From contig JAFXZJ010000043.1 of NCBI GenBank assembly GCA_017541305.1, forward strand, positions 1 through 36,981: a stretch of 36,981 nt of DNA, in the 5' to 3' direction. Under the pieces are notes generated by a model. That model was not told the DNA's origin. It did no database searches and worked only from the letters and a program-made list of their open reading frames with translations. The position numbers and the translations under genes are program-made. The stretch is from Clostridia bacterium (GTDB lineage Bacteria > Bacillota > Clostridia > Christensenellales > CAG-138). Of the stretch, positions 1 through 36,981 are shown one piece after another (positions within the stretch are counted from its first letter, which is position 1; the number at the start of each line of letters is the position of its first letter).

Positions 1-1
1 C

Positions 2-1396
2 CCCGACGAGGCCTGGGCGCCCGTCGAACGCGTGAGCGCAAGACCGCGCCGCGGATCATTTGCTTTTCCGCCGGCGGCAAAGGTTTGGACGGGGGCGATC
101 ACGGCCGCGCTTGCCTTTATGCTGTTTCTGGTATTCACGCCTCCCGGCAGAGCGCTTGCCGAAGCCGCCATACAGACCGCCGAAAAGACTTATCACGCCA
201 TAAACAGGATCGTCGACGCCCGAAAGCCCGTTCACACCGAGGATCCCGTTTCGGGATCGCTGTTCCCGCTTGAGCCCACGCCGGCGACAACGCCCGAGCC
301 CGCATCCGCGGCGCCCACGGCCGCTGCCACTCCCGAGCCCACAAAAGCGCCTACGCCCGAGCCCGCGCTTACCGAAGCGCCGACAGCCGCGCCCACAGCC
401 GCGCCCACAGCCGAGCCGACAGCCGCGCCGACACCCGAGCCCACACCCGAGCCCACATCGGCGCCCACGCCCAAGCCCTCGCACACCTGCGGCGAGCCCG
501 GCTGCACGGACGGAACGAGCGGCGGATATCCCTGCTGCATGATCGGAGGCGCGCTGCATATCTGCGAAGCGAACTTCCCCGACGCCGCATTCAGGGCCCA
601 TATCGCCTTGTTATGCGATGCGGATCACGACGGCGCGCTTGGCAGGGCGGAGCTTGACGATATCACCGATCTTATCGTTGAAAACCAAGGCATCTCATCA
701 CTTAAGGGCGTCGGCTTCTTCACAAAGCTTTCGCATTTAAGCTGCGGCGGCAACCCCATTGATTCCATCGACCTGAAATCCCTGAGCGAGCTGCGCGTGC
801 TGCACTGCGACAACTGCGCGATCACAAGGCTCGATCTGCGGGTGCAGCGGAAGCTTGACTTGCTCACCTGCTCGCACAATCCCCTGAAGCGCCTGATCCT
901 GCCCGAGACCGATTCGCTCACCCTGCTCGACTGCTCGGACTGCCGCCTGACCTCGCTTACGGCGCTTTCGGCAGGTCTCGACGAGCTGGACTGCTCGAAC
1001 AACATGATCGAGGTGCTTTCCGTCAAGCTCACCTCGCGCTTTGACAGGCTGGATATCCGCTTCAACCGCATAAAGGCCCTCACCCTGTATCCTTTGGGCG
1101 GTGAAAACTATGACGGGATCCAGCGCTATTACCGCCTTTCCCCGCAGAGCGCCGGATCCATCGCCTTTACCGAAGGCGAAGGGTACTGCGAATTCGACCT
1201 TGCCTCCTTCATCGGCGGCGGCCTGCACGCGAATATCACCGAGGTGTGGGGCGTGATGGCCGACGGCTCGGAGGTCAGGGCCAATTATCACGGACGAAAG
1301 GGCATCGCGAGATTTGAGGAGATCCCCTTAAGCCTTAGGTATTGCTTCGATACCGGAGCGGGCATGATGGAAATAAGCATTGAAGTTGACCTATAA
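2..1396 (+). CDS. Membrane-anchored LRR protein, 5' end outside window
   Basis: The frame is open from base 2, so the gene very likely starts upstream; the first internal start is GTG 32. A short charged stretch precedes one hydrophobic segment (about bases 86-143), then a polar region, a Pro/Thr/Glu-rich linker (about 270-480, PTPEP/PTAAP units), a Cys-rich stretch (CGEPGCTDG, then CC), an EF-hand-like DADHDG segment and LRRs of the LxxLxCxxN type (about 650-1080). A beta-rich tail follows. The order suggests a protein with its N-terminus in the cytoplasm and its LRR ectodomain outside. No dockerin is present, unlike the next four genes. It ends 20 bp before the next start, so it is probably in the same operon. 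The N-terminal part could be a regulatory (for example anti-sigma) domain, but that lies outside the window. Confidence 0.75.
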   Translation, partial: PDEAWAPVERVSARPRRGSFAFPPAAKVWTGAITAALAFMLFLVFTPPGRALAEAAIQTAEKTYHAINRIVDARKPVHTEDPVSGSLFPLEPTPATTPEPASAAPTAAATPEPTKAPTPEPALTEAPTAAPTAAPTAEPTAAPTPEPTPEPTSAPTPKPSHTCGEPGCTDGTSGGYPCCMIGGALHICEANFPDAAFRAHIALLCDADHDGALGRAELDDITDLIVENQGISSLKGVGFFTKLSHLSCGGNPIDSIDLKSLSELRVLHCDNCAITRLDLRVQRKLDLLTCSHNPLKRLILPETDSLTLLDCSDCRLTSLTALSAGLDELDCSNNMIEVLSVKLTSRFDRLDIRFNRIKALTLYPLGGENYDGIQRYYRLSPQSAGSIAFTEGEGYCEFDLASFIGGGLHANITEVWGVMADGSEVRANYHGRKGIARFEEIPLSLRYCFDTGAGMMEISIEVDL

Positions 1397-1416
1397 ACCA
1401 CCGAATGGAGCAAATT

Positions 1417-3849
1417 ATGAAAAGATTTACTGCACTGATGCTTGCGGCGCTTATGGCGCTGGCCTGCATTCCCGCCCTTGCGGAGCTTGTGCCCGCAGAC
1501 GTTCCCGACGGCTATGACGCGCACGATTATTCAAAGCTGCTGGCCTTTATGGAGACGCCCTGTTATGACGGAATAAAGAACGGCGAGGATCTGTGCGAAA
1601 ATTACGACCCTCTCGATCCTCTCACCTGGACCTGCGCCGAGTGGACGGAGGAGGAGCCCAAAAAGCTTGCCTCGTTCAACGTTGGCAATTGGGGCGGGCT
1701 GCTTGGCGTCATCGACCTTGAGGACTGCACGGAGCTTACCGAGCTGCGCTGCAGCGGCAATCCCATAAGCGGCGTGAACGTGAACGGCTGCGTATCGCTC
1801 AAGGTGCTCGAGGCGCAGTGCGACAGCCTGGTTTCCTGCGGATTCGAGGACTGCGCGAAGCTGGAAGTGCTGCGATACGGCTTTGCCGGAGCGGGGAGCC
1901 TGGACCTTACGCCTTACAGGCGCCTGAGGATCGTTGAAATAAGCCCTCACTGCCTGAGCGGGCTGACGCTCGGCAGTCATCCCCTGCTTGAAAAGCTCAG
2001 TTTCGGCTATAACGATATCGCTTCGATCGACGTTTCGGGATGCCCCGTGCTGCAGAGGCTGGAATGCGCGGGCAACAAGCTTGCCTGCCTCGATACCGCC
2101 GCCTGCCGCGCGCTGAAATATCTTGACTGCAGCCATAACGAGCTTGAATCGCTTGAGATATACCGTGAGGATTCGTGCATCGAGACGGTGAACTGCACGT
2201 ACAACAGGCTGCCCGGCGTCGATTTTTCCGGGACCATGCTTATGCCTCGCGTGATAAACGTCGAAGGCATGGGCTTTGCGGGCTGTGCTTCAAGCATCTA
2301 TTCATACGGCACGCGGGCGGTTCAGGCGACTCCCGCGGAGGGCTGGCAGATGTCTTGCTGGATCAACGGCGCGGGACAGATTTTTTCACACAACGAGTAT
2401 TATTCGGGCCCGAACATGACGGGCGAGCTGACCGCCGTATTCGAAAAGACTCACCTTGCCGGCGACGCCGACGGGAACGACTCGATCGACACCGCCGACG
2501 CACTTATGGTGCTCCGCTGGGCGCTTTATTTGGAGGATATGCCCGCGAACGCATGCGAATACTGCGATATGGACGGCAATGAAGAGATCGATACCACCGA
2601 CGCCCTGCTGATACTGCGAATGGCGATGGGGATAGGCAGAAAAAGCGGAACGCGCACCTTATACAACGGGCACGACGTGCAGAAGCTTGCCGCCTTCTTC
2701 GAACAGGAGGATGAGAACGGCGTCAAGAACGGTGAAAAGCTCTTTGTGGATTACGACCCTCTCGATCCCGCCTCGTGGGAAGGCAAATGCGTGGGTGAGT
2801 ATGGAGAAGTTTGCGACGTGATCGAATGGAATGAGGACGGCTCGCTGCGGGCTGTCAACGTGCTGTTTGCCGACGCCGTGGGCGAGCTGGAGCTTGACGG
2901 CTGTGAAGCGCTTGAGGTGCTGCACTGCCATAACAACCGTCTCACCCGCCTGAGCGTGCGCGGCTGCGGGGAGCTGACCTATATCAAGGCTCAGCACAAC
3001 GAGCTGACAAGCGTCGATCTTAACGGGCCGGTGCACGTATTCTATCTTATGCTCAACGACAACCGGCTGACTTCGATAGATTTTGCCGGCTTCGGGCACG
3101 GGCTGAACTACTTTGATCTTTCCGACAATCTTTTGACCGAGCTGGATCTGACCGGCATGGAGTATCTGGACGGTTTCGCCTGCAGGAACAATCTGCTCAC
3201 CTCGCTCACCGTTCCCCCGGAGTGCGAATATCTGAACGGATTCAGCTGCGACGGCAACGCGCTCACCGAGCTTAACTGTGAGATCGAAACGACGGGCACA
3301 ATAACCTGCTCGAACAATCCCTTAACGAAGCTCGATCTTTCCGGCACCGATCTTGGGTACTTCGATATAAGGAACTGCCCCCTGACCGAGCTTAAGCTGA
3401 AGGCGTTTGGCTGCGCCGTAGATCTTAAAAGCGCGGGGCACGGCACGATCGGCGCATACTTGAGGGACGTGCCGTGGACTTTTGAGGAGGATCACGGCGA
3501 GGACCTGACCCTTACCGTATATGCACGCCCCGAATACGGCTGGCAGCTTGACGCGTGGACAGACGAGAACGGCTATTGGGCGTATTTCTATGAGGAGAGC
3601 GATATCTGGGTGAACGATCCCGCCCCCAAGACGCTGACCGCCGTGTTCGAGCCCGCGGGCTTTACGCCCGGCGACGCCGATGAAAACGGCGCGGTCGATA
3701 CCACCGACGCGCTGCTCGTGCTGAGAGCCGCAATGGGTATCGAGGGGGATCAGGCCGCTTTGCTTGAGACCTGCGACATGGATCGAAACAACATGATCGA
3801 AACCGCCGACGCGCTGATGATACTGAGACGCGCGCTGGGGATATCATAA
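1417..3849 (+). CDS. Secreted LRR protein with two LRR-dockerin halves (810 aa)
   Basis: ATG 1417 is preferred to in-frame ATG 1405 because GGAG (1407-1410) sits 6 nt upstream and the protein then begins with a clean signal peptide (MKRFTALMLAALMALACIPALA). The protein is two versions of one plan. Each half has a cap module (FMETPCYDGIKNGEDL / FFEQEDENGVKNGEKL, then YDPLDP), LRRs of the LxxLxCxxN type, a short beta module (TAVFE) and a type I dockerin with two Ca-binding loops of DxDxNxxxD type. The dockerins lie near bases 2461-2637 (DADGNDSID, DMDGNEEID) and 3670-3846 (DADENGAVD, DMDRNNMIE). Dockerins bind cohesin modules, so it is probably displayed in or on a cohesin-bearing surface complex. 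No catalytic domain is visible. An internal dockerin followed by a second full unit suggests fusion of duplicated genes. Confidence 0.85.
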   Translation: MKRFTALMLAALMALACIPALAELVPADVPDGYDAHDYSKLLAFMETPCYDGIKNGEDLCENYDPLDPLTWTCAEWTEEEPKKLASFNVGNWGGLLGVIDLEDCTELTELRCSGNPISGVNVNGCVSLKVLEAQCDSLVSCGFEDCAKLEVLRYGFAGAGSLDLTPYRRLRIVEISPHCLSGLTLGSHPLLEKLSFGYNDIASIDVSGCPVLQRLECAGNKLACLDTAACRALKYLDCSHNELESLEIYREDSCIETVNCTYNRLPGVDFSGTMLMPRVINVEGMGFAGCASSIYSYGTRAVQATPAEGWQMSCWINGAGQIFSHNEYYSGPNMTGELTAVFEKTHLAGDADGNDSIDTADALMVLRWALYLEDMPANACEYCDMDGNEEIDTTDALLILRMAMGIGRKSGTRTLYNGHDVQKLAAFFEQEDENGVKNGEKLFVDYDPLDPASWEGKCVGEYGEVCDVIEWNEDGSLRAVNVLFADAVGELELDGCEALEVLHCHNNRLTRLSVRGCGELTYIKAQHNELTSVDLNGPVHVFYLMLNDNRLTSIDFAGFGHGLNYFDLSDNLLTELDLTGMEYLDGFACRNNLLTSLTVPPECEYLNGFSCDGNALTELNCEIETTGTITCSNNPLTKLDLSGTDLGYFDIRNCPLTELKLKAFGCAVDLKSAGHGTIGAYLRDVPWTFEEDHGEDLTLTVYARPEYGWQLDAWTDENGYWAYFYEESDIWVNDPAPKTLTAVFEPAGFTPGDADENGAVDTTDALLVLRAAMGIEGDQAALLETCDMDRNNMIETADALMILRRALGIS

Positions 3850-3880
3850 AACTCACGATAATATAAGGAGGATACTACCT

Positions 3881-5329
3881 ATGTTCAAACGTTTTTCCGC
3901 CGTGCTGATCGCGGCGATGATGCTCCTGCTCGCGGCCGCGCCCGCGCTTGCAAAAACGGAAACGCCGCAGGCTGTGCATATCGGGGAGCGCCGTTCCGTC
4001 GAGGCCCGCGCCGCGCATGAAAATAAAGATAATGGGATGACCGTAAGGGATGCGTACTTCGGGGGCGATTACTATACCGTATTGAGCTTCCTTGAATCCC
4101 GCGACTCGGACGGAGTGAAGCACGGTTACAAGATCAATCCCGACTATGACAGCGACGATCCCGAAACATGGTACTCGATAGAGTATAACGAGGAAGAGGA
4201 CGAGTATTATGTGACCAAAGGCTTCACTCTTTGGGCTCAAAGCGGAGGATACTGGCATCTCGATTGGTGTAATATCAAAGGAATGGGCTTTGAAGGCACG
4301 CTTAACCTCAAGGACTGCGAGTTCCTTGAGTTCTTGGATTGTTCCGATAACGACTTGACTTCTGTCAAAATATCGAATTGCCAAAAGCTATCCCAGCTCG
4401 ATTGCTCCTGCAATCGCATCACCTCCATTGAAGGCCTCTCCGGATGCTCTGAGCTTACTTATTTGGACTGCAGCAACTGCAATATTACGGGACCGATAAA
4501 CTTCGGCGCGAAATTCAAGCTGGTTTATATGGACCTCTCGAACAACAACTTGGAAGAGCTGGATGTTTACAGCTTTTTTAAGGCGCTCAAATACCTGTTC
4601 TGTGATAATAACGCGCTTAGATCGCTGAGATTTCATGACTGCCCCGCACTGATGCTGGTATCTGCCGGCGGAAACGAACTGACCGACGTGTCGTTCTCAT
4701 ACACCACAGCGATACGGTTCCTTGATCTAAGAGATAATGCTTTGACGCACATTAACTTATCAAGCCTTGCTTCGCTTCAATCGCTCGATCTCATCGGCAA
4801 TGAGCTGACCGAGATGGATCTATCTGCAAATACCGAGCTTGAAGAAGTAGGGCTCCTTGACAATCCGCTCACCGAGATCGATCTTTCGAACTGCCCTTTG
4901 ATCCCCCGGGACATGATAAAGAGCGAGGGTAACGGGACCGTCGGATACCTGTATTATCAGGAATATAACGAAAACGGCGACGTCGCGAACGTCGTGGAGC
5001 TTGCCGCCGCTTATCCCGGAGACGGAGAGCGATTCGCGGGTTGGTACGGCGAAGACGGCACGCCGCTGTACTTCGATCCCGAGTTCGACTTAAGCGAATG
5101 CGGCGAAGCGCAGTTGACGGCAAGGTTCGGCGAACCCGGATCGATCCCCGGCGACGCGGACGGCAACGGCATAGTGGACACCACCGACGCGCTGCTGGTG
5201 CTGAGAGCCGCGCTCAATATCGACGGCGACCCGGCCGCGCTGCTTTCGAACTGCGACATGGACGGGAACGGGATCATAGACACCACCGACGCGCTGCTGA
5301 TATTAAGGCTTGCGCTCGGGATATCATAA
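3881..5329 (+). CDS. Secreted LRR-dockerin protein (482 aa)
   Basis: ATG 3881 follows AAGGAGG (3865-3871). A signal peptide (MFKRFSAVLIAAMMLLLAAA, then PALA) precedes a cap module (FLESRDSDGVKHGYKINPDY, then PETWY), about ten LxxLDCSxN-type LRRs, a short InlB-like beta module (ERFAGWYGEDG to LTARFG) and a C-terminal type I dockerin at about bases 5150-5326 (DADGNGIVD, DMDGNGIID). It is a close paralogue of the gene at 8111 and shares its signal-peptide coding sequence almost exactly with the gene at 5360. The role is inferred to be protein-protein binding at the cell surface with attachment through cohesin; no enzyme domain is visible. The 31-bp spacer upstream and the one before the next gene are near copies of each other, which points to tandem duplication. 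Confidence 0.87.
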   Translation: MFKRFSAVLIAAMMLLLAAAPALAKTETPQAVHIGERRSVEARAAHENKDNGMTVRDAYFGGDYYTVLSFLESRDSDGVKHGYKINPDYDSDDPETWYSIEYNEEEDEYYVTKGFTLWAQSGGYWHLDWCNIKGMGFEGTLNLKDCEFLEFLDCSDNDLTSVKISNCQKLSQLDCSCNRITSIEGLSGCSELTYLDCSNCNITGPINFGAKFKLVYMDLSNNNLEELDVYSFFKALKYLFCDNNALRSLRFHDCPALMLVSAGGNELTDVSFSYTTAIRFLDLRDNALTHINLSSLASLQSLDLIGNELTEMDLSANTELEEVGLLDNPLTEIDLSNCPLIPRDMIKSEGNGTVGYLYYQEYNENGDVANVVELAAAYPGDGERFAGWYGEDGTPLYFDPEFDLSECGEAQLTARFGEPGSIPGDADGNGIVDTTDALLVLRAALNIDGDPAALLSNCDMDGNGIIDTTDALLILRLALGIS

Positions 5330-5359
5330 AACACACGATAACAAAGGAGAATAATACTT

Positions 5360-8080
5360 ATGTTCAAACGCTTTTCCGCCGTGCTGATCGCGGCGATGAT
5401 GCTCATGCTAGCGGCTGTGCCCGCGCTTGCTTTCGGCTGGTCTCCGAGCGAAGTCGTTTCCGGCGTCTGCGGAGAAAACCTGACCTGGACGCTCAATACC
5501 GATACCGGCGCGCTCACCGTATCCGGCACGGGCGAAATGGACAATTACAGCGGCTATAACCAACCCTGGGGAAGCTATATGAGCAGCATCACATCCCTGA
5601 CGGTGGAAGAAGGTGTTTCGAGCATTGGGAAATGCGCGTTCTACGAATGCTCGTCGCTCAGATCCGCCGTGATAGGCGCTGGCGTGACCAGGATCGGCGA
5701 TTCCTGCTTCGCATACTGCTCCTCGCTTGCTTCCGTAAACATACCCGATGGCGTTACGACCATGGAAAGGTGGGTCTTCTACAGCTGCGAATCCTTGACC
5801 GGTATTGAGCTGCCGGACAGCGTTACGGAAATAGGGACCGACGCTTTTCACAGCTGCAATGCTCTTCGGGCTCTCAGGCTCAGCGAAAACCTCCTTTCGA
5901 TCAAGCGGAACGCGTTCAGCTTCTGCCGCTCGCTCAGCTCGGTCACGATACCCGCGTCGGTCACGGCGATAGGCGACACGGCGTTCCGCTGCTGCAGCAC
6001 GCTGACCTCCGCCGAGTTTCGCGGCGAGCCTCCGACGTCGTTCGGCAATAACGTATTCGAGCTCTGCGGCGAGGGTTTTGCGATCGTTTACGATCCTGCT
6101 TTTGCTTCTTCATGGGCTCCGAACGGAGAGACCGAATGGAACGGATATCCCCTCGTCACGGTCGAAAGCATCACCGGAGGAGCCCTGGGCGATAACCTCT
6201 TCTGGAATTTGAATGCTGCGACCGGCGTCCTCTCGATCACCGGCGATGGCGAGATGGCCGGGTTCGATCACGCTCCGTGGGAAAGCTTTTCGGACAGCAT
6301 TATCAACGTGATCATAGGCCAGGGGGTCACGAGCATATCGGATTCCGCCTTCCGCGGCCTGCCCGTGCTCACGGCCCTGACCGCTCCCGCAAGCGTCGTT
6401 TCGATAGGCGATTCCGCGTTCAGGGATTGCGTCAAGCTCGACAGCTGCCGGGCCCCGGGCGTCACGTTGATAGGCGATCACGCCTTCCGCGGCTGTTCCG
6501 CCCTTTCAAGCACGAGCTTCGGCGAGCTCACATCGATCGGCGATTATGCCTTCAGCGGATGTGACAGTATCACGGGCTTCGGCAAGGACAGCGTGACGTC
6601 CCTCGGCGTCGGCGTATTCAAGGACTGCGCCTCGTTGGAGATGATCACGATAGGGGACGCATTGACCGTCATCCCCGATTCTGCCTTTGAAGACTGCCCC
6701 GAGCTGCGCCGGATCAATTTCGGCAGCGGTGTGACCCGCATAGGGACCCGCGCATTCGCGCGAACCGCGCTGAGCGTCGTCGAGATCCCCTCCGGTGTTG
6801 CCTCCATTGCGTCCGGTGCGTTTGCCGATTGCCCCTGGCTCACAACTCTTGTGTTTGCAGGCGGTCCGCCGTCCTCAGTGGGCAGCGGCGTCTTCGCAGG
6901 AGCATACCCCAAGCTTTCGGCGGTTTACAAGCCCGGGAACGCCTCGGCATGGAGCTCATTCGGAAGCGCCTGGCAGGGCTGCGGCCTCGTCAGTGAGAGC
7001 ATGCTCTCCTATGGCGACAGCGATGGAGGCGCAAGCTACGTCATAAACCGCTCCACCGGCGTCATGACCGTATATACCGATGGATATGACTGTAATATAT
7101 CCCAGCGTCCGGGCTTCGTGATGCCCTGGCAGAATCAAAAGGACAATGTGACCGAAATGGTTTTCGGCAAGGGCGTGACCGGCGTCGGCCAGTACGTATT
7201 CCAGGATTTCACAAAATTAACTGAGGTCAAGCTGCACGACGGCTTCAAGTCGATCAGCGACGGCGCCTTTCAGGGATGCTCCCGCTTAAGCAGCATCACT
7301 CTTCCCGAGGGTCTTCTAAGTCTGGGCGTATCCGTTTTCAGGGACTGCACTTCTCTCACTTCGGTCGTGATACCCGACAGCGTGACCGATTGCGGAAGCT
7401 ATGCGTACTGCGGCTGCACCTCCCTGACCTCGGCGGTCGTAGGCCGCGGGGCGCTCGTTGGCAACGGGATCGTTTGGCTGCCCGACGGGATATTCAAATA
7501 CTGCACGTCCCTTACTTCCGTCACACTGCCGGATAACCTTGAGATAATCGGTATGACGGCGTTCTTCGGCTGCACCTCGCTTGAGTCGATAACCGTACCC
7601 AAGAGCGTCCGCATTTTAAGACAGGACGCGTTCATGAACTGCACCGCGCTCAAATCGATCACTCTGCCCGCGGCCCTGACGACCATTGAGCATTCTGTGT
7701 TCAAAAACTGCACTAAGCTCACCTCCATCATATTTGATGGCATGCCCCCGGCAGAGGTCGGGCTTGAACCGTTCGCTGACTGCAATTCCGCGCTCACGCT
7801 CTATTATTACGAAAACTGCGTATCCGGTTGGTCGCCCAACGGCGAAACGACCTGGCAGGGCCGCCCCATAGTGATGATCGGCGGGGCCGCTCCGGGCTCC
7901 TGCGACGCCGACTGCAACGGCGCTGTCGACACCACCGACGCGCTGATCGTGCTGAGAGCCGCGCTGGGCATCGAGGGCGATCCCCAAGCTCTGCTCACCG
8001 TCTGCGACGCGGACGCAAACGGCGTTATCGACACCACCGACGCGCTGATCATACTGCGCATGTCGCTGGGGATAGAATAA
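5360..8080 (+). CDS. BspA-like LRR_5 protein with dockerin (906 aa)
   Basis: ATG 5360 follows AAAGGAG. The signal peptide (MFKRFSAVLIAAMMLMLAA, then VPALA) matches the preceding gene. Three modules follow, starting near residues 30, 270 and 546. The first two open with a G.NL.W.L...TG.L.I.G.GEM segment and the third with a looser version. Each continues with BspA/TpLRR-type repeats (AFxxCxxLxxIxIPxxVxxIGxxAF) and closes with a W.PNGET.W.G.PLV-like cap or a related form. A type I dockerin ends the protein (about bases 7900-8077; DADCNGAVD, DADANGVID). BspA-like LRR proteins are known as surface adhesins in oral and gut bacteria and protists, so adhesion is the likely role. It sits between two LRR-dockerin paralogues of a different LRR class. 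Confidence 0.88.
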   Translation: MFKRFSAVLIAAMMLMLAAVPALAFGWSPSEVVSGVCGENLTWTLNTDTGALTVSGTGEMDNYSGYNQPWGSYMSSITSLTVEEGVSSIGKCAFYECSSLRSAVIGAGVTRIGDSCFAYCSSLASVNIPDGVTTMERWVFYSCESLTGIELPDSVTEIGTDAFHSCNALRALRLSENLLSIKRNAFSFCRSLSSVTIPASVTAIGDTAFRCCSTLTSAEFRGEPPTSFGNNVFELCGEGFAIVYDPAFASSWAPNGETEWNGYPLVTVESITGGALGDNLFWNLNAATGVLSITGDGEMAGFDHAPWESFSDSIINVIIGQGVTSISDSAFRGLPVLTALTAPASVVSIGDSAFRDCVKLDSCRAPGVTLIGDHAFRGCSALSSTSFGELTSIGDYAFSGCDSITGFGKDSVTSLGVGVFKDCASLEMITIGDALTVIPDSAFEDCPELRRINFGSGVTRIGTRAFARTALSVVEIPSGVASIASGAFADCPWLTTLVFAGGPPSSVGSGVFAGAYPKLSAVYKPGNASAWSSFGSAWQGCGLVSESMLSYGDSDGGASYVINRSTGVMTVYTDGYDCNISQRPGFVMPWQNQKDNVTEMVFGKGVTGVGQYVFQDFTKLTEVKLHDGFKSISDGAFQGCSRLSSITLPEGLLSLGVSVFRDCTSLTSVVIPDSVTDCGSYAYCGCTSLTSAVVGRGALVGNGIVWLPDGIFKYCTSLTSVTLPDNLEIIGMTAFFGCTSLESITVPKSVRILRQDAFMNCTALKSITLPAALTTIEHSVFKNCTKLTSIIFDGMPPAEVGLEPFADCNSALTLYYYENCVSGWSPNGETTWQGRPIVMIGGAAPGSCDADCNGAVDTTDALIVLRAALGIEGDPQALLTVCDADANGVIDTTDALIILRMSLGIE

Positions 8081-8110
8081 AAAATAGTATTGTATAGGAG
8101 GGATCTTACC

Positions 8111-9547
8111 ATGCTGAAACGAATTATCTCATTGGCTGTCATTCTGTTCATGCTTTCCGCGCTCGCGCCGCTGGCGCTGGCTGAGGAGGCAGCACCGTCG
8201 GCCGCTGCTCACAGCGTGCGTCGTGAGCTTAAAACCGACGTCCCGAATTTCAAGGGTCCGGGTATGTCCATAACGGATCATTACAGCGAGCATGATATTT
8301 ACAAAGTTTACTATTTCCTTCTGTTCGACGACGGGTCCGGAATCACAAACGGGCAAAAGATCAACCCCGATTACGATCCTGTGGATCCCGACACCTGGTA
8401 CGCCGTCGAATATGACGAGGAAGAACAAGCATATTATGTGTATCAGGGCTTCACCTTCTGGTATGAGGAGAACGGCTGCTGGTATCTCGACTGGTGCAAT
8501 ATCAACAGCCTTGATCTTTACGGTCAACTGGATCTGCAAGACTGCGATCACCTTGAGTTCTTAAGCTGTGAGAGCAACTATATCGGCGATCTTAACGTGT
8601 CCGGATGTGATAATTTGACCGAGATCTGGTGCTCCCACAACTGGATAGATGTTCTCCGTATATCCGGCTGCAGCTCCCTGCAGTTTTTGGACTGCAGCTA
8701 TAACTGTCTGTCAAACCCCGATGTGTCCAACAACAGCTCGCTGATCTATCTTGACGTGTCCGAAAACTTTCTGGGCGCGTTGACCGTATCGAATTCCTCC
8801 GCACTGCAGTATCTGTTCTGTGACGCCTGCGCTCTCGAACGGCTGACGGTAAACAATTGTCCCTCTCTCCTGCAGCTTTCCGCAGACAGCAACGAGCTGG
8901 TTTCCGTCAGAATTTCGGGATCCGATTCGCTCCTTTACCTGTCCGCAGAAAACAATCTTCTGACAAGCATGGACGTATCGCGTTTCACAGGGCTCAAGTA
9001 TCTTGATCTCAACAATAATGCGCTGTCCGCCGTCGATCTCTCCGCCAACGCCGAGCTTATGGCCATAGGCCTGCTTGACAACCCGCTCGGCGAGATCGAT
9101 CTTTCCAATTGCCCGCTGATCCCCCGAAACACGATAAAGGCCGCCGGAAACGGTACAGTCGGCTATCTGTATACCGAACAGTATGATGAGGACGGCAATA
9201 CGACGGCTGTCTATGAGCTTGCCAAGGCCCGTCCTCTCGGGGATGAGCACTTCATTGGCTGGTACGGCGCAGACGGCGCTCTGCTTTCCGCAGTTCCCGA
9301 GCTGGCTCTCGGCTCCTGCACGGAAACCGAGCTCACTGCAAGGTTCGGTCCCGCCGAGCTCCTTCCCGGCGACGCCGATGCGAACGGCATGATCGACACC
9401 GCCGACGCGCTGATAGTGCTCCGCGCCGCGCTGGGCATCGAAGGCGATCCCGAAGCCCTGCTTGCAAACTGCGATATGGATCAAAACGGCGTTATCGACA
9501 CCACCGACGCGCTGATCATACTGAGGCTTGCGCTGGGGATCGAATAA
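8111..9547 (+). CDS. Secreted LRR-dockerin protein (478 aa)
   Basis: ATG 8111 is chosen over upstream in-frame codons because TAGGAGG (8096-8102) lies 8 nt before it and the protein then starts with a signal peptide (MLKRIISLAVILFMLSALAP, then LALA). The architecture matches the gene at 3881: cap module (DGSGITNGQKINPDYDPVDP), LRRs of LxxLxCSxN type, the conserved SNCPLIPR segment, an InlB-like beta module (EHFIGWYGADG to LTARFG) and a C-terminal type I dockerin (about 9368-9544; DADANGMID, DMDQNGVID). It is the last gene of the apparent LRR operon. No clear intrinsic terminator follows before the next promoter at 9579, so readthrough is possible. Surface binding protein by inference. Confidence 0.87.
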   Translation: MLKRIISLAVILFMLSALAPLALAEEAAPSAAAHSVRRELKTDVPNFKGPGMSITDHYSEHDIYKVYYFLLFDDGSGITNGQKINPDYDPVDPDTWYAVEYDEEEQAYYVYQGFTFWYEENGCWYLDWCNINSLDLYGQLDLQDCDHLEFLSCESNYIGDLNVSGCDNLTEIWCSHNWIDVLRISGCSSLQFLDCSYNCLSNPDVSNNSSLIYLDVSENFLGALTVSNSSALQYLFCDACALERLTVNNCPSLLQLSADSNELVSVRISGSDSLLYLSAENNLLTSMDVSRFTGLKYLDLNNNALSAVDLSANAELMAIGLLDNPLGEIDLSNCPLIPRNTIKAAGNGTVGYLYTEQYDEDGNTTAVYELAKARPLGDEHFIGWYGADGALLSAVPELALGSCTETELTARFGPAELLPGDADANGMIDTADALIVLRAALGIEGDPEALLANCDMDQNGVIDTTDALIILRLALGIE

Positions 9548-9578
9548 GCATCCGCATCAAAGGAGGGCCTCGTTTCAT

Positions 9579-9607
9579 TTGACGCGGAGCGGGTTTACTG
9601 GTATAAT
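9579..9607 (+). promoter_or_regulatory. Promoter of the QueG-like gene
   Basis: TTGACG (9579-9584), a 17-nt spacer and TATAAT (9602-9607), with TG one base upstream of the -10 (extended -10). Transcription should start around 9613-9615, at or next to the ATG at 9614. Confidence 0.8.
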
Positions 9608-9613
9608 CGCGGT

Positions 9614-10423
9614 ATGAACAACGCGGAGCTTGAGAAAATCGCATACGAGGCGGGCTTTTGCCGGGTGCTGTTTATTCCGGCGCCCGATTTTGCGCCGCAT
9701 GACGACGAGCCGCATATAGTTTGGAATACCGCCGAATATCCGTGGGCGGCCGTTTCATGCCTGCTCGTTTGGCGCTATTCGCCCTATCCCGAGGGCTGCC
9801 GCATACCCGCCTATTATATCGCGAGCAACGCCTCGTATCACGCGAGCGTCGCTTTGGCAAAGCGGCTCGAATCAGAGGGCGTGCGGCTGAAGCGCTGCGA
9901 GGTGCCCATAAAGGCGCTCTGCGCAAAATACCGCTTCGGCACGCTCTGCCGCAATTCGCTCGTCGCCCTGCCCGGTCTGGGCACGAGGGTGGTGTTTCAA
10001 GCCCTGCTGCTTGAGTCAAGCCCCGAAAACCCCTTTAAAGCAGAGGAACATTTTGAGCAGGACGACGGCCTGTGCGCCTCATGCGGGGCCTGCGCCGCCG
10101 CCTGCCCCGCCCATGCCATAGGTGATTCGCTCGACGTGAAAAAGTGCATGCGCTATTATATGGACGGCGCGGATTACCCCGACTGGGTGTATCGCATACA
10201 GCGCACGCACATGGGCTGCGAGGTATGCCAGGCCGTATGTCCGCGAAACGCGCATGTACTTCCCGTGGAGCCGCCAGAGGATATCGCCGGGGCATTCGAG
10301 CTTGGCCGTCTTGCCTCGGGCGACGCAAAGCAGGCGCGCTTGCTCGTGGGCAAGAACTTTACCGGGCACGGCAAGCTGAGCAGGGAAGCGGTGAACTTTT
10401 TGCAGAGGGACGGGGAAAAATGA
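9614..10423 (+). CDS. Short QueG-like double [4Fe-4S] cluster protein (269 aa)
   Basis: The C-terminal half has two ferredoxin-like cysteine groups: CASCGACAAACP, then a lone Cys in KKCMRYY, and CEVCQAVCP. This is the double [4Fe-4S] arrangement of QueG, the cobalamin-dependent epoxyqueuosine reductase of tRNA queuosine synthesis. The N-terminal part (YEAGFCRVLF onward) resembles the QueG fold, but at 269 residues it is clearly shorter than typical QueG and lacks the C-terminal HEAT-like part. The family assignment is fairly safe; epoxyqueuosine reductase activity is not, because short QueG-like proteins of unknown substrate are common in Clostridia. The start matches family expectations, yet no Shine-Dalgarno sequence is close: the only AGGAGG lies about 48 nt upstream, before the promoter. 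It appears monocistronic, between the LRR and pyrimidine operons. Confidence 0.75.
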   Translation: MNNAELEKIAYEAGFCRVLFIPAPDFAPHDDEPHIVWNTAEYPWAAVSCLLVWRYSPYPEGCRIPAYYIASNASYHASVALAKRLESEGVRLKRCEVPIKALCAKYRFGTLCRNSLVALPGLGTRVVFQALLLESSPENPFKAEEHFEQDDGLCASCGACAAACPAHAIGDSLDVKKCMRYYMDGADYPDWVYRIQRTHMGCEVCQAVCPRNAHVLPVEPPEDIAGAFELGRLASGDAKQARLLVGKNFTGHGKLSREAVNFLQRDGEK

Positions 10424-10450
10424 TCGTATTTTTGTATATTATTCATTCCC

Positions 10451-10462
10451 TTCCAATTGGAA
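10451..10462. promoter_or_regulatory. 12-bp perfect palindrome next to the pyr promoter
   Basis: TTCCAATTGGAA is a perfect inverted repeat ending directly before the -35 box (10463). Its position fits an operator or activator site, but no regulator can be named. Confidence 0.4.
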
Positions 10463-10491
10463 TTGACACAGAGCATATGGTATGGTATAAT
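10463..10491 (+). promoter_or_regulatory. Consensus promoter of the pyr operon
   Basis: TTGACA (10463-10468), a 17-nt spacer and TATAAT (10486-10491), with TG at 10483-10484 (extended -10). The match to the housekeeping sigma consensus is perfect. The predicted transcription start is near 10498, giving a leader of about 120 nt before pyrC. Confidence 0.9.
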
Positions 10492-10496
10492 AAGCT

Positions 10497-10557
10497 ACGG
10501 TCTTAGGGCGATACCGTGATATCGGCTGGATCGCGCTTGGGTATGTTGCAATACCGT
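10497..10557 (+). promoter_or_regulatory. pyr leader with alternative pairings
   Basis: The leader carries ATACCGTGAT (10511-10520) and ATACCGTCAT (10551-10560), nine of ten bases identical. Between them GGTAT (10540-10544) can pair with either ATACC copy, and ACGGT (10497-10501) can pair with either ACCGT. Mutually exclusive stems of this kind are typical of attenuators. No PyrR-binding consensus was recognised. Confidence 0.4.
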
Positions 10558-10561
10558 CATT

Positions 10562-10621
10562 ATGAAAGCTCGCTCTGCCGTGATCGGCGGAGCTTTTTTT
10601 GAGGAATGGAGGCAGCGATGA
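10562..10621 (+). CDS. Possible 19-codon leader peptide ORF
   Basis: ATG 10562 opens a 19-codon frame (MKARSAVIGGAFFEEWRQR) that runs through the whole attenuator hairpin and its T-run (read as Phe-Phe). Its TGA (10619-10621) overlaps the pyrC ATG (10618). This recalls E. coli pyrBI, where ribosome position on a leader peptide controls a terminator. No good Shine-Dalgarno sequence precedes it, so translation is uncertain and the frame may be chance. Confidence 0.25.
   Translation: MKARSAVIGGAFFEEWRQR
10572..10600 (+). terminator. Candidate attenuator terminator before pyrC
   Basis: GCTCTGCCG (10572-10580) pairs over 9 bp (one G-U) with CGGCGGAGC (10585-10593) around a TGAT loop, followed directly by seven T (10594-10600). 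It lies between the pyr promoter and the pyrC ribosome site, so it must be regulated for the operon to be expressed. Confidence 0.85.
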
Positions 10622-11820
10622 TAAGAGCGAACGTTTTCAAATCCGAATTCCATCCCGATTTTACCCCCGTTATCCCCAAGGGGTACGATATTCTTCCTGT
10701 TTTCGAAAAATCCCGTTTTGTTATATTCCCCGGCTTCTGCGACGTGCACGTGCACCTTCGTGAGCCGGGTTTTTCTTATAAAGAAACCATCGCCTCGGGC
10801 TCACGGGCGGCGGCGCGCGGCGGCTATACGGAGATATTCGCAATGCCGAATCTGGATCCCGTGCCGGATTCGGTCGAGCATCTTGAAAAGGAGCTTGAGC
10901 TGATACGCCGCGGCGCGGTGATATCCGTGCGGCCATACGGCGCGCTGACCGTCGGCGAAAAGGGCCGTTTGCCCGCGGATATAGAAGGCATGGCGCCTTT
11001 CGTCGCCGCCTTTTCGGACGACGGCAAGGGAGTGCAGGATCCCGTGATGATGCGCGACGTGATGACGCGCTGCAGGGAAGCGGGCAAGGTGCTTGCCGCG
11101 CACTGCGAGGACGAGCGCCTGCTTTTCGGCGGCTACATCCACAAAGGGAGCTATGCCAAGGCGCATTCGCACCGGGGGATCTGCCCGGAATCCGAGTGGC
11201 GCCCCATTGAAAGGGACGTGCGCCTTGCCGCCGAAACGGGTGTGAAATACCACGTTTGCCACGTATCCTGCAGGGAGAGCATAGAAATAATACGCGAAGC
11301 GAAAAAAAGCGGCGTTGACGTGACCTGTGAAACGGCGCCGCATTACCTGCTGCTGGATGAAAACGACCTGGAAGAGGACGGCCGCTTCAAGATGAACCCG
11401 CCGCTTAGGTCGAGGGAGGACCGCGAGGCGCTTTTGGAGGCGGCGATCGACGGCACGGTGGATATGATCGCCACCGATCACGCCCCGCATTCCGCCGAGG
11501 AAAAGGCGCGCGGCCTTGAAAAAAGCCCCTTTGGCATAGTGGGCATAGAGACCGCCTTCCCCCTGCTTTACACGCATCTTGTTAAAAAGGGCGTGATAAC
11601 GCAGGAAAGGCTTATGGAGCTGATCGTTTATCGCCCGCGCGCGCGCTTTGGATTAACGCTTTCAAACGGGGATTGGTCCCTTTGGGATCTGGACGCGGAA
11701 TATGCCGTGGATCCAAACGAGTTCCTGTCAAAGGGCAGGGCGACTCCCTTTGCCGGCTGGAAAGTGAACGCAAAATGCCTTTTGACCGCCTATAACGGGC
11801 AGATAGTTTATAAAGCATGA
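10618..11820 (+). CDS. pyrC: Dihydroorotase
   Basis: Converts N-carbamoyl-L-aspartate to L-dihydroorotate in the cytoplasm, third step of de novo UMP synthesis. Amidohydrolase signatures are present: DVHVHLREPG with metal ligands His44 and His46, FSDDGKGV, AAHCEDE, CHVSC, and TDHAPH with the catalytic Asp. At 400 residues it fits class I dihydroorotase. ATG 10618 is preferred to in-frame ATG 10606 because TGGAGG (10607-10612) lies 5 nt upstream and overlaps the other ATG. First gene of the pyr operon, behind the attenuator; its stop overlaps the pyrK start (ATGA), indicating translational coupling. Allantoinase, a related amidohydrolase, is unlikely given the neighbours. Confidence 0.95.
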   Translation: MIRANVFKSEFHPDFTPVIPKGYDILPVFEKSRFVIFPGFCDVHVHLREPGFSYKETIASGSRAAARGGYTEIFAMPNLDPVPDSVEHLEKELELIRRGAVISVRPYGALTVGEKGRLPADIEGMAPFVAAFSDDGKGVQDPVMMRDVMTRCREAGKVLAAHCEDERLLFGGYIHKGSYAKAHSHRGICPESEWRPIERDVRLAAETGVKYHVCHVSCRESIEIIREAKKSGVDVTCETAPHYLLLDENDLEEDGRFKMNPPLRSREDREALLEAAIDGTVDMIATDHAPHSAEEKARGLEKSPFGIVGIETAFPLLYTHLVKKGVITQERLMELIVYRPRARFGLTLSNGDWSLWDLDAEYAVDPNEFLSKGRATPFAGWKVNAKCLLTAYNGQIVYKA

Positions 11821-12539
11821 AACAGGCAATACTGACAATAAAAGAGAACGAGGCCCTGACCGCATCGGTTTTCAGGATGCGGCTTGAGGGGGATCCCGGC
11901 GAGAGGCCGGGCGGGTTCGTGAACCTTGCCGTGCCCGGGCTGTTTTTGAGACGGCCAATTTCCGTGTGCGATTATGCGGACGGCGAGCTTACCGTCATCT
12001 ATAAGGTCGTAGGCCGCGGGACCGACGCATTAAGCCGCATGCGGGCGGGGGAAAAGCTGGACGCGCTGTGCGGGCTGGGCAACGGCTATGACCTTGCCGC
12101 GCCCTGCGAAGCTCCGCTGCTCGTCGGCGGGGGCGTGGGCGTGCCGCCGCTTTATTACCTGGCAAAAGAGCTTATAAAACAAGGAAAAAAAGTATCCGTC
12201 GTGCTGGGCTTCAACACCGCGGACGAAGTATTCTATGAGAACGAGTTCCGCGCGCGGGGCTGCGCCGTGACCGTGGCGACGGCCGACGGCAGCTATGGCG
12301 TGAAGGGCTTTGTGACGGACGCGCTGCCCGACTTTTGTGATTATTACTACGCCTGCGGCCCGATGCCCATGCTGAAGGCGCTTTACAGCGCCGCGCCCAT
12401 CCCCGGCGAAATGAGCTTTGAGGAGCGCATGGGGTGCGGCTTTGGCGCGTGCATGGGCTGCTCGATGCAGACTAAAAACGGCCCCAAGCGCATCTGCAAG
12501 GAAGGGCCGGTATTCAAAAAGGAGGAGCTGTTATGGTGA
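11817..12539 (+). CDS. pyrK: Dihydroorotate dehydrogenase B, electron transfer subunit
   Basis: FAD/[2Fe-2S] subunit that passes electrons from dihydroorotate oxidation in PyrD to NAD+. The visible order is a ferredoxin-reductase-type FAD domain (LRRPISVCDY), an NAD-binding domain (GGGVGVPPL; later YACGPMPML) and a C-terminal [2Fe-2S] motif (CGFGACMGCSMQT with a further Cys in RICKEGPVF). The 240-residue length suits PyrK. Start ATG 11817 overlaps the pyrC stop; a strong ribosome site is lacking, consistent with coupling. Its own stop overlaps the pyrD start by seven bases, which suggests matched synthesis of the two subunits. Confidence 0.95.
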   Translation: MKQAILTIKENEALTASVFRMRLEGDPGERPGGFVNLAVPGLFLRRPISVCDYADGELTVIYKVVGRGTDALSRMRAGEKLDALCGLGNGYDLAAPCEAPLLVGGGVGVPPLYYLAKELIKQGKKVSVVLGFNTADEVFYENEFRARGCAVTVATADGSYGVKGFVTDALPDFCDYYYACGPMPMLKALYSAAPIPGEMSFEERMGCGFGACMGCSMQTKNGPKRICKEGPVFKKEELLW

Positions 12540-13444
12540 AGACCTCCGTCACGCTGTGCGGGATAGAGCTTTCCAATCCCGTGATACCCGCCTCCGGCAC
12601 CTTCGGCTTCGGCTATGAATTCGCCGAGCTATACGATATCAACTGCCTTGGCACGTTCTCGTTCAAGGGCACCACGCGCGAGCCGCGCTTTGGCAACCCC
12701 ACGCCGCGCATAGCGGAATGCACCGCGGGCATGATCAACGCCGTCGGGCTGCAGAACCCCGGAGTCGAACGGGTGATAGCGGAGGAGCTGCCCAGACTGA
12801 AAAAGGTGTTTCACAAGCCGGTGATGGCAAACGTATCCGGCTTTTCGGTGGAGGATTACGCCCACACCTGCGCCCTTCTCGACAGGGAGGAGCAGGTCGG
12901 CTGGCTTGAGGTGAACGTAAGCTGTCCCAACGTGCACGGCGGCGGTATGAGCTTCGGCACGGAGCCCAAGGCCGCCGCGGAGGTAACGCGGGCGGTAAAG
13001 GCCGTGACAAAAAAGCCCGTCATAATAAAGCTTTCGCCCAACGTGACGGATATCGCGTTCATCGCCGGTGCCTGCGAGGACGCGGGCGCCGACGGCATAA
13101 GCCTGATCAACACCCTGCTTGGGATGCGGATAGACCTGAAGAAGGGCCGTCCCGTGATAGCAAACACCATGGGCGGGTTTTCGGGCCCGGCGATATTCCC
13201 GGTTGCGCTGCGGATGGTTTATCAGGTCTCAAAGGCCGTGCGCGTGCCGGTCATAGGCATGGGCGGGATCTCAAGCGCCGAGGACGCGATCGAGATGATG
13301 ATGGCGGGAGCGACCGCCGTGGAGATCGGCGCGGCGAACCTTGTTGATCCTTATGCATCGAAGAAGATCGTTGAGGCGCTGCCCGCGGCGATGGAGAAAT
13401 ACGGCATAAGCGATCTGAACGATATAATCGGCAAAGCACATTAA
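12533..13444 (+). CDS. pyrD: Dihydroorotate dehydrogenase B (NAD+), catalytic subunit
   Basis: FMN enzyme oxidising dihydroorotate to orotate; partner of the adjacent PyrK. Class 1 features are the N-terminal LSNPVIPASGTFGFG, FKGTT, NAVGLQNPG, the active-site NVSCPNV with catalytic Cys131 (class 2 enzymes have Ser), KLSPNV, and the phosphate-binding VIGMGGI and VEIGAAN segments. Together with pyrK this assigns subclass 1B. AAGGAGG lies about 8 nt before ATG 12533. The 303-residue length is normal. Confidence 0.95.
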   Translation: MVKTSVTLCGIELSNPVIPASGTFGFGYEFAELYDINCLGTFSFKGTTREPRFGNPTPRIAECTAGMINAVGLQNPGVERVIAEELPRLKKVFHKPVMANVSGFSVEDYAHTCALLDREEQVGWLEVNVSCPNVHGGGMSFGTEPKAAAEVTRAVKAVTKKPVIIKLSPNVTDIAFIAGACEDAGADGISLINTLLGMRIDLKKGRPVIANTMGGFSGPAIFPVALRMVYQVSKAVRVPVIGMGGISSAEDAIEMMMAGATAVEIGAANLVDPYASKKIVEALPAAMEKYGISDLNDIIGKAH

Positions 13445-13469
13445 CAGGCAGACAAAAGGAGTAAAGCTT

Positions 13470-14174
13470 ATGGGTAAAGACGTTATAGTCGCTTGTGATT
13501 TTTCAAGCGCGGAAGCCACTTTTGAGTTCCTCGACCGTTTCGCGGAGGCGGAAAGGAAGCCCTTTGTGAAGATCGGCATGGAGCTGTATTACGCCGAAGG
13601 CCCCGGGATAGTGCGCGAGATAAAGCGCCGCGGGCACAAAATATTCCTGGATCTCAAGCTGCACGACATACCCAACACGGTCAGAAAGGCCATGGCGGTG
13701 GTTTCGAAGCTTGACGCCGACATAGTCAATCTGCACGCCGCCGGCACGCGCGCCATGATGGAAGCCGCGCTTGAGGGCCTGACCCGCGAGGACGGCACGA
13801 GGCCGCTGCTGATAGCCGTCACTCAGCTCACCTCCACCGATCAGGAGAGCATGGAGCGCGATCTGCTGATCGAAAAGCCCATAGCCGAGGTCGTGATGCA
13901 TTATGCGAAGACCGCCGCCGAATGCGGGCTGGACGGCGTGGTGTGCTCGCCGCTGGAAGCCGGAAAGGTGCATTCCGTTTGCGGAAACAGCTTTTTGACA
14001 GTCACCCCCGGCATACGCTTTGCCGATGGTGACAAGGGCGATCAGAAGCGCGTGATGACCCCCGCCGCCGCAAAGGAAGCCGGCTCGGATTACATCGTGG
14101 TGGGCCGCCCCATCACCAAGGCCGAGGACCCCGTTGCCGCATATATGCGCTGCGTTAACGAATTTGTGGACTAA
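13470..14174 (+). CDS. pyrF: Orotidine 5'-phosphate decarboxylase
   Basis: Last step of UMP synthesis (OMP to UMP and CO2). The invariant catalytic array is visible as DLKLHDIPNTV (Asp61, Lys63, Asp66), with the N-terminal VACDFSSAE strand, LTSTD in the middle, and the phosphate-binding TPGIRF and IVVGRPIT segments near the end. The 234-residue length is standard for the bacterial short type. AAGGAG precedes ATG 13470, and 25 bp separate it from pyrD. Confidence 0.96.
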   Translation: MGKDVIVACDFSSAEATFEFLDRFAEAERKPFVKIGMELYYAEGPGIVREIKRRGHKIFLDLKLHDIPNTVRKAMAVVSKLDADIVNLHAAGTRAMMEAALEGLTREDGTRPLLIAVTQLTSTDQESMERDLLIEKPIAEVVMHYAKTAAECGLDGVVCSPLEAGKVHSVCGNSFLTVTPGIRFADGDKGDQKRVMTPAAAKEAGSDYIVVGRPITKAEDPVAAYMRCVNEFVD

Positions 14175-14192
14175 TACAGAATGGAGATAAAT

Positions 14193-14828
14193 ATGGAAAT
14201 CAACGAACTCATCGCAAAGGATCTGCTTAAGATCCGCGCCGTATTCTTCCGTCCGGACGAGCCCTTTACCTGGGCAAGCGGCATAAAGAGCCCCGTCTAT
14301 TGCGACAACCGCCTTACCCTCACCGCGCCCGAGGTCAGGAACGACGTTGAAAATTCACTTGCCGCCGTCATCCGCGAAAAGTATCCCGAAGCCGAGGTGC
14401 TGATGGGCACTTCCACCGCGGGCATAGCGCACGCCGCGATCACCGCTCACATAATGGGGCTGCCCATGGGCTACGTTCGCTCGGGAGCCAAGGATCACGG
14501 CAGGCAGAATCAGATAGAGGGCCGGCTTGAGCCCGGTCAGAAGACGGTCGTGGTGGAGGATCTGATATCCACCGGCGGCAGCGTGATAGAGGTCGTAAAC
14601 GTGCTGCGCGAAGCGGGTGCGGACGTGCTGGGCGTGGTTTCGATATTCACATACGGCATGAAGAAGGGCCTTGAACGCCTTGCCGCCGCAAACGTCGAGA
14701 ACACGAGCCTTACGAACTTTGACGTGATAGCGCGCGTCGCGGCCGAGGAGGGCTATATTGCCCCCGAAGACGTTGAACGCCTGATCGCGTTCCGCAACGA
14801 CCCCTCGGATGAGAGCTGGATCAAATAA
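14193..14828 (+). CDS. pyrE: Orotate phosphoribosyltransferase
   Basis: Adds ribose-5-phosphate from PRPP to orotate, giving OMP for PyrF. The PRPP-binding motif [12 protein letters not shown] is present, with [16 protein letters not shown] near the N-terminus and the flexible-loop residues [13 protein letters not shown] 14193 is preferred to in-frame ATG 14181 because GGAG (14183-14186) lies 6 nt upstream; this gives 211 residues, normal for the family. Only a short spacer separates it from pyrF. Confidence 0.95.
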
Positions 14829-14854
14829 TATTTCACGAAAGGGATATAAAATTT

Positions 14855-15781
14855 ATGAAGAGCCTTATTGACATCCTTGACCTGACCGTGGAGGAGCTGG
14901 ACGAGCTTATCGCCACCGCTCAGGACATCATCGCCAACCCCCAAAAGTATGCGGAAGCCTGCCGCGGCTTAAAGCTTGCCTCCCTGTTCTTCGAGCCCTC
15001 CACGAGGACCCGCATGAGCTTTGAGGCCGCCATGTACGAGCTGGGCGGCAACGTGATCTCCGTGACCGGCGCGGGCACCTCATCCGCGGCCAAGGGCGAG
15101 AGCGTGGCCGACACCGCCAAGACCGTATCCTGCTATACCGACATAATCGCCATACGCCATCCCAAGGAAGGCGCCGCCTACGTGACGGCCAAGAACGCCA
15201 CCATTCCCGTGATCAACGCGGGAGACGGCGGTCACTGCCATCCCACCCAGACTCTTGCCGATCTGCTCACCATCTGGCGCGAGAAGGGCCGCTTTACCAA
15301 CCTCACCATAGGCGTGTGCGGCGACCTGAAATTCGGCCGCACCGTGCATTCCCTCATAAACGCCATGAGCCGCTATGAGGGCAACAAGTTCGTGCTCATC
15401 TCTCCCGAAGAGCTCAAGGTGCCCTCCTACGTGAAGAAGGACGTGCTCCAGCAGAAGCACATCCCCTACGTGCAGACCACCGATCTGATGGCCGTGATGC
15501 CCGAGCTTGACATACTCTATATGACCCGCGTGCAGCGCGAGCGCTTCTTCAACGAAGAGGATTATCTGAGGCTGAAGGACAGCTATATACTCACCGTTGA
15601 CAAGCTTAAGACCGCCAAGCCCGACCTTGCGATACTCCACCCCCTGCCCCGCGTGAACGAGATAAGCGTGGCCGTGGACGACGATCCCCGCGCATGCTAT
15701 TTCAAGCAGGTGCTGAACGGCAAGTATATGCGCATGGCGCTTATACTCAAGCTGCTCAAAGAGGCCGGAAAACTCAACTAA
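14855..15781 (+). CDS. pyrB: Aspartate carbamoyltransferase, catalytic subunit
   Basis: Condenses carbamoyl phosphate and aspartate, the committed step of pyrimidine synthesis. The carbamoyl-phosphate loop is [12 protein letters not shown] (residues 46-57), followed by a Lys-containing 80s-type loop (SSAAKGES), HPTQTLAD, and HPLPRVNEI near the C-terminus. The 308-residue length is typical. PyrI follows directly, so an allosteric two-subunit enzyme is expected. carA/carB are not in the window, so carbamoyl phosphate must be supplied from elsewhere. Confidence 0.96.
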
Positions 15782-15805
15782 AGGATCAAAGAAAGGAAAA
15801 CAGCT

Positions 15806-16222
15806 ATGAATATCGATTCCATCAACAACGGCATAGTTATCGATCATATTTCCGCCGGCAACGGCATGAAGCTCTATGATCTTTTGGGCCTTGGCGAGCT
15901 TGACTGCTCCGTAGCCATAATCAAGAACGTCGTAAGCCACAAGATGGGCCGCAAGGACATAATCAAGGTCGACGCGGACATCCCCGTGGATCTGGACGTG
16001 ATCGGCTTCGTCGATCCCGGCGCCACCATCAACATAATAAAGGACGGCGTGCTGGTTGAAAAGCGCAACATCGAGATGCCCGAAAGGCTGGTCAACGTTA
16101 TCAAGTGCAAGAATCCCCGCTGCATCACCTCGTGCGAGCAGGAGATAGAGCATATTTTCAAGCTTACCGACCGCGAGCATAAGGTCTATCGCTGCATCTA
16201 CTGCGAGACAAAGGCAAACTGA
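15806..16222 (+). CDS. pyrI: Aspartate carbamoyltransferase, regulatory subunit
   Basis: Nucleotide-binding regulatory chain that joins PyrB trimers and carries CTP/ATP control in the enterobacterial enzyme. The C-terminal zinc site is Cys101-x4-Cys106-x23-Cys130-x2-Cys133, the same spacing as in the E. coli subunit. The N-terminal allosteric domain begins with NIDSINNGIVIDHI. AAAGGA precedes ATG 15806. At 138 residues it is slightly shorter than the E. coli chain. It is the last gene of the pyr operon; a strong hairpin follows. Real effector response cannot be read from sequence. Confidence 0.95.
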   Translation: MNIDSINNGIVIDHISAGNGMKLYDLLGLGELDCSVAIIKNVVSHKMGRKDIIKVDADIPVDLDVIGFVDPGATINIIKDGVLVEKRNIEMPERLVNVIKCKNPRCITSCEQEIEHIFKLTDREHKVYRCIYCETKAN

Positions 16223-16232
16223 ACGTGATTCA

Positions 16233-16263
16233 AAAGGAGCTGCTCCGAAAAAGCAGCTCCTTT
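16233..16263 (+). terminator. Terminator of the pyr operon
   Basis: AAAGGAGCTGCT (16233-16244) pairs perfectly over 12 bp with AGCAGCTCCTTT (16252-16263). The T-run on the plus strand is short (TTTAAT); because the stem starts with AAA, the hairpin may act in both directions and also end the minus-strand gene at 16281. Confidence 0.8.
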
Positions 16264-16280
16264 AATATGTAAAGCGTTAT

Positions 16281-16715
16281 TTATTCATTCATATAGGGCG
16301 TATCGCAATAGGGGCACACCCTGCCCTCGTACACCGCGCCGCAGGCGGGGCATTTATGTGCGCCGTCAGGATCGAACACCGCTCCCGGATCGCGCGTGAA
16401 ATCGACGAAGGCCCCTCCCTTTCTTTTGAGCAGGCCAATATCGCCCTCGGCAAGCGAGCCGTAAACCGTGCCGTCTACGCTGAGCTCGACCCTTTCGCCG
16501 CCTTCGAGCTCGAAGGTTGCGTAATAATAAGTCCCTACGTACTCGCCGCCCGTGACCCGAGTGCGCTTGGCGCGGACGACCGCCCTTGATACGGTCTCAA
16601 CGCCGCTGCGGCTTACGATATTCTTAACGAGGATTATGATCACCGCCGTGAGCACCCCCAGGAATATCAGCAGCCCGAATATCCACAGCATCCCGAAGGA
16701 ATTATAAAAGCTCAT
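16281..16715 (-). CDS. DUF2500-like membrane protein with zinc ribbon (144 aa)
   Basis: One N-terminal transmembrane helix (MLWIFGLLIFLGVLTAVIII) is followed by a small beta domain (ETVSRAVVRAKRTRVTGG to YYYATFELEGGERVELSV and YGSLAEGDIGLL) that resembles DUF2500. A C-terminal zinc ribbon (CPACGAVYEGRVCPYC) completes it. Start at 16715 is chosen over 16757 because the preceding residues are unlike a membrane-protein start and a purine-rich GGGATGGGAT stretch precedes it. Function unknown; both domains are probably cytoplasmic behind the membrane anchor. It lies downstream of the lipoprotein gene on the same strand, but a terminator separates them. Confidence 0.7.
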   Translation of the reverse strand: MSFYNSFGMLWIFGLLIFLGVLTAVIIILVKNIVSRSGVETVSRAVVRAKRTRVTGGEYVGTYYYATFELEGGERVELSVDGTVYGSLAEGDIGLLKRKGGAFVDFTRDPGAVFDPDGAHKCPACGAVYEGRVCPYCDTPYMNE

Positions 16716-16795
16716 ATCCCATCCCTTTCCGTGCGGTCCCCCGGCTGCTTTCGGCACGCTTTCGGGACCTTATCCGATCATCGCTGATGCGGTAT

Positions 16796-16820
16796 AAAAA
16801 ACGGCCGTTTCCGACCGTTT
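16796..16820 (-). terminator. Terminator of the lipoprotein gene
   Basis: On the minus strand AAACGGTCG pairs with CGGCCGTTT (9 bp, one G-U) around a GAAA tetraloop, followed by a run of T. It begins 13 bp after the lipoprotein stop codon. Confidence 0.85.
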
Positions 16821-16833
16821 GAACCGCACATGA

Positions 16834-17373
16834 TCATTTTGCCTTGTAATCGGTGAATACGACTACGCCGTTGCCGTTCACGTCGCCCACCCTTGCGTCC
16901 TCGGGCACAGCGCCGCCGAAGAACTCCTCGATGGTGATATCGGGGTTATTGGTGAGCACGCTGATCTCGGCCATCGAATGCTCGGTGCTTGCGGGGAAAT
17001 CGGCGGTGAAGCTGAGAAGATAGGTATAGGTGCTTTCGTTATCGCCGCGCTTTAAGGTGAAGGAGCCGTTGCCGCCCTTAAGATCCATTTCCTCCTTGGA
17101 GCCGCCGTTTTCGACGATCAGCTTGATCTCGGCGGAACGGCCGGCGCCGCTCTTGCCAAGGAAGAACTGCCAGTTAAAGGAGGTGCCGTTGACGGCGCCG
17201 TCGGTTATGGTGACGGAATTATCATAGCCCGTTCCGTCGGCAATCTGGGGCGTGGGAGCAACCGTGACGGACGCTCCGCCGTTATTCTTGCCTCCGTTCT
17301 GACCGCCGCAGCCCGCGAAAACGAATACGAAAGCGGTGAGCACAGCGATGATCGCCAGACAATACTTTTTCAT
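16834..17373 (-). CDS. Small lipoprotein with terminal Ca-loop-like motif (179 aa)
   Basis: Start at 17373 gives a type II signal peptide with lipobox FAG|C22 (MKKYCLAIIAVLTAFVFVFA, then GCGG), so the mature protein should be lipidated and anchored on the outer face of the membrane. AAGGTG precedes the start. The mature part has a Gly/Asn-rich linker, a beta-sandwich-like domain (SFNWQFFLGKSGAG to YTYLLSFTADF) and ends GDVNGNGVVVFTDYKAK. That tail resembles one dockerin/EF-hand Ca-binding loop (DxNxNGxxxxxD) without the second half. Function unknown. Own promoter and terminator make it monocistronic. Confidence 0.72.
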   Translation of the reverse strand: MKKYCLAIIAVLTAFVFVFAGCGGQNGGKNNGGASVTVAPTPQIADGTGYDNSVTITDGAVNGTSFNWQFFLGKSGAGRSAEIKLIVENGGSKEEMDLKGGNGSFTLKRGDNESTYTYLLSFTADFPASTEHSMAEISVLTNNPDITIEEFFGGAVPEDARVGDVNGNGVVVFTDYKAK

Positions 17374-17485
17374 AATTAAACACCTTGCCCCCGAAGGGAG
17401 GGAGCCCTTTCTTGATATTTTGCCGTGTTCCATGCGGCATATGCGCCTTAAATGCTTATAAAACGGCGCTTTTTTCCATGATGCT

Positions 17486-17514
17486 AATGTATCACAACAC
17501 CGCATTGTTGTCAA
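17486..17514 (-). promoter_or_regulatory. Promoter of the lipoprotein gene
   Basis: On the minus strand TTGACA (17514-17509), a 17-nt spacer and TACATT (17491-17486). The untranslated leader to 17373 is about 105 nt and can form a small CCC-TTCG-GGG hairpin near the ribosome site. Confidence 0.75.
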
Positions 17515-17646
17515 GCTTTTTTTGAATGAGCCGCACAGCCGTTTTTTCGCGGCGCGATCCCGCCGTCGAAGCCTGCGGCGGGAACGGCCACGGCCTCCGA
17601 TTTGTCACAAAATTCATATGTTTTTTAAAATTATCGTAAATAACTG
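17515..17646. other. Spacer between divergent promoters, one hairpin
   Basis: No gene is seen. TCCCGCCG (17558-17565) and CGGCGGGA (17576-17583) form an 8-bp inverted repeat without a T-run; the rest up to the plus-strand promoter is AT-rich. It could hold regulator sites for either promoter. Confidence 0.4.
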
Positions 17647-17675
17647 TTGACACGCAGCCTATTGGTTTATATAAT
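17647..17675 (+). promoter_or_regulatory. Consensus promoter of the SipW/TasA-like operon
   Basis: TTGACA (17647-17652), a 17-nt spacer and TATAAT (17670-17675), a perfect match to the housekeeping consensus. Start of transcription should be near 17682. An inverted repeat CCATACC-GTC-GGTATGG (17703-17719) lies in the leader and may be an operator or an RNA hairpin. Confidence 0.9.
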
Positions 17676-17753
17676 ATAGGCGTAAAGGTATCTTTATACT
17701 CTCCATACCGTCGGTATGGAAATACGCATTTTCCCCGGAGGATATTTTATTAG

Positions 17754-18587
17754 ATGAAGAAAGGGTCTGGTTTTCTGCATAAGCTCGCATCGGCGATAGG
17801 CATTCTGCTCATCGTTCTGTTCGGCCTGCTGCTGCTTTTCAACATAACCATCATCGTAAAGGGGCTGATCAACAGCAGCGTGCCGCCGTCCGTTTTCGGC
17901 GTCACTCCCCTGGTCGTAAAATCCGGCTCAATGAGCAGCGACGTGCAGCATTCGGTTTATGCGAATGAGCTGGTCGATATCACGCCCGAAGCCGTGAAGG
18001 CGCTTAAGCCCGGCGACAAGGTCTATACCATGGCCGGCGATTATAGGATAGAGAACGTGATCGTATCGGTAAACGGCGCGGATTCCGACGAGCCCTTCTT
18101 CCTTGTAGAGCGTCCCGCCGCCGATCATATCGAGGTGGGCGATCTGATACTGGTCAAGTCCGCCGATACGAACACGATCAAGGTGGGCGACGTGATCTCG
18201 TTTATGGAAAACAGCTCCGTCGTCACGCATAGGGTCATCGGTATTAACGAAGCAAACGGCCGCTCCTTCATCACAAAGGGCGACGCGAACAATTCCGCCG
18301 ATACAGGCGATCCCGTGCCGGCCGACAAGGTGGTGGGCGTATTCTCATCGCGCATACCCGCGCTGGGCGATTTCATCTATTTCCTGCAGCAGCCCCTGGG
18401 CATGGCGATATTCATAGGCGTGCCCGTGCTGACCTTCCTTATCTATGATATCATCCGCCGCTCCCGCGCCTCGAAGCGCAAGGCCGAAAAGGAGGAATCG
18501 CTTGAGGAGGAGCTTGCGCGCCTGCGCGCGATGGCCAGGGAGCTTGAGGAAAAGAAGGCCGCCGAAGCGAAAAAAGATAACGATTAA
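17754..18587 (+). CDS. SipW-type signal peptidase I (277 aa)
   Basis: Membrane serine peptidase that removes signal peptides on the outer side of the membrane. The ER/SipW subtype is indicated by catalytic Ser59 in VKSGSM and by His159 in VVTHRVIG in place of the Lys general base of ordinary bacterial SPase I; FITKGDANNSAD follows. An N-terminal transmembrane helix (GILLIVLFGLLLLFN) and a C-terminal one (GMAIFIGVPVLTFLIYDII) flank the periplasm-facing domain. A charged coiled-coil-like tail (residues about 235-277) is cytoplasmic and longer than usual. GGAGG lies 12 nt before ATG 17754; an in-frame TAG directly upstream rules out an earlier start. The adjoining genes are its probable substrates, as in Bacillus tapA-sipW-tasA. 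Confidence 0.9.
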   Translation: MKKGSGFLHKLASAIGILLIVLFGLLLLFNITIIVKGLINSSVPPSVFGVTPLVVKSGSMSSDVQHSVYANELVDITPEAVKALKPGDKVYTMAGDYRIENVIVSVNGADSDEPFFLVERPAADHIEVGDLILVKSADTNTIKVGDVISFMENSSVVTHRVIGINEANGRSFITKGDANNSADTGDPVPADKVVGVFSSRIPALGDFIYFLQQPLGMAIFIGVPVLTFLIYDIIRRSRASKRKAEKEESLEEELARLRAMARELEEKKAAEAKKDND

Positions 18588-18660
18588 GTATATTTCTGCA
18601 TGCGTCGTTGCCACGGCGGTGCAGCAGCAAATATAACTGCGGGCGGGCGTCAGAGCCACG

Positions 18661-18757
18661 TTGACGCGCAGCCTGCGTTGCTCCAAGGGCAGCTGCCCGG
18701 AGGAACAATCACCCCGGGCAAGGAATGCCCAAATAAAAACATATCAGGAGGAACAAT
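18661..18757 (+). promoter_or_regulatory. Structured leader before the major subunit gene
   Basis: It contains the palindrome GGGCAGCTGCCC (18687-18698), a GGGCA/TGCCC hairpin (18716-18730), and GGAGGAACAAT twice (18699-18709 and 18747-18757). Only the second copy is placed to serve ATG 18761. TTGACGCGCAGCCT at 18661 copies the -35 region of the operon promoter, but no -10 follows. The structures may stabilise or insulate the downstream mRNA. Confidence 0.5.
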
Positions 18758-18760
18758 TCA

Positions 18761-19744
18761 ATGAAAAAGAATTGGATCACCAAGGTCGCTGTCCTGATGC
18801 TGGCCCTTGTTATGGTCACCAGCTGCTTCGTTGGCAGCACCTTCGCAAAGTACGTCACCCGCGCCGAGGGTCAGGATAATGCCCGCGTAGCAAAGTGGGG
18901 CGTGCTGGTTTCCGTTGAGGGCAACGCCTTTGCAACCGAGTATGAAGCCGAAGACGAGGCTTACCTCGAAGACGGCGGCACTCTCGCTGTTAAAGCTTCC
19001 AATGAAGATCAGGTAGTCGCTCCCGGCACCAACTCCGAAGAAGTCGGCGATAAACTCGTTGCTTCCGTAAAGGGCACCCCCGAAGTTGCCGCCCGCTATA
19101 TCCTTGAGGGCAAAGCGGTCAAGGACGTCGTTCTTCCCGCCGGCACCTACACCGATTACACCCACCTTGTAAAGGCCGACGACGGCACCTACGGCTATAC
19201 CGACACCTTCACCCTTGACAAGGCCTATTCCCCCGTTAAGTGGAACCTCGTCATCACCGGCAAGGGCCAGACCTTTGACGTTGCGGAAGAGCTGTATAAC
19301 AATCTTCCCGCTGAAAACCTCGCTCAGGCCGAGGCTTACGGCCTTACTCCCGACGGCTGCTCCATCTTCAGCGCCATCCAGATCCTAAAGAAGGTTGCCG
19401 GCAACGAAGGCTATCAGAACATCGTCGAGACCGCTCTCAGCAATGTTGTCAGCGGCGGCCGCAACTTCCAGCTTGAGGCTACTGACGACAGCTTCACGAT
19501 GTCCTATGATTTCGATCCCAACAAGGAGATGGATTACACCTTCGAGCTTTCCTGGGAATGGGCATTCGAGAACGGCGAAGAGATCGAGGACGGCATCTAT
19601 GAGTTCGATGCTGCCGACACCTTCCTGGGCAACTGGGCGGCTGTCAAGCTCGGTCAGGAGATCGAGGGCTTTGTTGAGCCCGCCGCTCCCGCCAGCACCG
19701 AGATCTCCGCTACCCTCACCGCAACCGCTGTACAGATCGACTGA
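18761..19744 (+). CDS. TasA/CalY-like major secreted subunit (327 aa)
   Basis: The N-terminal signal (MKKNWITKVAVLMLALVMVT, then SCFVGSTFAKYVTRAEGQDN) is the SipW-dependent type, with a likely cut after STFA. The mature part is acidic and beta-rich. Near the C-terminus it has WEWAFENGEE...DTFLGNWAA, a motif of Clostridia SipW substrates, and it ends ATAVQID. AGGAGG (18746-18751) lies 9 nt upstream. Codon choice is strongly biased (many GCT, GTT, CTT, AAC, TCC) compared with neighbours, suggesting very high expression, and hairpins flank the gene. By analogy to Bacillus TasA it may be the bulk subunit of a surface or matrix fibre. TasA itself is smaller, so homology is at family level only. 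Confidence 0.8.
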   Translation: MKKNWITKVAVLMLALVMVTSCFVGSTFAKYVTRAEGQDNARVAKWGVLVSVEGNAFATEYEAEDEAYLEDGGTLAVKASNEDQVVAPGTNSEEVGDKLVASVKGTPEVAARYILEGKAVKDVVLPAGTYTDYTHLVKADDGTYGYTDTFTLDKAYSPVKWNLVITGKGQTFDVAEELYNNLPAENLAQAEAYGLTPDGCSIFSAIQILKKVAGNEGYQNIVETALSNVVSGGRNFQLEATDDSFTMSYDFDPNKEMDYTFELSWEWAFENGEEIEDGIYEFDAADTFLGNWAAVKLGQEIEGFVEPAAPASTEISATLTATAVQID

Positions 19745-19778
19745 TTGCACTGCAGGCAATTCTTTGATCTAACGATTT

Positions 19779-19807
19779 CCGGCCTGCCCACGTGGCGGGC
19801 GGGCCGG
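19779..19807 (+). promoter_or_regulatory. Intercistronic hairpin after the major subunit
   Basis: CCGGCCTGCCC (19779-19789) pairs over 11 bp (one G-U) with GGGCGGGCCGG (19797-19807). No T-run follows, so it is probably not a full terminator. It could protect the upstream mRNA 3' end or reduce expression of distal genes. The rest of 19745-19907 shows no gene. Confidence 0.55.
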
Positions 19808-19907
19808 ATGACCCGTTTCGAAGCAGATCGATGCGTCCAAAGCGCGGTCTCATCGATGTGTTCCGAAATAACCGTCCGCCGCGGCCGCGGCCGAGAAGGG
19901 AGTACCC

Positions 19908-20771
19908 ATGAGCGAAACGAGCAAAACAAAGCGAAAAAACAGTTGGCTTTTGCCGACGATACTCATACTGTTCCTGCTTGAGGTGATCACGCTGCCCCTC
20001 ATACTGTTCCTGACCTATGCGGGCAGGGCTGAGGCGCCGCAACATATCGTCACCTTTGCCAACAAGCAGCTCACCTGGGACGAGGACACCGTTGTTGGAG
20101 AAAACGGCGTTGCGCACCTGAATTTCTTTGAGCGCACCTATCAGAACGTGAACTCGGAGAACGAGGATAACGTGTTCGCACCCGGCACCGAGCTTGACAC
20201 GACCATACGCCTGAAAAACTCGAGCTCGGATACCATCACCTATATCGCGCTGGCGTGGATGATAAAGGACTGTGACGACCTTGCCCTGTACGGCGATTTC
20301 CACGGCAACGGCGCTTCACCCATATCCGATTATCACGGCTATCTGCCCGAGGGCGTGACCGTGGACGATCTGCTTGGCGACGGCGCCGTGACCGGCTCGG
20401 TCGAGGGCGGCGGCATACACGATTTTGACGTTGACTGGCATTGGATTTTCGAGCGGGGCGACGAGATCGAGCCCGGCATTTACGAATCCGACTATATCGA
20501 CACCTATCTTGGAAATAAGGCCGCGTGGGACGTTGCGGACGACGCGACGATAGGCTTTCTCATAATCGTCGAGGGCGACGAGGGCGGCATAACGCCTCCC
20601 CCCGGCCCCGGCCCCGGACCCGGCCCGAAGCCGCCCAAGACCGGCACCGAATCCATGCTGACCTGGGGCCTTGTGCTGATCGGCATAAGCGCGGTGGTGC
20701 TTATATTCGCCATAATAAGGCGCGTTATGGAGCGCAGGCAGGAAAAGAAAGAGCAGGACGACCTGCATTGA
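19908..20771 (+). CDS. Membrane-anchored TasA-like relative with PKTG tail (287 aa)
   Basis: A Lys-rich start and an N-terminal hydrophobic segment (LPTILILFLLEVITLPLILF) precede AGRAEA, a possible cleavage site. The ectodomain repeats the signature of the preceding gene: WHWIFERGDEIEPGIYESDY, then DTYLGNKAA. A PGPGPGPGPKPP linker leads to PKTGTES, a transmembrane helix (MLTWGLVLIGISAVVLIFAI) and a basic tail, the layout of an LPXTG sorting signal, though the first motif residue is Pro instead of Leu. It may be a sortase substrate or simply a membrane anchor for the fibre. GAAGGGAG precedes ATG 19908. Likely partner or base subunit of the 18761 product; no sortase is in the window. Confidence 0.72.
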   Translation: MSETSKTKRKNSWLLPTILILFLLEVITLPLILFLTYAGRAEAPQHIVTFANKQLTWDEDTVVGENGVAHLNFFERTYQNVNSENEDNVFAPGTELDTTIRLKNSSSDTITYIALAWMIKDCDDLALYGDFHGNGASPISDYHGYLPEGVTVDDLLGDGAVTGSVEGGGIHDFDVDWHWIFERGDEIEPGIYESDYIDTYLGNKAAWDVADDATIGFLIIVEGDEGGITPPPGPGPGPGPKPPKTGTESMLTWGLVLIGISAVVLIFAIIRRVMERRQEKKEQDDLH

Positions 20772-20797
20772 GACTTTGATCCGAAGGAGCGTCGGGC

Positions 20798-21424
20798 ATG
20801 GGCTTGGCTAAAAGAAGGGCCCGCGAAAAGGCAGGTTCCAAAGCGGGAAAGGCGATCGCCGTAATACTGGTCGTGCTGGTGGCATACTGCTGTGTTTACA
20901 GCCTTGCCGCCAAGATGATCGCCGGGGAATCGATCCCGAAGCCCCTTGGCTTTGGCGTGGGCGTGGTGCTTACCGGAAGCATGGAGCCCGCGCTGCACGA
21001 AAACTCGCTGATAATCGTGACCGGCGCTTCAAACGTGAAGGTGGGCGACGTGATCGTTTACCAGACGGGGGGCACCCCGGTGGTGCACCGCGTGATCGAT
21101 ATAGACGAATCGGCAGGCACCTTCACCGCGCAGGGCGACGCGAACAACGCGCCCGACGATCCCGTGACGTTTTCGAAGATCAAGGGAAAGGTGGCTTTCG
21201 CGATACCCTATCTGGGCCTTGCCGCAAGGTTCATACAGACCACGCCCGGGCTCATAATGGTGCTGATAGTATTATTCGTGCTCTTCTTCCTGTCCGTCAG
21301 GACGAGGGAGCAGGAACAGCAGGAGGACGTTGGCTCCTCCGATATCAAGGCGGAGATCGAGGAGCTTCGCGCGATGCTCGAAAAGGCGGCGCAGGGCTCA
21401 GAAAACAGCGAGGATAAACAGTAG
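20798..21424 (+). CDS. Second SipW-type signal peptidase I (208 aa)
   Basis: Same family as the gene at 17754 but more compact. Catalytic Ser61 is in LTGSMEPAL and His97 in PVVHRVID; FTAQGDANNAPD follows. Transmembrane helices lie near residues 19-42 and 160-180, with an acidic/coiled tail (IKAEIEELRAMLEKA) at the C-terminus. GAAGGAG precedes ATG 20798 and 26 bp separate it from the previous gene. Two such peptidases in one operon suggest different substrate sets: possibly the first for the large subunit and this one for the two small substrates that follow. That division is inference from gene order. Confidence 0.9.
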   Translation: MGLAKRRAREKAGSKAGKAIAVILVVLVAYCCVYSLAAKMIAGESIPKPLGFGVGVVLTGSMEPALHENSLIIVTGASNVKVGDVIVYQTGGTPVVHRVIDIDESAGTFTAQGDANNAPDDPVTFSKIKGKVAFAIPYLGLAARFIQTTPGLIMVLIVLFVLFFLSVRTREQEQQEDVGSSDIKAEIEELRAMLEKAAQGSENSEDKQ

Positions 21425-21454
21425 TATCCGGTTTTCCGGTTTGGAGGTGGCTTT

Positions 21455-21940
21455 ATGAAGCATAAAAGATCGACTAAGGGGATATGGCTCGACGTGGGCG
21501 TGCTCATCGTTTGCCTTGCCATTATTACCTCATGCCTCTCATCCGGTATGTTCGCAAAATTCGCCACCCGCGCCGACAGGCTCAAGGATTCCGCACAGAT
21601 CGCTTCGTTCAACGTGAGCGCGGTGCTCAGGAACGCTTCCGCTTCCATAGACGGCGGGGCCGCCGAATACGAGCTGACGCTCGGCAACAATTCGGAGGCG
21701 GCCGTGTATTATTCCGTCACGCTGGACTTCGGCCCTTCGGCAAAGGGGCTTGCGGTCAGAATAGGCAGCAAGATCGCATCCGTGGATGATAACGGCACGG
21801 TCACGTTCGAAAGGGTCGGCACGATGGCTCCCGGCAGGACGAACGTTACCGTTGGCATAACCGTATCCCGCGGCGAATACGCGGGCGGCGAGGAGACCTT
21901 CGATTTCACCGCCAACGTCACCTTCACCCAGATCGACTGA
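21455..21940 (+). CDS. Small CalY/TasA-like SipW substrate (161 aa)
   Basis: A hydrophobic segment (GVLIVCLAIITSCLSSGMFA) followed by KFATRADRLKDSAQIASFNV is the SipW-type signal, with a predicted cut after MFA. The mature part is a single beta-sandwich-like domain (YELTLGNNSEAAVYYSVTLD) of the size of camelysin/CalY-type proteins and ends TFTQID, like the major subunit's TAVQID; both genes finish with the bases CAGATCGACTGA. TTGGAGG precedes the start. Probably a minor fibre subunit or initiator; there is no protease motif to support metalloprotease activity. Confidence 0.75.
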   Translation: MKHKRSTKGIWLDVGVLIVCLAIITSCLSSGMFAKFATRADRLKDSAQIASFNVSAVLRNASASIDGGAAEYELTLGNNSEAAVYYSVTLDFGPSAKGLAVRIGSKIASVDDNGTVTFERVGTMAPGRTNVTVGITVSRGEYAGGEETFDFTANVTFTQID

Positions 21941-21951
21941 GGTATAAAGCT

Positions 21952-22611
21952 ATGAAGATATTCGGAAAAACGATCTCAAAGCACGCCCTGTTCCGCATAG
22001 GCGCGATATTGCTGACGCTGCTGGTGCTGGGCACGAGCGCGGGCATTTATGCCAAATACGTTCGCGGGGTGCGGGTCAAGGGCACGCTGAAAGTCGACGG
22101 CGCCGCGGCCGATACCGAAGCGCCCGACGATACCGGCAAGGGACTTGACGAGACCGAAGCGCCCGAAGTCACCGAAGGACCCGTGATCACCGACGAGCCC
22201 GAAGTTACCGACGAGCCCGAAGTTACCGACGAGCCCGTGATCACCGAAGAGCCCGAAGCCGTTCCCGAGATCATATCGTTCGAGGCCCGCGCGGAGCTTG
22301 CCCCAGTCGGCGGGGAGGATTTCGACTGCTATCTTTATATCGAGCTTGGCGGCGACGCTGTGCCCGGCGCGGAATGGCTGCCCGTTGAGGGCGCCCGGGG
22401 CAGGCACGGCAGCAGCGTGTACGTCTATGCGAACGGCGGTCTGCCCGTGATAGTCGATCCCGGCGAGGACGGCGGAATTATCGTGAATGCGGACGGCGCG
22501 CTTTGCGTGCGCGTTTCATACGAGGCTTCCGCTGAAGCGGAGGTTTTCGCCTGTCTCGTTCCCGCTTATGACGGCGAGACCCCGGCTTCGCTTTACAATG
22601 ATCATCAATAA
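21952..22611 (+). CDS. SipW-type secreted protein with EVTDEP linker (219 aa)
   Basis: The N-terminal segment (FRIGAILLTLLVLGTSAGIY, then AKYVRGVRVKG) has the same G-x-aromatic-A-K-aromatic ending as the other substrates. A Thr/Glu/Pro-rich linker with repeats of EVTDEP/VITDEP (bases about 22150-22260) spans to a C-terminal beta domain (EIISFEARAELAPVGG to VRVSYEASAEAEVFACLVPA). No anchor is visible at the C-terminus. The start is 11 bp after the previous stop. The function is unknown; position suggests a minor or linking component of the same surface structure. Confidence 0.65.
   Translation: MKIFGKTISKHALFRIGAILLTLLVLGTSAGIYAKYVRGVRVKGTLKVDGAAADTEAPDDTGKGLDETEAPEVTEGPVITDEPEVTDEPEVTDEPVITEEPEAVPEIISFEARAELAPVGGEDFDCYLYIELGGDAVPGAEWLPVEGARGRHGSSVYVYANGGLPVIVDPGEDGGIIVNADGALCVRVSYEASAEAEVFACLVPAYDGETPASLYNDHQ
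22150..22260 (+). repeat. 18-bp repeats encoding EVTDEP-type linker
   Basis: GAAGTTACCGACGAGCCC occurs twice in a row near 22200-22234, flanked by degenerate GTGATCACCGA(C/A)GAGCCC copies. It encodes an acidic Pro/Thr stalk in the 21952 product. Confidence 0.8.
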
Positions 22612-22725
22612 ACCCGATGTTGTTCGGCTCGGGGGATATAAAGCATCGGTATTTTCTGCATCGGCATTCTTTAAGCCCCGATGAGGGAAGTACCGTTTTT
22701 GTTTCTGAAAGGAATGTGAATAACA
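22612..22725 (+). other. Spacer before the Lgt-like gene, possible hairpin
   Basis: TCGGGG (22628-22633) can pair with CCCCGA (22676-22681), enclosing the near-repeat GCATCGGTATT/GCATCGGCATT. No promoter or T-run terminator is clear. AAAGGA lies about 12 nt before ATG 22726. Confidence 0.3.
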
Positions 22726-23430
22726 ATGCTTGAATGGATAAGCGCGCATCCGCTCCTGATGCTGCTTGCCGGCGCGTCGATCGCGACGTTCATATGGCTG
22801 ATGCTCGCAAGAAGGCGCCTTGAAATAAAATGGTATGCGGCGGCGCTCATCGCCGTGCTGCACGTGCTGTGCGGCGTGCTGTGCGTTAAGCTATTTGCCG
22901 TTGCGGAGGCGGGCTTTGATTTTTCCCAATTCAGCGGCCAGAGCCTTTTCGGGGCTGTGTTCTTCCTGCCGCTGTTTTATTATTTGGGCGCGAAGCTTTT
23001 CAGGCGAAAGCCCGCGGACGTGTTCGATTGCTTTGCCGTGCCGATGATATTCACGCTTTTTTGCGCAAGGATAAGCTGTCTTATCACCGGCTGCTGCCTT
23101 GGCAGGCAGATACCGGGCTCTTCCATGAGCTATCCCACCCGCGAGGCGGAGCTGATCTTTTATGCCGTGCTGCTTATAATACTGATCCCGCGCGTAATAA
23201 AAAACACCCGCCGGGGCACGGCGTATCCCATATTCCTTACCGCTTACGGCGTGTTCCGCTTCGTCTGCGAATTCTTTCGCGAATCGAAAGCCGGGGGCGT
23301 TTTTCACATCGCTCATCTTTGGGCCGCGCTTGCATTCATTGCGGGCATAAGCCTTTTGCTTGAAATAAACAACCGAATGGGTTCCGCGCAAGTCTCTCAT
23401 CATACAAAACATTGGAGGAAAACAAAATGA
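22726..23430 (+). CDS. Lgt-like prolipoprotein diacylglyceryl transferase family protein (234 aa)
   Basis: A polytopic membrane protein with about six or seven helices and Lgt-family landmarks: ARISCLITGCCLGR aligns with the GRxGNFxNGExxGR region (catalytic Arg retained, the following Asn changed to Cys), YPTREAELIF aligns with the HPTQLYE-like region, and AYPIFLTAYGVFRFVCEFFRES matches the conserved RFxxEFxR block with its second key Arg. Lgt attaches diacylglycerol to lipobox cysteines. None of the neighbouring operon products has an evident lipobox, so this divergent member may have a modified role. Its stop overlaps the start of the giant gene (ATGA). GC-type 'GCC' variants of this motif are known in the family, so activity cannot be excluded. 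Confidence 0.7.
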   Translation: MLEWISAHPLLMLLAGASIATFIWLMLARRRLEIKWYAAALIAVLHVLCGVLCVKLFAVAEAGFDFSQFSGQSLFGAVFFLPLFYYLGAKLFRRKPADVFDCFAVPMIFTLFCARISCLITGCCLGRQIPGSSMSYPTREAELIFYAVLLIILIPRVIKNTRRGTAYPIFLTAYGVFRFVCEFFRESKAGGVFHIAHLWAALAFIAGISLLLEINNRMGSAQVSHHTKHWRKTK

Positions 23431-26400
23431 CCAGAAATGTTTTCAGGCGCATGTTCAGTCTGCTGCTTGCCGCGGCGATGCTGCTGGGGCTGCTGCCCTC
23501 GCTTGGCATCCTTGCAGAAAGCGGCCTTATTCGCTCCGCCCTGGCCGAGGAGTCTCAGGTAAGCAGCGGCAGCGGCACATGGATAAGCGGCAAGCTCGCG
23601 TACACATACGTCGCAATGTCCGAGGGTTCATCGTCCAACGGCGCTTCGGGCTCCGTTTCCGTCAGCGGCAGCACGATGACCGTTAAGGCGGTATCAAGCA
23701 AGGCAACCTCGGGCTGCAGCAGCGAAAGCGCTTATCCCACCACCACCACGGTCACGGTCACCAACGCCTCGCAGTATCCGCTCAGGGTCAACAGCATCAC
23801 GGCGAACCCCGAAAGCCTCACCTCGCTTTCAGCCGGTGAGATGATCGCGTCCGGAGCTTCATTTATTATAAGGATCACCGCAAACCCCAACAGCGCCGAA
23901 GACACGTCCTCCCGCACCGCCACCGGCACCGTGACTATATCCGTCACGGAGGAGCGCACCGTCACCATCACCGCGATCGCCTCGCCCTATGTGAGCTACA
24001 CGGTGGGTGGGCACGCCGTTGCGCAGAACGGCGGCAACGTGAGTTTTACCGCCGATATCGGCTCGAACGTTGCGCTTTCCGCGATCACCGCGCCCGAGGG
24101 CTATACCTTCAAGGGCTGGAGGATAGGCAGCAACCCCATAGCGATGGTTTCGAGCTTTACGGTCGTCTCCGAATGCTCCGTGTTCCCGGTGATCATAAGC
24201 GGCGAATATTCCGAAGCCCCCAATTTCAGAGTCGGCTCCAATACCTACACATTCTGGGATGAGGCGATCTCCGCCGCGGTCAACGGCAGCAACAAAAAGG
24301 TCATAGTCGATCTTCCCTCCGTCACACTGCCCGACACCCTCGAGGGCAACCTGCTCACCCCCGCGGGCAGCACCTACGTCAAGCCCGCTTCTGACGGCGG
24401 CGTTGAATACATAGTGCCCTCGGGCGTAACGCTGCTTGTACCTTTTGACAGCGCCGGCACGGTCTACACCACGGCGCCGGCCATAACCTATAATGATTAC
24501 GCCACGCCCACCGCTTTCCGCACGCTCACGATGCCCTCCGGCGTCAGGATGACCGTGCAGAGCGGCGGTTCGCTCTGCCTTTCGGGCAAGCTCTCCTCCA
24601 AGGGCCAGATGGGCGGCTATAACGGCACCCCCACCGGCCCCGATGGGCGCATCAATATGCTGGGCGGCAGCAGCATCACGCTGAAAAACAATTCCAACCT
24701 GTACTGCTGGGGCTATATCCACGGCGACGGCGAGGTCATCGCCGAATCGGGCTCCACCGTTTACGAGGCCTTCCAGATCAAGGACTGGCGCGGCGGCACG
24801 GCCACGTCCAACGTGTACGTATACGCATTCATATTCAATCAGTATTATATACAGAACATCGAGGTGCCGCTGAAGGTGTATGCGGGAGCTTCCGAAAAGC
24901 TATATTCCGCCGTAAACGCCTCCAGCACCGCCTATCCCATGAATTCGTCGCTTATAGGCCAGGGGGGCCTGTTCAATATCGCATCGGGCTACGTGGTGAA
25001 GGATTATCGGGAATCCGCAGACCGCCTGCACGTTGAGGTCAACGGCGACGTTTCCGTTTCGCCCATGACGCTTTCGGGCCTTCCCATAATAGGAAGCATA
25101 TCCACGACCGATTACATACTTCCGATAACGAGCAATTTGAGCATCGATTTCGTCAGCGGCACTTCAAGCGTGACGCAGGATCTTGAAATGCTTCCCGGCG
25201 TTGAGATAAGGATAGGCCGGAACGCCGAATTCAGGATAAACAGCGGCAAAAAGATCTACGTTTACGATAACGACGACTGGCTGAATTTCTCGGGCTCCGC
25301 AAGGATGTATCCGATAGGCTACTCGGTGGCCAACGGCACCGCCGCCATCCGCAGCGCCGAATCGCTCAAGGACGTGGCGCTCGATATCGACGGCACACTG
25401 ACCGTGCAGGGCTCGCTTTTCACGTCGGAAGGCGGCGCGAACATAACCAGCTCCATGGGTACCGAGGGCAATAACGGCAGGATCGTGCTCGTCAATCCCC
25501 CTGCCGCGTCATCGACCATATACGAGACGCTGAACAACAGCGACAAGACCCCCGTCGTCTTCACCGCTCCCAAGCTTCACAACGGCGACGATACCCATTC
25601 CGCCACCGCCGGCACCGGAGCGAGCACCTGGTATTACGATAAGACGGGCGAGCACTGGTATCGCCACCTCATAAGCATAGTGTATAACGGTCAAACGGTT
25701 GGCCGACTGTATCACTGCGAGGATCCCGCGCTGACCTATGACGCGTCCTGGCTGAGCGGGCTTTCGGCCTCGGTCACCTCGGGCTCCGCCACGGTCTCGG
25801 TCAGCGGGACCGACGTCAATATCTCGAACGTAACCTCCGACGCCGTCGTCACGCTTTCCGGCGCCGCCGCGAAATACATACCGACCTTTGTGCTCAACGA
25901 AGCGCAGTATGCCAATTACGTGACCTTCACGGGGAACACCCTTTCGGAAACGGTCACCATAGACGGCGCGCTCTGCTACGTTGTGAAAAAGGCGCCCTCC
26001 GCGATGACTGTGGGCACGGAATACGCCGCGCCAACCGATCAGGAGATGGGCGTTTCACCCGAAAATCACAACGCCGTCACCTGGAACCTTTCGGGCGTGT
26101 CGGCATCGAGCGGCTCGCCCTATAACGGCTTCGTTCCCGTTGGCGGCACACCCGACGGCGAGGTGTTCATATTCGGCTTCTATTCCGGCGCTGTCGCCTA
26201 TAACAGCTTTACCGACGCTTACTATCCCACCCTTGCCGCCGCAATGGAGGCCGTGCCCACGTCCGGCACGGGTACGGTAAGGCTGATCGCCGACTGCGGC
26301 AGCTTTGAGGAGGAATCCGGCACCGCCGCTTACACCGTGCCCGCCGCCGTGGACCTGACGATAGATCTTGACGGTCACCGCGCCCTGGGCAGGCTTGTCA

Positions 26401-29400
26401 ACAGGGGCGCGCTGCATCTTGAAGTCAACGGGGGCGAATGGGCTCTCGCAACGGGCGCTTCCGCCGCCTCCGCCGCCCATAAGGGCTTGGCTGCTGTCAC
26501 CAATAACGGCGGCAGTCTTGTGATAACCGATACCGCGGGAGGCGGCCGCATCACCGCGGACGCGATCAGCAACTCGGGCATTCCCGACCACGCGGCGATC
26601 GTGAGGAACATGGCCGGAGGCACGCTCGATATCTCCGGCGTGACGCTTGAAAACCTTGAGGACGTCAACGGCTATTTCTCGGCGGTGCTCAACGACCGCT
26701 CCTCGATAGCGAGCATGAGCGGAGTGACCATCGTTTCCCCGCGCGGCTATGCGGTCTGGAACCATGGCGGACATATCGCGCTGATCGATTCGTGTAATAT
26801 CGACTGCGCCTACGGTATCTACAACCGCAACATGCGCGGCACGAACACGATCGCTCAGGGTTATAATATCGCAAACTACGGCACGATCGACCTGATAAAG
26901 GATTCGACCGTGACGGTCGGCCAATACGCGGTGCATAACTCCGCGGTGATAACCGAGCTCAACAACTGCACGTTCACCGCGCATCCCGATTCGGCCCAGG
27001 TCAACACATACGGTACCGCGGAGGCGAACGTGCAGGGCAACGTGCAGTGCTACACCGTGTACAACAGCGGCAACTGGTGGTATGACACGGCCGTGTGGAA
27101 GCGCACGGACGTGACGAGCGGCACTTATCGGCGCACCGACGAATACAAGGAGGACGCGGCGTTCCGTCCCACGATAGGAACGATAACCGACTGCCGCATT
27201 TACGCCGAAAACACCTCCACCAGCGCCGATCACGGCTGCGCGCTGTATAACACATCGGGTATCATAGGCGCCATCACGGGCAGCACCGTGATCAAGACCT
27301 ATAAGCATCCGGACAATCCCAAGAGCATCGCATCCAACTACGCTCTGCGCAACACCGCGGGCGGCGTCATTAACAGCATTTCGGGCAGCGTGACCATATC
27401 GGCAAGCGGGTATTCCGCCCTCTACAACGACGGTCAGTTCACGACGAAGACGGTCAACACCTACGGTGACAAGATCGGCGGCATTCAGCTTTCCAACAAC
27501 ACCACCTACGGTCAGCCCTCCGAGATCACGAGCATCACCGCGACAGGTACGATCTCCGCAGGCAGCTATTACGCCATCTACACCAACGGTTATATCGGAA
27601 GCATCGATTCGACCGACCTCACGCTTTCCGCAAACTATAATGCATTGCTCAACTCCGGCGCGGGTGCTCTTTCAAGCTATGAATATGTCCGCACCTATAC
27701 GAGCAACACCGATGCGACGACTGAGACCAAACGCACTGAGACCTACGTCCGCAACCTCGAGAGGGGCGGCGTCATCGGTACGATCAGCGGCGTTCACTTC
27801 GTCGGCACCGGCTCGAACAGCTATTATCTGCTCCAGAATCAGGGCAAGATCGGCACGCTGAAGGATTCCGACTTCTCCGCCGCCTCCCCCAGAGCGGGCG
27901 AGGGCTACGCGATGTTCCTTAACGGCGACAGCCGCCAGTCCGGCTATACGCTGACGAGGGAGCCCTACGCATACGAGAGCCTCTTTATCACCCCCTATGA
28001 GTATCATTACGATTACGACGCTGCGGCCATAAACGAAATCGACAACGTTACTCTCACAAAGAACGCGACCTTCGCGTTCCGCAATCTCGGCGTTATCAAC
28101 ACGCTGAAGAACAGCACGTTCACCGGCACGCAGTACGTGCTTGTGAACGCCGCGGGCGGACCTTATGTCAATCGTGATTCCGTGCGCTACTACTCCGGCG
28201 CGACCAAGTTCGCGACCACGAAGAACAACGGCAGCGAGCTTACATATTATTATGAGAAGATCGCCACGGAGATCGGCGCGATGGATAACTGTACGGTAAG
28301 GGGCACGTCCACCTATGCGCTCTACAACGGCGGTCATCTCGGCACGCTGACGAACAACACTGTCTCCTCCACCAATACGACCGTACTGTATAACGGCGGC
28401 GCGTCCATCCGCAAGTATGATTACAACCTTAAGGATATCATCACCGTGACGGCGACCGATTCCGCGTGCACCGTCTCCTATGGGCTGAACAACGAGACGA
28501 AGATCATAACCACCGATTATGACGCGCCCGTTATCGATCTGATAGGCCCGGGGAATCATTTCAGCGGCACTTATCAGGTGATAGTCAATCTCGGCGAGAT
28601 CACCGAGATCGACGGCGGAGAGGACCCCGTGACGATCACCTCCTCCACGCAGAAGCAGATCGCCGTCTATAACTATAACGGCACGCTCGATTCCCGCACC
28701 GCCTCGACGCCCTATACCGAGGGCACGGCGGGCACCGCAGTCAATGACGACGTGTATTTCAGCGCGCACATAGGCTCCGTCAGGAACACCGTGATAACCT
28801 CGAACGGCGTGGGCATACAGAACGGCGCGGCGAACGCCGCCTATCTGCCCGTTATCGACGAGCTGGGCGAGGGGCTTGAGGCAGCCGCCAACTGCACCAC
28901 GGCGGGCTATCACACAGTCTATAACACCGCGTATGCCAAGATCACCGAGATCTCCGGCGGTATCTACACGGCGGCAAAGGCAACGACCAACGCATATAAG
29001 AACAACAATACCGTTGCCGAGCAGGCAACGCTGATCTCCGGCGGCGATTTCAGGGGCGCGGCGAACACCCGCGCGAACGCCGTGTTCGAGCCCGACAACA
29101 CCGACCGTCAGACTTATCCCGAGGGCAAGGATCTGGTCGGCACAAGGCCCGTCACCCTGCACGACGGCAGCACGGCGGACGGTTATTACTACGTCGGCAG
29201 CACCTTCACCGTCACTTGGCGCATCGACGACGAAAACGATCCTCTGGAGGTCGACGAGGCCGGCTCCGGCACCATCCCCTCCTATGACGGCGCGGTTCCC
29301 GAAAAGCCCGATGACGACGCCTATACCTACACGTTCGCCGGCTGGGCCGCGGCGCCCGGCCTGGAGGAGGGCGTTCCCGATTCCGAGCTGCCGCCCGTGA

Positions 29401-31889
29401 CCGCCGACGTCACCTATTACGCCGCCTTCAGCCGCACGCTAAAGGGCTATACAGTGATTTGGAAGAACTGGGACGGCACGGTGCTTGAGACCGATGAGAA
29501 CGTGCCCGAGGGCGCGATTCCCGAATACAACAGCACGACTCCCGCGCGCCCCGCCACAGCTCAGTATGCCTATACGTTCTCGGGCTGGACTCCCGCGGTG
29601 GCCCCCGTGACGGGCGACGCGGTCTATACCGCCGTATTCACCGAAACGACGAGGGCTTACACCATCACCTTCGTGAACTATGACGGCGCGGTGCTGCAGA
29701 GCTCTGAATTCGATTACGGCACGACGCCCGTCTATTCCGGCGCCGCGCCCACAAGGCCCGCCACCGCCGAAGCCACTTTCACTTTCAGCGAATGGTCGCC
29801 CGAAATAGTCCCCGTAAGCGGCGAGGCGACCTATACCGCGGTATTCACCTCCGTGGTAAACTCCTATACCGTCGTTTGGAAGAACTGGGACGGCACGGTG
29901 CTCGAGACCGACGCCAACGTGCCCTACGGCGCTGTTCCCACCTATGACGGCCCGACTCCCGAAAAGGCGGCTGACGCTCAGTATTCCTATGCCTTTGCCG
30001 GCTGGACGCCCAATATCGCCGCCGTCACGGGCGACGCGGTCTACACCGCTGTGTTCACCGAGGCGACCAATACGTTCACCGTCACGTGGCTGAACGACGA
30101 CGGCTCTGTGCTCGAGACGGATGAAAACGTGCCCTACGGCGCCGCTCCCTCCTATGACGGCGAGACCCCCGCAAAGGCCCCGACCGCTCAGTACAGCTTT
30201 GCCTTCTCCGGCTGGACGCCCGAGCTTGCGCCCGTCACTTGCAGCACCGCCTACACCGCGACCTATGCCGCGTCGGTCAGAAGCTATACGATAAGGTTCG
30301 TAAATTACAACGACGAGCTGCTCTTTGAAGCCGAATACGAATACGGCGCGACGCCCGTCTATGAAGGCGCGGCTCCCGAAAGGCCTTCCACCGCGCAGTA
30401 TGCCTATACTTTCGCGGGTTGGGAGCCCGTGATAACCGCAGTCACAGGCGAGGCGACATATAAGGCCGTGTTCACCGAGACGCTCAGGACCTACACCGTC
30501 GTTTGGAAGAACTGGGACGGCTCCGTGCTCGAGACCGATTCCGAGGTCCCCTATGGCGCGACGCCCGCGTATGACAGCGCCGCTCCCGAGAAGGCCGGCA
30601 CCGCTCAGTATTCCTACGCCTTCGCCGGTTGGGAGCCGGAGATCGCGTCCGTCACAGGCGACGCGGTCTACACCGCCGTATTTACTGAGACGGTCAATAC
30701 CTATACCGTCGTCTGGAAGAACTGGGACGGTACGGTGCTTGAAACGGATGAGAACGTGCCCTACGGCGCGACGCCCGCGTATGACAGCGCCGCTCCCGAG
30801 AAGGCCGGCACCGCTCAGTATTCCTACGCCTTCGCCGGTTGGGAGCCCGAAATAACTGCCGTCACCGGCGACGCGGTTTACACCGCAGTGTTCACCGAGA
30901 CGGTCAATACCTATACCGTCGTTTGGAAGAATTGGGACGGTACGGTGCTCGAGACGGACGAGAACGTGCCTTACGGCGCGACGCCCGCGTATGACGGTGA
31001 ACCTCCCGAGAAGGCGGCTGACGCTCAGTATTCCTACGCCTTCGCCGGTTGGAATCCCGAAATAACGTCCGTCACCGGTGACGCGGTCTACACCGCCGTA
31101 TTCACCGAGACGGTCAATACCTATACAGTCGTCTGGAAGAACTGGGACGGCTCCGTGCTCGAGACCGATTCCGAGGTCCCCTACGGCGCGACGCCCGCGT
31201 ATGATGGTGAACCTCCCGAGAAAGCGGCTGACGCTCAGTATTCCTACGCCTTCGCCGGTTGGAATCCCGAAATTGAGTCTGTCACCGGCGACGCGGTCTA
31301 CACCGCCGTGTTCAGCTCCGCGGCAAACGTCTACACGATCACGTTCCTGATCAACGGCAATCCCTATGCCGAGCTGAGCTTTGCTTACGGCACGCCGCCC
31401 GAAGCCCCCGCGTTTGAGGTCCCCGCGGGATATATATTCTCCGGCTGGGATCTTCCCGACGCGATGCCCGCCTGCGATCTGACGCTCAACGCCTCGCTTA
31501 CGGGCAATCCTCACACGCTCACGATCGAGTATTGCTTTATCGACGATACCCCCGCCGCGGAAACGTTTGTTAGCACGGTCGGCTTCGAGGAGAATTACAG
31601 CGTGAACAGCCCCGAGGTGACGGGCTGCATCCCCGATGCGCTTATCGTGACCGGCACCATGCCCGACGAGGACGTGACCGTGCGCGTGACCTATTACCGT
31701 ATAGGCGATACCAACCTTGACAATAAGGTCACGCCCGACGACGTTTCGCTGCTTTCCGCCTATCTGATGAACAGCGGAACGCTTGCAGGACACGGCCTTG
31801 CGAATGCCGACGCGAACCTTGACGGAGTCGTTGACGTGCTGGATCTTGCCGCGATCTGCTCCATCGCAATGGGCGGCGCGGGCAAATAA
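23427..31889 (+). CDS. Giant secreted beta-helix/InlB-repeat/dockerin protein (2820 aa)
   Basis: ATG 23427 follows TTGGAGG (8-nt spacing) and gives a signal peptide (MTRNVFRRMFSLLLAAAMLL, GLLPSLGILA). Domains in order: a Ser/Thr-rich beta region with an InlB-like module (to about residue 260); a long beta region (about 260-930); a parallel beta-helix-like region (about 940-1900) with many short N-x-G-x-I and Y-A-L/I-Y-N units; ten InlB/Listeria-Bacteroides-type repeats of about 70 residues (bases 29205-31331) and an eleventh divergent one; and a C-terminal type I dockerin (about 31704-31880; DTNLDNKVT, DANLDGVVD). Beta-helix plus InlB repeats is the layout of large surface adhesins; the dockerin implies non-covalent attachment to a cohesin. 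No LPXTG or transmembrane tail is present. It is translationally coupled to the Lgt-like gene and ends the operon. Confidence 0.88.
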   Translation: MTRNVFRRMFSLLLAAAMLLGLLPSLGILAESGLIRSALAEESQVSSGSGTWISGKLAYTYVAMSEGSSSNGASGSVSVSGSTMTVKAVSSKATSGCSSESAYPTTTTVTVTNASQYPLRVNSITANPESLTSLSAGEMIASGASFIIRITANPNSAEDTSSRTATGTVTISVTEERTVTITAIASPYVSYTVGGHAVAQNGGNVSFTADIGSNVALSAITAPEGYTFKGWRIGSNPIAMVSSFTVVSECSVFPVIISGEYSEAPNFRVGSNTYTFWDEAISAAVNGSNKKVIVDLPSVTLPDTLEGNLLTPAGSTYVKPASDGGVEYIVPSGVTLLVPFDSAGTVYTTAPAITYNDYATPTAFRTLTMPSGVRMTVQSGGSLCLSGKLSSKGQMGGYNGTPTGPDGRINMLGGSSITLKNNSNLYCWGYIHGDGEVIAESGSTVYEAFQIKDWRGGTATSNVYVYAFIFNQYYIQNIEVPLKVYAGASEKLYSAVNASSTAYPMNSSLIGQGGLFNIASGYVVKDYRESADRLHVEVNGDVSVSPMTLSGLPIIGSISTTDYILPITSNLSIDFVSGTSSVTQDLEMLPGVEIRIGRNAEFRINSGKKIYVYDNDDWLNFSGSARMYPIGYSVANGTAAIRSAESLKDVALDIDGTLTVQGSLFTSEGGANITSSMGTEGNNGRIVLVNPPAASSTIYETLNNSDKTPVVFTAPKLHNGDDTHSATAGTGASTWYYDKTGEHWYRHLISIVYNGQTVGRLYHCEDPALTYDASWLSGLSASVTSGSATVSVSGTDVNISNVTSDAVVTLSGAAAKYIPTFVLNEAQYANYVTFTGNTLSETVTIDGALCYVVKKAPSAMTVGTEYAAPTDQEMGVSPENHNAVTWNLSGVSASSGSPYNGFVPVGGTPDGEVFIFGFYSGAVAYNSFTDAYYPTLAAAMEAVPTSGTGTVRLIADCGSFEEESGTAAYTVPAAVDLTIDLDGHRALGRLVNRGALHLEVNGGEWALATGASAASAAHKGLAAVTNNGGSLVITDTAGGGRITADAISNSGIPDHAAIVRNMAGGTLDISGVTLENLEDVNGYFSAVLNDRSSIASMSGVTIVSPRGYAVWNHGGHIALIDSCNIDCAYGIYNRNMRGTNTIAQGYNIANYGTIDLIKDSTVTVGQYAVHNSAVITELNNCTFTAHPDSAQVNTYGTAEANVQGNVQCYTVYNSGNWWYDTAVWKRTDVTSGTYRRTDEYKEDAAFRPTIGTITDCRIYAENTSTSADHGCALYNTSGIIGAITGSTVIKTYKHPDNPKSIASNYALRNTAGGVINSISGSVTISASGYSALYNDGQFTTKTVNTYGDKIGGIQLSNNTTYGQPSEITSITATGTISAGSYYAIYTNGYIGSIDSTDLTLSANYNALLNSGAGALSSYEYVRTYTSNTDATTETKRTETYVRNLERGGVIGTISGVHFVGTGSNSYYLLQNQGKIGTLKDSDFSAASPRAGEGYAMFLNGDSRQSGYTLTREPYAYESLFITPYEYHYDYDAAAINEIDNVTLTKNATFAFRNLGVINTLKNSTFTGTQYVLVNAAGGPYVNRDSVRYYSGATKFATTKNNGSELTYYYEKIATEIGAMDNCTVRGTSTYALYNGGHLGTLTNNTVSSTNTTVLYNGGASIRKYDYNLKDIITVTATDSACTVSYGLNNETKIITTDYDAPVIDLIGPGNHFSGTYQVIVNLGEITEIDGGEDPVTITSSTQKQIAVYNYNGTLDSRTASTPYTEGTAGTAVNDDVYFSAHIGSVRNTVITSNGVGIQNGAANAAYLPVIDELGEGLEAAANCTTAGYHTVYNTAYAKITEISGGIYTAAKATTNAYKNNNTVAEQATLISGGDFRGAANTRANAVFEPDNTDRQTYPEGKDLVGTRPVTLHDGSTADGYYYVGSTFTVTWRIDDENDPLEVDEAGSGTIPSYDGAVPEKPDDDAYTYTFAGWAAAPGLEEGVPDSELPPVTADVTYYAAFSRTLKGYTVIWKNWDGTVLETDENVPEGAIPEYNSTTPARPATAQYAYTFSGWTPAVAPVTGDAVYTAVFTETTRAYTITFVNYDGAVLQSSEFDYGTTPVYSGAAPTRPATAEATFTFSEWSPEIVPVSGEATYTAVFTSVVNSYTVVWKNWDGTVLETDANVPYGAVPTYDGPTPEKAADAQYSYAFAGWTPNIAAVTGDAVYTAVFTEATNTFTVTWLNDDGSVLETDENVPYGAAPSYDGETPAKAPTAQYSFAFSGWTPELAPVTCSTAYTATYAASVRSYTIRFVNYNDELLFEAEYEYGATPVYEGAAPERPSTAQYAYTFAGWEPVITAVTGEATYKAVFTETLRTYTVVWKNWDGSVLETDSEVPYGATPAYDSAAPEKAGTAQYSYAFAGWEPEIASVTGDAVYTAVFTETVNTYTVVWKNWDGTVLETDENVPYGATPAYDSAAPEKAGTAQYSYAFAGWEPEITAVTGDAVYTAVFTETVNTYTVVWKNWDGTVLETDENVPYGATPAYDGEPPEKAADAQYSYAFAGWNPEITSVTGDAVYTAVFTETVNTYTVVWKNWDGSVLETDSEVPYGATPAYDGEPPEKAADAQYSYAFAGWNPEIESVTGDAVYTAVFSSAANVYTITFLINGNPYAELSFAYGTPPEAPAFEVPAGYIFSGWDLPDAMPACDLTLNASLTGNPHTLTIEYCFIDDTPAAETFVSTVGFEENYSVNSPEVTGCIPDALIVTGTMPDEDVTVRVTYYRIGDTNLDNKVTPDDVSLLSAYLMNSGTLAGHGLANADANLDGVVDVLDLAAICSIAMGGAGK
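29205..31331 (+). repeat. Ten tandem InlB-like repeats, mostly 210 bp
   Basis: Unit starts are 29205, 29448, 29658, 29865, 30075, 30285, 30492, 30702, 30912 and 31122. The first unit is 243 bp and the others 207-210 bp. Typical unit features are YTVVWKNWDG, VLETDENVPYG, QYSYAFAGW and DAVYTAVFTE. The last four units are nearly identical in DNA, so this block is prone to expansion, contraction and assembly collapse. Confidence 0.92.
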
Positions 31890-31900
31890 GGTATGATGGG

Positions 31901-31935
31901 AAAACCCCGCGGAGAGAGTGCCGCGGGGTTTTTTT
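31901..31935 (+). terminator. Terminator after the giant gene
   Basis: AAAACCCCGCGG (31901-31912) pairs with CCGCGGGGTTTT (31921-31932) around an 8-nt loop, with a T-run to 31935. It closes the 17647-31889 transcription unit. Confidence 0.93.
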
Positions 31936-31945
31936 CGGCCCCATA

Positions 31946-31974
31946 TGGACAAGGGGCGCAAAAAATGTTATAGT
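31946..31974 (+). promoter_or_regulatory. Promoter of the NlpC/P60-like gene
   Basis: TGGACA (31946-31951), a 17-nt spacer and TATAGT (31969-31974) with TG one base upstream. The predicted start is near 31981, a 29-nt leader. Confidence 0.7.
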
Positions 31975-32009
31975 AAGGTGCAGATCTAAGTGTTACCGAA
32001 AGGAGCCCC

Positions 32010-33197
32010 ATGTCGATAAAGGGTCTTTTAAAACGAACTGCCGCCGCCGCGCTTGCGCTTTTGATGCTTGCGGCGGGCTCTGTGAGCCTGCGGGCGGCAT
32101 ATGCCGAGCCCTCGTCCGAGCCCGACGACGGACAGATTCAGGATCAGGCCGCGCCCGTCACGCTGGACGCCGACCGCATAATCGTTCAGCGCGCGCTGAG
32201 GCTGGCATTTCTGGGTCAGGAGCAGGGACGGGCGTCATGGACGCCGCGCTACAGCTTTTTGGCCTGCAATTCGGACAAGAGCTATTCCGCGGGACAGGCT
32301 GAATTCAGTATGCCCTATTCGCGCAGCGCGCTGTTCAACACCACCGAATTCGTCGGTCAGCAGCAGTACATAGGCTGGGTGGACGCCGATTCGGGCGCGA
32401 CCCCTTCCTATGCCTATACGATCGCGAACTTCCTGCGCTGTGCGAACACTCCCGGCTCCGCGTTCGACCGCGCTGCCAGGGCGGCCGTCGCCGCGAACGC
32501 GAAATGGGGCGCGCTGCTTGGCTCGGATTGCTCCGCTTTCCTTTCCTATGCCTGGCAGATCCCGCATATGACCACTTTCATGTTCACATCGGACGCGGTG
32601 GATTGGAACATCTGCCGAATCGTGCCCGCCACAAAGGGGCATGAGAGCCGCTATTCCAATTCCGATCTGCTGGCTCTTGAGCCCGGCGACGCCATGGTCT
32701 GCGCCAACGTAAGCGGCAGGGACGAGCACGGCAACCCCCTTTACCGCGGTCACTGCGTGATAATCACCGATATCACTCTGGACGCAAACGGAAAGCCCAT
32801 TTTCGTCGACACCGTTGAGGAGATCGCTCCCCGCGCGATAGCCAAGCACCGCACCGCCGAGGAATTCCTGAAATATGCCAACAAGCTTCCTTCCAGCGGC
32901 GCTTATTACAAATTCTACCGCCTTATTTCAAAAAGCCACTTAAAGCTGGAGCTTGAGATCACGCTGGATCCCGCGGGCGGCGATCCCATTCCGGAATCGG
33001 AGAGCGTAAAGCTTGTATTCGCGCGCGACGCGCAGGGCAATATCGCCTTGTATGACGAGGTGATATCCTTTGCCCCCACCAGGGCCGGCGCGGAATTCAT
33101 CGGCTGGGGCCTTTATGAAAACGGCGACGATATCATCGCCCCCGGCACGCCGATAGAGCTGCTCTTCGATCACACGCTTTATGCCAGATGGCGCTGA
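32010..33197 (+). CDS. Secreted NlpC/P60-like cysteine hydrolase with InlB-like module (395 aa)
   Basis: AAAGGAG (31999-32005) precedes ATG 32010. Signal peptide: KGLLKRTAAAALALLMLAAG, cut near AYA. The central part has GSDCSAFLSYAW with candidate nucleophile Cys174 (compare DCSGLxxY of NlpC/P60) and YRGHCVIITDI with candidate His248 (compare GHVGIY). The insertion between them is normal for the fold. A C-terminal module (TLDPAGGDPIPES to FIGWGLYENG to LYARW) is an InlB-like repeat. A peptidoglycan amidase or endopeptidase role is plausible; identity is motif-based and the second acid/polar residue was not assigned, so a related CHAP-like or inactive protein is possible. Own promoter and terminator make it monocistronic. 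Confidence 0.62.
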   Translation: MSIKGLLKRTAAAALALLMLAAGSVSLRAAYAEPSSEPDDGQIQDQAAPVTLDADRIIVQRALRLAFLGQEQGRASWTPRYSFLACNSDKSYSAGQAEFSMPYSRSALFNTTEFVGQQQYIGWVDADSGATPSYAYTIANFLRCANTPGSAFDRAARAAVAANAKWGALLGSDCSAFLSYAWQIPHMTTFMFTSDAVDWNICRIVPATKGHESRYSNSDLLALEPGDAMVCANVSGRDEHGNPLYRGHCVIITDITLDANGKPIFVDTVEEIAPRAIAKHRTAEEFLKYANKLPSSGAYYKFYRLISKSHLKLELEITLDPAGGDPIPESESVKLVFARDAQGNIALYDEVISFAPTRAGAEFIGWGLYENGDDIIAPGTPIELLFDHTLYARWR

Positions 33198-33250
33198 GCT
33201 GAAGAAAACAGCGCCGCGGAAGCAAAGCAGTTCAAGGCTCATAAACAACA

Positions 33251-33292
33251 AGCACCGACAGGGCTGTCGCATCCCCTTTCGGTGCTTTTTTT
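33251..33292 (+). terminator. Terminator of the NlpC/P60-like gene
   Basis: AGCACCGA (33251-33258) pairs with TCGGTGCT (33279-33286) around a 20-nt loop, followed by seven T (33286-33292). A GGG/CCC pairing inside the loop may extend it. Confidence 0.85.
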
Positions 33293-33482
33293 GCGTGTAC
33301 GACCGATCGATCATGCTATGATCGCCGGTATGTCGGAAAGCGGCTCTGAAAGCCCGTTCCGTTGTCACGGTATCCGGACGGCCTCAAAAGGTATCTTCGG
33401 CGTTTGGCATTCTGCGCCGGAGATAACGCTCGCCGCAACGGTTTTTTACTGTAATGCTCTTTCCCCTGCGTTCCGCGGGATC
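33293..33482. other. Noncoding stretch with an inverted repeat
   Basis: GATCAT-GCT-ATGATC (33309-33323) is a 6-bp inverted repeat. TGCTATGATCGCCGGTATG here resembles the -10/start region of the gene at 9614, but no good -35 is present and no convincing gene follows on the plus strand. No clear terminator for the minus-strand gene was found. Confidence 0.3.
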
Positions 33483-34520
33483 TCAGCCCTTCAGAGTGTT
33501 GAAGAGGATCTTGCGGGAACCGCCCTTGTCGTCGGTTGCTCCGCTGCGCGCGAACGCGAGCGCGACGACAAACAGCAGGTCGAGATTCTTTTCGTTCGTG
33601 AATATGCGATAGAAGCCCTGGATCGGCATCTTGTTCGCGACCGCGTGCTCCTCGGCGTCCTCCTCGTGGACGTACTGGCTCGAAGCCTCGATATAGCCGA
33701 TCTCCGCGCCGTCCCTCAGGACCGTGTAGGACGGGAACAGCACCTTGTCCTGCGCAAAGCGGGATTCCACCTTGACGCCGCTGCGCTTAAGGTGCTTCCA
33801 GATGTCCTCGCCGTCAAACGAGAAGGTATAGTGGTTATCGAGAATGAAGGAATTCCAATCGGTCTCCTCCTGGTGCCCGATAAGATGCGCCTTGGTCGTG
33901 CCGTGCTCATGGTCGATAAAGTCGAAGCCGAACGGACCCGCCAATGTGAACTTCGTCATCTTCGCCTCGTAGAGCACCTTGCGGTCCTTGTCCTCGATGC
34001 GGTGGCCGTACTTCGGCGTGCCGAGATCGGTCAGGAAGTACAGCTCACGCTGCGCGCCCTGTTCGGACGGCGCATAGACGGTCTCGCCCTGGGTCTCCTT
34101 GAGATTCTTGACGGCAAGCTTCTTCTTGATCGTCAGTCCGATCAGCAGGAGAAGTATGACCGCGCCGGCGATCATGAAATAGATGCCGATGCCCTTGCCG
34201 GAAGTGATCTTCTCAGGATTCTGCGGGTCGTACATGATATTGACTTTCTTGCCTACCTCGTAAGAAGGGGCGTCGGAATCGAGCTTTGTCGTATACTCCT
34301 TGCCGTCCACCGTATACTTCACGGTCACGATCCGGCTGACGTCGTTTGCGGTGTCGGGATCGGGGATGTAATCGGGATCGTTTTCGATGGAGACAATGGT
34401 CGCTTCGGTCTTTTCATAGCCCTTCGACTGGAAGAACGTGAGATAGACGCCTGCGCCGAGCGCGATCACGGCAAGGATCGCCGCGAAGATCTTCAAACCC
34501 GGACCTTTGAATGAGAACAT
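33483..34520 (-). CDS. DUF3592-like membrane protein with tubby-like C-terminus (345 aa)
   Basis: AGGAGG lies about 8 nt before the start at 34520. A first transmembrane helix (KIFAAILAVIALGAGVYLTF) is followed by a DUF3592-type extracytoplasmic beta domain (TEATIVSIEND to VTVKYTVDGKEYTTKL to VNIMYDPQNPEKI), then a second helix (GIYFMIAGAVILLLLIGLTI) and a cytoplasmic C-terminal domain of about 200 residues. That domain (HRIEDKDRKVLYEAKMTKFT, FGFDFIDHEHGTTKAHLIG, YTVLRDGAEIGYIEASS) reads like a tubby/LURP-one beta-barrel, which in other proteins binds lipids or acts as a scramblase. The domain assignment is by pattern only. Function unknown. It is the last gene of the minus-strand pair at this end. 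Confidence 0.75.
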   Translation of the reverse strand: MFSFKGPGLKIFAAILAVIALGAGVYLTFFQSKGYEKTEATIVSIENDPDYIPDPDTANDVSRIVTVKYTVDGKEYTTKLDSDAPSYEVGKKVNIMYDPQNPEKITSGKGIGIYFMIAGAVILLLLIGLTIKKKLAVKNLKETQGETVYAPSEQGAQRELYFLTDLGTPKYGHRIEDKDRKVLYEAKMTKFTLAGPFGFDFIDHEHGTTKAHLIGHQEETDWNSFILDNHYTFSFDGEDIWKHLKRSGVKVESRFAQDKVLFPSYTVLRDGAEIGYIEASSQYVHEEDAEEHAVANKMPIQGFYRIFTNEKNLDLLFVVALAFARSGATDDKGGSRKILFNTLKG

Positions 34521-34860
34521 ATTATTTTCCTCCTGTTATTATAATCGTTTTATTATAATCGTTGTTAAGACCGCACCGGAGTAAATGTATTATACATTTT
34601 CGAAGATTTTCCGCAGATGCGGTAACGGCTGCAAGCCGATCCGCGATCGGGGATCCGAAGATGCTTTCGGCCACGTCCGAACCTCCGTTTTTGGGCATTA
34701 TTACTGCCGTCGGGATCAAAATGGTTTTTCGGAAATGTCAGGCGTTCGCCGCTCCGGGAGCGTGTCGGAATACGCTTTCCTCCGTTACGCCGTTTTCAGA
34801 CGCTTTTACGCAATAGGATATGACCGAAATAAGCGCGGTTTCAGTTCCGTTTTATGCCTT
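34521..34860. other. 340-bp gene-free region between minus-strand genes
   Basis: Near 34529-34568 it holds the ribosome site and possible promoter of the downstream gene. Further on there is CCGATC-CGC-GATCGG (near 34635), a small inverted repeat. No convincing coding frame and no T-run terminator for the DUF1295 gene was seen. Confidence 0.5.
34536..34563 (-). repeat. Perfect 14-bp tandem duplication carrying two -10 boxes
   Basis: TTATTATAATCGTT occurs twice in a row (34536-34549, 34550-34563). Each copy contains TATAAT on the minus strand. TTAACA (34568-34563) with a 19-nt spacer to the proximal TATAAT (34543-34538) is a weak promoter candidate for the gene ending at 33483. Confidence 0.6.
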
Positions 34861-35724
34861 TCAGCTGTGTTTTTTGAATGGGAACAGCAGGTGCGTGCGC
34901 TTCTTGTACTCGAAATAGCCCGTCTTGCGCGACTGCCGCTCCTCCATCATGGGTATGCTGACGGTGAAGAAAAGCACGGTGTTTATAAGGGCGCCTATGA
35001 GCAGATACCATTTATCCATCATTGCGAACACGGAATAGAGCCCTATCCCCCACCACATGAGTATCTCGCCCAGATAATTGGGATGGCGCGCCCTTCCCCA
35101 AAGGCCGGTATCGAGTATGCCGCGCATGCCTGAATTGTGGTATCTGTGCATCTGCGTGTCCGAAACGAGCTGGAGCACCACCGCTCCAAGCGATATCGCA
35201 ATGAATATGAAGCAGATCGGGCGCACGGCGGCGGTGGGCGTTTTGTAAAGGAACACCGCGGGAAGCGTGCACGCATAGACGATCAGCGTGGGCACCATGT
35301 GTATGCCGATGAAATTCACGATGGGATAAAGCTTGCCCGTGCGCTCGTGCAGCTTCACGTAGCGCCAATCCTCATATTTGAAGCCGCGGAAGGAATACGC
35401 CCAGTTAGCGGTCAGGCGCACCCCCCAGAAGCACACCGCGATCAGCGGGAAGAGCGTGGTGAGATCGACCCCGTCACGCACGGAGAAGAGCGCGAGGATC
35501 ACTATCGGCTGCACGCTCCAATAGGGATCGTAGACCGATGCGTTCTTAAAGATAAGGCTGAATGCGAATACGATGACCGTTGCCGCGGCGTCCGCGATCA
35601 GCAGCCTGAGCCAGAAAACCAGCGGCAGCGCCATATAGACGGCGACGCCCGCGCAGGCGGCGGCAACGTAGATGAGCAGGGCGGCGATAAAGCTTGCCAT
35701 GCGGCTCGATTTGATCCTTTCCAT
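34861..35724 (-). CDS. DUF1295 (steroid 5-alpha-reductase-like) membrane protein (287 aa)
   Basis: Start at 35724 is chosen over 35790 because GGAGG lies 4 nt upstream and the extra residues would overlap the promoter. About seven transmembrane helices are visible. Family marks are ASVYDPYWSVQP near residue 60, NWAYSFRGFKYEDWRY, and GLWGRARHPNYLGEILMWWG in the C-terminal third, the NADPH/lipid-type motif shared with isoprenylcysteine methyltransferases and 5-alpha-reductases. The physiological substrate in bacteria is unknown. Own promoter on the minus strand; divergent from the thioredoxin-like gene. The length is ordinary for the family. Confidence 0.85.
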   Translation of the reverse strand: MERIKSSRMASFIAALLIYVAAACAGVAVYMALPLVFWLRLLIADAAATVIVFAFSLIFKNASVYDPYWSVQPIVILALFSVRDGVDLTTLFPLIAVCFWGVRLTANWAYSFRGFKYEDWRYVKLHERTGKLYPIVNFIGIHMVPTLIVYACTLPAVFLYKTPTAAVRPICFIFIAISLGAVVLQLVSDTQMHRYHNSGMRGILDTGLWGRARHPNYLGEILMWWGIGLYSVFAMMDKWYLLIGALINTVLFFTVSIPMMEERQSRKTGYFEYKKRTHLLFPFKKHS

Positions 35725-35758
35725 GATGCCTCCGATAAAGACAAATAATGCCTTGGCT

Positions 35759-35787
35759 ATTATATCATACCGTCCGCAAAAAGTAAA
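35759..35787 (-). promoter_or_regulatory. Promoter of the DUF1295 gene
   Basis: On the minus strand TTTACT (35787-35782), a 17-nt spacer and TATAAT (35764-35759), with TG one base upstream of the -10. Confidence 0.75.
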
Positions 35788-35805
35788 CAAATCTTCAATT
35801 GGCTG

Positions 35806-35834
35806 TTGATTATTCGTAAAGGTGATGATATAAT
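35806..35834 (+). promoter_or_regulatory. Promoter of the thioredoxin-like gene
   Basis: TTGATT (35806-35811), a 17-nt spacer and TATAAT (35829-35834) with TG one base upstream. The -35 boxes of this and the divergent promoter are only 18 bp apart, so a shared regulator site is possible. Confidence 0.8.
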
Positions 35835-35880
35835 GTATATTGAGCTTATGGCTTAATACCAGAAATCAGGAGGAAAACTT

Positions 35881-36981
35881 ATGAAAAAGTTATTGGCTTT
35901 ACTGCTTGCGGCTGCAATGCTTGTGCTTTGCTTCCCCGCGGCAGCTGTCGAAGTTCAGGACTGGGATCCTGTCGGATATGACATCTCCAACGTCCACGCG
36001 GCTTACCTTACCGCGGGCGGCAACCCCAGCACCACCGACTTCCTCACCGCTGAGGATTTCGCTGCTCACACCATCACCATCATCAATGTCTGGTCCGACG
36101 GCTGCGGCCCCTGCATTGCGGAAATGCCCTATTTCCAGCAGGTCCATGAAGAATACGGCGACAGGGGCGTCCTGATCGTCGGCTGCTGCTCGCTGTGGAT
36201 CAACGGTTCGTACGCGGGCGAGTGGAACCATCTGCAGAGCCACGGCTATACCTACATGAACGTAATTCAGGATAGTGTGCTTCAGGGCCTTTACACTCAC
36301 AACAACTACGTTCCCCAGACCTTCATCGTCAGCAGCGAAGGCATAGTCGTTGACTTCATCGGCGGCGGCACCACCTATAACAACCTTGTTAACAAGATCG
36401 GCCAGTGGCTTGGCGCCCTCTCCGACGAATACTATGACGTCGACTTCGTTGACGGCGTTACCGGCGAGATCTTCGAGACGCAGAATATCCATTCCGGTCA
36501 CACCCCCGTATTCCCCGAGCCCCCCGTGCATGAGGGCTATAACTTCACCGGCTGGACTCCCTCGACTCCTCCCGTGATACTCGGGCCCACCACCATCACC
36601 GCAAACTACACCATCCGCACCTACCGCGTACGCTTCTATGACAGCATCACGGGCGAAAAGATTGCCACCAAGTACGCTCAGTACGGCAACCCCGTTGAAC
36701 CGCCCGAAGCGCCCGAGCACGAGGGCTATATCTTCGAAGGTTGGGATCAGGATCTGAGCTTTGTTTCAAGCGCTATGGACGTTTACACCATCTATCGCCA
36801 GGAGGGTGTTGATCCCACGCCCGAGCCCACTTTGGAGCCCACTCCCGAGCCCACTTTGGAGCCCACTCCCGAACCCACTCTGGAGCCCACTCCCGAGCCC
36901 ACGCTGGAGCCCACGCCCGAGCCCACTTTAGAGCCCACTCCCGAGCCCACTTTAGAGCCCACTCCCGAGCCCACTCTGGAG
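35881..36981 (+). CDS. Secreted thioredoxin-fold protein with InlB-like modules, 3' end outside window
   Basis: AGGAGG (35868-35873) precedes ATG 35881 by 7 nt. The signal peptide is MKKLLALLLAAAMLVLCFPA, then AAVE. A TlpA/ResA-like thioredoxin domain follows: the active site WSDGCGPCIAEMP (CxxC), GVLIVGCCSLW, and the cis-Pro segment YVPQTFIVSSEG. Two InlB-like modules (VDFVDGVTG to YNFTGW, and VRFYDSITG to YIFEGW) come next, then a PTPEPTLE repeat that runs off the window. No stop codon is reached, so the C-terminus (perhaps a dockerin or anchor) is unseen. It likely acts outside the cell in thiol-disulfide exchange. The codon bias resembles the highly biased 18761 gene, suggesting strong expression. 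Long minus-strand frames here are shadows. Confidence 0.87.
   Translation, partial: MKKLLALLLAAAMLVLCFPAAAVEVQDWDPVGYDISNVHAAYLTAGGNPSTTDFLTAEDFAAHTITIINVWSDGCGPCIAEMPYFQQVHEEYGDRGVLIVGCCSLWINGSYAGEWNHLQSHGYTYMNVIQDSVLQGLYTHNNYVPQTFIVSSEGIVVDFIGGGTTYNNLVNKIGQWLGALSDEYYDVDFVDGVTGEIFETQNIHSGHTPVFPEPPVHEGYNFTGWTPSTPPVILGPTTITANYTIRTYRVRFYDSITGEKIATKYAQYGNPVEPPEAPEHEGYIFEGWDQDLSFVSSAMDVYTIYRQEGVDPTPEPTLEPTPEPTLEPTPEPTLEPTPEPTLEPTPEPTLEPTPEPTLEPTPEPTLE
36814..36981 (+). repeat. 24-bp tandem repeat encoding PTPEPTLE, at least seven units
   Basis: Seven units of CCC-ACN-CCC-GAR-CCC-ACN-YTR-GAG reach the window end, differing only at synonymous positions (TTG, CTG or TTA for Leu). It forms an extended proline-rich stalk and is a likely length-variable locus. 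Confidence 0.95.

Follow-up and report, generated by a model that had tools for sequence, protein, structure and literature searches.

A conserved SipW/TasA-type gene cassette with a dockerin-bearing giant protein as a candidate link between surface fibres and the cellulosome in Clostridia

A cluster of eight genes encoding two SipW-type signal peptidases, putative TasA-like fibre proteins and a giant protein with a C-terminal dockerin was found in the window, a stretch of 36,981 nucleotides that spans contig C8 from end to end in a Clostridia genome (2.42 Mb, 91 % complete). We are fairly confident, from its genes and those of its relatives, that the locus represents a SipW/TasA-type fibre operon with a giant adhesin that would be tied to the cellulosome by a cohesin-dockerin contact. 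The presence of TasA-like fibre parts and a dockerin giant in one cluster suggests that biofilm fibres are linked to the machinery that degrades plant fibre. The attachment of rumen bacteria to plant fibre and the placement of cellulosomes on the cell surface are open questions. The conserved operon combines SipW/TasA-type fibre genes with the gene of a dockerin giant, and one relative also encodes a cohesin there, which provides a testable link of biofilm-type fibres to cellulosomes. An earlier sequence-only reading had proposed an expanded surface-fibre system at this locus, a proposal that is partly supported by the data presented here.

The eight genes are co-directional and, judging from their spacing, would form one transcription unit (Table 1). 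They are preceded by a perfect sigma-70 promoter, of which only about 0.0013 are expected from base composition in that 17 kb, as a rough estimate. The only other perfect TTGACA-17-TATAAT site in the window (10463-10491, + strand) lies upstream of a pyrimidine (pyr) cluster at 10606-16222, the genes of which were named by eye. In the 500 bases upstream of orthologous SipW1 genes, the best promoter sites matched at 11 of 12 positions in locus L084, at 10 in L085 and L081 and at 9 in L080, while in L082 and L083 a 9/12 site was present only at -209. The last two genes, for the Lgt-like protein and the giant, overlap by ATGA (23427-23430), with GGAGG upstream. Promoter, common orientation and ATGA coupling had all been read from the DNA before and were recovered as described. 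It had also been stated that no strong terminator occurs before 31901; a terminator is indeed found behind the last gene, but a strong hairpin, albeit without a T-run, follows the second.

Table 1 Features of the SipW/TasA-type cassette in the window
Feature	Position	Strand	Basis
Sigma-70 promoter, TTGACA-17-TATAAT	17647..17675	+	12/12 match, spacer 17
SipW1, SipW-type signal peptidase	17754..18587	+	TIGR02228 81.5 bits; GSM, THR and GDANN motifs; tree
TasA1, putative major fibre subunit	18761..19744	+	SipW-type signal (STFA-KY), post-signal ARVAKWGV, C-terminal VQID
12-bp hairpin after TasA1, no T-run	19778..19808	+	-27.4 kcal/mol; between TasA1 and anchor genes
Putative anchor subunit	19908..20771	+	PPKTG, TM and basic tail (sortase-type); C-terminal domain common to TasA1
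SipW2, second SipW-type signal peptidase	20798..21424	+	TIGR02228 94.9 bits; separate clade
T161, putative small SipW-type subunit, Ig-like beta-sandwich	21455..21940	+	Alignment, model, Foldseek
T219, variable last SipW-type protein	21952..22611	+	AKY...G.L.I signal region
Lgt-superfamily membrane protein, accessory	22726..23430	+	PF01790 2.1e-15; GCC motif
Giant adhesin-like protein, 2820 aa	23427..31889	+	Signal peptide, repeats, C-terminal dockerin
Intrinsic terminator	31905..31935	+	Hairpin 31905-31928 plus T-run

The cassette is real, conserved and sparsely distributed. A near full-length match to SipW1 was obtained in 7 of 103 family genomes, five of the window's genus and two of a sister genus, and the anchor family in six of these 103, the seventh contig (G005) ending inside TasA1. 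Among 390 other genomes of the class, four carried the anchor family (E ≤ 1e-10). Fourteen cassettes were brought together from ten loci of a contig scan, the window and genomes G218, G380 and G321, whereby G279 was taken as the same record as L089. Two of these, L082 and L089, break off early, which left 12 cassettes that could be read past SipW2, all in Clostridia-type MAGs. Every one of them contains SipW1, TasA1, a TasA1 paralogue with a wall-anchor motif, SipW2 and at least one small SipW-type protein, followed by a giant; the gene-order comparison suggested earlier thus showed the neighbourhood to be conserved in relatives. The giant is encoded on the same strand in ten of the 12 and is convergent in L084 and L085, from the sister-genus genomes G068 and G071 (in L084, L085, L088 and L176 the giant is incomplete, as the locus or contig ends within it). 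In L084 and L085 the giant gene must have its own promoter because it lies on the opposite strand, and a separate promoter for the giant had been named beforehand as a finding against the proposal. None of the window's flanking genes was found beside the family cassettes, where only dockerins and InlB-type repeats recur. When seven pairs of upstream flanks were compared, only L080 and L083 shared a long stretch, and L081 and L083 shared 29 bases; L082 and L083 are almost identical (97.6 %).

Two SipW-type peptidases had been claimed for the unit, and both score well above the TIGR02228 cut-off of 51.85 bits; they are the sole TIGR02228 matches (E ≤ 0.01) in the 91 % complete genome. Both contain GSM, [TV]HR and GDAN, which are Ser-His rather than Ser-Lys motifs; the His of [TV]HR presumably has the role that this residue plays in SipW-type peptidases. 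In a tree, SipW1 and SipW2 were split 12 against 12 rows with a branch support of 100/99 and in all 200 bootstrap trees, with a long-branch warning for L086_2 and L088_2, which supports the view that they are separately conserved paralogues, two distinct lineages that have both been kept. The T/S-x-A-type signals that were recognized by eye in TasA1, in the anchor subunit and in T161 and T219 would be cleaved by SipW1 and SipW2, which may, as proposed earlier, serve different substrates. SipW1 of the family has an insertion of about 60 residues (17928-18123) between GSM and DHIE.GDL, which is missing in L086-L089.

Four TasA-like or SipW-type proteins had been listed as well. Their SipW-type signals stand, as do motifs and a weak fold match, but the TasA assignment found no echo in the family databases: neither Pfam nor NCBIfam gave a TasA or camelysin match at E 0.1 for genes 2, 3, 5 and 6. 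TasA1 had no match to PDB sequence profiles at E 1 and none under 1e-3 in Foldseek. The model of T161, with domain blocks mostly at a pLDDT of about 90, retrieved the TasA fibre at rank 7 (E 8.5e-4), in a fold class, the Ig-like sandwiches, that is common. A similarity to TasA is suggested by motifs and weak fold matches, and other fold families are conceivable. The anchor matches the C-terminal domain of TasA1 (hhalign prob 98.1), and TasA1 and T161 share the signal and post-signal segment (prob 98.1 in profile comparison), while the only TasA1-profile matches in the genome at E ≤ 0.1 lie within this operon. TasA1 would polymerise, probably by donor-strand exchange via its post-signal segment, and T161, bearing a similar segment, would co-assemble or act as a cap. 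The anchor subunit would be fixed to the wall by sortase through its LPxTG-like PPKTG motif, which is followed by a TM segment and a basic tail; the genome has two sortase matches, and motifs of the PPKTG type also end scaffoldins encoded in it. PxTG is present in eight of the ten rows of the anchor alignment and an SLH domain in one (PF00395, 9.9e-36); the sortase-target model TIGR03063 gave 15.5 bits, below its cut-off of 18.15.

The last SipW-type protein is variable. At the position of T219, the operon of G071 encodes a protein (L085 14534-15391) with a cohesin (PF00963, 2.9e-8; prob 97.6 against the cohesins of the window's genome), of which the N-terminus with the SipW-type signal matches the T219 family (prob 94.5). 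This operon cohesin and a convergent dockerin giant share one locus, in one of the six family cassettes, and the cohesin is the best single hint of a direct joining of fibre and giant. T219 of the window was considered as a hidden cohesin and rejected (hhalign prob 0.2), and a Pfam search for cohesin in the other proteins of the window operon gave no match.

A hairpin is located directly behind TasA1 in all ten cassettes examined, with z values from -1.7 (L084 and L085) to -7.6. Shuffled sequences reached it in 2 of 60 cases for the window, in 4 of 60 for L084 and L085 and in none of 60 for the other seven. In L085, the hairpin of best energy is a different one, and the conserved hairpin is also present. 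Both sides have changed in four of the 12 pairs among five distinct family sequences. In the alignment, 98.3 % of the cells can pair, against a mean of 90.3 % after shuffling, and none of 500 shuffles was as high; with slid partners at most 58.3 % of the cells pair. The covariation score exceeds those of all 500 shuffles, yet 42 of these reach four both-side pairs. Since in C. perfringens a terminator after bsaA yields a short sipW-bsaA transcript plus a long read-through transcript, according to the excerpted account (PMC7395162), the hairpin is read as a level-setter: the level of SipW1-TasA1 would be high and that of the remaining genes lower. The gap between SipW1 and TasA1 (18588-18760) is structured too (z -2.7, 1/60 shuffles), and four relatives have a hairpin with GCCACG in its loop there. 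A scan of 17400-23500 with Rfam gave just a chance SraG match (E 2.1), and no match at E 5 in this gap.

The giant of 2820 residues had been described as a dockerin protein, and its Dockerin_1 domain (residues 2760-2809) was confirmed at E 2.1e-7 and 31.4 bits, with a cut-off of 22.9. It has by eye an ordinary signal peptide, by which it would be exported, and a long repetitive region followed by InlB-like repeats. The InlB character claimed for it is seen in nine repeat cores spaced by 69-70 residues, but not in PF09479 (InlB-repeat), which stays below its cut-off. Homologues over most of the length were found in G004 (51 % over 2203 columns) and G001 (43 % over 2272). All six readable family cassettes have a C-terminal dockerin on the giant, as detected by HMM in G000, G001, G009, G068 and G071 and by eye from the translation in G004; the dockerin class varies among giants. 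Outside the family, four giants are complete (L086, L087, L175 and L177), and Pfam at E 0.001 gave no dockerin on any of them; for this reason the giant position seems to be older than its dockerin. The products of this position look like adhesins, since the L177 giant (G321) has VWA and GBS104-like tip-pilin domains; the window's giant would be the adhesin of the system. By eye, the start of the L087 giant (5683-9126) looks like a signal of the SipW type (SFTFAKF). It fits a T219-like segment in position, with a weak match (prob 10.6, and 2.1 against the T161 family); that it is a fusion of such a segment with an adhesin is offered as a remark only. L087 is recorded as Bacteroides, yet its cassette resembles those of Clostridia MAGs.

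The genome contains 62 Dockerin_1 matches (E ≤ 0.001) and 16 cohesin matches (E ≤ 0.1). Eight of the latter lie in a single frame on contig C59 that runs off the contig, and both neighbours of this frame end in PPVTG or PPQTG plus TM, as in sortase-type scaffoldins; contig C58 encodes adaptor scaffoldins with a cohesin plus a dockerin. Cohesins were present in 14 of 14 genomes of the window's genus and its sister genus, a count that leaves out three further genomes of the genus. The relatives with the closest locus come, by record title, from the rumen of buffalo and sheep, from the colon and caecum of buffalo and from other sources; the window's genome is that of a cellulosome-bearing member of the Clostridia, probably of the rumen. 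With a C-terminal type I dockerin and cohesins in the same genome, the giant has the features of a cellulosomal protein. Its dockerin is of a minor class with a DVSLLSAYL-type first repeat (12 of the 62 dockerins, the giant's included, sorted by eye), most others being of the DALLxLRxALGI type. The remaining 11 are found on two adaptor scaffoldins and nine mixed proteins, among which a carbohydrate-binding Cthe_2159 protein, a cleaved-adhesin protein, an amylase with CBM26, an RCC1 protein, an endonuclease I, a lipase and a C1 protease. The sharing of this class with adaptor scaffoldins and mixed proteins points to docking on a scaffoldin of this genome, which is probably the giant's partner. 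As no cohesin was found in the window operon, docking on sortase-type or adaptor scaffoldins encoded elsewhere is more likely, and the giant's dockerin would most likely plug into the cohesins of these. The earlier claim that the giant joins the fibre through its dockerin accords with the SipW-type cohesin beside a dockerin giant in G071, but not with the window operon, which gave no cohesin match. At 1405-9547 of the window, four secreted repeat proteins in a row (LRR/BspA-like by eye) have five dockerins of the majority class, one gene encoding two of them. At 35881-36981, a gene running off the contig encodes a secreted thioredoxin of the TlpA/ResA kind, in which InlB-type repeats and a PT-rich tail are present.

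The Lgt-like protein had been counted as part of the fibre system. Its presence in the unit was confirmed by PF01790, but it is accessory and not a core part, since it is missing in three of the six family cassettes and also occurs beside a SipW-less giant in G008. It was found in the cassettes of G000, G004 and G009, and a cassette search gave none in those of G001, G068 and G071. All four close copies adjoin a giant, and the protein is most likely a helper of the giant. In G008, which has no SipW1 match, the gene is flanked on one side by that of a 1635-residue protein and on the other by that of a giant, cut by the contig end, which contains repeats of the MBG/YDG and InlB types (L046 1626-15871). 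Like Lgt, the protein belongs to the PF01790 family and has the YGxxRF..EFFR motif. All four copies have an AR.xC....GCC.G-type motif (GR in G008), in contrast to E. coli Lgt (5azb), which has GRLGNFINGELWG; this stretch aligns with 5azb at only 2.8 bits, and the four-copy alignment held no canonical Lgt row. Two Arg motifs are kept in the copies, with GCC near the first, whereas H, N and E appear to be replaced in the 2.8-bit stretch; H103, N146 and E151 of E. coli Lgt we take to be conserved residues of its catalytic region. Lipidation of the SipW-type proteins, which have lipobox-like TSC, TAC and TTC in their signals, was rejected because the Cys is equally present in the Lgt-less cassettes L081, L084 and L085, the giants are by eye without a lipobox and the catalytic region of the Lgt-like protein appears changed.

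The giant could be just one more dockerin protein that ended up behind a fibre operon by accident and has no joint function with the fibre. With 62 dockerins in the genome, of which five are spread over four further genes in the window, with a dockerin class common to enzymes, adhesin-like proteins and adaptor scaffoldins, and with a convergent giant in G071 and G068, this has some appeal. We nevertheless think it unlikely, as the giant adjoins the cassette in all six readable family genomes despite differing flanks, and a giant, dockerin-less in the four complete cases, likewise closes the non-family cassettes. More doubtful still is the possibility that the SipW-type proteins are non-polymerising wall-anchored surface or matrix proteins and the giant an adhesin or protective coat. 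TasA1 has neither a sequence match nor a strong fold match to TasA, and Ig-like sandwiches are common, but the order of sipW, major subunit and hairpin is that of the filament-forming bsaA operon in the excerpts of its description (PMC7395162), and the post-signal segment common to TasA1 and T161 recalls that of TapA and TasA (PMC9674648, in part).

The fibre itself might, on the other hand, be a cohesin-bearing scaffold that takes up dockerin proteins directly, beginning with the giant, giving a fibre-borne cellulosome. The SipW-type cohesin beside the dockerin giant in G071 speaks for such an arrangement, which we consider improbable, given that a cohesin occurs in one of six family cassettes and that profile comparison shows none in T219 of the window. 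In the preferred reading, a SipW/TasA-type fibre operon whose giant adhesin is bound to the cellulosome, fibre and cellulosome would share one adhesin-bearing surface layer. It is a tentative and rather speculative extension that rumen Clostridia have a sortase-anchored SipW/TasA-type fibre presenting cohesins, directly or via adaptor scaffoldins, that receive the giant, and perhaps enzymes as well, which would make biofilm fibre and cellulosome a single assembly.

The closest known counterpart is the filament-forming sipW-bsaABCRSD operon of C. perfringens, in which, as the excerpted source has it, SipW comes first, the filament protein second, a terminator or hairpin next and secreted proteins downstream (PMC7395162). 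It differs in having one SipW, two-component genes inside and a BsaA without an LPXTG-like motif, and the excerpts make no mention of a wall-anchored paralogue, a giant or a dockerin (PMC7395162). The tapA-sipW-tasA operon of B. subtilis also encodes a SipW-processed beta-sandwich subunit and a minor partner with a similar N-terminal segment; it consists, in the partial text, of three genes with one SipW and is without a giant (PMC9674648). TasA-CalY-CapP of B. cereus comprises two co-assembling subunits of the TasA/CalY kind, as may be the case in the window; that system is described as sortase-independent (PMC13082335), whereas eight of the ten anchor sequences aligned here contain a motif of the sortase type. 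Cellulosomes anchored by sortase or SLH, with adaptor scaffoldins, resemble the PPxTG and adaptor scaffoldins of the window's genome and the dockerin of the giant, and among the matches listed this literature, in the excerpts, held no coupling to a SipW/TasA-type operon (PMC12484212). In the excerpts of PMC5817068 (SipW, TasA and dockerin), PMC13033320 and PMC3796261 (both TasA and dockerin) the terms stood unlinked in separate sections, and PMC12484212, retrieved as a paper on TasA and dockerin, was discarded since the match was to the surname Tasaki. No description of such a cassette was present among the matches listed. Filaments of the SipW/TasA type are known, and what is new, so far as the literature searched goes, are the paired SipWs, the TasA1 paralogue predicted to be anchored by sortase or SLH, the exchangeable giant and, in this lineage, the proposed coupling to the cellulosome.
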